In this document: piece after piece, positions 1 through 45,748 of the stretch
Numbering within the stretch: position 1 is the first letter of the stretch
Layout of the letters: each line of letters starts with the position of its first letter
Source: Prevotella sp.
GTDB taxonomy: Bacteria; Bacteroidota; Bacteroidia; Bacteroidales; Bacteroidaceae
Length of the DNA: 45,748 nucleotides
Assembly: GCA_017615355.1 (NCBI GenBank)
Contig: JAGAAJ010000016.1
Coordinates: 1-45,748, forward strand
Direction of reading: 5' to 3'
Notes under the pieces: generated by a model
The model's database searches: none
What the model saw: the letters and a program-made list of their open reading frames with translations, nothing else
What the model was told of the DNA's origin: nothing
Translations under genes and position numbers: made by a program

Positions 1-133
1 CCGTCCCGGAACGCCTTCCGCAACATGGACATACGGCACTCTTTCCTATGGTATGTGCATGAAAGATCGTATAGGATTCGTTACTGGTCATGCCGTCAAG
101 GCAGATGTGCCAAGCATGACATTTTGCACTCAA
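1..133 (-). CDS. Probable ISL3-family transposase, N-terminal fragment (runs off the left edge)
   Basis: An open minus-strand frame enters the window from beyond position 1 and ends in a zinc-finger-like CPCCGRRSG motif preceded by YTIFHAHTIGKSAV. This spacing resembles the N-terminal zinc-binding domain of ISL3 transposases, where a CPxCGxxS motif precedes a conserved His that would lie outside the window. No ATG opens the frame near its promoter. A TTG at 133-131 is the likeliest start and the first in-frame ATG is at 91-89. A promoter-like element lies just upstream at 180-210. Only about 44 codons are visible, so the family call is tentative. Confidence 0.45.
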   Translation of the reverse strand, partial: MSAKCHAWHICLDGMTSNESYTIFHAHTIGKSAVCPCCGRRSGT

Positions 134-179
134 TTGTGATTCTATCTTTATAAAAATTGTGATTTGATTATTCGGGATG

Positions 180-210
180 CGAAGGTACAAATAAGTGTGC
201 AATTTACAAA
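180..210 (-). promoter_or_regulatory. Promoter of the left-edge transposase-like gene
   Basis: On the minus strand TTTG (210-207) is followed by 19 bp and then TACCTTCG (187-180), one base off the Bacteroidota -7 consensus TAnnTTTG. The region 134-392 holds no gene. It contains this promoter, a lone plus-strand TATCTTTG at 227-234 with no recognisable gene behind it, and the hairpin at 329-361. It is AT-rich compared with the flanking genes. Confidence 0.5.
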
Positions 211-328
211 ATATAATCTCGATAATTATCTTTGTTCGGATTGTTTTTTTTCTATGTCAACCATCTACTTCCCTTGCAAGTAATCCAACTGCCTCATGTC
301 AGGTTGAGTGGTTTTTCTATAAATCAAA

Positions 329-361
329 ATGAGGGCGTGTCAAAAATTGGCACGCCCTCAT
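329..361 (-). terminator. Terminator-like hairpin after the lipoprotein gene
   Basis: A perfect 11-bp inverted repeat (ATGAGGGCGTG at 329-339 and its complement at 351-361) has an 11-nt loop. Read on the minus strand it lies about 30 nt after the lipoprotein stop codon and is followed by TTTTGATTTA. It is a plausible intrinsic terminator for the minus-strand gene cluster. No T-run follows on the plus strand. Confidence 0.7.
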
Positions 362-392
362 GATGGTTTGATAATATACTTGATGTGGAAAA

Positions 393-1250
393 TCAGTCCT
401 CGCCTAGCATTTTCAACGCCGTCTGGGTAAGGAACTGCTTCATCTTGCCGACGGGAACGGTGAAAGTAGGCATACCGGCTGCGTAGAACGAGATCTCGTA
501 GGGCTGGTAGGTGAAGACGAAGCCCTCTTGGGTGATGTATGGGACGTTCTTCGGCAGCGGCAGGTAGTTGACGTCGTCGTCGGTGAGGATATACTCTTTC
601 AGGTCTTCGTCGGTGGTGACGCTCTCGTCGGAATACTGTCCGAAGTAGTCTATGAGACCTTTCTTGATGAGGGCATAGATGTCCTGAGAGTAGAGGTTGC
701 GCATCATGTCGGTGCCGAAGCGGCGACCGTCGCTCTTGCGGAAGGTCATGCCATAGCTGGACTCCACGCCGTGGGCGCCGTTCAGATAGACGCTGCTGTT
801 GACGAGATAGGTGATGAAGTGGTCGGTCTCGTATTCCTTCTTGAAGTCGTAGTTGCGATAGAAACCGTTGATGATCTCGTCGTTGCCGTCGTTCTCATCG
901 ATCTGTACCTGCTTCTCGTCGTTGAGCTCCTTCTTGTAGAATCCGCCGTAGTAGTCGACCAGCTGCTGTCCCTCTTCGAGGTCGCCGTCGTAGGTGCCGC
1001 CCATCGTCTCGCTGATGTATTCGCGGATGGCGTTGACGAGGATGGGGTTGCCGTCCTTGGGATACTCTACGTCGATGCTTACTTCTACCTTGTCCTCCTC
1101 ATAGGAGTAGCTCAGCTTCTCGGTCTCAAAGGCTATGCCCTCGAGGTCGGCAATGTTTACCTCTTCTTCTTTGTCTGAGGAAGACTTGGACAGATGGTCG
1201 CAGCTTGCCACGACCATCATGCCCAAGATAAATGTGAGTATCTTTTTCAT
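393..1250 (-). CDS. DUF3298/RsiV-like lipoprotein
   Basis: Predicted 285-residue lipoprotein. The start at 1250 gives MKKILTFILGMMVVASC, a signal peptide with a VASC lipobox, so Cys17 would be lipidated. An upstream TTG at 1292 would add 14 residues and put the signal sequence internally, so it was not chosen. The body resembles the DUF4163/DUF3298 fold of RsiV-type lipoproteins, with an N-terminal domain around YPKDGNPILVNAIREYI and a C-terminal segment ending GMPTFTVPVGKMKQFL. Function in Bacteroidota is unknown; RsiV binds lysozyme in Bacillus, but that cannot be transferred. The gene follows pgk by 45 nt and is probably co-transcribed. A 21-bp copy of the pgk 3' end lies in the gap and supplies the bases just before the ATG. 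Confidence 0.7.
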   Translation of the reverse strand: MKKILTFILGMMVVASCDHLSKSSSDKEEEVNIADLEGIAFETEKLSYSYEEDKVEVSIDVEYPKDGNPILVNAIREYISETMGGTYDGDLEEGQQLVDYYGGFYKKELNDEKQVQIDENDGNDEIINGFYRNYDFKKEYETDHFITYLVNSSVYLNGAHGVESSYGMTFRKSDGRRFGTDMMRNLYSQDIYALIKKGLIDYFGQYSDESVTTDEDLKEYILTDDDVNYLPLPKNVPYITQEGFVFTYQPYEISFYAAGMPTFTVPVGKMKQFLTQTALKMLGED

Positions 1251-1251
1251 T

Positions 1252-1316
1252 TTACTCGCCTTTGATAGCTGCATTTTTTTTGCACCTTTCAAAGGTTACT
1301 CACCTTTGATAGCTGC
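1252..1316. repeat. Direct repeat of the pgk 3' end (two 21-bp copies, 44 bp apart)
   Basis: The 21 bases at 1296-1316 (last codons and stop of pgk) recur at 1252-1272 with one mismatch. The second copy ends right at the lipoprotein start codon and provides its translation initiation region (CAAAGGCGAGTAAAATG on the minus strand). This looks like a small tandem duplication. Confidence 0.8.
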
Positions 1317-2567
1317 CACGCCGGGGAGCACCTTGCCCTCGATGGCCTCGAGCAGAGCGCCGCCACCGGTTGAGATGTAGCTCACCTGGTCGGCCAGGCC
1401 GAACTTGTTGACACATGCCACGCTGTCGCCACCGCCGATGAGGGAGAAAGCACCCTCGGCCGTAGCCTTGGCAATGGCCTCGCCGATGGCGCGGCTGCCT
1501 GCGGTGAAGTCGTCGCACTCGAACACGCCGGCAGGACCGTTCCACAGGATGGTCTTGGCGCCGTTGATAGCCTCAGCGAATGCCTTCTGGCTCTCAGGAC
1601 CTGCATCAACGCCCTCGAAGCCCTCGGGCACGTCGTTGGCGGGGCAGGTGATAATCTGTGAACCGGGCTTCACGGTCATGGTGCCGAAGTCGAGGCCGTT
1701 GGTAGCGGTGCAGTCGCTGCCGAGCACCAGCTGCACGCCGTTCTTCTTGGCCAGCTCCTCAACGCCGAGGGCCACGTCAAGCTTGTCGAGCTCAACGATA
1801 GAGTTGCCAATCTTGCCGTCGTGAGCCTTGGCGAAGGTGTAGGTCATGCCACCACAGAGGATGAGCTTGTCGACCTTGCCCAGCAGGTTCTCGATGATGC
1901 CGATCTTGGAAGAGACCTTCGAGCCGCCCATGATGGCGACGAAGGGGCGCTTGATGTTGCTGAGCACGTTGTCGACAGCCTGTACCTCTTTCTCCATCAG
2001 CAGGCCGAGCATCTTGTTGTCGGCGTCGAAATAGTCGGCGATGACAGCTGTAGAGGCGTGCTTGCGGTGAGCGGTGCCGAAGGCGTCCATCACGTAGCAG
2101 TCAGCATAGCTGGCCAGCGTCTTGGCAAACTCCTTCTGGCTGGCCTTCATGGCCTTCTTGGCGTCGTCGTAGGCGGGATCGGTCTTCTCGATGCCCACGG
2201 GCTTGCCTTCCTCCTCAGGATAGTAGCGCAGGTTCTCGAGCAGCAGAGCCTCGCCCATCTTCAGGGCAGCAGCGGCGTCGGCAGCCTTGGCGCAGTCGGG
2301 AGCAAATGCTACGGGCACGCCGAGAGCCTTCTCCACGGCCTCGCGAATCTGACCCAGGGAGAGCTTGGGATTCACCTTGCCCTTGGGCTTGCCCATGTGG
2401 CTCATGATGATGACAGCACCGCCGTCGGCCAAAATCTTCTTCAGCGTGGGCAGGGCACCACGGATGCGGGTGTCGTCAGTAATCTTACCATTCTCGTCGA
2501 GGGGCACGTTGAAGTCAACGCGCACGATTGCCTTCTTACCGGCAAAGTTCATTTCATTGATTGTCAT
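1296..2567 (-). CDS. pgk: Phosphoglycerate kinase
   Basis: Glycolytic and gluconeogenic enzyme interconverting 1,3-bisphosphoglycerate plus ADP and 3-phosphoglycerate plus ATP in the cytoplasm. The 423-residue length is normal for the family. The N-terminal signature [13 protein letters not shown] lies at about residues 12-24, followed by [18 protein letters not shown] and [11 protein letters not shown]. The ATP-side motifs include [15 protein letters not shown] and the C-terminal [15 protein letters not shown] and STGGGALLE. The start ATG at 2567 gives the usual short N-terminus ([12 protein letters not shown]). No TAnnTTTG element was found in the 40-nt gap upstream, so expression probably comes from a promoter further up the rlmN-pdxA cluster. 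Gene identity is essentially certain; the operon assignment is inferred. Confidence 0.97.
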
Positions 2568-2607
2568 AATGTTTTGATGTTAATGTTAAATGAATTATTA
2601 AAACTGT

Positions 2608-3177
2608 TTATTGTCTTATTTGTCTCTTTGCTTTTGTCTTTCTCATCAGGTCGGCAGGATTGCTGCCAGGTTGTCCCTCAGGCACTTCGAGGCCGCGACT
2701 GCCGTAGAATTCCAGCCAATAGGCTGTGATGTGGCCGCTGTCGTCGTGGAAGGACATGCCGACGGGCTGGAAAATCTGTCTGCCCTGCTTGTCGACGTAG
2801 CTCTGCTGCACCAGCTCGGAGCAGTAGATGGCCTCCGTCGTGCTGGAGAAGACCGAGTCGTAGGGCAGGCCGATATAGCGTCTGGCATTGCTGATGCTAC
2901 GCTCTGCATCCACGTCTCTCACCCGTCCTATCACATACTGCCCTGATTCGCGCTGCAGCATGGTGCTGAGCCTGCTCACCACGACGCCTTTCCCAGGGAT
3001 GGACTCCAAGACGCTGTCACCGCCTAAGTAGATTGACACATGATCGGCCGTGCCCTGCGTCACCTCCGTGATATGATTGCCCTTTGCCGGCAGATGGAAC
3101 AGCAGGTCGCCGCGATGCAACGCCTGGCAGGCCGTGCAGCAGACGGAAGAAATGAGAAGGATGGGCCATGTCTTCAT
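2608..3177 (-). CDS. YiiX/YebB-like NlpC/P60-type cysteine hydrolase, exported
   Basis: A 189-residue protein with an N-terminal hydrophobic signal sequence (MKTWPILLISSVCC). The mature part matches the YiiX/orthopox-G6R branch of the NlpC/P60 superfamily. It opens with HRGDLLFHLP, has the catalytic His in the DHVSIYLGG motif, and the catalytic Cys in YCSELVQQSY. In this permuted branch the His precedes the Cys, as seen here. Substrates are poorly defined; relatives are predicted to cleave amide or ester bonds in cell envelope or lipid substrates. It begins 3 nt after the pdxA stop codon and is likely translated from the same mRNA. The signal sequence has no clean lipobox, so a periplasmic location is more likely than a lipoprotein. 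Confidence 0.8.
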   Translation of the reverse strand: MKTWPILLISSVCCTACQALHRGDLLFHLPAKGNHITEVTQGTADHVSIYLGGDSVLESIPGKGVVVSRLSTMLQRESGQYVIGRVRDVDAERSISNARRYIGLPYDSVFSSTTEAIYCSELVQQSYVDKQGRQIFQPVGMSFHDDSGHITAYWLEFYGSRGLEVPEGQPGSNPADLMRKTKAKRQIRQ

Positions 3178-3180
3178 GTA

Positions 3181-4317
3181 CTATTCTGCCTTGTCTGTCC
3201 TGTCCTCCCTCCGTTCACGAGGCATGTTGAAACGCACCTTCTCGCTCTCGTCGCGCTTCTCGTGATAGAGCTTGGGCAGGGGATTGGCCAGCGGCTCGTC
3301 GTAGTATTGGCGGTTGCGCCAGATATCGATGGCTTCGTAGATGGCATGGCGCATGGAGTCGGCCTCCATCCGTCCCTGTCCGGCCAGATTGAAGCAGGCG
3401 CCGTGGGCAGGAGCTGTGCGGACGAGCGGCAGGCCGGCGGTGACGCGCACACCCTTGTCGTCGCTGATGCTGGTAATGGCCTTGAAGGGCGTTTGTCCCT
3501 GATCGTGATACATGGCCAGCACACCGTCGAACTGCGCATAGTCGCCGTTGCCGAAGAAATCGTCGGCAGGGTAGGGGCCGAAGGCCTGGATGCTCTGCGC
3601 TGCCAGCTCCTTGATGGCAGGGCGTATGATCTCCTGCTCCTCGTCTCCCAGTATGCCCTCTTCGCCACCACGGGGATTCAGGGCCAGCACGGCGATGCGG
3701 GGATTGGCGATGCGCATGTCGCGGCGCAGCGACTGGTGGAAGATCTTCGCCTTGTCCACAATCTTCTGCTGCGAGATGGCATCGGGCACATCCTTCAGCG
3801 AGACGTTGTTGGTGACCAAGGCGATGCGCAGGTTGTCGCTCACCAAGATGGTGAGGCCGTGTAGCTGCTCATTCTCAGCACCAGGCATGTGCAGGTGCTG
3901 TGTGATGTAGGACGTGTGGCCGTCGAAGCCGTGGATGCTGTTCTTGGCCACAGGAGCGGTGACGAGCACGTCGTAGAGTCCCTCGGCATAGTCGGCCAGG
4001 GCACGGTCGATGGCGCGCTGGGCTGCCTCACCGGCTTCGGGCGTGGGGATGCCGAGGTCAATCTTCACCTCCTCGTCAAAAGTGGTAAGCAGGTTGACGC
4101 GGCCGTCCTTGGCATCGCTGGCATTACTGATGATGTTGAACTGGGGCTCATAGCCTAAGGTCTTGCCATGATACACAGCCGCCTTGGGCGAGCCGTATAT
4201 GATGGGTGTGAACAATTCCAAGACGGCGGGGTCTTCGAATACCTTGAATAACAGTTCGTAGCCTACACCGTTGGTGTCGCCTTGAGTGATGGCTACTCTT
4301 ATCTTTCTTTCTTCCAT
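3181..4317 (-). CDS. pdxA: 4-hydroxythreonine-4-phosphate dehydrogenase
   Basis: NAD-dependent enzyme of the DXP-dependent pyridoxal 5'-phosphate pathway. It oxidises 4-phosphohydroxy-L-threonine to a product that PdxJ condenses with deoxyxylulose phosphate. The start at 4317 (MEERKIRVAITQGDTNGVG) reproduces the family N-terminus; the open frame continues another 62 codons upstream, but that stretch overlaps rlmN and has no family similarity. Metal- and substrate-binding motifs visible are GHTSYI, LNPRGGEEG and MYHDQGQTPFKA, followed by RTAPAHG near the C-terminus. The length of 378 residues is slightly above the usual 330-360. It sits 16 nt after rlmN and 3 nt before the YiiX-like gene. Confidence 0.95.
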   Translation of the reverse strand: MEERKIRVAITQGDTNGVGYELLFKVFEDPAVLELFTPIIYGSPKAAVYHGKTLGYEPQFNIISNASDAKDGRVNLLTTFDEEVKIDLGIPTPEAGEAAQRAIDRALADYAEGLYDVLVTAPVAKNSIHGFDGHTSYITQHLHMPGAENEQLHGLTILVSDNLRIALVTNNVSLKDVPDAISQQKIVDKAKIFHQSLRRDMRIANPRIAVLALNPRGGEEGILGDEEQEIIRPAIKELAAQSIQAFGPYPADDFFGNGDYAQFDGVLAMYHDQGQTPFKAITSISDDKGVRVTAGLPLVRTAPAHGACFNLAGQGRMEADSMRHAIYEAIDIWRNRQYYDEPLANPLPKLYHEKRDESEKVRFNMPRERREDRTDKAE

Positions 4318-4333
4318 TATATTTATATGAGGA

Positions 4334-5452
4334 TTATTGTTGGTGTTTGTTGTGTGCAGTTGATAGCAGGCCGCAGGCGGCAAGGATGTCCTCTCCGCGG
4401 CTGGCCCTGATGGTGGCAATGACGCCATGACGGGTGAGATAGTCGCGCAGCTGTTCCATGCGCAGCGAGTCGCTGGCAGGAAGGTCGACGTCGGGGATGG
4501 CATGGAAACGGATGAGGTTGACGCGGCACTCTAAACCTTGTACCAGCTTTACAATCTCCTGACCATGCTGCAGGCTGTCGTTCAGGCCGCCGAAGCAGAT
4601 GTACTCGAAAGAGCAGCGGCGCTGGTGCGTGAAGTCGTACTCCTTGAGCAGGGCCACCGTCTCGCTGATGGGCATCGCCTTCTCGGCAGGCATCAGCAGC
4701 AGGCGCTGTTCGTGCAAGGGAGAATGCATCGAGATGGCCACATGGCATTGGCTCTCGTCGAGGAATCGCTTCAGTTTGTTCCTTACTCCTACCGAGCTGA
4801 CTGTGATACGTTTAGGACTCCAGCCATAACCATTACTTGAAGTCAGTATCTTCGTGACTTTCAGTACGGCGTCGAGATTGTCCATCGGCTCACCTTGTCC
4901 CATAAATACAATGTTCGTGAGAGGCGTGAGATACGAGGTGTGAGCTGTGGAGTGGGGTAGGGAGTAAATCTGATTGAGAATGTCAGCAGCAGTCAGCTGA
5001 CCTTCGAAGCCCTGCTTGCCCGTCTGACAGAACAGACAGTTCATCTTGCAGCCCACCTGACATGACACACAAAGCGTGGCGCGGTCTTCGTCAGGGATAT
5101 AGACGGTCTCCACAAAGCGGGACGTATGAGCTTCTGCGTCCTGTTGACAGTCATCGCTTTTCGGAAGAGCAGAGAGGAGAGTGGTTGTCCTGACGGGGAA
5201 GAGAAACTTGATGGTGCCGTCCTTCGATTCCTGGCTGGCTACAGGTGGCATTGCCCCTACGGTGTAGCGCTCGCTGAGGAGCTGACGTGCCGCTTTCGAC
5301 AGGTTTGTCATCTCATCAATCTCAGTTACATGCTTCTCATACAGCCACTTAGCCAACTGCCCGCCCGTATAGGCAGGCAGCCCCAAATCGATGGAAATCT
5401 GCCGCAATTCATTTGCGTTCAAACCCATCAATGGCTGCTTTGCGTCAATCAT
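4334..5452 (-). CDS. rlmN: 23S rRNA (adenine-2503-C2)-methyltransferase, radical SAM
   Basis: Dual-specificity methyltransferase of the RlmN/Cfr family, methylating A2503 of 23S rRNA and, in related enzymes, A37 of some tRNAs. The radical-SAM CxxxCxxC cluster is C135, C139 and C142 in CQVGCKMNCLFC. The methyl-carrying Cys near the C-terminus is about C360 in DILAACGLL. FMGQGEPMDN is the GEP motif. Two segments look like lineage insertions: about residues 93-112 (SALPKSDDCQQDAEA) and about 161-178 (SLPHSTAHTSYLT). The second is encoded by a minisatellite-like stretch at 4916-4949. The start MIDAKQPLMGL aligns with the family N-terminus. A TACCTTTG promoter element ends four bases before the ATG, so the mRNA should be leaderless. 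Confidence 0.95.
   Translation of the reverse strand: MIDAKQPLMGLNANELRQISIDLGLPAYTGGQLAKWLYEKHVTEIDEMTNLSKAARQLLSERYTVGAMPPVASQESKDGTIKFLFPVRTTTLLSALPKSDDCQQDAEAHTSRFVETVYIPDEDRATLCVSCQVGCKMNCLFCQTGKQGFEGQLTAADILNQIYSLPHSTAHTSYLTPLTNIVFMGQGEPMDNLDAVLKVTKILTSSNGYGWSPKRITVSSVGVRNKLKRFLDESQCHVAISMHSPLHEQRLLLMPAEKAMPISETVALLKEYDFTHQRRCSFEYICFGGLNDSLQHGQEIVKLVQGLECRVNLIRFHAIPDVDLPASDSLRMEQLRDYLTRHGVIATIRASRGEDILAACGLLSTAHNKHQQ
4916..4949. repeat. Minisatellite-like G/A-rich segment inside rlmN
   Basis: The plus strand reads GTGAGAGGCGTGAGAT then ACGAGGTGTGAG. This resembles the GAGAGGTGTGAGGTGAG units inside the tandem ABC ATPase gene (30452-30490), but here the coding strand is the complement. 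It encodes an extra TAHTSYLTP-type segment just before the conserved LTNIVFMGQGEP. The relationship is inferred from word similarity only. Confidence 0.4.
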
Positions 5453-5456
5453 GGTG

Positions 5457-5464
5457 CAAAGGTA
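5457..5464 (-). promoter_or_regulatory. rlmN -7 promoter element (leaderless configuration)
   Basis: TACCTTTG on the minus strand ends four bases (CACC) before the rlmN ATG. With the Bacteroidota start site a few bases after this element, transcription should begin at or next to the ATG. No clear -33 TTTG lies at the usual distance. Confidence 0.65.
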
Positions 5465-5551
5465 CGAAACTTTCCCTTTTTATCACTCACCTCAAAAGCT
5501 AAAAAATCGAAAAAAAACAAGAGAAAGCGCATCGGATGTAAAAAAAGTTTG

Positions 5552-5559
5552 TATCTTTG
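5552..5559 (+). promoter_or_regulatory. -7 promoter element of the phospho-sugar mutase gene
   Basis: TATCTTTG on the plus strand, 47 bp before the mutase ATG, in the region shared with divergent rlmN. The -33 position is not well conserved. Confidence 0.65.
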
Positions 5560-5606
5560 GCACTCAGAATTGAAACCAGTAACATCACAACAGAATTACT
5601 TAACTT

Positions 5607-7352
5607 ATGGAAAACAATGCTCAGCTTATCGCTCAGTGCGAGGCACTGGCAAAGCAGTGGCTTTCTCCGGCCTTTGACGAGGAGACACGCAAGGAAGTTC
5701 AGGCTATGCTCGACAATGAGGACAAAAGCGCCCTCATCGATGCTTTCTACCAGAACCTGGAGTTTGGTACGGGTGGCCTGCGCGGCATCATGGGTGCCGG
5801 CACCAACCGCATGAACAAGTACATCGTCGGTATGGCTACGCAGGGCTTCGCCAACTATATCAACAAGGCTTTCCCCGACATCCAGCCCGCCGTTGTCGTT
5901 GGTCACGACTGCCGTAACAACGGCCGTATGTTTGCAGAGAGCGTTGCCGACATCTTCTCGGCCAACGGCATCAAGGTGTATCTCTTCGAGAGCCTTCGTC
6001 CCACGCCTGAGATCTCCTTCGCCATCCGTCAGCTGAAGTGCCAGGCCGGCGTCAACGTCACCGCCTCGCACAACCCCCGCGAGTACAACGGCTACAAGGC
6101 CTACTGGGACGACGGCGCACAGGTGCTGGCACCCCACGACAAGGGCATCATCGACGAGGTGAACAAGGTGAAGATTGAGGACGTGAAGTTCGAGGGTAAC
6201 AAAGACCTCATCATCCCCATCGGCGGTGAGATGGACTGGGACTACATCCAGGCTGTGAAGGAGGCAATGGTCGACCAGGACGTCATCCTGCGCCAGAAAG
6301 ACCTCAACATCGTCTACTCGCCCATGCACGGCACAGGCCGCGTCATCATCCCGATGGCTCTGCGCTCATGGGGCTTCCAGAACATCCATGTGGTGCCCGA
6401 GCAGATGGTCATCGACGGAAACTTCCCCACCGTCGTCAGCCCCAATCCTGAGAACGCCGAGGCTATGACCTTAGGAATGAAGCTCGGCACGAAGCTCAAT
6501 GCCGACCTCGTCATCGCATCCGATCCCGATGCCGACCGTCTGGCCATCGTATGCCGCAACTCGAAGGGTGAGTGGGAGATCCTCAACGGCAACCAGACCT
6601 GCATGATGTTCTCGTGGTATATCATCGCCAACAAGAAGAAGCTTGGCCAACTGAAGGGCAACGAGTTCCTGGTGAAGACCATCGTGACCACCGAGGTCAT
6701 TGCCGAGATTGCCAAGAAGAACGGCGTGGAGTACAACGACTGCTACACGGGCTTCAAATGGATTGCCAACGAGATCCGTGTCAACGAAGGCAAGAAGAAG
6801 TACATCGGCGGTGGCGAGGAGAGCTTCGGCTTCCTGCCATACGACAAGGTAAGGGACAAGGATTCACCAGCCTCCATCTGCCTCATCTGCGAGATAGCTG
6901 CCTGGGCACGTGACAACGGCATGACCCTCTACGACCTGCTGATGAACATCTACAAGGAGTACGGCTTCTCACGCGAGGTGACCATCAACGTGGTGCGTCC
7001 TGGCAAGACCGGCGCCGACGAAATCAAGCAGATGATGACCAACTTCCGCGAGAACCCGCCGAAGGACCTGGGCGGCTCGAAGATCGTGCTTTCGAAGGAC
7101 TTCCAGAAGCTTGAGGCACGTGATGCCGCCGGCAATGTCAGCAAGCTTGACATGCCCGACAAGAGCAACGTGCTGCAGTGGTTCTGCGACGACGGAACGA
7201 AGGTCTCTGTCCGTCCCAGTGGCACCGAGCCGAAGATAAAGTTCTACACCGAGGTGAAAGACCCGTCGTTCAAGGGCGCTGCCGACTACGAGCGTTGCAT
7301 GGCCGCCGCTGGCGAGAAGGTGGAAGCCATCAAGAAGACCTTGAACTTGTAA
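5607..7352 (+). CDS. Phospho-sugar mutase (phosphoglucomutase/phosphomannomutase family)
   Basis: Cytoplasmic alpha-D-phosphohexomutase of 581 residues, the long form common in Bacteroidota and Firmicutes. All four family motifs are present. The phosphoserine loop is TASHNPREYNGYK with Ser154, the Mg-binding loop DPDADR is near residue 306, the sugar-binding loop is GGGEESFGF, and the phosphate-binding loop is RPSGTEPKIKF. It probably interconverts glucose-1-phosphate and glucose-6-phosphate, but mannose or other hexose phosphates cannot be excluded. The start (MENNAQLIAQCEALAKQW) gives a normal N-terminus. It is 66 bp upstream of dnaB, with a hairpin in the gap. Confidence 0.93.
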   Translation: MENNAQLIAQCEALAKQWLSPAFDEETRKEVQAMLDNEDKSALIDAFYQNLEFGTGGLRGIMGAGTNRMNKYIVGMATQGFANYINKAFPDIQPAVVVGHDCRNNGRMFAESVADIFSANGIKVYLFESLRPTPEISFAIRQLKCQAGVNVTASHNPREYNGYKAYWDDGAQVLAPHDKGIIDEVNKVKIEDVKFEGNKDLIIPIGGEMDWDYIQAVKEAMVDQDVILRQKDLNIVYSPMHGTGRVIIPMALRSWGFQNIHVVPEQMVIDGNFPTVVSPNPENAEAMTLGMKLGTKLNADLVIASDPDADRLAIVCRNSKGEWEILNGNQTCMMFSWYIIANKKKLGQLKGNEFLVKTIVTTEVIAEIAKKNGVEYNDCYTGFKWIANEIRVNEGKKKYIGGGEESFGFLPYDKVRDKDSPASICLICEIAAWARDNGMTLYDLLMNIYKEYGFSREVTINVVRPGKTGADEIKQMMTNFRENPPKDLGGSKIVLSKDFQKLEARDAAGNVSKLDMPDKSNVLQWFCDDGTKVSVRPSGTEPKIKFYTEVKDPSFKGAADYERCMAAAGEKVEAIKKTLNL

Positions 7353-7380
7353 GAAATGGAATAACCAGAGAATTTGAAAG

Positions 7381-7407
7381 AAGGGTGTGCCGAGATGACA
7401 CACCCTT
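7381..7407 (+). terminator. Hairpin between the mutase gene and dnaB
   Basis: Perfect 9-bp inverted repeat (AAGGGTGTG at 7381-7389 and CACACCCTT at 7399-7407) with a 9-nt loop, 12 bp before the dnaB ATG. No T-run follows, so it may be a weak terminator or an RNA processing or stabilising hairpin rather than a full stop. Confidence 0.45.
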
Positions 7408-7418
7408 CCCCCTGAAAA

Positions 7419-8969
7419 ATGGCAGACAATAATAATTCGCGGCGCAGCCGCCAACCGCAACCTATTAACAATAATTACGCCCATGTGCAGCCGCAGGCAT
7501 TAGAGGTGGAGCGTGCCGTGCTCGGTGCCCTTCTCATCGACAAGGATGCCTATGCCGTGGTGTGCGAGTTGCTTTATCCCGAGAGTTTCTACGAACCACG
7601 CAACCAGCTCATCTACACCGCCATACGCGACCTGTCGATGGATGAGAAACCCATCGACGTGCTTACCGTGACGGAGCAACTGGCCAAGAACGGCACTTTG
7701 GAGGAGGCGGGCGGACCTGCCTATATCGCCGAGATTTCAAGTCGTGTGGCCTCCAGCGCCCATATCGACTACCATGCCCGCATCGTGGCGCAGAAATTCC
7801 TAGCCCGACAGCTCATACAGTTTGCCAGTGATGTGGAGACGAAGGCCTTCGACGAGACCATTGACGTGGACGAGCTGATGCAGCACGCCGAAGGGTCGCT
7901 CTTCGAGCTGTCGCAGAAGAACATGAAGAAGGACTACACACAGGTGGATCCCGTCATTCAGAATGCGATGGACGCTATCATGAAGGCTTATCAAAATTCT
8001 GGCGGCTTGACGGGCGTGCCTACGGGCTATAACAAGCTGGACGACATCACCAGCGGCTGGCAGGCGAGCGACCTCGTCATCATCGCAGGTCGACCGGCAA
8101 TGGGTAAGACGTCTTTTGCGCTATCCCTGGCCAAGAACATTGCTACCGACTATAATGTGCCCACAGCCTTCTTCTCGCTTGAGATGTCAAATGTGCAGTT
8201 GGTCAACCGTCTTATCTCCAATGTCTGCGAGATACAGGGTTCACACATCCAGAGTGGACAGCTGCAGCCCGACGAGCTGGACCGTCTTGACAAGCGTATA
8301 ATCAACCTGCATGGCAAGCCCCTCTATATCGACGACACACCTGGCCTTTCGGTCTTCGAACTGCGCACGAAAGCCCGCCGACTGGTGCGTGAACATCATG
8401 TGAAGATCATAATGATTGATTATCTTCAGCTGATGAATGCCAATGGTATGCGCTTTTCTTCACGTCAGGAGGAAGTGAGTACTATCTCGCGCTCCTTGAA
8501 AGGCCTGGCTAAAGAGCTTAATATCCCTATCATTGCTCTGTCGCAGCTGAACCGTGGCGTAGATAACCGTGAGGGACTAGAGGGCAAGCGTCCGCAGCTG
8601 AGCGACCTGCGTGAATCGGGTGCTATCGAGCAGGACGCCGATATGGTGATCTTTGTGCACCGTCCTGAATACTACCGCATCTATCAGGACGACCACGGAC
8701 GCGACTTGCACGGAATGGCTCAGATTATCATTGCCAAGCATCGTAAGGGTGCCACCGGCGATGTGCTGCTGACATTCCGTGGCGAATATACGCGCTTTGA
8801 GAATCCTGAGGATGCCCGTTCGGGTAATGCTGCTCCGCCTATCGGTGGCGAGATTCTTGGCTCAAAGATCAATGGCAATAGTCAGCCGCCTATGGATGGT
8901 GGCGACAGCTTCCGCTCGTTTGCTGACGAAGATCCGTTGCCAACGAATGATAATCCGCTGCCATATTGA
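7419..8969 (+). CDS. dnaB: Replicative DNA helicase
   Basis: Hexameric 5'-3' helicase that unwinds DNA at the replication fork. Residues about 24-130 form the N-terminal primase-interaction domain (PQALEVERAVLGALL). The RecA-like motor follows, with Walker A AGRPAMGKTS near residue 222-231 and Walker B IIMIDYLQLM near 328-337. Further motor motifs are ALSQLNRGVDNR, LSDLRESGAIEQDAD and KHRKGATG. The 516 residues include an Asn/Arg-rich N-terminus and an acidic, disordered-looking tail ending LPTNDNPLPY. No intein was seen. Transcription may continue from the upstream mutase gene. Confidence 0.97.
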   Translation: MADNNNSRRSRQPQPINNNYAHVQPQALEVERAVLGALLIDKDAYAVVCELLYPESFYEPRNQLIYTAIRDLSMDEKPIDVLTVTEQLAKNGTLEEAGGPAYIAEISSRVASSAHIDYHARIVAQKFLARQLIQFASDVETKAFDETIDVDELMQHAEGSLFELSQKNMKKDYTQVDPVIQNAMDAIMKAYQNSGGLTGVPTGYNKLDDITSGWQASDLVIIAGRPAMGKTSFALSLAKNIATDYNVPTAFFSLEMSNVQLVNRLISNVCEIQGSHIQSGQLQPDELDRLDKRIINLHGKPLYIDDTPGLSVFELRTKARRLVREHHVKIIMIDYLQLMNANGMRFSSRQEEVSTISRSLKGLAKELNIPIIALSQLNRGVDNREGLEGKRPQLSDLRESGAIEQDADMVIFVHRPEYYRIYQDDHGRDLHGMAQIIIAKHRKGATGDVLLTFRGEYTRFENPEDARSGNAAPPIGGEILGSKINGNSQPPMDGGDSFRSFADEDPLPTNDNPLPY

Positions 8970-9015
8970 TTGATGGAGTGTGAAAGGTAATTGGTGGGGT
9001 GGAGGGAGACAGCCC

Positions 9016-9945
9016 TTACAATGGTAAAGTATAGACAAAGCGGGCACCCTCTTTGTAGGAAGTGTCGAGGAAGATGTCGCCGCCCAGGCGGCGGGCAATG
9101 CTACGTGCGACGGTAAGGCCGATGCCCGTTCCGTCATAGTATTCATCCAATTGGACGAATTCGTCGAAAATATGCTCTGACTCTTCCTCGGGGATTCCTA
9201 TGCCCGTGTCCTCAACGGTCATACATAGCTGCTGGCCAGTTTGTCCTTCCTCTGGATGCTCAGCTTGTTCCGTTGGTTGCTCGGTTTGTTCCGTTGGTTG
9301 CGATAACATCGCAACAGACAGAACAACCTTGGCCTTCTCCGTGATGGCAGTGGCACCGCCCTTAGCCTCGGCGGGGTGGGTAAACTTCATGGCATTGTCG
9401 AGCAGCAATACCAAGGCGCGTGTAGCCTGCTGGAGGTTGGTGTGAATCATCGCCATCTCCACCTCAGGAGCAATCTGAAGGTCAAAGGTGATGTGTGAGG
9501 ACATGGTGATGCGGCTCTCGTCGACGGCCTGTGCGGCAATCATTACAGCAGGAGCGTCGTCGGTGCGCTCAATGGCTGATTCGCTGCTAGCATCGGCCAA
9601 TTCCAGCATCTTGTTCACCAAGCCGGTGATGCGCTGCGTGTTGTCAGCGATGCCCTGCGTCACCTCCTGCTTCATGGCATCGTCGAGCTCCATGCCAGAG
9701 GTGAGAATCTGGGCGAAGCCGCTGAGAATGTTCAGCGGTGTACGGATTTCGTGGGAGATTTGCTGGATGAAGTCGGTTTTCATTCGCGACGACTCTACAG
9801 CCTGGTCATACAGGTTCAGCGCTTCCTCATAGCCCAAACCCATATTCTCGAACATCTGATTCAGCTGTTCGTAGTCCTCCTGCAGCTGGCGGTGCTCTTC
9901 CTGCAGTCGGCGATAGTCGTCAGCAAGCTCTTCCTCTGGAATCAT
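9016..9945 (-). CDS. Soluble histidine kinase of the partner-switching cluster
   Basis: A 309-residue kinase with no membrane segment or recognisable sensor domain. Residues 1-55 are charged and coiled-coil-like (DDYRRLQEEHRQLQEDYEQL). Then come the HisKA H-box SHEIRTPLN (His65), the N-box LLDNAMKF, G1 DTGIGIP and G2 DGTGIGLTVARSIA. Between the N and G1 boxes lies a Thr/Glu/Gln insert at about 215-238 (QPTEQTEQPTEQAEHPEE) built from a 21-bp tandem repeat. The ATG overlaps the STAS gene stop by 4 nt, which suggests translational coupling. No response regulator is adjacent. The input may come through the STAS/RsbW pair or a partner bound to the coiled coil; this is inference. Confidence 0.87.
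   Translation of the reverse strand: MIPEEELADDYRRLQEEHRQLQEDYEQLNQMFENMGLGYEEALNLYDQAVESSRMKTDFIQQISHEIRTPLNILSGFAQILTSGMELDDAMKQEVTQGIADNTQRITGLVNKMLELADASSESAIERTDDAPAVMIAAQAVDESRITMSSHITFDLQIAPEVEMAMIHTNLQQATRALVLLLDNAMKFTHPAEAKGGATAITEKAKVVLSVAMLSQPTEQTEQPTEQAEHPEEGQTGQQLCMTVEDTGIGIPEEESEHIFDEFVQLDEYYDGTGIGLTVARSIARRLGGDIFLDTSYKEGARFVYTLPL
9265..9301. repeat. 21-bp-period tandem repeat in the histidine kinase gene
   Basis: A 16-bp identical core (TTGTTCCGTTGGTTGC) occurs at 9265-9280 and 9286-9301. The 21-bp period keeps frame and encodes an EQPTEQ-type heptapeptide repeat inside the ATP-binding domain. Confidence 0.85.
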
Positions 9946-10250
9946 GCTTTCTGTTCCACAGTCATAAACTTGGTGAAGCCCGTCATGGCCAGCACCTTGT
10001 AAATCTCAGGGCTGACGTTTGTCATCTTGAACTTGCCACGTTTCATGGTGACGGTGCGCATAGTCTTCTGGATGATGCGCAGTCCGGAGCTGGCCATGTA
10101 GTTCAGTTCCGTGCAGTCCATCTCAAGGTCCACACCCTGATCCTGGAGTGCGGGCTCGATGTCTTTTTCAAACTGACCTGCGTTCATCGTGTCGATGCGC
10201 TGCCCTGTCTTAATGATGGTCTTGCCATCTTCTTTTAGAATTTGTGTCAT
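9942..10250 (-). CDS. STAS-domain anti-anti-sigma factor (SpoIIAA/RsbV-like)
   Basis: A single-domain STAS protein of 102 residues. In characterised systems its relatives release a sigma factor or other target by binding the anti-sigma kinase when unphosphorylated. The phosphoacceptor loop is LNYMASSGLRII, with Ser54/Ser55 in the position of the conserved SpoIIAA serine. The rest (KDIEPALQDQGVDLEMDC, KFKMTNVSPEIYKVL) fits the STAS fold. It lies 29 nt after the RsbW-like gene and overlaps the histidine kinase gene by 4 nt. Neither a PP2C phosphatase nor a sigma factor gene is next to it, so the target and the dephosphorylating enzyme are unknown. Confidence 0.9.
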   Translation of the reverse strand: MTQILKEDGKTIIKTGQRIDTMNAGQFEKDIEPALQDQGVDLEMDCTELNYMASSGLRIIQKTMRTVTMKRGKFKMTNVSPEIYKVLAMTGFTKFMTVEQKA

Positions 10251-10279
10251 ATTAGGAAAAAACTTCTTAATGTCAACTG

Positions 10280-10693
10280 TTAATCTTTTAACCTTTTAGT
10301 CATAGTGAGGATGTTGCATCCATTGATGCGCTGATAGGTAACGTCGTCCATAATCTGGCGTGTGATGAAAATACCCATGCCGCCCAGCTGTCGGTCGGCT
10401 GGATTGACGCTCATGTCGGCGTCTTCGCGAGCAGTTGGGTCGAAGGCGCGTCCTTCGTCGGTGATGATGAAGGAGATAGACTCGTCGTCGGATGTGGCAG
10501 TGAGAATGATGGGCTGGTCATTCTCTTTGGGATAGGCATAGAAAATGACGTTGGACACCATTTCCTCAAGAACGAGGTTGAAGTTCATCGTCAACTCAGG
10601 AGACAACTGCAACTCGTCGGCGATTTCCTCAACAAATGTTGCCACATGTTGCAAATCGTCGACTTGGTTGCGGATTTGGATTTCCTTTTTCAT
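10280..10693 (-). CDS. RsbW/SpoIIAB-like anti-sigma serine/threonine kinase
   Basis: A 137-residue GHKL ATPase of the HATPase_c_2 type. The N-box is LVLEEMVSNVIFYAY (Glu43/44 and Asn48), G1 is DEGRAFDP, and the G2 Gly-rich loop is LGGMGIFITRQIMDD. In the family this kinase phosphorylates a STAS antagonist and sequesters a partner when the antagonist is phosphorylated. The STAS partner is encoded immediately downstream. It is the first gene of the minus-strand trio, with a TATCTTTG element 44 nt before the ATG. Confidence 0.9.
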   Translation of the reverse strand: MKKEIQIRNQVDDLQHVATFVEEIADELQLSPELTMNFNLVLEEMVSNVIFYAYPKENDQPIILTATSDDESISFIITDEGRAFDPTAREDADMSVNPADRQLGGMGIFITRQIMDDVTYQRINGCNILTMTKRLKD

Positions 10694-10737
10694 CCCGTTG
10701 TATGGCGTTTTTAGTTACTATCGCACACTTTCGCCTG

Positions 10738-10745
10738 CAAAGATA
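10738..10745 (-). promoter_or_regulatory. -7 promoter element of the partner-switching operon
   Basis: TATCTTTG on the minus strand, 44 bp before the RsbW-like start codon. It lies downstream of the asnA stop, so the trio has its own promoter even though asnA points the same way. Confidence 0.65.
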
Positions 10746-10792
10746 CGAAAAAAAATGAAAACGCCAACAATCCTTGCCTATTTTTTTTCTTG

Positions 10793-11830
10793 TCAGATGA
10801 GCGGCATACCCAATTGGCGGCACTCCTCGCGCATGTCATCGGGCCAGATGCTGGCCTGAATCTCGCCAACATGGGCCTTATGCAGCAATACCATGCAGAG
10901 ACGGCTCTGACCTATACCGCCTCCGATACTCAGCGGCAGACGGTCATTCAGCAGCTGCTGGTGGAAGAACAGTTGTTCGCGCTCTTCCTGTCCCTCAATC
11001 TTCAATTGGCGCAGCAGACTCTCCTTGTCAACACGGATGCCCATCGAAGAGAGCTCGATGGAATGGCCCAGTACGGGATACCAGATAAGAATGTCGCCAT
11101 TGAGGCCCTTCTGTCCGTTCTCTGCCACAGTGCTCCAGTCGTCGTAGTCGGGAGCACGGCCGTCGTGCTTCTCGCCATTGCTGAGCTTGCCGCCGATGCC
11201 AATAATAAAGACGGCGCCGTAGGCCTCGCAGATAGCATCCTCTCGCTCTTTCGGTGTCTTGTCGGGATACATGCGAAGCAGCTCTTCAGCGTGGATGAAA
11301 TGTATCTTCTCAGGCAGGAAGGGCTTCAGCTGCGGATAGGTCTCACAGGTGAGATATTCGGTGCGGCAAATGGCTGAGTAGATGCGCTCCACCACGTTTC
11401 GAAGGAAAGAGAGCGTGCGGTCTTCGCGGGCAATGACGGCCTCCCAGTCCCATTGGTCCACATAGAGCGAATGTAGGTTGTCAAGCTCCTCGTCGGCACG
11501 AATGGCGTTCATGTCGGTGTAGACGCCGTAGCCACGCTCTATTTCATATTCAGCCAGAGTGAGTCGCTTCCATTTTGCCAGCGAGTGCACCACCTCGGCA
11601 CGGGCATCGCCCAGGTCCTTGATGGGAAAGCTGACGGGACGCTCCACACCGTTCAGGTCGTCGTTGATACCTAAGCCTTTTAATACGAAAAGCGGTGCCG
11701 TGACACGACGCAGGCGTAGCTCGGTGCTGAGGTTTTGCTGAAAAAACTCCTTGATGAGCTTGATGCCCTGTTCGGTCTGGCGCATGTCAAGCAGGCGCTT
11801 GTAGTTGATGGGATAGATAAGCTTACTCAT
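10793..11830 (-). CDS. asnA: Aspartate-ammonia ligase (asparagine synthetase A)
   Basis: Ammonia-dependent asparagine synthetase related to class II aminoacyl-tRNA synthetases; it makes asparagine from aspartate, ammonia and ATP. The 345-residue protein has the AsnA hallmarks: LRLRRVTAPLFV near the N-terminus, NDDLNGVERPVSF, EVVHSLAKWKR, GYGVYTDMNAIR, DQWDWE and the C-terminal GGGIGQSRLCMVLL. The start (MSKLIYPINYKRLLDMRQTEQG) is standard. A complete -33/-7 promoter lies 35 bp upstream. Confidence 0.96.
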   Translation of the reverse strand: MSKLIYPINYKRLLDMRQTEQGIKLIKEFFQQNLSTELRLRRVTAPLFVLKGLGINDDLNGVERPVSFPIKDLGDARAEVVHSLAKWKRLTLAEYEIERGYGVYTDMNAIRADEELDNLHSLYVDQWDWEAVIAREDRTLSFLRNVVERIYSAICRTEYLTCETYPQLKPFLPEKIHFIHAEELLRMYPDKTPKEREDAICEAYGAVFIIGIGGKLSNGEKHDGRAPDYDDWSTVAENGQKGLNGDILIWYPVLGHSIELSSMGIRVDKESLLRQLKIEGQEEREQLFFHQQLLNDRLPLSIGGGIGQSRLCMVLLHKAHVGEIQASIWPDDMREECRQLGMPLI

Positions 11831-11864
11831 ATCTTTTTACCTTGTATTTTCTTGAATGGCGGCG

Positions 11865-11895
11865 CAAAGGTACAAATAAATAGCGTAACGCCAAA
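11865..11895 (-). promoter_or_regulatory. asnA promoter
   Basis: Minus strand: TTTG (11895-11892), 19-bp spacer, TACCTTTG (11872-11865). This fits the Bacteroidota consensus exactly. The 320-bp gap between asnA and the PL11 gene (11831-12150) holds this promoter, the PL11 promoter and a 10-bp inverted repeat. Confidence 0.8.
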
Positions 11896-11960
11896 CTTTT
11901 TGTGTAATTATTTTGCAAAAAGAAAGCAAATCTTGAAATACGCTAACATTTTGTATCTAC

Positions 11961-12093
11961 CCTTTCTCGCGTGCGCATCTTTAAATAATGAGAAAAATGC
12001 ACGGACTTTTGCTAATCTCTCACTTTTTCTATCCATAGAAAAGAATTGTATAAGAAAAAAGTCGTACCTTTGCACGCAAGCGAGCGAGAAAGG
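11961..12093. promoter_or_regulatory. Separated inverted repeat flanking the PL11 promoter
   Basis: CCTTTCTCGC (11961-11970) and its exact complement GCGAGAAAGG (12084-12093) bracket the PL11 promoter, 113 bp apart. The second half lies just after the expected transcription start. It could be a paired operator for a looping regulator, or chance. No regulator gene is adjacent. Confidence 0.3.
12065..12072 (+). promoter_or_regulatory. -7 promoter element of the PL11-GH3 operon
   Basis: TACCTTTG followed by CAC, 78 bp before the PL11 start codon. The -33 region is degenerate (a TTG only 16 bp upstream), which fits a promoter that needs an activator. Confidence 0.65.
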
Positions 12094-12150
12094 ATTCTTG
12101 CGGCAAAAACTGTACTGGCAACAAACGAATCAATGATAACTATCTGTAAC

Positions 12151-15100
12151 ATGAAAAGACTTACAATTCTTTTATTGACAATGGTAGCCGGATGGACTAG
12201 CCTGATGGCACAAAGACAAACCGACATACTCGACCGTGGCCTTGTAGCTGTACCGTCTGGTTCGGGTGCTTTCGTCAGCTGGCGCATTTTCGGTGAGGAA
12301 TACTACGACACACAGTATAACCTCTACCGCGACGGCGTGAAGATAGCCGGGCCGCTCAGCGTCTCTAATTACACTGACACTGGCGGCAAGGCTGGCTCGA
12401 AATATCAGGTGGCTGCCGTTATGCGAGGCCAGGAGCAGGAGAAATGCGCCGAAGTGACACGCCTCAATCAGCAGTACATTCAGTTTGCCGTGAAAAGCGT
12501 GATGAGCCGTAGCGGTAGCAATATCACCAACGACTATAGCATCAACGACATTGCGCTGGCCGACGTCGATGGCGATGGAGTCTCGGAGTTCATCGTGAAG
12601 CGCAACTATGTGGATGGTAGTTCGGTGGATGCCATTGCCTATAACTTGCTTGAGTGTTACAACATCAAGGGTGACAGATTGTGGTACATAGATTTGGGCC
12701 CCAACATGGTGAGCGGCCCTGATGAGCAGTACGACGCCGTGGGCTATGACTGGGATGGCGACGGCAAGGCCGAAATCCTATTGCGTGGTGCCGATAACAT
12801 GATCATCTATCATGCGGATGGTACCACCACCAACATCGGCAATATGAACGTGAACACCCGTAACACCGTGCTGCAGACGGCCAATATGACCTACACCAAC
12901 ACAGGCGCTGAATACCTGCTCTATTTAGATGGTGCGACAGGCAAGCCATATCCCATCGGCAATAATGGCCAGCTGTGGATGACCTATCCGTTGCCTCGTG
13001 GCACGGCAGATGATTGGGGCGACGGCTATGGACACCGTTCAACGAAGCACTATTTCGGTGCTCCCTTCCTTGATGGACGCCATCCTTTCATCTTCCTTGG
13101 CAGAGGCTGCTACACCAAGCACCACATGAAAGCCTTCACCGTTAATCCCGAGACGCACCTGCTGACGCTTTACTGGGAATGGAAAGGCGAGTCGTGGCCT
13201 TATCATGGTCAGGGCTATCATAATTATGGTATTGCCGATGTGGACTGGGACGGCCGTGACGAGATTGTCTTTGGCTCAATGGTTATCGATGACAACGGTA
13301 AGGGACTGCATACCACAGGATTGGGTCATGGCGATGCACAACATTGCTCTGACTTCGACCCCTACCGTCATGGTCAGGAGATTTTTGCCTGTAACGAGAA
13401 CTCACCGGCCATGAACTACCGCGATGCTACTACAGGAAAAATATACTATCGTTTACAGTCGACGGGCGATGACGGACGTGCTCTCTGTGGCAATTTCTCC
13501 AACACCTATCCAGGCGCCATAGGTCATAGTGCACAGTCGGGTACCATCTCGTGTGTCTCTGACAAGGTCATCAGCGGCGGTCCCACGGGCTTCACCAACA
13601 ACTGGCGCATCTACTGGGATGGCGACTTGCTGGAGGAAGGACTCGATGGAGCCAGCTCGCGTGAAGGCGCTGCCCGAGTGTTCAAGGCTGACGGCAGCAT
13701 CGTCTTCACTGCCGATGGCACTGCCAACTGCAACTGGACGAAGAACACGCCATCGGCTGCCGGCGATGTGCTGGGCGACTGGCGTGAGGAAATCATCGTC
13801 CGCACCTCCGATAATAAATATGTACGTGTGTACACTACTGATAAGTCCACGAAGTGGCGCAACTATTCGCTGTGGCACGACCACCAGTATCGTCAGGGAA
13901 TGGTGTGGGAGAGCATGGGCTATAATCAGCCGCCTCACACCAGCTATTTCCTCGGTGAGCTGGAGAACATCACCATTGCTCCGCCGCCACTCACCATGAC
14001 CAATCGCATAGAGGTAGCCAACAATGGCACTATCGGCACTGAGCACAACGACCAGCATGTTATTGTTTGCGAGACCAATAACACACATATCAACGTGGCC
14101 GAAGGCGCCAAGCCGTGGGTGGTAACGTTCAATGTGCCATCGTGGGTGCAGGGCACTAACAGCACCAACACTTCGGGCAATCCCGCCATCAAATACACTT
14201 ACTACACATGCAATGTCTCTGGCGCTGCTTTTACAGGCGATATGCGTCTGGTTAAACAAGGTGATGGTACGCTCGTCCTGCCGAAGACCGACAATACCTA
14301 TACTGGAGAGACCGATATCTGGGCAGGAAAGCTTGTCTTCGACGGCTCACTCCTGAACTCCAGGCTGTGGCTTAACCGCTTTGCAACGCTCATTAGCGAC
14401 GGTGGTACTTTCCGCAGCATCCACATGGACTACGATGCCAAGCTGTTGCCTGGTGGCGAGAACCAGGTTGGCACGGTCACTACTGACTCGCTGGTGCTGG
14501 GCTTCGGCTCGCGTGTCGTCTTCGACATCGATGAGCAGGTCGATCAGGTGAACACGAAGTATATCAGCGTAGAGACGAAGAACTGGCAGTACGGGCCGAA
14601 GTATCTGCAGCCAGTCTTCGAGTTTAATATCCTCGGCAACAGCGATCTGATGCCTGGAGAATATCTCATTGGCACAGCAGAGACCCTGAAGGGCAATCTG
14701 GATAATATCCGCATCGAGGGGTTGGGCACGAAGATGAAGAGCAGCTTGCAGCTGACTGACGGAAAGCTCTTCCTCGTCATTTCCGGTACCCGTGATGCTG
14801 GCAGTGTCGTTTGGACAGGTGCCACGTCAGCCATCTGGAACATGGCCGAGTCGGAAAACTTCGCCAATAGTGAGGGCGAGAGCGATATCTTCGTCAGCGG
14901 CGACAACGTGCGCTTCGACGATACTGCCAAAAAATTCACGGTTACGCTGAATGGTGAACTGGAGGCCGATACAGTCTTCGTGACCAACGAGACGAAGTCC
15001 TACACATTCAGCGGCACTGGTAGCCTCGTAGGCAATACCACGCTAGTGAAGCAGGGCAATGGCATGTTGACCATCAAGACCGATAATACCTATACAGGCG

Positions 15101-16554
15101 GCAATCGCTTGTCGGGCGGCGTTGTCAGCGTCAGCTCATTGGCCAATGCCAACCAGCCGAAGGGTAACCTTGGGGGCGTCACCACGGGAAAGAAATTCAT
15201 CATGGAGAACGGTGCCGAGCTGCGTACTACGGCTGCTGTCACCAATGGCACGAATATCTATTTTGAAGGTGATGAAGGTGGCATCATTAACAACTCACAG
15301 GACTTTATCGTTGACAAGGCGATGGCCGGCACCGTCCTCACAAAGAAGGGTGCAGGGTGGATGAAGCTGAACATAGCCAACACCTCCCTCAACCGTCTCG
15401 TCATAGTGGCCGGCACCGTGCAGTGCATCAATGCCAACACACCTGCAAAGACGGTGGAATTCCAAGGCGGAACGCTCAACGAGAATACCAGCTCCAGCTA
15501 TGCTATCCATGTGCCGCAGGGTAAGACGGGCAACTGGTATATGGCCAACCGCTCGACATATACCAACAAGGTGACGGGCGAGGGCACGCTTAATGCCTAT
15601 TGTACAACAGAGAAAGGCAACGGCTGGTACGCCACTCGTACACCGGTGCAATGCAACTTCAGCGACTTTGAGGGCACGCTCAAGCCTATGTCGAGCCAGG
15701 ATGGTGATGTCAAGCGATTCACGCTGAACACCTCCACAGGTATGCCAAAGGGCACGATGAACATTGCCTCCGACGTGGAGGTACAGAACAGCGGTAAGAC
15801 CTTCCGTATTGGCAAGGTCACAGGTGCCGGCAAACTGGGTGGCAGCTGCACCTTCAGCAATAGTGGCAGCGTGGGTGCCAATACCTGGCAGGTGGGCAAT
15901 GACGACGACTGGACGACAGGTGTCCGTGTCACCTCCGATGCTCATTTCCAAAAGGTGGGCGCAGGAAAGGTTATTTGGAATGGTGCCAGCGACAATACCG
16001 GCACGACCACCGTCAAGGAGGGTGAGCTTTGTATGGGTGTCAGTGGCCTGTTGGGTACTGGAAACCTGACAGTTGATGCCAATGCCGTCTTCTCCAGCGC
16101 TAGCAAGACGAAGGTGCTGAAAAACTCGGCTGTCCTCATCAAAGGCACCATGCTGGTCAATGCCTCGCGCTGCGCTACCAACGTCAGCGATGGATGCACC
16201 AGTTTCTACTTCGAGAAGAAACTTACCATCAATGGCACCATCCGTGTCACCGCTACCGACCATACGCTGCAGGTGGGCGATAGCATCCGTGTCTTCTCTG
16301 CTGCTTCCTTCAGCGGTACGCCGACGTTTGAATTCGAGGGTGATGTGGAGTGGGACACCAGCCGCATCAGCGAAGGACTACTCTTCGTAAAGGGTATCAA
16401 TACTGCCATTTCTGACATCGTCACCGACTTTAAGCCGCGCAACATCTATGATATTCGCGGTCGACTGGTCCGCCGCAATGCCACCACCACCAAGGGCCTG
16501 CCCGCTGGTGTCTATGTCTGTGAAGGCCGCAAGTTCGTTGTGAAGCCAGAATAA
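12151..16554 (+). CDS. PL11-type rhamnogalacturonan lyase with autotransporter-associated repeats and C-terminal sorting tail
   Basis: A 1467-residue secreted enzyme. The start at 12151 gives the signal peptide MKRLTILLLTMVAGWTSLMAQ; the frame stays open 35 codons further up but overlaps the promoter. Residues about 22-620 match family 11 rhamnogalacturonan lyases (DRGLVAVPSGSGAFVSWR, NLYRDG), a beta-propeller with calcium loops such as DVDGDGVSEF, DWDGDGKAEI and DWDGRDEIVFG. These cleave the rhamnose-galacturonate backbone of pectin. The C-terminal half carries at least four repeats of autotransporter-associated beta-strand type (LVKQGDGTLVL, LVKQGNGMLTI, LTKKGAGWMKL, FQKVGAGKVIW), each followed by a Thr/Gly-rich turn. 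The last 37 residues (IYDIRGRLVRRN, GLPAGVYVCEGRKFVV) resemble a type IX secretion C-terminal signal. Being twice the usual PL11 length, it is probably surface-exposed. Confidence 0.85.
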   Translation: MKRLTILLLTMVAGWTSLMAQRQTDILDRGLVAVPSGSGAFVSWRIFGEEYYDTQYNLYRDGVKIAGPLSVSNYTDTGGKAGSKYQVAAVMRGQEQEKCAEVTRLNQQYIQFAVKSVMSRSGSNITNDYSINDIALADVDGDGVSEFIVKRNYVDGSSVDAIAYNLLECYNIKGDRLWYIDLGPNMVSGPDEQYDAVGYDWDGDGKAEILLRGADNMIIYHADGTTTNIGNMNVNTRNTVLQTANMTYTNTGAEYLLYLDGATGKPYPIGNNGQLWMTYPLPRGTADDWGDGYGHRSTKHYFGAPFLDGRHPFIFLGRGCYTKHHMKAFTVNPETHLLTLYWEWKGESWPYHGQGYHNYGIADVDWDGRDEIVFGSMVIDDNGKGLHTTGLGHGDAQHCSDFDPYRHGQEIFACNENSPAMNYRDATTGKIYYRLQSTGDDGRALCGNFSNTYPGAIGHSAQSGTISCVSDKVISGGPTGFTNNWRIYWDGDLLEEGLDGASSREGAARVFKADGSIVFTADGTANCNWTKNTPSAAGDVLGDWREEIIVRTSDNKYVRVYTTDKSTKWRNYSLWHDHQYRQGMVWESMGYNQPPHTSYFLGELENITIAPPPLTMTNRIEVANNGTIGTEHNDQHVIVCETNNTHINVAEGAKPWVVTFNVPSWVQGTNSTNTSGNPAIKYTYYTCNVSGAAFTGDMRLVKQGDGTLVLPKTDNTYTGETDIWAGKLVFDGSLLNSRLWLNRFATLISDGGTFRSIHMDYDAKLLPGGENQVGTVTTDSLVLGFGSRVVFDIDEQVDQVNTKYISVETKNWQYGPKYLQPVFEFNILGNSDLMPGEYLIGTAETLKGNLDNIRIEGLGTKMKSSLQLTDGKLFLVISGTRDAGSVVWTGATSAIWNMAESENFANSEGESDIFVSGDNVRFDDTAKKFTVTLNGELEADTVFVTNETKSYTFSGTGSLVGNTTLVKQGNGMLTIKTDNTYTGGNRLSGGVVSVSSLANANQPKGNLGGVTTGKKFIMENGAELRTTAAVTNGTNIYFEGDEGGIINNSQDFIVDKAMAGTVLTKKGAGWMKLNIANTSLNRLVIVAGTVQCINANTPAKTVEFQGGTLNENTSSSYAIHVPQGKTGNWYMANRSTYTNKVTGEGTLNAYCTTEKGNGWYATRTPVQCNFSDFEGTLKPMSSQDGDVKRFTLNTSTGMPKGTMNIASDVEVQNSGKTFRIGKVTGAGKLGGSCTFSNSGSVGANTWQVGNDDDWTTGVRVTSDAHFQKVGAGKVIWNGASDNTGTTTVKEGELCMGVSGLLGTGNLTVDANAVFSSASKTKVLKNSAVLIKGTMLVNASRCATNVSDGCTSFYFEKKLTINGTIRVTATDHTLQVGDSIRVFSAASFSGTPTFEFEGDVEWDTSRISEGLLFVKGINTAISDIVTDFKPRNIYDIRGRLVRRNATTTKGLPAGVYVCEGRKFVVKPE

Positions 16555-16590
16555 CAATACGAAATACCAATTCTTAAAAACACAAAAGCT

Positions 16591-19164
16591 ATGAGACGAT
16601 TATTGGTTATTGGCTATTGGTTAATGGGTAGCGCAACGCTTTTCGCACAGCAGCCCTATCAAGACACGTCGCTGAGTGCTGAACAGCGTGCCGACGACCT
16701 GCTGCAACGCCTGACCCTTGAGGAGAAGGCCAAGCTGATGATGAATGCCTCGCCAGCCATCGACCGCTTGGGCATCCCGCAGTTTGAGTGGTGGAGCGAG
16801 GCTTTGCATGGGGTAGGGCGCAATGGTTTCGCCACCGTTTTTCCCATCACGATGGCGATGGCTGCCTCATGGGACGAAGCCTTGGTGCAGCGCGTCTTCG
16901 ATGCCGTCAGCGACGAAGCCCGTGTAAAGGCGCAGCAGGCCAAGCGCTCTGGTGTCATCAAGCGCTACCAGAGCCTGTCGTTCTGGACACCCAATATCAA
17001 TATCTACCGTGATCCTCGCTGGGGACGCGGTCAGGAAACCTATGGCGAAGACCCCTTCCTCACTGCTCAGATGGGCACCGCCGTGGTACGCGGACTGCAA
17101 GGTCCCGACGATGCAAAATACCGTAAGCTATTGGCCTGCGCCAAGCATTATGCTGTGCATAGCGGCCCAGAGTGGAATCGCCACACCTTCAACATCGAGG
17201 ACTTGCCTGAGCGTGATCTCTGGGAGACCTACATGCCCGCCTTCAAGGCCTTGGTGCAGGATGCTCATGTCGAGGAGGTGATGTGTGCCTACCAGCGAAT
17301 CGACGGCGAACCCTGCTGTGCCCAGTCACGCTACGAGCAACAGATTCTGCGCGATGAATGGGGCTTCAAGGGCCTCATCACCAGCGACTGCGGCGCCATC
17401 AACGACTTCCTTCCCGACTATCACAATGTGGTGGAGCTGCGTGAGCAGGCCGTGGCCATCGGTGTGAGGGCTGGCACCGATGTGGAGTGCGGCAGCCTCT
17501 ATCGCTTCCTTCCGAAGGCAGTCAGCGATGGCTGGCTTAGTGAGGAAGAAATCAACACCAGCCTTCGACGACTGCTCATCGCTCGCTTCAAACTTGGCGA
17601 TTTCGACCCCGACGATATGGTACCCTGGACGAAGATTCCCGAGAGCGTTGTCGCATCCAAGGAGCACAAGCAGCTGGCCCTTCAGATGGCCCGTGAAGGT
17701 ATCGTCCTGCTGAAGAACGACGGTGTCTTACCTCTCACCTCTCGCTCCTCGCAACTCGTTGTCATGGGTCCCAATGCCAACGACTCCGTGATGCAATGGG
17801 GCAACTATACGGGCTATCCCACAGCCACCGTCACCGTGCTGCAGGGCCTTCGCAATATCTTGGGACGCAACGTGAAGTATGTGCCGGGTTGTGGCCTGAC
17901 TCGCAGCGAGGTGAACGAGAGCCGCTACGCCAGCATCGCCACTCCCGAGGGCAAGAAGGGCTTGAAGGCCACCTATTGGAATAATGAGAAGATGGAGGGG
18001 CAGCCTGCCGCAACAGCCGTCTATGCCGAGCCCGTCAAACTGAGCAATGGCGGTGCCACTGTCTTCGCTCCAGGCGTCGACCTCGAGCATTTCTCTGCCC
18101 GCTACGAAGGTACTTTTACTGCCACTAATGACGAGCAGCTACAGCTCTTCGTCGGTGCTGACGACAGGGTGCGGGTCATCCTCAATGGTGATACTGTGAT
18201 CAACAACTGGCGTTCACGCGATCGTATCTACGAGGCCGCTCACGACTTCAAGGTGCAGGCAGGAAAGCAATACAACATCGTCATGGAGTACGTGCAGGAG
18301 ACTGGCATGGCCATCATGCAGTTCGACATACGCCATAACTATACGCCCACCCGTGAGCAGCTGTTGGACGAGATAGGCATGGCCACGACTGTCGTCTTCG
18401 TAGGCGGCATCTCGCCCCGTGTCGAGGGTGAGCAGATGAAGGTGAGCGACCCTGGCTTCAAAGGTGGCGACCGCACCAGCATCGAGTTGCCGCAAGTGCA
18501 GCGCGACATGCTGCGAATGCTGCACGATGCCGGCAAGAAAGTCATCTTCGTCAACTGCTCAGGAGGCGCCGTTGCACTCACGCCCGAGACGGAGAGCTGC
18601 AATGCCATCCTGCAGGCGTGGTATGGCGGTGAGCAGGGCGGACAGGCCTTGGCCGAAGTCTTGGCTGGCCGTGTCAATCCGAGTGGTAAGTTGCCCGTCA
18701 CCTTCTATAAGGACGACAGCCAGCTGCCCGACTTCCTCGACTACCGTATGCGCAACCGCACCTACCGCTATTTCCAGGGCGAGCCCCTCTTCCCCTTCGG
18801 TCATGGACTCAGCTACACATCTTTTATTATTAGCAGCCCTGTTTATAGCGAGCACAACGGTTCATCCGTCGTGACCTGCAATGTGAAGAATACCGGTCGC
18901 CGCGAGGGCACCGAGACCGTGCAGGTCTATCTGCGTCGTCTTGACGATACCGATGGTCCGCTGAAGGCTTTGCGTGCCTATCAGCGTGTCACGTTGAAGC
19001 CCGGCCAGAGCCGCGCCGTCAGCATCAGCCTCCCTCGGGAGCGTTTCGAGACATGGGATGCAGCTACCAATACTATGCGTGTCCTGCCTGGTCAGTACGA
19101 GCTGATGGTGGGTGCCAGTAGCGCCGACAAGGACCTGCAGAAAATCATCGTGGAAATCATGTAG
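16591..19164 (+). CDS. GH3 beta-glycosidase with PA14 insert
   Basis: An 857-residue exported glycoside hydrolase family 3 enzyme, of the branch annotated as beta-glucosidase or beta-xylosidase. It has a signal peptide (LLVIGYWLMGSATLFAQ). The N-terminal barrel includes WWSEALHGVGRNG, DPRWGRGQETYGEDP, the substrate-binding AKHYAVHSGPE, and the nucleophile Asp266 in GLITSDCGAI. The second domain contains GIVLLKNDGVLPL and is interrupted at about residues 455-580 by a PA14 carbohydrate-binding module (ATYWNNEKM to MAIMQFDI). A fibronectin III-like C-terminus ends the protein (PFGHGLSYTSF, GTETVQVYL). It starts 36 bp after the PL11 stop and is almost certainly co-transcribed. The pairing suggests side-chain or oligosaccharide trimming during pectin use, but the exact substrate is not determined. 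Confidence 0.9.
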   Translation: MRRLLVIGYWLMGSATLFAQQPYQDTSLSAEQRADDLLQRLTLEEKAKLMMNASPAIDRLGIPQFEWWSEALHGVGRNGFATVFPITMAMAASWDEALVQRVFDAVSDEARVKAQQAKRSGVIKRYQSLSFWTPNINIYRDPRWGRGQETYGEDPFLTAQMGTAVVRGLQGPDDAKYRKLLACAKHYAVHSGPEWNRHTFNIEDLPERDLWETYMPAFKALVQDAHVEEVMCAYQRIDGEPCCAQSRYEQQILRDEWGFKGLITSDCGAINDFLPDYHNVVELREQAVAIGVRAGTDVECGSLYRFLPKAVSDGWLSEEEINTSLRRLLIARFKLGDFDPDDMVPWTKIPESVVASKEHKQLALQMAREGIVLLKNDGVLPLTSRSSQLVVMGPNANDSVMQWGNYTGYPTATVTVLQGLRNILGRNVKYVPGCGLTRSEVNESRYASIATPEGKKGLKATYWNNEKMEGQPAATAVYAEPVKLSNGGATVFAPGVDLEHFSARYEGTFTATNDEQLQLFVGADDRVRVILNGDTVINNWRSRDRIYEAAHDFKVQAGKQYNIVMEYVQETGMAIMQFDIRHNYTPTREQLLDEIGMATTVVFVGGISPRVEGEQMKVSDPGFKGGDRTSIELPQVQRDMLRMLHDAGKKVIFVNCSGGAVALTPETESCNAILQAWYGGEQGGQALAEVLAGRVNPSGKLPVTFYKDDSQLPDFLDYRMRNRTYRYFQGEPLFPFGHGLSYTSFIISSPVYSEHNGSSVVTCNVKNTGRREGTETVQVYLRRLDDTDGPLKALRAYQRVTLKPGQSRAVSISLPRERFETWDAATNTMRVLPGQYELMVGASSADKDLQKIIVEIM

Positions 19165-19224
19165 TGTCCTTTGGACGACATTCCACGGTTGAGCGTATTA
19201 TCTTCCTGTCGGAATCATGTGTTA

Positions 19225-20217
19225 TTATAGTCTCATGCCGAGGAAGGCACGGGCGCGCCATTTGTTCTGGTTGACTACTATGACATCATCGTCGAAGACG
19301 GAGTTGTTCATGACGAGGGTGGCACCAGCGAAGTAGCGGGGCGAGAAGTTGCGGACGATGGCTACTCGCTCGTTGAAAATCATATTGAAGCGCATGTGCT
19401 GAGCCCGCTTACGCTCGCCGTTCACAGTGAAGTTATTGCGGTTGTAGACCACGAAGGTGGGGAGCATGGAGAAGTGGAGCAGCCACCGTTTGCCAATCAC
19501 CCAGTTGTAGCCGTAGCCGCCGCCGATGCCAAAGTGGCCGATGTAGATGCGTGTGTCGGGGGCATCGGGATTCCTTTCTTTCAGTTGGTCAGTGGTCTCG
19601 ATGCTACCGCCTTGATAGCTGATGCCAGCCAGCCATGAGCCTGCCGAGCGGCGCTGTATGTAGCTTTGGGTGAAAGCGGCAGGGAAGGAGAAACGGCGAT
19701 GGGTGAAGGTGTAGTAACCCGCCAGATTGATGACCTTCAGCGTGACATCGCCTGACTCTAAGCGACTGTCATTATCGCCGCGCTCAATGTCGCCTGCCAG
19801 CGACTCCGACCTCTGATAGCTGAAATCGAGGCTCAACTTGCTGCTGTAGTAGTTGAGGTTGAATTCATAGTCCTTATAGATGCCACTCCATTTGTAGGGG
19901 TTGATGGCCATTCCGATGCCTATCCCACGGTAGATTCCGGCTATGGAAAACGTCGTCTTATGGCTGGTGCTGAGGTCGGCCTTGCAATAGGTGTCGTCCA
20001 CCGTTCCTTTTGCATGGAACGAGTTGCCTGTCTGGTTCATCCTCACCTTCAGCGTCAACTTACCCTCCGGACGCACTACATAGTTCGTGTCGTAGGGCGT
20101 GTGGTAATAGCGCTCCGTCAGTACGCTGTCCACTCGCGACCTGATCATCTGGTCGCGAGTCTGAGCACTCGCTGAGGTCATCGCAACGATCGTGGCTATC
20201 AGAAAAATCTTTCTCAT
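19225..20217 (-). CDS. DUF4421-family protein, predicted outer-membrane
   Basis: A 330-residue protein with a signal peptide (MRKIFLIATIVAMTSASAQ). The start at 20217 lies 8 nt after the upstream stop codon; an ATG at 20232 overlaps the previous gene and would lengthen the signal n-region, so it is less likely. The sequence matches the Bacteroidota DUF4421 family: RYYHTPYDTNYV, GKLTLKVRMNQTG, SIAGIYRGIGIGMAINPY, and many alternating aromatic/polar strands ending RARAFLGMRL, which suggests a small outer-membrane beta-barrel. No function is established. It is the last gene of the exporter operon, so a role near that exporter in the envelope is possible. It converges with the GH3 gene across 60 bp with no obvious terminator. 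Confidence 0.75.
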   Translation of the reverse strand: MRKIFLIATIVAMTSASAQTRDQMIRSRVDSVLTERYYHTPYDTNYVVRPEGKLTLKVRMNQTGNSFHAKGTVDDTYCKADLSTSHKTTFSIAGIYRGIGIGMAINPYKWSGIYKDYEFNLNYYSSKLSLDFSYQRSESLAGDIERGDNDSRLESGDVTLKVINLAGYYTFTHRRFSFPAAFTQSYIQRRSAGSWLAGISYQGGSIETTDQLKERNPDAPDTRIYIGHFGIGGGYGYNWVIGKRWLLHFSMLPTFVVYNRNNFTVNGERKRAQHMRFNMIFNERVAIVRNFSPRYFAGATLVMNNSVFDDDVIVVNQNKWRARAFLGMRL

Positions 20218-20225
20218 TGTTTTGT

Positions 20226-21293
20226 TTACCATTGCCTAAGCTTCCCGATGGCCTCACGTACGGAAGGCGACAGGGCGGGGATGTTGTGCGAGTTGGCGTA
20301 GGAATCCAGCTGGTCGAGCGTCATCTGGGGGCTGTAGTCTTCCTTCATCGACTTCTTCTTGTCCTTCCACTCCTGCTCGTCCATATAATAGTGGTCGGTG
20401 GCGTAGCTCTCAATAAAGAACTTCACATGGCTCTTCTTGTCGTTATACTCCCAGTGATTCAAGTCCATCATGTAGTTTTCTACAGCATGGCCCGGATCCG
20501 TATCGTCGTCAAAAATCGTTGTGAACTGATACTCGTAGCCCTTTTCCTCGCGTTTCTTCAGCATCTTCGTCTCTCCCTTGGCTTTGTTGGCATACATTTG
20601 CATCTTCCCGGCATCAAGGGTCATGCGCCACTGACCGCCAGCGCGTGTAAACTGGCCTATGACGCCCTCCGGATTGCTGTAAGTGGTATGGGTGGAGTCG
20701 TCGACAGTAGCCGTCACGAAAAACTTGTTTTTCATGCTCTTCTCCATGCCCTGTAAATCATTGGTGCCCGCTATGCCAGCATGAAATTGTTCTGCCCTGA
20801 CGAACCATGTGGAGGCGGCTCCCATCTTATTGCAATGTTCGGCGTGAGCCTGGTAATAGCTGCCGTGCTCCATCTTCTTTTTCTGGATGTTGTAGGCGTT
20901 GGGCATGATGCCGCTTAGGAAGTAGCAGAGCGAGTCGTTGCGATAGACATAGACGCGGTAGAGTACCTCGACATAAATGAGAGGCTTGGGCTTCACCACG
21001 ATTTCTTCGAGGTCATAGCCAATATCTTCCATTGTGATGAGACCCCCTTGTAGCGAGGCAATGGTGATGAGCTGCGGCTTGTAGGCCACGTGGGTCACGG
21101 CCACCTTGGCGGCTCCCTTCACGTCGGCGAGCACGCCGTCGAGGCCGGTAGTGCCGATGTAGGTGCCGTCCTCGGTCAATACGCTGACGAGCGGGATGCC
21201 ATTGCCGTCGTTGTCAACCACTTGTATGCGCTGTGCATGAACGTTCACTGCAGTCATCAAGGCGACTGCGGCCATCAATAGAATCTTTTTCAT
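20226..21293 (-). CDS. Secreted protein with CarboxypepD_reg-like N-domain (paralog B of the exporter operon)
   Basis: A 355-residue exported protein of unknown function. Signal peptide MKKILLMAAVALMTAVNVHAQ. Residues about 22-80 form a carboxypeptidase-regulatory-like beta-sandwich (VVDNDGNGIPLVSVLTEDG, GTTGLDGVLADVKGAA, VTHVAYKPQL), the kind found at the N-termini of TonB-dependent transporters. A MEDI motif, EIVVKPKPL, and a unique domain of about 260 residues rich in Tyr and Lys follow. It is paralogous to the protein at 26203-27336. The N-domains are nearly identical; the middle regions have diverged; the ends match again (MTLDQL, HNIPALSP). It lies 12 nt after a permease gene and 8 nt before the DUF4421 start, inside one operon. 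Confidence 0.7.
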   Translation of the reverse strand: MKKILLMAAVALMTAVNVHAQRIQVVDNDGNGIPLVSVLTEDGTYIGTTGLDGVLADVKGAAKVAVTHVAYKPQLITIASLQGGLITMEDIGYDLEEIVVKPKPLIYVEVLYRVYVYRNDSLCYFLSGIMPNAYNIQKKKMEHGSYYQAHAEHCNKMGAASTWFVRAEQFHAGIAGTNDLQGMEKSMKNKFFVTATVDDSTHTTYSNPEGVIGQFTRAGGQWRMTLDAGKMQMYANKAKGETKMLKKREEKGYEYQFTTIFDDDTDPGHAVENYMMDLNHWEYNDKKSHVKFFIESYATDHYYMDEQEWKDKKKSMKEDYSPQMTLDQLDSYANSHNIPALSPSVREAIGKLRQW

Positions 21294-21305
21294 ATACGAT
21301 TGAAA

Positions 21306-22511
21306 TTATGCATTTTCATATTTCCTTGCCAGCCGGAATTGGTGGCGGTAGACAAGGCAGGCCATGCCGAGATAGGCGGCGGCCTGGATCCAGAGGATAC
21401 GTATCTCAGGGAGAATCTGGCTGACGCTGGCACCCATGGAGTTGACACGGATAAAGGCACGCACGCCGAAGGTGCTGGGGAAAAGCCAAGATACACCTTG
21501 CCAGGCACCAGGAATGCTGGACTGCGGCCAAGACACACCCGTCAGGAAGAGCAACGGCACGGAGACGAATACCATCAGCAGCATCACGTTCTCGCGATAG
21601 CGCACTATACACGAAACGGTCATGCCAAAGAAGATGCTTGCCAAGGTGTAGGGCAGCAGCATCCACAGCAGCGTCCAGCCGTTGGCCTGTTGCGGGAAGG
21701 AGAACATCGCGGGGACGGCCATCGATAGGTAGGCGGCAGCGACAGCGCCAATCATGCCGTAGCAGAGGGCCTTGCCCCAAACGATGCGATAGGCCCCGCG
21801 GTAGTGCGGATCGTCGTCAGGAATGAGCTGGCCGTTGCGGTGCCGCTCGCGTGACGTACCGGCAGCCATGCCGATGCCAAGGGCGAGGGCCTGCTGCAAG
21901 ATGAGCATGAGCACGGCGGGCAGCACACAGGAGCCATAGCCACCCGAAGGATTGTACATCGCCACGCCATCGACGGCTAGTGGCTGGGCAGTAATGGCAT
22001 CCTCACGCTTGGTGAAGTTACGCGCCTTCTTGATGTTGACACCTATGCCGAGACGTGTGGCCTCGACCATGGCGGTTTGATAGACGGCTTTGTAGGCGAG
22101 CATGAGCGACATATCGCAATAGACGCTGACGGTGGCCTGTTCACCGCGGTTAATGCGCTCGGCGAAGTCAGACGGGATGAGGTAGACACCCTTGACCAGC
22201 TGTCGGCTGACGAGCGAGCGTGCCTCGTCGAGGTCTTGGGCGTAATATTTCACCCAGACGTCGGACGTGGCGTCGCAGTCGTTGATGAACTGGCGCGAGA
22301 GTGCTGAATGTGACTGGTCGACCACCACCACGGGTGTCTCGTGCAGCGTCTCATTGTTGTATATCCACGAGTAGAGTAGCGGGTAGCCCAACGGCACGAC
22401 GAGGAGGAACATCAGCACGCCCTCGTCCTTGAACACCTTCACCATTTCATGCCGCCAGATGTAGAACACATCGGTAAAGTGCTCGCGTAATCTATTAAGG
22501 AATGTAGACAT
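21306..22511 (-). CDS. ABC-2 type permease (second of the pair)
   Basis: A 401-residue inner-membrane permease of the ABC-2 (YhhJ/YbhR-like) family, used in drug or small-molecule export. One N-terminal membrane segment (GVLMFLLVVPLGYPLLYSWIY) is followed by a large periplasmic domain (VVVVDQSHSALSRQF to about residue 215). Five hydrophobic segments follow, beginning SCVLPAVLMLILQQALALGIG and including MLLMVFVSVPLLFLTGVSWP. It overlaps the other permease gene by 17 nt, so the two are probably made together as a heterodimer. No nucleotide-binding subunit is encoded in this operon. Confidence 0.87.
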   Translation of the reverse strand: MSTFLNRLREHFTDVFYIWRHEMVKVFKDEGVLMFLLVVPLGYPLLYSWIYNNETLHETPVVVVDQSHSALSRQFINDCDATSDVWVKYYAQDLDEARSLVSRQLVKGVYLIPSDFAERINRGEQATVSVYCDMSLMLAYKAVYQTAMVEATRLGIGVNIKKARNFTKREDAITAQPLAVDGVAMYNPSGGYGSCVLPAVLMLILQQALALGIGMAAGTSRERHRNGQLIPDDDPHYRGAYRIVWGKALCYGMIGAVAAAYLSMAVPAMFSFPQQANGWTLLWMLLPYTLASIFFGMTVSCIVRYRENVMLLMVFVSVPLLFLTGVSWPQSSIPGAWQGVSWLFPSTFGVRAFIRVNSMGASVSQILPEIRILWIQAAAYLGMACLVYRHQFRLARKYENA

Positions 22512-23667
22512 AGTTCAGCATTGCGTTTTTTACTTTACGGAGTACAAACCAGGGCAGCAGCGTGAAGGCTACAAGTGCCACGAGGTGGAACCAGACATCG
22601 ATGACGGGGAAGCCGTTGAGCACCGTCGCCTGATAGATCATCCAGTAGTGGCGCAGAGGGAAGAGCCACGACATGGCCTGCAGCGGTGCATCCATGCCGG
22701 CCACGGGAAACGCCGAGCCGCACATCGATATGCTGAGCACAAACCATAGCGAGCTGATACTCATCGACATGCGCAGCGAGGGCATCAGGCCAAAGGCAAA
22801 GATGCCGAAGCCGAGCGAAGCAAACACCTGCAGCAGACTGAGCCGCACAATGCTCCACACGCTACAAAGCTTCGGAAAGTGCAGCACGTCGAAAATATAA
22901 TACTGATAGATGAACATGATGAGCAGGAACACCAGCGCATGGACGAGATATTTGCCCAGGATGGCCACGACGATGTTGCCGTCGGCACGGGCGAGCCATT
23001 CCTTGCCTGTGTCGAACTTCATCTCCATGCCCAGCGTGTAGGCCGACAACAGCGCCATGAAGAGCATCAGGATGCCCGGCACGAAGACCGTGGTCAGTGC
23101 ATAGTTGTAGCTGCCCTCGGGGTTGGCTATCATGTGGGCATTGACGGTCACGGGCTGTAGCGAGGCCTTGATCTGCTGATCAGACGCCCCCTTGGCCGAG
23201 AGCACGGCCTTTCCCATTGCCATCGATCCGAGCAGGCCGATGGTCTTCATGTCCTTCATCGCCAGCGAACCGGCCGTCAGGCAGGTCATCGTGTAGTAGT
23301 ACGAGATCTTCGGCTGCCGTCCCGCCATCAGCTTCGCTGCCGTGCCCTCGGGGATATAGAGGTAGGCATTGACCTTGCCTTCCTGCATGGCGCTGCGAGC
23401 CTCGGTGACATTGGCAAAGCGATAGGCCACGCGAGATGTCTGCATGGCATCGAGATTGCGAATGAGGCTGCGCGACGTAGCACTATTGTCCTGATCTACC
23501 ACGCCGATGGGCAAGTCCTTCGGGATGCCCTCGTCGAGCATCGTGGTGAAGAACAGCACCAGCACCAGCGGGAACACGATCATGCAAAAGCCGTAGATCT
23601 GATTCTTACGGACAATGATGCCGAGCTCACGCAACGCGATGTTGAGGATTTGAGAAATATACTTCAT
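22495..23667 (-). CDS. ABC-2 type permease (first of the pair)
   Basis: A 390-residue ABC-2 family membrane protein with the same layout as its neighbour: one N-terminal helix (YGFCMIVFPLVLVLFFTTM), a periplasmic domain opening with LPIGVVDQDNSATSRSL, then a C-terminal block of five helices (VFVPGILMLFMALLSAYTLG, YLVHALVFLLIMFIYQYYIF). The HlyD-family gene ends 1 nt before its ATG. With HlyD and TolC it would form a tripartite export channel of the YbhGFSR or YhiI-RbbA-YhhJ type. Its ATPase must come from elsewhere or be absent. Confidence 0.87.
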   Translation of the reverse strand: MKYISQILNIALRELGIIVRKNQIYGFCMIVFPLVLVLFFTTMLDEGIPKDLPIGVVDQDNSATSRSLIRNLDAMQTSRVAYRFANVTEARSAMQEGKVNAYLYIPEGTAAKLMAGRQPKISYYYTMTCLTAGSLAMKDMKTIGLLGSMAMGKAVLSAKGASDQQIKASLQPVTVNAHMIANPEGSYNYALTTVFVPGILMLFMALLSAYTLGMEMKFDTGKEWLARADGNIVVAILGKYLVHALVFLLIMFIYQYYIFDVLHFPKLCSVWSIVRLSLLQVFASLGFGIFAFGLMPSLRMSMSISSLWFVLSISMCGSAFPVAGMDAPLQAMSWLFPLRHYWMIYQATVLNGFPVIDVWFHLVALVAFTLLPWFVLRKVKNAMLNYVYIP

Positions 23668-23668
23668 A

Positions 23669-24658
23669 TCACTTCTCCAGTATCACAGACATACCGGGCC
23701 TTACGCCATCGATTGTCTCTGCCGGACGGGCCTTCACCTCAAATGTCTTCTGATCGTACTGGCCGCTGGCCTTCGTGGCCTTCCACACGGCAAACGAGCC
23801 CTTGTCCTTCATCGACGTGACCTTCATCTTCGTCTCCTTGTCGAGTGCGGGGATGCGGACGGTAATCTCCTGACCCACCCGGATGTCCTTCAGCAAGTCC
23901 TCACGGATGTTGAACGTGGCCCACTGGTCGTCCATCACGGCTATCGACATGATGGGAGTACCCGTACCCACGAGCTCGCCCACCTTCGGATAGACATCGG
24001 TCACTTCGCCGTCCATCTGGGCTATCTGCACCGTCTCACGCACATAGCCCTCCACCTCCTGTACGGCACCACGGGCCTGTCCTGCGGTGGCTGCTGCGGC
24101 ACGGCGTTCCTCCTGGCGGGCACCGTTCACGGCCATTTCATACTGGCTCTGCGCCATCTTCACCTGAGCCTGAGCCGACTTATACAAGGCCTCGGCCTCG
24201 TCGAACTTCTGAGCCGAGATGACCTCCTCCTCGAAGAGCACTTTTACACGGTTGTACGATTTCTCGGCAATCTCCAGTCCGGCCTTTGCCTGCTCTAAGA
24301 GCTGGGCGGCAGCCTGCACCGTCTCGCGGCGGGCACCGTTCTGTGCCATCTGCTCCAAGGCCTGGGCAGCGTCGGCAGCACTCCGTGCCTGCACCATCTT
24401 TGCCTCCACCTCGGGCGACTCGATGATGGCCAGCGTATCGCCTGCCTTCACATGGTCGCCCTCCTTTACACGCAGTTCCTGGATACGGCCGGGCACCTTG
24501 CCCGACACACGGTATTCCTCAACTTCCATCTCGCCCTGAATCACCTCCGGGTCACGGCCCAAGGCCAGGAAACCGATGAACGCCACGATGCCTACTACTA
24601 TTGCGAAACCTGCCACAGCCAGCAGGATATTGTTATGCTGTTGTTTTGCTTTATCCAT
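23669..24658 (-). CDS. HlyD/EmrA-family periplasmic adaptor
   Basis: A 329-residue membrane-fusion protein linking inner-membrane permeases to TolC. One N-terminal transmembrane helix (ILLAVAGFAIVVGIVAFIGF) is followed by a biotinyl-lipoyl half (GRIQELRVKEGDHVKAGDTL). A long Ala/Gln/Glu-rich alpha-hairpin spans about residues 80-215 and contains two copies of an NGARxE motif (NGARRET and NGARQEE). Then come the second lipoyl half (AQMDGEVTDVYPKVGELVG) and beta-barrel domains ending RPGMSVILEK. It sits between tolC (45-nt gap) and the first permease gene (1-nt gap). Confidence 0.92.
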   Translation of the reverse strand: MDKAKQQHNNILLAVAGFAIVVGIVAFIGFLALGRDPEVIQGEMEVEEYRVSGKVPGRIQELRVKEGDHVKAGDTLAIIESPEVEAKMVQARSAADAAQALEQMAQNGARRETVQAAAQLLEQAKAGLEIAEKSYNRVKVLFEEEVISAQKFDEAEALYKSAQAQVKMAQSQYEMAVNGARQEERRAAAATAGQARGAVQEVEGYVRETVQIAQMDGEVTDVYPKVGELVGTGTPIMSIAVMDDQWATFNIREDLLKDIRVGQEITVRIPALDKETKMKVTSMKDKGSFAVWKATKASGQYDQKTFEVKARPAETIDGVRPGMSVILEK

Positions 24659-24703
24659 TTTAAAAATTCTTATTACGTTATTACGTTATTTCGTTATCAC
24701 GAT

Positions 24704-26185
24704 TTATTGCAATGTACCGAGCGCCTTCTGCAATTCCACCTGCGAGAGCCTGACACCAATCTGGGCATCAATCATCTGCGACTGAGCCAACTGCCAAGCT
24801 GTCTGCGCCTCCATGACTACGGTGTAGGAGGCTGTGCCTTCCTTGAAGGCAAGGTTCGCCATGCGCAGGTTCTCATCGGCGTTGGCAACGTTCGACTGTG
24901 CCATCACGAGTTTCTTCTGCGCCTCCTTCACCTTGAAGTTGCTTTGCCGCACTTGCAGGCTGATCAGCTCGCGTGCATCGTCCAACTCCAGGTTGGCCAT
25001 AGCTGTGGCACCCTTCGAAGCACGTATCTTGTATTTCACGTCGCCCCAGTTCCAGATAGGCACACGTACCATCACTCCCAAATTCCAGACGCCGGCATAT
25101 TTCTTCTCAAAGCCGTTGAAGTTGTTGGGGTTGCTCACAATATAGCCGCCCGTCAGTACCACCTGTGGTAGGTTGGTGGCCTTCAGCACATTCGTTGTCT
25201 GCTTGGTGATGTCAACCGTGTTTTGCAGCATCTTCAATTCAGGGCGGGCCTCGAAATCTCCGCCTATAGAGTATTCACTCCCCTCGCCATTCGGAGAGGG
25301 GTCGGGGGTGAGGCTCACTTCTATCTCCTCGTCCTCGGGCAATCCGCAGAGTTGGCAAAGCAGCATCTTCGCCAATGCCAGGCCGTCGCTGACCTGCATC
25401 AGCGCCATCTCGGCCTCGTTCACCCTGACGCTGACGGTCAGGCCATCGCCCTTGGTAGCCAGGCCCAGGTCAATCATTCTCTGCACGTCGCCCTTTAGCT
25501 TTCGCACCAGCTCCACATAGCTCTCGGCCAGTTTCTCCTTGTATCGCAACGACACCACCTGCCAATAGGCCAGGTCGATATTATATAAGGTGTGCTGGCG
25601 TTTCATCTCCAACGAGTTCTCGGCCATCTCTTCATTGATATCCGCTATCTTGTTGGCAGCCACGATGGCCCCACCCATGTACACAGGCTGTGTAACCACG
25701 ACCGATCCTGCCACCGTGTGCCGAGTGTCGGTGCGGAAAGCATCCACGACACCCGCTCCAATCTGATTGATCGTACCGGCCAGCTGGGCCATGTCCTGCG
25801 CCATCTTCGCCTGGGTGGTGGCGGGCAGGGCCGATGTCAGCGGCGACAAGGCATTCTGCAGCCCCGTCGCCAGATTTGTGCCCATGTTGTTCAGCGTCGA
25901 TTTCTGGTCGTCGTTCAGGATGGATATCTCCTTGTTCATCCACAGATAGCCACCCAAAGCATTGACCCTCGGCAGATACTGCGTGCGCGCCGACTTCCGC
26001 AGGTTGGCGTTCACCTCCTGCTTCACCCTCGCCACGCCTATCTGCTTGTTGTTTCTCAGCGCCATCGCCCTGCAACTGTCGAGCGTCAATACCCTTTGCG
26101 CCCCTCCCGTCATCGGCAATAGCACTAGAAGCATGAGCGCTAAAGCCCGTGCCATTAATGTCATTTTAGCTTTTGTTTTGTTCAT
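24704..26185 (-). CDS. TolC-family outer-membrane efflux protein
   Basis: A 493-residue outer-membrane factor with a signal peptide (ARALALMLLVLLPMTGGAQ), forming the exit duct of the tripartite exporter. Typical features are VLTLDSCRAMALRNNKQI near the mature N-terminus, a second internal repeat (DFEARPELKMLQ), and C-terminal MRMANLAFKEGTAS- and AQTAWQLAQSQMIDAQIG-like segments. A foreign-looking stretch SLTPDPSPNGEGSEYS (about residues 290-305) lies where the two structural halves join. It is the translation of a GC-rich hairpin repeat (25276-25313). The frame is kept, so the protein is probably functional. Confidence 0.92.
   Translation of the reverse strand: MNKTKAKMTLMARALALMLLVLLPMTGGAQRVLTLDSCRAMALRNNKQIGVARVKQEVNANLRKSARTQYLPRVNALGGYLWMNKEISILNDDQKSTLNNMGTNLATGLQNALSPLTSALPATTQAKMAQDMAQLAGTINQIGAGVVDAFRTDTRHTVAGSVVVTQPVYMGGAIVAANKIADINEEMAENSLEMKRQHTLYNIDLAYWQVVSLRYKEKLAESYVELVRKLKGDVQRMIDLGLATKGDGLTVSVRVNEAEMALMQVSDGLALAKMLLCQLCGLPEDEEIEVSLTPDPSPNGEGSEYSIGGDFEARPELKMLQNTVDITKQTTNVLKATNLPQVVLTGGYIVSNPNNFNGFEKKYAGVWNLGVMVRVPIWNWGDVKYKIRASKGATAMANLELDDARELISLQVRQSNFKVKEAQKKLVMAQSNVANADENLRMANLAFKEGTASYTVVMEAQTAWQLAQSQMIDAQIGVRLSQVELQKALGTLQ
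25276..25313. repeat. GC-rich hairpin repeat inserted in frame in tolC
   Basis: On the coding strand this reads CTCACCCCCGACCCC, TCTCCGAATGGCGAGG, GGAGTG and translates as LTPDPSPNGEGS. It contains a 6-bp stem (25280-25285 with 25296-25301). Elements that translate as (L)TP(D/N)PSPxGEG are known as dispersed repeats in many bacterial genomes. Confidence 0.8.
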
Positions 26186-26202
26186 TGTTTACACCGATAT
26201 TT

Positions 26203-27336
26203 TTATTTCTTTTTTCCTGTTTGCATTGTCAGTGCCTGGATGGCTTTCTGCTGCTCGGGTGCGAGGGCGGGAATGTTGTGGGCGCGCTCGTATTCTGCCA
26301 GCTCGTCGAGGGTCATATCGCCATAGTAGGGCTTGCTGATCTCCTTGCCGCGGACCTTCACATCAGCCTCGTCCATATAGCCCTTGTCGGCGGCATAGAG
26401 ATAGGTAATCGTTGTTTTCTTACCCTTGCCTGAGTCGTGCACCCAATAATCCTGTTCCATCACGAAACCATCACGTTGCACGGCTCCGTCTTCGTCGAGT
26501 TTGAAGACCTCCGTGTATTGATAGGTGTAGTTTAGCTTCTCCCTGCGCTCTGCCATTTTCACATCGTTCTTATTGCCGCTTACCTTACCGGCATAAATCT
26601 GCATCTGTCCGCCGTCAAGCGTAGTGATGGACAGGCCGTCGTCGTGAAGGATTTGTCCCATCACTCCCTCTGGGTTTCTCACAATCCAGCGGTTCTCGCC
26701 GTCGGGCTCTACGCTTGTCTTATATTTTTCCTCGTATCTCTTGTCTTTACGAAGGCCTGTCTCTATAGGCGAGGCTGCCAACTTTACGCCCTGTTCTGCC
26801 TCATAATGTAAATCCTGAGTGTTCCAGGTCAAAGCTTTGTTGGCTGCACCACCGAATGCCCATGCCCCACGGACTTTACTCTTGTAATTGTTCTGGATAT
26901 CATACGACACGGGCAGGATGCCGGCCGTATAGACGCGCAGCGAATCTTCGATATAGCTGAAGGCGCGGAAATAGAATTCCACATAGAGATAGCGCTTGGG
27001 CTTGACCACCACCTCGTCGATTCCGTAGTCGATGTCCTCCATCGTGATGCGGCGTACGGGACCCCACCCCTGCCCCTCCCCTTCATGGGAGGGGAGTTCG
27101 GCCACGGTGACCAGCTGCGGCTTGTAGGCCACGTGGGTCACGGCCACCTTCGCGGCTCCCTTTACATCGGCCAGCACGCCGTCCAAGCCAGTGGTGCCGA
27201 TGAGGACACCATCTTCGGTCAGCACGCTTACCAACGGAATGGCATTGCCATCGTTATCTACTATCTGAATCTTCTGCGCCTGTGCGCTCATGGCAGCCAT
27301 CAAGGCCACTGCGGCTATCAGGAATTTCTTTTTCAT
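26203..27336 (-). CDS. Secreted protein with CarboxypepD_reg-like N-domain (paralog A, first gene of the exporter operon)
   Basis: A 377-residue exported protein; the start at 27336 gives the signal peptide MKKKFLIAAVALMAAMSAQAQ. The frame runs 38 codons further but through the promoter. Residues 22-78 are a CarboxypepD_reg-like domain almost identical to that of its paralog at 20226-21293. At about residues 78-94 it carries PSHEGEGQGWGPV, absent from the paralog and encoded by a hairpin repeat. It then rejoins the paralog alignment at ITMEDI and EVVVKPK. The C-terminal part has diverged but ends with the shared MTLDELAEYERAHNIPALAP. Function unknown. As first gene of the seven-gene operon it probably acts with the exporter, perhaps as cargo, chaperone or envelope partner (inference). 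Confidence 0.7.
   Translation of the reverse strand: MKKKFLIAAVALMAAMSAQAQKIQIVDNDGNAIPLVSVLTEDGVLIGTTGLDGVLADVKGAAKVAVTHVAYKPQLVTVAELPSHEGEGQGWGPVRRITMEDIDYGIDEVVVKPKRYLYVEFYFRAFSYIEDSLRVYTAGILPVSYDIQNNYKSKVRGAWAFGGAANKALTWNTQDLHYEAEQGVKLAASPIETGLRKDKRYEEKYKTSVEPDGENRWIVRNPEGVMGQILHDDGLSITTLDGGQMQIYAGKVSGNKNDVKMAERREKLNYTYQYTEVFKLDEDGAVQRDGFVMEQDYWVHDSGKGKKTTITYLYAADKGYMDEADVKVRGKEISKPYYGDMTLDELAEYERAHNIPALAPEQQKAIQALTMQTGKKK
27061..27100. repeat. GC-rich hairpin repeat inserted in frame in paralog A
   Basis: An 8-bp perfect stem (CCCCTCCC at 27073-27080 and GGGAGGGG at 27087-27094) with a 6-nt loop, preceded by ACCCCACCCCTG. It resembles the tolC element read in the opposite direction relative to the gene. 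Comparison with paralog B, which lacks it, shows it as an in-frame insertion. Confidence 0.8.
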
Positions 27337-27395
27337 ATGGCTCCTAGTTGATATCTTCTTGCTATTCTTCGGGTTAATAATTCTGTTAGATGCTG

Positions 27396-27427
27396 CAAAG
27401 ATAATTTTTTTTAGCGAATTTACCAAA
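27396..27427 (-). promoter_or_regulatory. Promoter of the seven-gene exporter operon
   Basis: Minus strand: TTTG (27427-27424), 20-bp A/T-rich spacer, TATCTTTG (27403-27396), 59 bp before paralog A. No comparable element was found in the short gaps between the seven downstream genes. Confidence 0.8.
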
Positions 27428-27530
27428 CATGTGGTACAAAAATCGTACAATGCCTATGAATAAGCCCTCGAAATTGGGCCTTAACGTCACTCGCTTCACC
27501 ATCACCACCGTCACCAAGCCCTATCGAAAT

Positions 27531-27587
27531 GCGGAGGCTCCTGAGCGAAAAAAAGAGGCTCCGCAGGAAATTTTGGAGGCTCCGCAG
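27531..27587. repeat. GGAGGCTCC hairpin-repeat cluster, locus 1
   Basis: Three copies of (G)GAGGCTCC in about 57 bp, separated by A/T-rich spacers; two end in GCAG. The first two can pair over 10 positions with one mismatch (27531-27540 with 27555-27564). The same motif family recurs at 43825-43904. A 60-codon open frame covers this locus (EAPERKKEAPQEILEAPQ) but shows no sign of being a gene. The intergenic region 27337-27709 holds this cluster, the operon promoter and the palindrome at 27636-27678. Confidence 0.75.
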
Positions 27588-27635
27588 CAAAATAAAGTGG
27601 CACTTTTTTGACGCGTAATGAAGTGAAGTAGCCAG

Positions 27636-27678
27636 AAAGTTAACGATTACACTATTAACGAGTGTATTCGTTAACTTT
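27636..27678. repeat. 43-bp palindrome after the pantothenate kinase gene
   Basis: An outer 11-bp perfect inverted repeat (AAAGTTAACGA at 27636-27646 with its complement at 27668-27678), one T-T mismatch, an inner 6-bp stem (TACACT/AGTGTA) and a 7-nt loop. It begins 32 bp after the pantothenate kinase stop codon on the minus strand. No T-run follows directly. It may be a terminator or processing hairpin, or a protein-binding site. Confidence 0.8.
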
Positions 27679-27709
27679 GGAAAATATTAAATTGCTGAAT
27701 CTGAACGAA

Positions 27710-28540
27710 TTAGTAATTATTGGGCTGACTGAAGGCCAGGGCGGCACCGATGGCCGTGCAGTATTCCGAGTATTTGGGGGTGTGGAAACGAACCTTGTAG
27801 AGTTTTTCCAGCGGCGGGAAGATTTCCTTGCATTGAGGCAGCAGCGAGAGATTGCCGATGAGCACCATGTCGCGGCAACCTGTACCCTGGGCAGCCAGCA
27901 CGGCGGCAGAGCCTATCGACTGCAACACCATCGAGATGATGCCGATGGCGATGTCTTCCTTCGCCGCATCGTTCTTGGCACGTGCGAAGATGCTGGCCGT
28001 GGCCTCCATAGGCAGGCCGGGCAGCGGCTGTGCCGAGATGTCGCCGATGAGCAGGTTGATATGGCTGATGTCGCCCTGCATGGCCAGCGCCGACACCTGC
28101 TTGATGTCGCTGGTGTTGAGCATGATACGTGACAAACCTTGAAGTGTTCCTCCACCGATGCCGATACCGCCGATATGCTGAATGTCATCGCCATTGCACA
28201 TCACGAAAGAGGTGCCGGTGCCCATCGATACAACGATGGCGTGGTCGAGGTGGCTCTCGTAGCGTGCTCCAAGGGCATCGGCGATAAACTCGTCGCAGCG
28301 GCTGGTGGCCACGCCGTAGACGTCGCCTTTCACGTAGGCTGCGCCCACTCCTGTGAGCATGACGTGCTCCACGTCGCCGAGCTCGATGTTGTTGTCGTGC
28401 AGATACTTGCCGAAGGCCCCGTAGAGCGAGGTGATGGGGTCGGCGGCGGTGATGCGGATAGGTCCCTGCGGCTTGCCGTCGCGAAGACCCACAATCTTTG
28501 TGGTAGAGATTCCCACGTCTATTCCTATGATGATTCCCAT
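27710..28540 (-). CDS. coaW: Type II pantothenate kinase-like protein
   Basis: A 276-residue acetate/sugar-kinase-fold enzyme that would phosphorylate pantothenate, the first step of coenzyme A synthesis. It matches staphylococcal CoaW-type kinases: N-terminal phosphate loop GIDVGISTTKIVG, LTGVGAAYV, SMGTGTSFV, GGIGIGGGTLQGLS, the following MQGDISHINLLIGDI segment with PLPGLPMEATASIF, and C-terminal YCTAIGAALAF. It starts 13 nt after the serB stop and ends the ruvC-ABC-serB-coaW cluster. Many Bacteroidales carry type III CoaX instead, so whether this is the sole pantothenate kinase cannot be told here. A BadF-like ATPase is the main alternative, but the motifs favour PanK II. Confidence 0.85.
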   Translation of the reverse strand: MGIIIGIDVGISTTKIVGLRDGKPQGPIRITAADPITSLYGAFGKYLHDNNIELGDVEHVMLTGVGAAYVKGDVYGVATSRCDEFIADALGARYESHLDHAIVVSMGTGTSFVMCNGDDIQHIGGIGIGGGTLQGLSRIMLNTSDIKQVSALAMQGDISHINLLIGDISAQPLPGLPMEATASIFARAKNDAAKEDIAIGIISMVLQSIGSAAVLAAQGTGCRDMVLIGNLSLLPQCKEIFPPLEKLYKVRFHTPKYSEYCTAIGAALAFSQPNNY

Positions 28541-28553
28541 AATGAATTGAGAT

Positions 28554-29795
28554 TTATAGTTTTCCTTGTTCGCCTAAGTAAGAGTCCTTGAAACCGAGGA
28601 AATAGAGCACGCCGTCAAGACCGATGGTGGTGATGCTCTGCTTGGCGTTGGCCACGACGCGGGGCTTGGCGTGGAAGGCGATGCCGAGGCCTGCCTCGCT
28701 GATCATGGGCAGGTCGTTGGCGCCGTCGCCCACGGCGATGGTCTGTGCCAGGTTGACTTTCTCCACCTGTGCGATGAGCTTCAGCAGCTCGGCCTTGCGT
28801 GCGCCGTCGACGATGTCGCCCACGTAGCGGCCCGTCAGCTTGCCGTTCTCGTCCACCTCCAGCTCGTTGGCGTAGACATAGTCGATGCCGTAGCGCCGCT
28901 GCAGATATTCTCCGAAGAACGTGAAACCGCCAGAAAGGATGGCAATCTTGTAGCCACATCTCTTTAATATGGTCATCAGACGGTCGGTGCCCTCGGTGAT
29001 GGGCAGATGCTCGGCAATGTCGCGCATGACGCTGACGTCGAGGCCCTTGAGCAGCGAGACACGTCGTGTAAAGCTCTCCTTGAAGTCGATCTCGCCACGC
29101 ATGGCACTCTCGGTGATGGCTCTCACCTCGGCACCTACGCCGGCACGCTCGGCAAGCTCGTCGATGCACTCCGTCTGAATGAGTGTGGAGTCCATGTCGA
29201 AGCAGATAAGGCGGCGCATACGGCGGAACATGTCGTCCTTCTGGAAAGAGAAGTCTATCTCCATCTCGGCCGAGAGCTTGAGGAACTGCCGCTGCATCTC
29301 CTGACGGTCGGCAGGCTCGCCACGCAGCGAGAACTCGATGCAGGCACGGGTGTGCTTGGCAGGATTCTTGATGCTCTTGCGGCCTGTCATGCGGCGGATG
29401 GCGTCGATGTTGAAGCCCTGATCGGCGATGACACGCGTAGCAGCCTCAATCTGACGGGCCTCTAGCTGGCGTCCCATCACCATGAGGATGTAGCGGTTCT
29501 TGCCCTGATGGCCCACCCACTCCTCGTACTCATCGTCGCTGATGGGCGAGAAGCCGATGTTGACGCCCAGCTCGGTGGCTTTGAACAGCAGCTCCTTCAT
29601 CACCTGTCCGCTATGGGCCTCGTCCATGCGGATGAGGATGCCGAGGGATAGGGTAGAGTGGATGTCGGCCTGGCCGATGTCGAGTATCTGGGCATCGTAG
29701 CGAGCCAGGATGCCCATGATGGATGCAGTCAGTCCCGGGCGGTCTTGTCCAGTGATGCGCACCAGGATTTGTTCTTCGCGGTTGATTTCTTGCAT
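28554..29795 (-). CDS. serB: Phosphoserine phosphatase with N-terminal ACT domains
   Basis: HAD-family enzyme for the last step of serine synthesis. The 413 residues contain about 180 of regulatory ACT-type sequence (RITGQDRPGLTASIMGILARY, then LMVMGRQLEARQIEAATRVI). The catalytic half has motif I FDMDSTLIQTECIDELA with the nucleophile Asp near residue 199, motif II AILSGGFTFFG, and motif III AVGDGANDLPMI preceded by a conserved Lys region. It lies 4 nt after the tandem ABC ATPase gene and 13 nt before the pantothenate kinase gene. The ACT domains suggest amino-acid feedback, as in the family. Confidence 0.95.
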   Translation of the reverse strand: MQEINREEQILVRITGQDRPGLTASIMGILARYDAQILDIGQADIHSTLSLGILIRMDEAHSGQVMKELLFKATELGVNIGFSPISDDEYEEWVGHQGKNRYILMVMGRQLEARQIEAATRVIADQGFNIDAIRRMTGRKSIKNPAKHTRACIEFSLRGEPADRQEMQRQFLKLSAEMEIDFSFQKDDMFRRMRRLICFDMDSTLIQTECIDELAERAGVGAEVRAITESAMRGEIDFKESFTRRVSLLKGLDVSVMRDIAEHLPITEGTDRLMTILKRCGYKIAILSGGFTFFGEYLQRRYGIDYVYANELEVDENGKLTGRYVGDIVDGARKAELLKLIAQVEKVNLAQTIAVGDGANDLPMISEAGLGIAFHAKPRVVANAKQSITTIGLDGVLYFLGFKDSYLGEQGKL

Positions 29796-29799
29796 ATCT

Positions 29800-31038
29800 T
29801 TAAGTAAGAGTTAGATGTCGGTTGATGCATGAGGGAAGCTCCTCGTCGTAGTGGGTGACCATGATGAGGGTTTTCTGCGGGTTGCTGCAGTAGTCGTTGA
29901 TGATGTCCTTCACCAGCTGTTGTCGGGGCATGTCGAGACCGTGCATCGGCTCATCGAGGATGAGCAGGTCGGGACTCTTCACGAAGGCTCGGCACACCAA
30001 AATGAGCCGCTGCTCTCCGCTGCTTAATTGTGTGAACGAACGCTGTGCTAAGTGTTCAATACCAAAGCGTTGCATCCACTTCATGCATTGTTGCTTTTCC
30101 TCGTCGGTGGCTCGGACATAGAGGCCGACGGTGTCTTTCAATCCGCTGGCCACGATGCTCAATGCGGGCAGGTTGCGCTGGTAGGAACGGTGCAGCTCGG
30201 GCGAGACATAGCCGATGCGTCGCTTGATGTCCCAGATGCTTTCGCCGGAGCCTCGCTGGTGGCCGAAGAGGGTGATGTCGCAGGCATAGCTTTGCGGGTT
30301 GTCGGCACAGATGAGCGATAGCAGCGTCGACTTGCCGCTGCCGTTGCGTCCCTGCAATGCCCAATGCTCGCCCTGACAGATGGTCCATGAAAGGCGGTCG
30401 AGGATGGTGCGATTGCCGTAGCGGATGGTGACGTCGCGGAGTTCAACAATCTTCTCACCTCTCACCTCACACCTCTCACCTCTCACTTCATCCGCATACT
30501 CCGGTATCTCGTTGGGTCTTGAAACCAGCAGATAGAGTGTCATGCCCTGCTGACGCAGCTGTTGCAATTGTTCTGACAGCATGGCTCGTGCCTCGGAGTC
30601 AAGGCCGATGAAGGGATTGTCGAGGATGAGTGTCTTGGGGTTGGCCATGAGCGTCTTGACTAACTGCATCTTGCGCAGCTCGCCGCTTGAGAGGGCGATG
30701 ACCACCTTATCTAATAGTGGCTCCATACCCATCTGGCTAAAGAGCTGCTGCTGTAGTTGCCGACGTTCAGGTGTGTCGCTGCCCGAGAGCAGGAATGAGC
30801 GTTCCAAGGCCTGGGCGACGGTGGGCGTCTCCTCGTCGATGTCATGCTGGTTCCACCGCTGCTGCAGGTAGTAGCTGCGGTCGGTGGCTGTGCCGTAGGT
30901 GTCGCAGAAAGCCACATAGCGCACGCTGTCGCTCTTCATCTCGCGGCGCATACGCTCGGCCATCAGCGTCTTTCCGCTGGCATTCAGCCCGTAGATGACG
31001 ATTATCCTTCCTTGTCCTCTGGCTTCTGTGGCGTCCAT
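29800..31038 (-). CDS. Tandem ABC ATPase (ModF-like), soluble
   Basis: A 412-residue protein with two ABC ATPase domains and no membrane segments. Domain 1 has a degenerate Walker A (GLNASGKT), signature [13 protein letters not shown] and Walker [13 protein letters not shown]. Domain 2 has Walker [13 protein letters not shown], signature [12 protein letters not shown], Walker [13 protein letters not shown] and switch His in MVTHYDE. The layout resembles ModF/PhrA, whose role is unsettled. The linker contains [13 protein letters not shown], the translation of a minisatellite. The start at 31038 ([12 protein letters not shown]) overlaps ruvC by 37 nt; a further ATG at 31074 is possible. As a soluble tandem protein it is not an obvious partner for the ABC-2 permeases at 21306-23667. 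Confidence 0.85.
30452..30490. repeat. Minisatellite inside the tandem ABC ATPase gene
   Basis: A run of CTCACCT/CTCACACCT units on the plus strand, reading GAGGTGAGAGGTGTGAGG on the coding strand and translating as [13 protein letters not shown] between the two ABC domains. The period is 7-8 bp with a larger unit of about 24 bp that keeps frame. Confidence 0.85.
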
Positions 31039-31616
31039 AGTTTTTGCTGATTCTTGTTCACAAAGTCCTTCCATCCGCGATAGTGCGGGGCATCGGTCTC
31101 AGGGCGTCCCATCTGCAGGTAGTGGCAGTAGGCGGCAGCCAACGCATCGGTGGCATCCATGAAACGGCCCATCTCTTCCTGGGGAATCTTCAGCAGGCGC
31201 TGCAACATGCCAGCCACCTGTTCCTTCGAGGCACCGCCGTTGCCAGTCAGCGCCATCTTGATTTTCATGGGAGCATACTCATGGATCGGAACGCTGCGTC
31301 CGATGGCAGCGGCAATAGCCACACCCTGTGCACGGCCTAATTTCAGCATCGACTGCACGTTCTTGCCGAAGAACGGAGCCTCGATGGCCATCTCATCGGG
31401 CAGGTAGGACTGGATGATACCTGAAACGCGCTCAAAGATGTGTCCCAGCTTGAGATAGCCGTCTTCAAACTTGCGCAGGTCGATGATGCCCATTGTCACC
31501 ATAGTGGCCTGCTGACTGGTGCGCCTGCCTGAGGCTGTGGTGGCAGATGAAACCTTCAGCACACCGTAGCCCATAATGTTCGTACCAGGGTCAATGCCAA
31601 GAATAATCTTATCCAT
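31002..31616 (-). CDS. ruvC: Holliday junction resolvase RuvC
   Basis: Endonuclease that cleaves Holliday junctions with RuvAB. The 204 residues include the catalytic Asp near the N-terminus ([17 protein letters not shown]), the second acidic residue in [12 protein letters not shown], and the C-terminal [12 protein letters not shown] with the last two Asp ligands. It is about 20 residues longer than typical RuvC because of a tail ending [11 protein letters not shown]. Downstream, the ABC ATPase gene overlaps its 3' end by 37 nt. The TAACTTTG promoter ends 7 bases before the ATG, so the transcript has almost no leader. Confidence 0.95.
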
Positions 31617-31623
31617 GAGGCTG

Positions 31624-31631
31624 CAAAGTTA
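31624..31631 (-). promoter_or_regulatory. ruvC -7 promoter element (near-leaderless)
   Basis: TAACTTTG on the minus strand, seven bases before the ruvC ATG; the -33 element is weak. It is back to back with the promoter of the receiver-kinase gene. Confidence 0.6.
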
Positions 31632-31670
31632 GTCATTTTTCTTGCAATAGGGAAATTTCTTTCACAATAA

Positions 31671-31702
31671 TTTGGAAAATCCAAATAAATACCTTATTTT
31701 TG
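31671..31702 (+). promoter_or_regulatory. Promoter of the receiver-histidine kinase gene
   Basis: TTTG (31671-31674), 20-bp spacer, TATTTTTG (31695-31702). The -33 end lies within a small palindrome TTTGGAAAATCCAAA (31671-31685) that could bind a regulator. Confidence 0.75.
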
Positions 31703-31725
31703 CAGCTTGTAAGAAAAACGCAACT

Positions 31726-32853
31726 ATGGGATTTGAAACAACTATCAATAAAAGCGACTATAAAATTCTGATTGTCGACGATGTGGTGAGCAATGTCTTG
31801 CTGCTGAAAATCCTGCTCAGCAACGAGAAGTTCCAGGTATGCACAGCCAATAGCGGTGAGGCCTGTATTGAGCAGACAAATGCAGAGCATCCCGACCTCA
31901 TCCTCTTGGACGTAATGATGCCTGGCATCGACGGTTTCCAGACGGCCACCATTTTGAAGAAGAATCCTGAGACACAGAATATTCCTGTCATTTTCCTTAC
32001 CGCTCTGAACAATCCCAGCGACCTGGTGCATGGCTTCCAGGTGGGTGCCAGCGACTTCCTGACCAAGCCATTCAACAAAGAGGAACTTATTGTACGCGTG
32101 ATGCACCAGATAGAGCTCGTGGCTGCCAAGCGTCTTATCGAGAAGCAGAACGCCGAGCTGCGTGCCACCATCGGCAACCGCGACAAGATGTACAGCGTCA
32201 TCGCCCATGACCTGCGCTCGCCGATGGCCAGCATCCGTATGGTGCTGAATCTTGTGGTGAGTGCCGTTACGCCGGAGGCCGTAGGCCCAGAGTTGTGGGA
32301 ATTGCTTGACAAGGCCAACAAGGAATCGGAGGATGTGCACGACCTGCTCGACAACCTTCTGAAATGGACGAAGAGCCAAACGGGCCGCCTGAGTGTGGTG
32401 ACGCAGGATCTCGATTTGAACGACATCATCCCCGGCGTAGTGGATATCTTCGAGATGATTGCTATGACAAAGCACATCAAGCTTGATTATCATGGTATGG
32501 GCTCCGTTATTGTCAGGGCCGACAATGATATGCTGAAGACGGTCGTGAGGAACTTTATGTCAAATGCTGTGAAATTCAGCCCTGAGGGAAGTAGCGTGGA
32601 GATTACCGTGACCACCGAGGGCGATTTCGCCAAGGTCAGCGTGAGAGACCACGGTGTGGGCATTGCTCCTGAGCGTCTGGAAAGCATCTTCCACAAGGGT
32701 GAGACCACCTATGGAACAGGCGGCGAGGAAGGCTCTGGCTTAGGCCTGCAGCTCTGTGCCGATTTCTCCCGCAAGAACGGCGGCGACGTTACTGTTGAGT
32801 CTGTCCTCGGAGAAGGCTCTACGTTCAGCGTGCTGATTCCTCTGAAGAAATAG
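31726..32853 (+). CDS. Receiver domain-histidine kinase fusion, soluble
   Basis: A 375-residue two-component protein. The N-terminal receiver domain (about 10-130) has the acidic pair VDD, phosphoacceptor Asp62 in LILLDVMMPG, the Thr in FLTAL and Lys114 in FLTKPFN. A short coiled segment leads to HisKA with His161 in IAHDLRSPMAS. The ATPase domain contains N-box VVRNFMSNAVKF, G1 DHGVGIAPE and G2 GSGLGLQLC. It has no membrane segment. This receiver-first layout is common in Bacteroidota, where the kinase is tuned by phosphorylation from another kinase. No partner gene is adjacent. The start at 31726 follows a complete promoter; an upstream ATG at 31672 lies inside that promoter. A strong terminator follows. 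Confidence 0.9.
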   Translation: MGFETTINKSDYKILIVDDVVSNVLLLKILLSNEKFQVCTANSGEACIEQTNAEHPDLILLDVMMPGIDGFQTATILKKNPETQNIPVIFLTALNNPSDLVHGFQVGASDFLTKPFNKEELIVRVMHQIELVAAKRLIEKQNAELRATIGNRDKMYSVIAHDLRSPMASIRMVLNLVVSAVTPEAVGPELWELLDKANKESEDVHDLLDNLLKWTKSQTGRLSVVTQDLDLNDIIPGVVDIFEMIAMTKHIKLDYHGMGSVIVRADNDMLKTVVRNFMSNAVKFSPEGSSVEITVTTEGDFAKVSVRDHGVGIAPERLESIFHKGETTYGTGGEEGSGLGLQLCADFSRKNGGDVTVESVLGEGSTFSVLIPLKK

Positions 32854-32880
32854 GTCGTTTTCACGGATTTATTGACTTAT

Positions 32881-32937
32881 TTTTGTCAACTCTGCTTGAC
32901 AAAACAATGGGCAAAGCTTAGCGATGCCCATTTTTTC
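32881..32937 (+). terminator. Double hairpin and terminator after the receiver-kinase gene
   Basis: A 9-bp stem (TTTTGTCAA at 32881-32889 with 32896-32904, 6-nt loop) is followed by an 8-bp stem (AATGGGCA at 32906-32913 with 32925-32932) and a run of T. The second hairpin is a standard intrinsic terminator. The region 32854-33158 has no gene; it holds these hairpins, the candidate small RNA and two promoters. Confidence 0.8.
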
Positions 32938-32979
32938 TTTGATTTATGTCAATTCGACACCCTTTTTCGTAATCTGATA

Positions 32980-33011
32980 TTTGGCTGTTTTCTCAAAACG
33001 CCTTAATTTTG
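32980..33011 (+). promoter_or_regulatory. Promoter of the candidate small RNA
   Basis: TTTG (32980-32983), exactly 20 bp, TAATTTTG (33004-33011). It lies after the kinase terminator and before another strong terminator, with no open reading frame of note between. Confidence 0.7.
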
Positions 33012-33015
33012 CAGA

Positions 33016-33107
33016 CAGAAAAGGAATTTTTTTGATTTGTTTTAGTAGATTAGTTTTTAAGTAGTTTGTTTTTGAAATTGGCTGTCGTGATGACAGCCAA
33101 TTTTTTT
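33016..33107 (+). ncRNA. Candidate small RNA of about 90 nt (or short attenuated leader)
   Basis: The predicted transcript starts just after TAATTTTG, is very U-rich, and ends in a perfect 12-bp hairpin with a 5-nt loop followed by T7. Nothing in it looks like a gene; the one late ATG would read MTANFFV through the terminator. A separate promoter for the downstream 55-residue gene follows at 33120-33150, so the transcript appears to be an independent unit. It could also be a leader with built-in termination. Function unknown. Confidence 0.5.
33075..33107 (+). terminator. Intrinsic terminator of the candidate small RNA
   Basis: AAATTGGCTGTC (33075-33086), loop GTGAT, complement at 33092-33103, then continuing T-run to 33107. 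A textbook intrinsic terminator. Confidence 0.85.
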
Positions 33108-33119
33108 GTGCCTTTTTTC

Positions 33120-33150
33120 TTTGTCGTATCACAGAAAAACATTATCTTTG
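33120..33150 (+). promoter_or_regulatory. Promoter of the small membrane protein and DUF4450 genes
   Basis: TTTG (33120-33123), 19-bp spacer, TATCTTTG (33143-33150). The start codon follows 9 bases later, leaving almost no leader. Confidence 0.8.
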
Positions 33151-33158
33151 CACACAAT

Positions 33159-33326
33159 ATGAACTGGAAATTTATTTTACGATGGGTCATCACCTTCACG
33201 GTGTGCCTAGTTATCTATAACTTGACGGCCAGCTTCTGGATGTCGCTTGGCATCCTCATCCTGCTGGCAGTAGTGGAAAGCCTTGTAATTGATTGGTGGA
33301 ATAAAAGAAAAGGTCGCAGCTCATGA
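33159..33326 (+). CDS. Small membrane protein, 55 residues
   Basis: A short protein (MNWKFILRWVITFTVC) with two hydrophobic stretches: VITFTVCLVIYNLTASFW and MSLGILILLAVVESLVIDWW. A basic tail NKRKGRSS follows. The start at 33159 fits the promoter; an in-frame ATG at 33066 lies upstream of the terminator hairpin and promoter and is not credible. Its last four bases overlap the ATG of the DUF4450 gene, so the two are translationally coupled. No family was recognised. Confidence 0.65.
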   Translation: MNWKFILRWVITFTVCLVIYNLTASFWMSLGILILLAVVESLVIDWWNKRKGRSS

Positions 33327-36250
33327 AACGATTCTTTCTCATTCTTTCGCTCCTCGCTATACATTATTTATATGTAGGAGCACAAACGGTGAGTGGAGCT
33401 CTGCCCTCCTACAACGATGAACGTCGGGGAATGCAGCGCTCTCTGCAGTATAAGCCGCAGGATGATGCCTTCATCTGCGAAAACGGCACCAACCGATTCA
33501 CTCGTGCCCTTTATGGAGGCTATACCGACTACCGCATCGAGACGAGCGACGTCCCCATCTTTGCCGTTGCGAAAAAAGGCCACTATAAGAGTGTACGCTT
33601 TGAGATAGCTGGTGTGCCGCTCGACTCCGCTGACTACTGTAAGTCGTGGTATCACGACGGTATGCGCTCCTATATCCTAGGCGATCATCGCTGGAATCAC
33701 CTCGGCAACGGCATCATCCGTGTGCATGTTGTGGCCTTGCACGATGTGGAGGGCGCTATCTGGCAGTTCATCTGCGATAAATATCGCGGCTCGCTGAAGG
33801 TGAAGGTGAAGGTGTGCGACATCAACAACTCCCATCTGCAGCGCAATGGCGACCTCGGCGTTGACCCTGCCGATGCCTTTGAACCCTCACCGACAGGAGA
33901 GAATATGGTGATAGGTGAGGCTACGCACAGCAACAACTTTGCCCACCTGGTGATGATGGAGGATAAAATCTTCTTCATGCATGATGGCGACGCCTTCAAG
34001 CGTTTCAACGATGCCGTCGACCTCAACAAAGAAATGGCCAAGCAGATACAGTTCGACACGCCCGACCCCTTCATCAACACCCTTGGCGGCGCCCTGGTGA
34101 TGGCTGCCGATGGCGACTGGGACGGCAAGACGTGGCTGCATGGCTGTGTGGGCTGGCGTACACCTCTGGCTGGCTGGCGTGCTGCCTATGTGGGTGACGT
34201 GCTGGGTTGGGACGACCGTGCCGTGAGTCATTTCAGCGCCTATGCCAAGAGTCAGGTGAACAGCATCGCTCCCAGCATTCCGCATCCCTCGATGGACCGT
34301 GAGATGAATATGGCACGTGCTGAGAAGAAGTGGGGCACGCAGATGTACAGCAACGGCTACATCTGCCGCAATCCTGAGCGTGTCGACCAGATGCACCACT
34401 ACGACATGAACCTGAACTATATCGACGAGCTGCTCTGGCACTTCCAGTACAATGCCGACACCGACTACATGCGCAAGATGTGGCCCGTCATCAAGTCGCA
34501 TCTAGCTTGGGAGAAGCGCAACTTCGACCCCGACGGCGACCATCTCTATGATGCCTACTGCTGTATCTGGGCCAGCGACGCCCTTTACTACAACGCCGGC
34601 GCCGTCACCCATTCCTCGGCTTACAACTATCGCGGTAACCTGCTGGCTGCCCGCATTGCAGACATCATCGGCGAGGACGGTACACCTTATCGTCAGGAAG
34701 CTGAGGCCATCCTCAAGGCTATGAACGAGCGCCTGTGGCTTCCTTCTGCCGGTCATTGGGCAGAGTATCAGGATGCCATGGGATTGAAGCGCCTGCATGA
34801 GAGTGCCGCTGTGTGGAGCATCTATACGCCCATCGACTGTGGCGCCTGTACGCCCGAGCAGGCTTATCAGGCCACGCAGTACATCGACAACGAGATACCT
34901 CATTTCAGCATTGATGCCTACTTTCATACCATTTCAACCACCAACTGGATGCCTTACGCCTGGAGCATCAACAACGTGGCGCCTGCAGAGGTGATGCACA
35001 CGGCGCTGGCCTATTTCGAGGCAGGGCGACCTGACGAAGGCTACCGGCTGATGAAGGGCAACATCATGGATCAGATGTACTACGGACAGTCGCCTGCCAA
35101 CTTCGGACAGCTCTCACATTTCGACGCTGCCCGCGGCGAGTGCTACCGCGACTTCGGCGACTGCATCGGCATCTCTTCGCGAACACTCATCCAGGGACTC
35201 TTCGGCGTGCAGCCGCAGGCCCTCTACGGCAAGTGCATCATCCGTCCGGGCTTCCCGAAGGAGTGGGACAACGCCCGTCTGGTCACACCCTACATTGAAT
35301 ATACGTACACGCGCAAGGACGGTCGTTGCCGTCTTGAAGTAACACAACGGTTCCCTCAACAGCTGCAGATCATCGTGCGTCAGAATCTTGACGGCGGCAA
35401 TTACAAGGACATTGAGGGCAACAGTCAGCAGCATCAGGTCATCGAGTGGGACAGTTACCTCCCCACCACCACAGTAGTAGCAACGAATGCTTCTGGCCGC
35501 AGGGCTGTGACAGCCACTACCGAGCCTGCACCTCAAGGCAAGCTGGTGCCGCAGACCATCGACCAGTACTGGAATGCTGAGGTAGATGACATCTTCAAGA
35601 ACAAGTACATCTCACCCCGTCCTATGGTCACCACGTTGCAGATTCCTTTGCAGGGAGTAGGGGAGTGGTGCCATCCGAAGTACACGCCTGAGATCAACGA
35701 TTCCGTGTTCCGCACCTTCATCTCGCATGACCAGTTCAATGTGGCCGGTGTGCCTTTCCGTACCCCCAAGCGAGGCAACAACATTGTCTATACATCGCTT
35801 TGGAGCAACTATCCCGATGCTGTCACCATGCCTTTGAAGGGACGTGCCTCCGCCGCTTATCTCCTCATGGCTGGCAGCACCAATCACATGCAATGTCATA
35901 TCGACAACGGTATCGTAGTGGTCACCTACACGGACAACACCACCGACACGCTGGCCCTGCGCAATCCCGACAATTGGTGTCCCATCGAGCAGGACTACTA
36001 CATTGACGGGCAAGCCTTCCGTGCTAATGGACCGCGTCCCATCCGGGTCTGCCTTGGCACGGGCACCGTCAGCAATAACCTGAGTGAGGCTTTGGGAATC
36101 AAGGGCGTCTATGGACGCGAGATCCCTGGCGGCGCTGCCCAGATGCTGCGCATGAAGCTCAATCCTGCCAAGCGTCTGAAGAGTCTCACCGTGCGCACAC
36201 TTAGCAACGATGTTGTCATCGGACTCATGTCAGTCACCCTGCAACAATGA
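33323..36250 (+). CDS. DUF4450 protein, six-hairpin glycosidase-like, exported
   Basis: A 975-residue protein with a signal peptide (MKRFFLILSLLAIHYLYVGAQ). It matches the Bacteroidota DUF4450 family, found near polysaccharide-degradation genes. The central part looks like an (alpha/alpha)6 toroid as in six-hairpin glycosidases: WHFQYNADTDYMRKMWPVIK, WASDALYYNAGAVTHSSAYN, and LWLPSAGHWAEYQD, which carries possible acidic residues. A C-terminal beta-rich region follows (YIEYTYTRKDGRCRLEVTQ). Its catalytic activity and substrate are not established; the nearby PL11 and GH3 genes only hint at plant polysaccharides. It is coupled to the 55-residue membrane protein gene. Confidence 0.75.
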   Translation: MKRFFLILSLLAIHYLYVGAQTVSGALPSYNDERRGMQRSLQYKPQDDAFICENGTNRFTRALYGGYTDYRIETSDVPIFAVAKKGHYKSVRFEIAGVPLDSADYCKSWYHDGMRSYILGDHRWNHLGNGIIRVHVVALHDVEGAIWQFICDKYRGSLKVKVKVCDINNSHLQRNGDLGVDPADAFEPSPTGENMVIGEATHSNNFAHLVMMEDKIFFMHDGDAFKRFNDAVDLNKEMAKQIQFDTPDPFINTLGGALVMAADGDWDGKTWLHGCVGWRTPLAGWRAAYVGDVLGWDDRAVSHFSAYAKSQVNSIAPSIPHPSMDREMNMARAEKKWGTQMYSNGYICRNPERVDQMHHYDMNLNYIDELLWHFQYNADTDYMRKMWPVIKSHLAWEKRNFDPDGDHLYDAYCCIWASDALYYNAGAVTHSSAYNYRGNLLAARIADIIGEDGTPYRQEAEAILKAMNERLWLPSAGHWAEYQDAMGLKRLHESAAVWSIYTPIDCGACTPEQAYQATQYIDNEIPHFSIDAYFHTISTTNWMPYAWSINNVAPAEVMHTALAYFEAGRPDEGYRLMKGNIMDQMYYGQSPANFGQLSHFDAARGECYRDFGDCIGISSRTLIQGLFGVQPQALYGKCIIRPGFPKEWDNARLVTPYIEYTYTRKDGRCRLEVTQRFPQQLQIIVRQNLDGGNYKDIEGNSQQHQVIEWDSYLPTTTVVATNASGRRAVTATTEPAPQGKLVPQTIDQYWNAEVDDIFKNKYISPRPMVTTLQIPLQGVGEWCHPKYTPEINDSVFRTFISHDQFNVAGVPFRTPKRGNNIVYTSLWSNYPDAVTMPLKGRASAAYLLMAGSTNHMQCHIDNGIVVVTYTDNTTDTLALRNPDNWCPIEQDYYIDGQAFRANGPRPIRVCLGTGTVSNNLSEALGIKGVYGREIPGGAAQMLRMKLNPAKRLKSLTVRTLSNDVVIGLMSVTLQQ

Positions 36251-36279
36251 TTCTCATTTGTAAGAAAAATGACAAAAAA

Positions 36280-36311
36280 TTTGGCTGTTCGGGCTTTTTG
36301 CCGTAACTTTG
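36280..36311 (+). promoter_or_regulatory. Promoter of the zinc metallopeptidase gene
   Basis: TTTG (36280-36283), 20-bp spacer, TAACTTTG (36304-36311), 29 bp before the ATG. No terminator was seen after the DUF4450 gene. Confidence 0.8.
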
Positions 36312-36340
36312 CGATTTAGAAACCATTAAAACAGAATAAT

Positions 36341-37291
36341 ATGAAGCTAACAGGAAGACGTGAGAGTCAGAACGTCGACGACAGACGTGGGCTCAGTAGT
36401 GGTGCCAAGGCCGGTTTGGGCGGTGGCATAATCGCAGTAATTCTCGGCATCGTGATGTCGCTCTTCAGCGGCGGCGGAGGTGGAGGCATCGACCTCGGCT
36501 CTATCATCAGCGGTGGTGGCGGTGGTCTGGGTGATATCCTTGGCTCGATTACCGGCGGTGGCAGTCCCACCTCTGAGCAGGTTGATACCACCAAGTTCAC
36601 CGAGGAGGAGAAAGCCCTTGCCCGTGAGTGCCGCCAGATTCTTGCCAGTACGGAAGACGTGTGGGCAAAGGTGTTTGCAGAATACAACCTGCCCAACTGT
36701 ATGTCTAACCAGAGAGGCACCTACACCAATCCCACGCTTGTGCTCTTCACCAATAGCGTGAGCAGTAGTTGCGGTACGGCTTCTTCGTCTGTAGGACCTT
36801 TCTATTGCTCAGGCGACCAGAACCTCTACATCGACCTGTCGTTCTTTACTGAGATGAAACGGCAACTAGGCGTCAACGGCAGCACCTTCGCCTACGCCTA
36901 CGTCATTGCCCACGAGATAGGCCACCACGTGGAGTTCCTCACCGGCTCGCTCACCAAGGCCCATCAGGACATGAGCAATGCCGGCAGCAACAAGCTGAAG
37001 AACCAGATCAGCGTGCGCCTGGAGCTGCTGGCCGACTACTATGCCGGCGTATGGGCACACTATGAGGACCAGATGTATCACTCGATGGAGTATGGTGATC
37101 TGGAGAAAGGCCTTGAGCTGGCCAATGCCATCGGTGATGACTGGCTGCAGAAGCAGGCTACGGGCCGTGCTGTCGAGGAATCGTTCACCCACGGCACCAG
37201 CGAGCAGCGTAAGCGCTGGCTGAAGAAGGGATTCCAGACGGGTGACATGCGCACCTCAACCTTCCAGATTTCCAATTACAACGATTTGTAA
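36341..37291 (+). CDS. YpfJ-family neutral zinc metallopeptidase
   Basis: A 316-residue membrane-anchored protein. The N-terminal MKLTGRRESQNVDDRRG and the helix LGGGIIAVILGIVMSLFSGG are characteristic of the YpfJ/Zn_peptidase family. A Gly-rich linker (about residues 45-75) leads to the peptidase domain. The zinc site is HEIGHHVE near residue 192, with a likely third ligand in RLELLADYYAGVWAH. The C-terminus (THGTSEQRKRWLKKGFQTGD) is also conserved. The substrate is unknown. The TraB-like gene follows 22 nt after the stop and may be co-transcribed. Confidence 0.9.
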   Translation: MKLTGRRESQNVDDRRGLSSGAKAGLGGGIIAVILGIVMSLFSGGGGGGIDLGSIISGGGGGLGDILGSITGGGSPTSEQVDTTKFTEEEKALARECRQILASTEDVWAKVFAEYNLPNCMSNQRGTYTNPTLVLFTNSVSSSCGTASSSVGPFYCSGDQNLYIDLSFFTEMKRQLGVNGSTFAYAYVIAHEIGHHVEFLTGSLTKAHQDMSNAGSNKLKNQISVRLELLADYYAGVWAHYEDQMYHSMEYGDLEKGLELANAIGDDWLQKQATGRAVEESFTHGTSEQRKRWLKKGFQTGDMRTSTFQISNYNDL

Positions 37292-37313
37292 AAGTTCCTT
37301 TTCTGTCAGACAC

Positions 37314-38216
37314 ATGAAAAGAATTGTATTCACACTCGTACTCGCGTGTGCAGCATTGTGTTCACCCGCTCAGCTCCTTTATAGAATCAGCGGTAACGGG
37401 CTGCCGTCGCCTTCTTACATCATCGGCACCTATCATCTAGCCGACGTGGGCTTCGTCGACTCCATCCCCGGTATTCGTCAGGCGATGAATGACTGCCAGC
37501 AGGTCTATGGCGAGCTGGTGATGGACGAGATGATGAGTCCCGACAGCATGGCTATGATGCAACAGGCCATGATGCTGCCCGAAGGCATGACGCTGGAAAA
37601 ACTGCTTACATCAGAGGAGATGACACGCCTGAATGCCTACATGAAATCGCTGATGGGTATGGACATGACCAACCCGATGATTGCACAGGAGATGGGGAAA
37701 TGGACACCATCGGCCCTGAGTACAACACTGTCATCGCTTTCTTATATGAAGAAGACCAGTGGTTTCGACCCGCAGAACCAGTTTGACAATTACTTCCAAA
37801 AGGAAGCCGTCAAGCAAGGCAAGGGCGTGGGCGGACTGGAAACAACCGTCTTTCAGTTGAATATGCTCTTCAAAAGCCAGACGCTGGAACGCCAGAAGGA
37901 ATTGCTGATGTGTCAGGTGGACAACGTTGCCTTTATGGACGAGATGACCGATGGAGTCATCAAGGCCTTCTATGCCCAGGACCTCAACGCCATCAAGGAG
38001 GCAATGGACGCGAAACTTTATAACAGCTGTGACAGCCGTCCCGAGGAAGAGGATGCGCTCATCTACAACCGCAATGCCGACTGGGTAAAGAAAATGCCCG
38101 CCCTCATGGCAAAGAAACCCACGCTTTTTGCCGTGGGCGCTGCTCACCTGCCTGGTGAAAAGGGCGTGCTGAATCTGCTACGCGAGGCAGGCTATAAGGT
38201 AGAGGGTATCAAATAG
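37314..38216 (+). CDS. TraB/GumN-family protein, exported
   Basis: A 300-residue protein with a signal peptide (MKRIVFTLVLACAALCSPAQ). TraB/GumN family motifs are present: SPSYIIGTYHLAD near the mature N-terminus with the conserved GxxH, the acidic VYGELVMDE, and FAVGAAHLPGEKGVLNLLREAGY at the end. Family members are proposed metalloproteases or metal-dependent hydrolases; activity is not well established. The start at 37314 was chosen for the signal peptide; the frame is open upstream but overlaps the peptidase gene. It converges with the DUF3237 gene over a long inverted repeat. Confidence 0.87.
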   Translation: MKRIVFTLVLACAALCSPAQLLYRISGNGLPSPSYIIGTYHLADVGFVDSIPGIRQAMNDCQQVYGELVMDEMMSPDSMAMMQQAMMLPEGMTLEKLLTSEEMTRLNAYMKSLMGMDMTNPMIAQEMGKWTPSALSTTLSSLSYMKKTSGFDPQNQFDNYFQKEAVKQGKGVGGLETTVFQLNMLFKSQTLERQKELLMCQVDNVAFMDEMTDGVIKAFYAQDLNAIKEAMDAKLYNSCDSRPEEEDALIYNRNADWVKKMPALMAKKPTLFAVGAAHLPGEKGVLNLLREAGYKVEGIK

Positions 38217-38248
38217 TTTTCCGCGTCCTTCTCCCATCCGAAGACAGA

Positions 38249-38313
38249 AGATTTCAAGGGCGTCGTCCTCTTATTTCACACGCCAGACGTTGAGGACGAT
38301 GCCCTTGAAGTCT
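38249..38313. repeat. Long inverted repeat spanning the DUF3237 stop codon
   Basis: Two 22-nt arms (38249-38270 and 38292-38313) are complementary except for two positions that would be G-U pairs in the plus-strand RNA. The 21-nt loop holds the last codons and the stop codon of the DUF3237 gene. The intergenic arm looks like an inverted copy of the coding segment for DFKGIVL. It may act as a terminator between the two converging genes, though there is no T-run. Confidence 0.85.
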
Positions 38314-38783
38314 GATGAGAACGTGGGTGCACAAAGGAACAGCGAATTGTTCAGCCAGCCGTACTTGCTGTCGGCGGGTGCCTCAAACTGCGGCGCACAA
38401 CGGAAATAGAACGTAGGCTTGCCGTCGGCATCCTGTCCTCCTCTGATGATGCCGCGATTACGTACATGAATGTATACGCCGTCGTCAGTCTTGATGCAAT
38501 AGATGGCCTCCAGCTCGGTCCTTCCCTGGGCATTTGCCAGCTGATAGTCAGCACCGCCGTTGATGATGGTTCCCTTCAGCTGCGGGCCTTCGAAAGTGCC
38601 GCCCGTGATGGGAATGACGGTGCGGCGTCCGTGTTGGGTGTTCTCAATGGCAAAGGCTTCGCCAAGGGTTACTTTCAGTTGCAGGGCAAACTCCAACTGA
38701 GGTGCTTCGTCTGCAGGATTATTCTGTGCGCTGACTTTCATTGTGAAGGCTGTCAGCAGAGCCAGGAAAAAGATTTTTTTCAT
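38271..38783 (-). CDS. DUF3237 domain protein, exported
   Basis: A 170-residue protein with a signal peptide (MKKIFFLALLTAFTMKVSAQ). The rest matches DUF3237: LQLKVTLGEAFAIENTQHGRR, TGGTFEGPQLKGTIINGGADY, RTELEAIYCIKTDDGVYIHV, and FLCAPTFSSDFKGIVLNVWRV. It is a lipocalin-like beta-barrel family with no established role. The start at 38783 was chosen for the signal peptide and promoter distance. It is transcribed away from the TetR operon from a shared 130-bp region with a palindrome between the two promoters, so it may be a regulatory target of that repressor. Confidence 0.87.
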   Translation of the reverse strand: MKKIFFLALLTAFTMKVSAQNNPADEAPQLEFALQLKVTLGEAFAIENTQHGRRTVIPITGGTFEGPQLKGTIINGGADYQLANAQGRTELEAIYCIKTDDGVYIHVRNRGIIRGGQDADGKPTFYFRCAPQFEAPADSKYGWLNNSLFLCAPTFSSDFKGIVLNVWRVK

Positions 38784-38804
38784 AGTGATTGTGATTAGAG
38801 ATGG

Positions 38805-38835
38805 CAAAGATACGAAAAGTTGTAAGCAAAACAAA
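38805..38835 (-). promoter_or_regulatory. Promoter of the DUF3237 gene
   Basis: Minus strand: TTTG (38835-38832), 19-bp spacer, TATCTTTG (38812-38805), 21 bp before the start codon. Confidence 0.8.
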
Positions 38836-38849
38836 GAAACTATTTCTTT
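38833..38849. promoter_or_regulatory. Candidate TetR operator between divergent promoters
   Basis: A 17-bp palindrome AAAGAAA-CTA-TTTCTTT overlaps the -33 element of the DUF3237 promoter and lies 14 bp upstream of the -33 element of the TetR promoter. Size and position fit a TetR-family operator. The A/T-rich, low-complexity composition weakens the case. Confidence 0.4.
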
Positions 38850-38863
38850 TTTTAGATTTTTCT

Positions 38864-38894
38864 TTTGTTTTTCCCTTGCTTATTTGTACCTTTG
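38864..38894 (+). promoter_or_regulatory. Promoter of the TetR-SGNH-MBOAT operon
   Basis: TTTG (38864-38867), 19-bp spacer, TACCTTTG (38887-38894), 19 bp before the TetR ATG. Confidence 0.8.
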
Positions 38895-38913
38895 CACCCT
38901 CAAAAAAAGAAAA

Positions 38914-39531
38914 ATGTCGGAGAACAGCAATATCACAGTTTATCGGCAACAGCTGAGAGAACGTATCATCGAGACTGCGATGAAGGCATTTACCGCACAG
39001 GGAATCCGTGCGGTGAAGATGGATGACATCGCCCGTCAGCTGGTTATTTCGAAGCGCACCCTCTATGAGCTTTATGAGAACAAGGAGGCCGTGCTTTGCG
39101 AAGGTGTGCGCATGTTCCATACCAATAGGGAACAGCGTATGATAGAGCTGGTAAAGCGCGGTAAGAGCGTGATTGACATTGTGTTGGAGGCCTACCGTCA
39201 GCGTTTGGAGGAGCTGCGTGGCATCTCGCCGCTGTTCTACGACGAACTGCAGAAATATCCCCGTGTGCTGAAGATGCTGGAAGAGTATAAGGAGCACAAC
39301 CGTCATCGCTTTGTCGACTTCCTGCATCGTGGCGTGGAGGAAGGCTATTTCCGCAGCGATCTCGACTATGAAATCGTGCCGCTGATGTTTGATGCCATCG
39401 GACGCTACATTATGCTACGAGAGCTTTACCGTCAGTTCGAAATGGAGCAGGTCTTCAAGAGCTTGGTGTTCACCTCTTTGCGTGGCATCTGTACTGAAAA
39501 GGGAGCAAAGGCTCTCGACAAAGGATTATGA
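38914..39531 (+). CDS. TetR/AcrR-family transcriptional regulator
   Basis: A 205-residue one-component regulator. The N-terminal helix-turn-helix domain (about residues 14-60) reads RERIIETAMKAFTAQGIRAVKMDDIA then LVISKRTLYELYENKEAVL, the standard TetR pattern. The C-terminal part would bind a ligand and dimerise; it contains FYDELQKYPRVLKML, as in several Bacteroidota relatives. The start at 38914 follows the promoter; upstream in-frame codons lie in the promoter itself. The last 4 nt overlap the SGNH gene start, so it is translationally coupled to an acyl-transfer pair. It probably controls its own operon and perhaps the divergent DUF3237 gene. Confidence 0.92.
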   Translation: MSENSNITVYRQQLRERIIETAMKAFTAQGIRAVKMDDIARQLVISKRTLYELYENKEAVLCEGVRMFHTNREQRMIELVKRGKSVIDIVLEAYRQRLEELRGISPLFYDELQKYPRVLKMLEEYKEHNRHRFVDFLHRGVEEGYFRSDLDYEIVPLMFDAIGRYIMLRELYRQFEMEQVFKSLVFTSLRGICTEKGAKALDKGL

Positions 39532-41024
39532 ATCAGATAGCACGCTCCTTTATTTTTGTAGCATTGGTGGTGGCCATCTTGTTGGCCTTGCATTTTTTGC
39601 CTAAGATGAAGTTAGGCGAGTCGGAGCTGCGCCGTGTCAATTTGCTTGGCGATATCCTCCCCGAATATTTGGAAGACGGCAACGGCCTGGGCATCATCCC
39701 TGATGTGCCTGAGCCTCCCAAGCCCATCACGGTGGTCACTCCTGTGTCTCCTGCCGATTCGCAGCAGACTGCTGCCCGTCCTGTCGTTGGTGACAATGTG
39801 CGCTTGCAGCCTACCGATACGACCGGTCTCGGCACCGTAGCCTATACACCCGTTGGTGATAGTGTTGCCGTTGTTGCTCCCGTGGCTGATCAGCCCGAGG
39901 GTGTCACGCCCATTCTTGATTATTCACAAGGACGTCCTGGCGGCATGTACTATTTCTACCAGCAACTGGCACGTGCCCGACAGCTGGGACGTCCGGTGCG
40001 CATCGCCTACTACGGCGACTCGTTCATCGAGGGTGATATCTTCTCACAGGACTTGCGCGAGCTGCTGCAGGATCAGTTTGGCGGCAGTGGAGTAGGGTGG
40101 GTCGACTGCGCCAGCCAGGTGCATGGTTTCCGCCAAAGTGTCAGCCACTCATTCAGTGGCATTACCGAATACGAGATTGTGAAGCGACCGTTCAGCAATG
40201 CCAATCAGGGTATTGCCCAGCGCTACTTTACGGCTTCCGATGGAGCCCGTATCACCTACAAGGGAGCCCGTGCCCGCCGTCATCAGAATCAATGGACGAA
40301 GGCCATCTTCTATCTCCGCAGCGATGGTGGCTGCAGGCTGCACACCACGATGAATGGCAGCGACAGTACCGTTGTCGATACCATTGTCGGAGCACCGCGT
40401 CTGCAGGCTATCGAGTGTCGTGACAGCGTGCCCTTGTCCTCCGTCAGCTACACCTTGCGTGCCATTGGCAGCGGTACGCTGTTCTATGGTGTGGCATTGG
40501 AGCCTGTAAGCGGTGTCGTGGTCGACAACTTCAGTATGCGCGGCTCGGCTGGCTATAACCTTTCGCAGATTCCTGCCGCCACATTGGCTCAGTTTGCCGC
40601 CTTGCGTCCCTATGACCTCATCGTGGTGCATTATGGTTTGAACGTTGCCAACAGCAGTCAGAGCAACTATTCCGGCTATACCCGCAACATGGGACAGGCC
40701 ATCGAGCACTTGCGCCAGGCCTATCCGCAGACCAGTATCCTTGTCGTAGGTATGCCTGACCGTGACCAGCGTTCCAGCAATGGACTGCACACGATGAAGG
40801 GAGTCGAGGCGCTGATAGCCTATCAGCAGATCATGGCCTCTGATCATGCCGTCAGTTTCTTCAACCTCTTCGAGGCGATGGGAGGCCGCGACAGTATGAA
40901 GGGCCTGGTGGAGCAGGGAATGGCCAACAAGGACTATACACACATCAACTTCAAGGGAGGCCGCCATCTGGCCCGCTTCCTCTTCGATGCCATCATGGCG
41001 GGATATCACAGCTATGGTTTTTAA
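39528..41024 (+). CDS. SGNH/GDSL-type hydrolase or acyltransferase, membrane-anchored
   Basis: A 498-residue protein. An N-terminal hydrophobic segment (SFIFVALVVAILLALHFLP) anchors or exports it. A Pro-rich linker of about 100 residues (DVPEPPKPITVVTPVSP) follows. The SGNH domain starts near residue 155: block I is YYGDSFIEGD with the Ser near 165, a Gly/Asn region is VVHYGLNVANSSQSNYS, and the catalytic Asp/His pair is DYTHINFKGGRHLA near 469-472. Together with the MBOAT gene 3 nt downstream it forms a typical extracytoplasmic O-acylation pair, in which the MBOAT protein moves acyl groups across the membrane and the SGNH protein transfers them to a glycan. The target glycan is unknown. Confidence 0.88.
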   Translation: MNQIARSFIFVALVVAILLALHFLPKMKLGESELRRVNLLGDILPEYLEDGNGLGIIPDVPEPPKPITVVTPVSPADSQQTAARPVVGDNVRLQPTDTTGLGTVAYTPVGDSVAVVAPVADQPEGVTPILDYSQGRPGGMYYFYQQLARARQLGRPVRIAYYGDSFIEGDIFSQDLRELLQDQFGGSGVGWVDCASQVHGFRQSVSHSFSGITEYEIVKRPFSNANQGIAQRYFTASDGARITYKGARARRHQNQWTKAIFYLRSDGGCRLHTTMNGSDSTVVDTIVGAPRLQAIECRDSVPLSSVSYTLRAIGSGTLFYGVALEPVSGVVVDNFSMRGSAGYNLSQIPAATLAQFAALRPYDLIVVHYGLNVANSSQSNYSGYTRNMGQAIEHLRQAYPQTSILVVGMPDRDQRSSNGLHTMKGVEALIAYQQIMASDHAVSFFNLFEAMGGRDSMKGLVEQGMANKDYTHINFKGGRHLARFLFDAIMAGYHSYGF

Positions 41025-41027
41025 GAG

Positions 41028-42500
41028 ATGATTGACAGGATACTTGAACAACTGACATACAACCCCGAGGAGCCGATGATATTCTCGTCGGGACTCTTCC
41101 TGATGCTTTTCCTGGGCTTCACGTTCTGCTATATGCTGATGCAGCATACAAGGACGTTGCGCCTGCTCTTTGTCACAGCCTTCAGCTATTACTTCTACTA
41201 TAAGTCCAGCGGCTTCTATTTCTTCCTGCTGGCCGTGGTCACGCTGAGCGACTACTTCATCGCCGGCCGTGTGTCGAAGTCACAGTCGAAGTCACTCAGG
41301 AAATGGCTTGTCTTCCTCTCGCTATTGGTTGACCTGGGTCTGCTGGCCTATTTCAAGTACACCAATTTCTTTGCCGGCATGTGGGCGCAGATGGTGGGCT
41401 CCAACTTCCAGCCGTGGGACATCTTCCTGCCTGTGGGCATCTCGTTCTTCACCTTCCAGTCGATGTCGTATGTCATCGACGTCTATCGTGGCGACCTGAA
41501 GCCTTTGCCCTCGCTCTTGGACTATGCCTTCTACGTGTCGTTCTTCCCCCAGCTGGTGGCAGGCCCTATCGTCCGTGCACGTGACTTTGCTCCGCAGATA
41601 CGCAAGCCGCTTGAGGTGACCAACGACATGTTTGCCCGTGGTGTCTTCTTCATCACTATCGGACTGTTCAAGAAGGCCGTCATCAGCGACTACATCTCGC
41701 TGAACTTCGTCGACCGTATCTTCGACAACCCCTCGCTCTATACCGGCGTGGAGAACCTGCTGGGAGCCTATGGCTATGCCATGCAGATCTACTGCGACTT
41801 CTCGGGCTATTCCGATATGGCTATCGGCATCGCCCTGCTGCTCGGCTTCCGCTTCCCCATGAACTTCAACGCGCCCTATACGTCGCAGAGCATCACCGAC
41901 TTCTGGCGGCGTTGGCATATCTCGCTCTCCTCGTGGATTCGCGACTATATCTACATCTCCCTCGGCGGCAACCGCAAGGGCAAGGTGCGGCAATACATCA
42001 ACCTCATCATCACGATGCTCTTGGGCGGACTATGGCACGGTGCCAGCCTCAACTTCGTGGCGTGGGGCGGTATGCACGGCGTGGCTCTCGCCATCCATAA
42101 GTGGATGCGTGAGCACATCTTCCACCACGACAAGCATTATGTGAGCCACGGCCTGAGAAAGGCCATAGCCGTGCTGCTGACCTTCCACTTCGTTGTCTTC
42201 TGCTGGATATTCTTCCGCAACCACACCTTCGACGATTCGTGGATCATGATCACGAAGATCTTCACCGAGTTCCATCCCGAGGTGTTCATGCAGGTTGTCG
42301 AGGGCTACTGGGTAGTGTTTGCGATGATAGCCTTCGGCTACCTCACCCATTTCATCCCCGACCGTTGGAACGAGGGCTGCATCGGCCTGGTGCGTCGAGG
42401 CGGCGTCATCGTCGCAGCCTTGCTCGTCGCCATCGTCATCTTCATCGTCATTCAGGTGAAGAGCAGCGAGATACAGCCGTTCATCTATTTCCAGTTCTGA
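41028..42500 (+). CDS. MBOAT-family O-acyltransferase (AlgI/DltB-like)
   Basis: A 490-residue polytopic membrane protein with about 10-12 hydrophobic segments. Family signatures are YYFYYKSSGFYFFLLAVV, LLAYFKYTNFFAG, LPVGISFFTFQSMSYVIDVY, QIYCDFSGYSDMAIGIALLLGF, DFWRRWHISLSSWIRDYIYI, and the catalytic His near residue 337 in GGLWHGASLNFVAWGG. In AlgI and DltB, relatives of this protein, the conserved His is essential for acyl transfer. It ends the TetR-SGNH-MBOAT operon. ispE follows after 58 bp with its own promoter. Confidence 0.95.
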   Translation: MIDRILEQLTYNPEEPMIFSSGLFLMLFLGFTFCYMLMQHTRTLRLLFVTAFSYYFYYKSSGFYFFLLAVVTLSDYFIAGRVSKSQSKSLRKWLVFLSLLVDLGLLAYFKYTNFFAGMWAQMVGSNFQPWDIFLPVGISFFTFQSMSYVIDVYRGDLKPLPSLLDYAFYVSFFPQLVAGPIVRARDFAPQIRKPLEVTNDMFARGVFFITIGLFKKAVISDYISLNFVDRIFDNPSLYTGVENLLGAYGYAMQIYCDFSGYSDMAIGIALLLGFRFPMNFNAPYTSQSITDFWRRWHISLSSWIRDYIYISLGGNRKGKVRQYINLIITMLLGGLWHGASLNFVAWGGMHGVALAIHKWMREHIFHHDKHYVSHGLRKAIAVLLTFHFVVFCWIFFRNHTFDDSWIMITKIFTEFHPEVFMQVVEGYWVVFAMIAFGYLTHFIPDRWNEGCIGLVRRGGVIVAALLVAIVIFIVIQVKSSEIQPFIYFQF

Positions 42501-42522
42501 CCAGCAGAAAAATCCGATTTTC

Positions 42523-42554
42523 TTTGGTGCTTCTTGCGTTTTTTACTACTTTTG
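42523..42554 (+). promoter_or_regulatory. ispE promoter (leaderless configuration)
   Basis: TTTG (42523-42526), exactly 20 bp, TACTTTTG (42547-42554). The ATG follows after only four bases (CACC), the same arrangement as rlmN. Confidence 0.8.
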
Positions 42555-42558
42555 CACC

Positions 42559-43395
42559 ATGATACTCTTCCCTCAGGCAAAGATTAATTTGGGCCTTAAC
42601 GTCGTGGCCAAGCGTGCCGACGGCTATCATGACCTGGAGACGGTGTTCTTTCCCGTGCCGCTCTGCGATGCCCTGGAGGTACAGCCGATGGACGGGAAGT
42701 TCCCGTCGTCCACCGGTTGCGATCTCAAGGTGACGGGCATCAGCGTGGAGGGCGACGAACAGAAAAACCTCGTGGTGAAAGCCTACAACATGCTGAAGCA
42801 GGACTTTCCTGACCTCGCGCGCGTACATATTCATCTTCATAAGGTCATCCCCACACAGGCCGGTATGGGTGGCGGCAGCAGCGACTGTGCCTCCATGCTG
42901 CTGTTGATGAACGAGCTGGCACAGCTGGGACTGACGCAGCAGCAGCTCATCGATCGTGCTGCCCGTCTTGGTGCCGACTGCCCCATCTTCATCATCAACC
43001 GTCCAGCTTATGCCGAGGGTATCGGCGAGCGTCTGCAACCCGTCGACCTCGATCTGAGCGGCTGGCTGCTCGCCGTTGTCCGTCCCAATATCTCCGTTTC
43101 CACCAAGGAGGCTTTCTCGCTCATCACACCCAAGCGACCATCCCGCAACTGCCGCGACATCGTCATGTCCCTTCCTGTTGAGGAGTGGCGCGATGTGCTG
43201 GAGAACGACTTCGAGCAGAGCGTCTTCGCCATCCATCCCGAGATAGGCCAGATAAAGTCGCGCCTCTATGAACTGGGTGCCGCCTATAGTGCCATGAGCG
43301 GCAGCGGCAGCGCCGTCTTCGGCCTTTTCCGTCAGCCTGTCGACCTGCAGTCGCATTTCCCAGGGATGTTCACCCGTTTACTGGAACTATCATAA
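42559..43395 (+). CDS. ispE: 4-diphosphocytidyl-2-C-methyl-D-erythritol kinase
   Basis: GHMP-family kinase of the MEP isoprenoid pathway, phosphorylating CDP-ME at the 2-position. The N-terminal signature is FPQAKINLGLNVVAKRADGYHDLETVF with Lys9 and the Tyr-His pair. The ATP loop PTQAGMGGGSSD is near residues 98-109, with the catalytic Asp in DCPIFI near 137, and the C-terminal motif is MSGSGSAVFGLF. The length of 278 is normal. The promoter ends four bases before the ATG, so the mRNA is expected to be leaderless. The small coiled-coil gene follows 16 nt after the stop. Confidence 0.96.
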   Translation: MILFPQAKINLGLNVVAKRADGYHDLETVFFPVPLCDALEVQPMDGKFPSSTGCDLKVTGISVEGDEQKNLVVKAYNMLKQDFPDLARVHIHLHKVIPTQAGMGGGSSDCASMLLLMNELAQLGLTQQQLIDRAARLGADCPIFIINRPAYAEGIGERLQPVDLDLSGWLLAVVRPNISVSTKEAFSLITPKRPSRNCRDIVMSLPVEEWRDVLENDFEQSVFAIHPEIGQIKSRLYELGAAYSAMSGSGSAVFGLFRQPVDLQSHFPGMFTRLLELS

Positions 43396-43411
43396 CAACA
43401 GACCCTTTTAC

Positions 43412-43798
43412 ATGTTTAACCATAAATACAAGAAAATGAAAAAGATGATGATGATGGGAGCCGTCTTGGCAATGTCGCTGATGATGGCTCAGGGCGTACA
43501 GGCCCGTATCGATTCTGACGTGACCAGTCCTGTGACGGGCGTTGACCAGGATTTCCAGCAGGCTGCCGATGTCAAGAAGAAGGAAGCCAAGCTCCTTGCT
43601 AAAGCTGATAAGGCCAAGAAAGAGCTGGAGAAGGCCGAGAAGGCTTTCGAGAAGGCCAAGGAGAAGGCTGAGAAGGCCAAGGAGAAGGCCGAGAAGGCTC
43701 TCAAGGATGCCGAGAAGGCCGAGAAAGACCTTGAGAAGGCCCGCAAGAAGGCAGAGGATCTGCAGGAAGAGGCCAACAAGATTCTTCAGGGCGAGTAG
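43412..43798 (+). CDS. Small exported coiled-coil protein (Lys/Glu/Ala heptads)
   Basis: A 128-residue protein (120 if translation starts at 43436). It has an N-terminal signal-like segment KKMMMMGAVLAMSLMMAQGVQA. Residues about 53-124 are an almost perfect heptad array (EKAEKAF, EKAKEKA, EKAKEKA, EKALKDA, EKAEKDL, EKARKKA), so a single long helix or coiled coil is expected in the periplasm. The DNA under the heptads is a degenerate 21-bp tandem repeat. No family was identified; such proteins can be structural spacers, but a role cannot be assigned. It probably shares the ispE transcript, which ends in the terminator at 43825. Confidence 0.75.
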   Translation: MFNHKYKKMKKMMMMGAVLAMSLMMAQGVQARIDSDVTSPVTGVDQDFQQAADVKKKEAKLLAKADKAKKELEKAEKAFEKAKEKAEKAKEKAEKALKDAEKAEKDLEKARKKAEDLQEEANKILQGE

Positions 43799-43824
43799 CA
43801 GAGAGGACACCGTTGTATTTAACG

Positions 43825-43870
43825 ACTCCGGAGCCTCCAAATTTTCATAAGGAGGCTCCGGAGTATTTTT
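43825..43870 (+). terminator. Terminator made of GGAGGCTCC repeat units, locus 2
   Basis: A perfect 14-bp inverted repeat (ACTCCGGAGCCTCC at 43825-43838 and its complement at 43851-43864) with a 12-nt A/T loop, followed by A and T6. This fits an intrinsic terminator for ispE and the coiled-coil gene. Confidence 0.85.
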
Positions 43871-43904
43871 TGGAGGCTCCGCAGTTTTTTTTCGAGCCTC
43901 CAAA
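43869..43904. repeat. Second GGAGGCTCC-type hairpin, locus 2
   Basis: A perfect 11-bp stem (TTTGGAGGCTC at 43869-43879 with GAGCCTCCAAA at 43894-43904) and a 14-nt loop containing T8. It is adjacent to the first hairpin and shares its core, so alternative pairings between the four arms are possible. It lies 26 bp past the nuoN stop on the minus strand. Confidence 0.8.
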
Positions 43905-43929
43905 TTTCTTACGCAAATTCTTCGTACGA

Positions 43930-45372
43930 CTACATGCCTGCTGCGTTGGCAATCCATTGGTAGATGCAGGAGCAGATGCCGAAGAGGACAATGCCTACGG
44001 TGCAGATGGCGAGTGAGGTGTTGATGGCCTTGCCATGGGCAAAAGCGGGTAGGGGATTGTCTTCCTTGCGGATGTACATGGCCTTCACGATGAGCAGGTA
44101 GTAGTACAAGCTCACTACGGTGTTGACCAATGCCACGAACACCACGAAGTAGGGCCAGAAAGGATGTGCATCCTGACCTTGTACGCCAGCCATGAAGACG
44201 AAGAACTTCGAGAACATACCTGCGAAGGGTGGGATGCCTGCCAGCGAGAAGAGGGCGATGGTCATGATGAACGCCAGCTTCGGGTTGGTCTGGTAGAGAC
44301 CGTTGTAGGCACTCATCTGCGTGCCTGCGCCAGCCTTGTGCTCCACAGCGCTGATAACAGAGAATACCGACATGTTGGCTACGACATAGACGAGGACGTA
44401 GAACGTGAGGGCGGTCTGCGACGTGGCAGCATCGGCACCGATGACAGCAAGCATGATGTAGCCAGCCTGTGAGATGGACGAGAAGGCCATGAATCGCTTC
44501 AGTTCCGTCTGGCGGATGGCCATGAGGTTGCCCACGGTGATGGTAAGCATGATAACCACCCAGAGCATGGGCTGCCAGTAGTGGATCATCGAGCCGAAGA
44601 CCTTCGTGAGGATGATGGCCAGCGTCAGCGTGGCGGCACCTTTCGAGACAACGCTCAGATAACCGGTGACAGGCGTCGGGGCTCCCTGATAGGTGTCGGC
44701 CGTCCAGAAGTGGAAGGGCACGAGGGAAATCTTGAAGCCTAGGCCGCTGAAGAAGAACACCATACCGATGATGCTGAGAGGCTTGGCGCTTATGACTGCA
44801 GCGACATTGTCGAAGTAGAGGCTGCCCGTAGCGGCGTAGATGAACGAAATGCCGAAGAGCATCACGCCACTTGAGAACGTAGCGATGAGGATGTATTTGG
44901 CAGCTGCCTCGGCGCTGTCCTTTTTCTTCTTGTCAAGAGCCACCATACATGCCAGAGGCACGGAAGCCATTTCCAATCCAAGGAAGAACATCAGGAACGA
45001 GCCGCTCGAAAGCATCATATACATACCGAGCAGGGTGCTCAGCAGCAACATGTAGTATTCGCCTTCATAACGCCTGTTGGACTCTAACCATGCCTGCGAC
45101 ATAATCATCACAATTACCGTACCGACGGTGAGAATGACCTTCATTACGTTGGCAATCTGCGAGGTGACATAGATGCCACCGAAAGCCTCTGTCGGTTCTC
45201 CCATCAATGCAATACGTACAGGCAGGACAACTGTCAGTGCAATCGTTACTGCAGAGAGCACGTCGTGTTTCTTCTCGCTTTTGTGCATGATGAAATCCAA
45301 CACAAACACAACTATCAGAATCAACACGAGGTAGAACTCTGGAATCATATTCAAAAATTGACTGTAATTCAT
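43930..45372 (-). CDS. nuoN: NADH-quinone oxidoreductase subunit N
   Basis: Proton-pumping antiporter-like membrane subunit of respiratory complex I. The 480 residues form about 14 hydrophobic helices. Family motifs include FLMFFLGLEMASVPLACMVA with the conserved Glu, KYILIATFSSGVMLFG, GLGFKISLVPFHFWTADTY with the conserved Lys, GAPTPVTGYLSVVSKGAAT, FMAFSSISQAGYIML and LFSLAGIPPFAGMFSKF. It is preceded by the end of nuoM with an 18-nt gap, matching the usual gene order at the end of nuo operons. Translation starts from an AGGAGG site, unusual in this window. Confidence 0.96.
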   Translation of the reverse strand: MNYSQFLNMIPEFYLVLILIVVFVLDFIMHKSEKKHDVLSAVTIALTVVLPVRIALMGEPTEAFGGIYVTSQIANVMKVILTVGTVIVMIMSQAWLESNRRYEGEYYMLLLSTLLGMYMMLSSGSFLMFFLGLEMASVPLACMVALDKKKKDSAEAAAKYILIATFSSGVMLFGISFIYAATGSLYFDNVAAVISAKPLSIIGMVFFFSGLGFKISLVPFHFWTADTYQGAPTPVTGYLSVVSKGAATLTLAIILTKVFGSMIHYWQPMLWVVIMLTITVGNLMAIRQTELKRFMAFSSISQAGYIMLAVIGADAATSQTALTFYVLVYVVANMSVFSVISAVEHKAGAGTQMSAYNGLYQTNPKLAFIMTIALFSLAGIPPFAGMFSKFFVFMAGVQGQDAHPFWPYFVVFVALVNTVVSLYYYLLIVKAMYIRKEDNPLPAFAHGKAINTSLAICTVGIVLFGICSCIYQWIANAAGM

Positions 45373-45380
45373 TTCTTTGT

Positions 45381-45386
45381 CCTCCT
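45381..45386 (-). promoter_or_regulatory. Strong Shine-Dalgarno site before nuoN
   Basis: AGGAGG on the minus strand, 8 nt before the nuoN ATG. Most other genes in the window lack such a site, as is usual in Bacteroidota. Confidence 0.75.
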
Positions 45387-45390
45387 AACT

Positions 45391-45748
45391 TTACATGACA
45401 CCAATGGATTGTAAGATTGAGCCTGCACTCGGCGAGATGACGTTGCTCACCCAGAAGGGGAATGTACCTAGGCCTGCCACACAGAAGATAAGGCAGATGA
45501 CGGCGACACGCTCGTCCCAAGTGGCATCGGTCAGCTCGAGGAAGTGCTTGTTCTCGACATTTCCGTAGAGTATCTTGCCGACGACACGCAGGATGTAGAC
45601 TGCGGTGACAACAATAGACATACAGGCTATGATGGTAGCCACCATGCGGAAGCCAATGTTCGGGTCGCCGGCAACGGGGTCGGCTCCGAAGGCACCTACG
45701 AAGATGGTCATCTCAGCAATGAAGCCCGAGAAGCCCGGCAGGCCGAGG
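45391..45748 (-). CDS. nuoM: NADH-quinone oxidoreductase subunit M, C-terminal part (runs off the right edge)
   Basis: About 118 codons at the 3' end of the gene are present. The reading frame is open to the window edge and begins with LGLPGFSGFIAEMTIFVGAF, the conserved NuoM segment (GLPGxSGF). Two hydrophobic helices follow (MVATIIACMSIVVTAVYILR, VICLIFCVAGLGTFPFWV), with ILYGNVENKHF between them. The protein ends ILQSIGVM. It precedes nuoN in the complex I operon; the 5' part lies outside the window. Confidence 0.93.
   Translation of the reverse strand, partial: LGLPGFSGFIAEMTIFVGAFGADPVAGDPNIGFRMVATIIACMSIVVTAVYILRVVGKILYGNVENKHFLELTDATWDERVAVICLIFCVAGLGTFPFWVSNVISPSAGSILQSIGVM

Follow-up and report, generated by a model that had tools for sequence, protein, structure and literature searches.

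ABC-2 permeases are generally taken to need an ATPase, and one of their loops has a role in docking it. The closest described systems, YbhG-YbhF-YbhS-YbhR and YhiI-RbbA-YhhJ of E. coli, pair two ABC-2 membrane parts with a HlyD-type adaptor and bring an ATPase of their own, as a protein or domain (YbhF, RbbA). Pumps of the EmrAB-TolC type join an adaptor and TolC to an inner-membrane MFS protein and have no ABC ATPase, and the YhgE/Pip family of Gram-positive bacteria consists of single ABC-2-like proteins without an ATPase of their own. On the outer-membrane side, DUF3943, the 'YfiM-Griddle' lipocone, has been reported in association with outer-membrane barrels, and a patatin-like lipase may be encoded in the same operons; the passages describing them name no ABC-2/HlyD/TolC exporter, and the term DUF4421 is absent from the paper (PMC12419801). 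Patatin-Omp85 proteins of the PlpD type (type Vd), in which a patatin is fused to an Omp85 barrel, have been reported in Bacteroides fragilis, in a paper that mentions neither HlyD nor ABC-2 (PMC4319957). In the literature covered, largely outside subscription journals, we found no description of an ABC-2/HlyD/TolC system without an ATPase and none of DUF4421.

The locus studied here lies in a 45,748-nucleotide stretch of Prevotella sp. DNA, hereafter the window, and consists of seven ORFs, all on the minus strand, running from 27336 to 19225. The first encodes paralog A (26203..27336, 377 aa), with a signal peptide, a SusC-like N-terminal domain, and a C-terminal domain without a named family. 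Next come a TolC-type outer-membrane channel (24704..26185, 493 aa; PF02321 (OEP), E 3.7e-53) and a HlyD/YbhG/EmrA-type periplasmic adaptor (23669..24658, 329 aa; PF16576 and PF13437), which matched the Pfam family HlyD_D23 at E 1.2e-13 and, as its top NCBIfam model, PRK03598 at E 3e-32, under that model's cut-off. Two permeases of the Pfam family ABC2_membrane_3 (PF12698) follow, ABC2a (22495..23667, 390 aa; E 5.1e-43) and ABC2b (21306..22511, 401 aa; E 1.9e-46), and then paralog B (20226..21293, 355 aa) and a DUF4421 protein (19225..20232, 335 aa; PF14391, E 2.9e-51). Successive genes from A to DUF4421 are separated by 17, 45, 1, -17, 12, and -7 nt. A Bacteroidota-type promoter (TTTG-N19-23-TAnnTTTG) was found by pattern match on the minus strand at 27396..27427, about 60 nt upstream of the paralog A gene; the pattern occurs nine times in the whole window against 0.29 expected from shuffling, and this is its only match in 19225-27600. 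The first-pass annotation, which had described seven one-strand genes with gaps of 1-45 nt or overlaps behind a single clear promoter, was thus accurate on both points.

Like the E. coli systems, the window pairs two ABC-2 permeases with a HlyD-type adaptor, the arrangement of ABC-2 tripartite exporters of the YbhGFSR / RbbA-YhhJ type, and its permeases match the membrane half of RbbA at E 3.8e-18 and 2e-20, far below the model cut-off. Unlike them, it has neither an ATPase encoded with the permeases nor the loop motif E[KRW]ExG[TS]. With EmrAB-TolC the window system would share an adaptor and TolC served by an inner part that uses no ABC ATPase, but that part is an ABC-2 pair rather than an MFS protein. 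ABC2a has a weak NCBIfam match to YhgE/Pip (E 0.0058, far below cut-off), whose members act as single proteins, whereas the window encodes an adaptor/TolC system. The unit does not resemble type I protein secretion either: its permeases lack an ATPase domain, and it contains no named cargo family.

No ATPase gene is found inside the seven-gene unit, as the earlier annotation had noted, and this absence is conserved within the limits of contig ends. We compared 81 loci, the window plus the best 80 of 213, with 41 sister-type control loci (L049 and L120-L159; L160, a window-type fragment, was excluded), in genomes that are mostly metagenome assemblies. Six of the 81 (L319, L321, L322, L323, L325, and L326) are at most 70% identical or have sister-type neighbours and were kept. 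A six-frame scan with an ATPase profile, which marked the ATPase gene in all five fetched HlyD-NBD-ABC-2 operons, found no ATPase gene up to 8 kb from the permease genes at any of the 80 loci besides the window (best 80 of 213); the single match among the 81 was the window's own ModF-like gene, and the controls gave one in 41, on the opposite strand (L124). The distant quartet L379 does have a same-strand ATPase gene, about 4 kb ahead of TolC. The twin-ATPase ModF-like gene (29800-31074, minus strand, 2.5 kb upstream of gene A) was rejected as the missing ATPase because the promoter lies between it and gene A, because none of the other 80 exporter loci has it nearby, and because its presence does not track that of the exporter in 299 genomes. 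At a threshold of E 1e-60 it had no match in four quartet-bearing genomes, all 99% complete (G003, G010, G016, and G026), and it was present in G117 and G252, both without a strong adaptor match.

Judged from aligned sequences, the missing ATPase goes together with the loss of the usual motif in the cytoplasmic permease loop. We defined this motif, E[KRW]ExG[TS], after inspecting the alignment, so its distribution is descriptive rather than an independent test. It was absent from all 152 subtype permeases (78 ABC2b and 74 ABC2a, out of 162 possible at the 81 loci; the remainder were short, cut, or masked by other ORFs) and from all 78 control-set permeases, and was present in all ten ATPase-linked relatives from Bacteroidota (those of the five fetched operons) and in all four E. 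coli proteins (YbhR, YbhS, YhhJ, and RbbA). The altered loops are themselves conserved, and the distant quartets L378 and L379 retain part of the motif (KEREE).

Exporters with this core of TolC, HlyD, and two ABC-2 permeases are widespread in Bacteroidota, and the family was detected in nearly every genome of the genus examined. The same Prevotella genome carries a second copy of the core quartet without the partner genes (contig C139), and the 41 sister-type exporters have the core without patatin-Omp85, DUF4421, DUF3943, DUF3089, or the paralog family. Quartets that contain no ATPase gene were also seen in four further families of the order (L147, L152, L156, and L157) and, more distantly (24-29% identity), in another order and in other classes (L377-L379). 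In casting the partners as dedicated to the core, the first-pass annotation was overstated.

Neighbouring genes differed between the subtype and its controls. Within 8 kb, in all six frames, patatin-Omp85 was found at 28/81 loci (window plus best 80 of 213), DUF4421 at 26, DUF3943 ('lipocone') at 24, and the hydrolase DUF3089 at 14, against 0/41 controls for each; AraC-type regulators were found at 18/81. Fisher values for subtype versus controls were 2e-6 (patatin), 8e-6 (DUF4421), 2e-5 (DUF3943), 0.0025 (DUF3089), 0.03 (paralogs), and 0.04 (AraC); they overstate significance, since the species sampled are related to one another. At 49/81 loci and 23/41 controls the sequence reaches less than 8 kb on a side, so the neighbour counts are lower bounds. 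In the rumen Prevotella subtype, patatin-Omp85, DUF4421, DUF3943, DUF3089, and sometimes the paralogs repeatedly form tight co-directional runs with the exporter: DUF4421 at 21, patatin at 27, and paralogs at 8 of the 81 loci, counted on non-overlapping ORFs, which missed genes (HlyD was found at 68/81), and with L160 included among the controls. Patatin-Omp85 stands immediately before the first called exporter gene at 24 of the 81. In the relatives, as in the described DUF3943 operons (PMC12419801), DUF3943 has outer-membrane barrels and patatin-like lipases as neighbours, and the patatins of these relatives are fused to an Omp85 barrel as in PlpD. The window unit itself has neither patatin nor DUF3943, and a patatin with 80% identity lies on another contig of the same genome. 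At L276, two unrelated adjacent genes carry duplicate copies of a 106-nt leader with a signal peptide.

The DUF4421 protein scored 175.2 bits against PF14391 (curated cut-off 32.1) and is a probable outer-membrane beta-barrel; an alignment of 25 sequences has a conserved C-terminal strand, and no PDB relative was found up to E 10. Homology between DUF3943 and DUF4421, raised by a merged cluster, was rejected, as one DUF3943 protein had no BLAST match to 27 DUF4421 proteins up to E 1. The coiled-coil protein P298 was likewise rejected as a common subunit, being a sister-type gene found within 8 kb at 22/41 controls against 3/81 loci (window plus best 80 of 213). Quick trees require at least six exporter-label changes for DUF4421, forced by supported branches, and at least four for patatin; as few changes arose in 14/500 and 17/500 shuffles, respectively, which indicates that common descent groups these labels to some degree as well. 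Patatin was also present at 6 of the 17 DUF4421 loci fetched from places away from the exporter.

Paralogs A and B share 44% identity across 374 aligned positions (E 9e-95). Searches of Pfam and NCBIfam gave no match for A up to E 0.1, and B had just two weak matches under the cut-off (E 0.081 and 0.029). Positions 5-100 of the paralog-family profile match the N-terminal region of SusC homologues of known structure (8aa4, E 4.9e-9), which bears out the TonB-receptor-type N-domain proposed earlier and suggests, by similarity, that this domain may dock on an outer-membrane partner; the plug and beta-barrel domains of SusC/TonB-dependent receptors were not found in these 355-377 aa proteins, which have no Pfam match above cut-off. 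Our tree combined 9 exporter-linked genes (without L278) with 28 of 41 long matches elsewhere, so that 28 of its 37 rows lie away from the exporter. Exporter-linked genes fall in four separate places, with four label changes, all forced by well-supported branches; A and B are thus not sister genes, and an origin by tandem duplication was rejected because they sit in different well-supported branches. The nearest relative of A in this tree is a copy in its own genome (contig C43). The family was found within 8 kb at 9/81 loci (window plus best 80 of 213, and counting the fragment L278, where the contig ends) against 0/41 controls; gene density, based on 43 long matches in 299 genomes and ignoring relatedness, predicts about 0.08 such loci in 81.

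The first-pass annotation had cast the paralogs and DUF4421 as dedicated partners or cargo. The partner idea is partly borne out, as DUF4421 recurs beside the exporter and the paralogs occur with it in four separate tree places. The paralogs, however, are not obligate (9 of the 81 loci), and DUF4421 is found at about a third of the loci (55 have none within 8 kb). Related clusters thus largely show the lack of these genes that the first-pass annotation had named as refuting its view, although many contigs end nearby. The cargo idea found no support; the commoner partners, patatin-Omp85 and DUF3943, point instead to outer-membrane lipid handling, and this neighbourhood evidence hints at such a role for the exporter.

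We tentatively favour, at somewhat below even confidence, an ATPase-less tripartite exporter that would move an amphiphilic envelope compound to the outer membrane. Two ABC-2-fold permeases in the inner membrane would form its inner part, the HlyD-type adaptor would span the periplasm, and the TolC channel would provide the exit. The exporter would use no canonical ABC ATPase, and the permease pair may be driven by an ion gradient or by substrate loading and unloading, by analogy with EmrAB-type pumps. The substrate, for instance a phospholipid, lyso-lipid, or lipid-linked product, would be received, placed, or modified there by the DUF4421 barrel and the secreted proteins. A broader proposal, which we hold at low confidence, is that the family gave up ATP hydrolysis: its permeases would have lost ATPase docking and become a gradient-driven or passive lipid conduit from inner to outer membrane, with patatin-Omp85, DUF3943, DUF4421, and SusC-N-domain proteins as swappable receivers.

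An ordinary ABC exporter could instead draw on a special ATPase that has its gene elsewhere and also serves other permeases, with the altered loop docking it. Both permeases are full-length PF12698 proteins, their loops are conserved as expected if a partner were still bound, and the genome has 29 ABC_tran domain matches above the family cut-off. We nevertheless consider this unlikely, as the scan of the 80 other loci found no ATPase gene within 8 kb (contig ends limiting), the obvious ModF-like candidate beyond the promoter does not go with the exporter, and the motif common to all compared ATPase-linked relatives is gone. That the locus is a general drug or bile efflux pump, its partner genes being passengers without joint function, appears less credible and quite improbable: in its HlyD/TolC architecture it looks like a multidrug pump, the top-scoring models for the adaptor are of YbhG, MdtN, and EmrA types, AraC-type regulators recur, and sister-type quartets as a rule lack the partners, but the same few partner families reached the exporter repeatedly and are absent from the 41 controls.

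It is very improbable that the locus is simply an insertion hot spot where mobile secreted-protein genes gather beside an exporter. The scatter of paralog-family genes away from the exporter and the duplicated leader at L276 would fit such a history, but the partners often share the operon strand with small gaps, patatin and DUF4421 pair up away from the exporter too, and loci with paralogs far exceed the gene-density expectation, relatedness ignored.

In the ATPase-less exporter that we favour, the altered loop gives a motif-level reason to think that the usual ATPase contact is gone, making ATP-free ABC-2 export directly testable. Patatin-Omp85, DUF3943, and DUF4421, three poorly known outer-membrane families, gain a shared context in Bacteroidota, whose outer-membrane lipid traffic is little understood.

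The exporter genes run on the minus strand in the order paralog A, TolC, HlyD adaptor, permeases ABC2a and ABC2b, paralog B and DUF4421, with spacings of 17, 45, 1, -17, 12 and -7 nt, behind a single Bacteroidota-type promoter (27396-27427), as the first-pass annotation had proposed. GC-rich, in-frame palindromic stretches were seen inside gene A (27040-27100, near residue 81) and inside TolC (25270-25315, near residue 292); the former is missing from eight other paralogs in alignment A1, and the locus most like the window, L276, has a different insert there. Elsewhere in the window, a 1502-aa product encoded at 12046-16554 combines domains of rhamnogalacturonan lyase family 11 with passenger-associated-transport repeats, which begin near residue 735. 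The same genome (89.7% complete) carries a second TolC-HlyD-ABC2a-ABC2b quartet on contig C139, with HlyD 70% and permeases 56% and 61% identical to the window's, and no paralog, DUF4421 or ATPase gene adjoining it. The exporter core is common in the genus: 35 of 36 same-genus genomes match ABC2b with an E-value of 1e-42 or lower (the exception being G005). Two quartet types could be distinguished: the window type, with an adaptor identity of 82% or more and found at 22 loci in 21/299 genomes, and a sister type, in which a gene for a coiled-coil protein of about 298 aa frequently precedes TolC. On C139 this is a probable membrane-anchored coiled coil (L049:5707-6603) with no family match above cut-off, and its relatives lie within 8 kb at 22/41 control loci. 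Loci retrieved via ABC2b came nearly all from Prevotella, Prevotellaceae or Bacteroidales of ruminants, with a few Muribaculaceae, and the genomes are mostly metagenome assemblies with short contigs.

The absence of an ATPase gene from the operon, also claimed at first pass, was borne out. A profile of 17 ATPase domains from the window's own genome was searched in all six reading frames up to 8 kb either side of the permeases. It matched at 1/81 window-type loci (the window plus the best 80 of 213), the match being the ModF-like gene in the window itself, and at 1/41 controls, on the opposite strand; it detected the ATPase gene in five distant HlyD-ATPase-ABC-2-ABC-2 operons (L161, L162, L163, L165 and L166). 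Quartets with no internal ATPase gene also occur in four further families of the order (L147, L152, L156 and L157). More distant quartets of this kind, 24-29% identical, come from a different order and from other classes (L377-L379); in L379, an ATPase gene precedes TolC by about 4 kb. The twin-ATPase ModF-like protein (29800-31074, same strand, between ruvC and a serB-like gene) was rejected as the exporter's ATPase because its gene lies upstream of the promoter, is near none of the 80 other exporter loci (best 80 of 213) and is distributed discordantly with the quartet: it matches at E 1e-60 in 218/299 genus genomes and is present in some with no strong adaptor match, and several 99%-complete genomes with the quartet have no such match. 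By analogy with ABC-2 structures, the permease loop between two predicted membrane helices would contact the ATPase. The motif E[KRW]ExG[TS], a pattern defined after inspection of the sequences, falls in this loop in 14/14 ATPase-linked permeases compared (ten from the five distant operons and four from E. coli: YbhR, YbhS, YhhJ and RbbA), and in 0/152 window-set (best 80 of 213 plus the window) and 0/78 control-set permeases, which have their own conserved loops instead; a partial motif, KEREE, is kept in L378 and L379.

Several gene families, named by Pfam scans of representatives, were found within 8 kb of the 81 window-type loci (the window plus the best 80 of 213) versus the 41 controls: patatin-Omp85 (28/81 vs 0/41), DUF4421 (26/81 vs 0/41), DUF3943 (24/81 vs 0/41), AraC regulator (18/81 vs 3/41), DUF3089 hydrolase (14/81 vs 0/41) and the paralog family (9/81 vs 0/41). 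For the last, gene-density arithmetic that ignores kinship, based on 43 long matches in 299 genomes, predicts about 0.08 of 81 loci by chance. Judged by eye, paralogs A and B have a signal peptide; their N-terminal domain is of the SusC type, confirming the TonB-receptor-type assignment, and the following 250 or so residues match no named family. Both proteins are much shorter than a receptor barrel requires and might, at a guess, dock on an outer-membrane partner. L276 holds a single run of paralog, 257-aa secreted protein, TolC, HlyD, ABC2a, ABC2b and DUF4421. Two of its adjacent genes share a 106-nt stretch (4171-4276 and 5335-5440, about 89% identical) spanning the 5' leader and signal peptide, a duplicated or swapped secretion leader, with unrelated mature proteins behind it (paralog family and the 257-aa protein).

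The tree of the paralog family (37 proteins) requires four changes of the exporter label, all forced by well-supported branches: gene A pairs with a copy on contig C43 of the window's own genome, gene B with a G163 gene and the L276 paralog with a G028 gene, and the remaining six exporter-linked proteins form one branch. The label is also clustered, since 0/500 shuffles need so few changes. Quick trees gave at least six changes for DUF4421 and at least four for patatin. This repeated joining of partners to the exporter, as read from the trees, argues for a working relation; that the locus is instead an insertion hot spot, gathering these genes repeatedly, seems improbable to us. Away from the exporter, 6/17 fetched relatives of the window's DUF4421 lie with patatin, and at L350 a paralog-family gene lies together with both. 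A DUF4421 at least 65% identical to the window's occurs in about 49/299 genomes, mostly on exporter-less contigs and sometimes in genomes lacking any adaptor match (G109, G291), which counts against its being exclusive to the exporter. At a further locus (L351, G163:C17:5794-8028), two neighbouring paralog-family genes belong to different family branches, with no exporter in the 14 kb fetched. The earlier interpretation is supported in part: the ATPase absence is conserved and the envelope partners are real, but they are interchangeable (paralog family at 9/81 loci, DUF4421 at 26/81).

A published account treats DUF3943 as a lipocone domain that works at the outer membrane and is associated with barrels there; the operons in question may include genes for patatin-like lipases (PMC12419801). 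Patatin-Omp85 proteins of the PlpD kind (type Vd) are reported from Bacteroides fragilis (PMC4319957). The window's own unit has neither DUF3943 nor patatin-Omp85; its genome's patatin is on another contig (80% identical over 563 residues). Given the DUF3943 lipocone and patatin-Omp85 neighbours at related loci, the likeliest exporter substrate would be an amphiphilic envelope compound. The surprising part is that a widespread exporter family appears to have undergone a conserved, motif-level loss of its ATPase connection.
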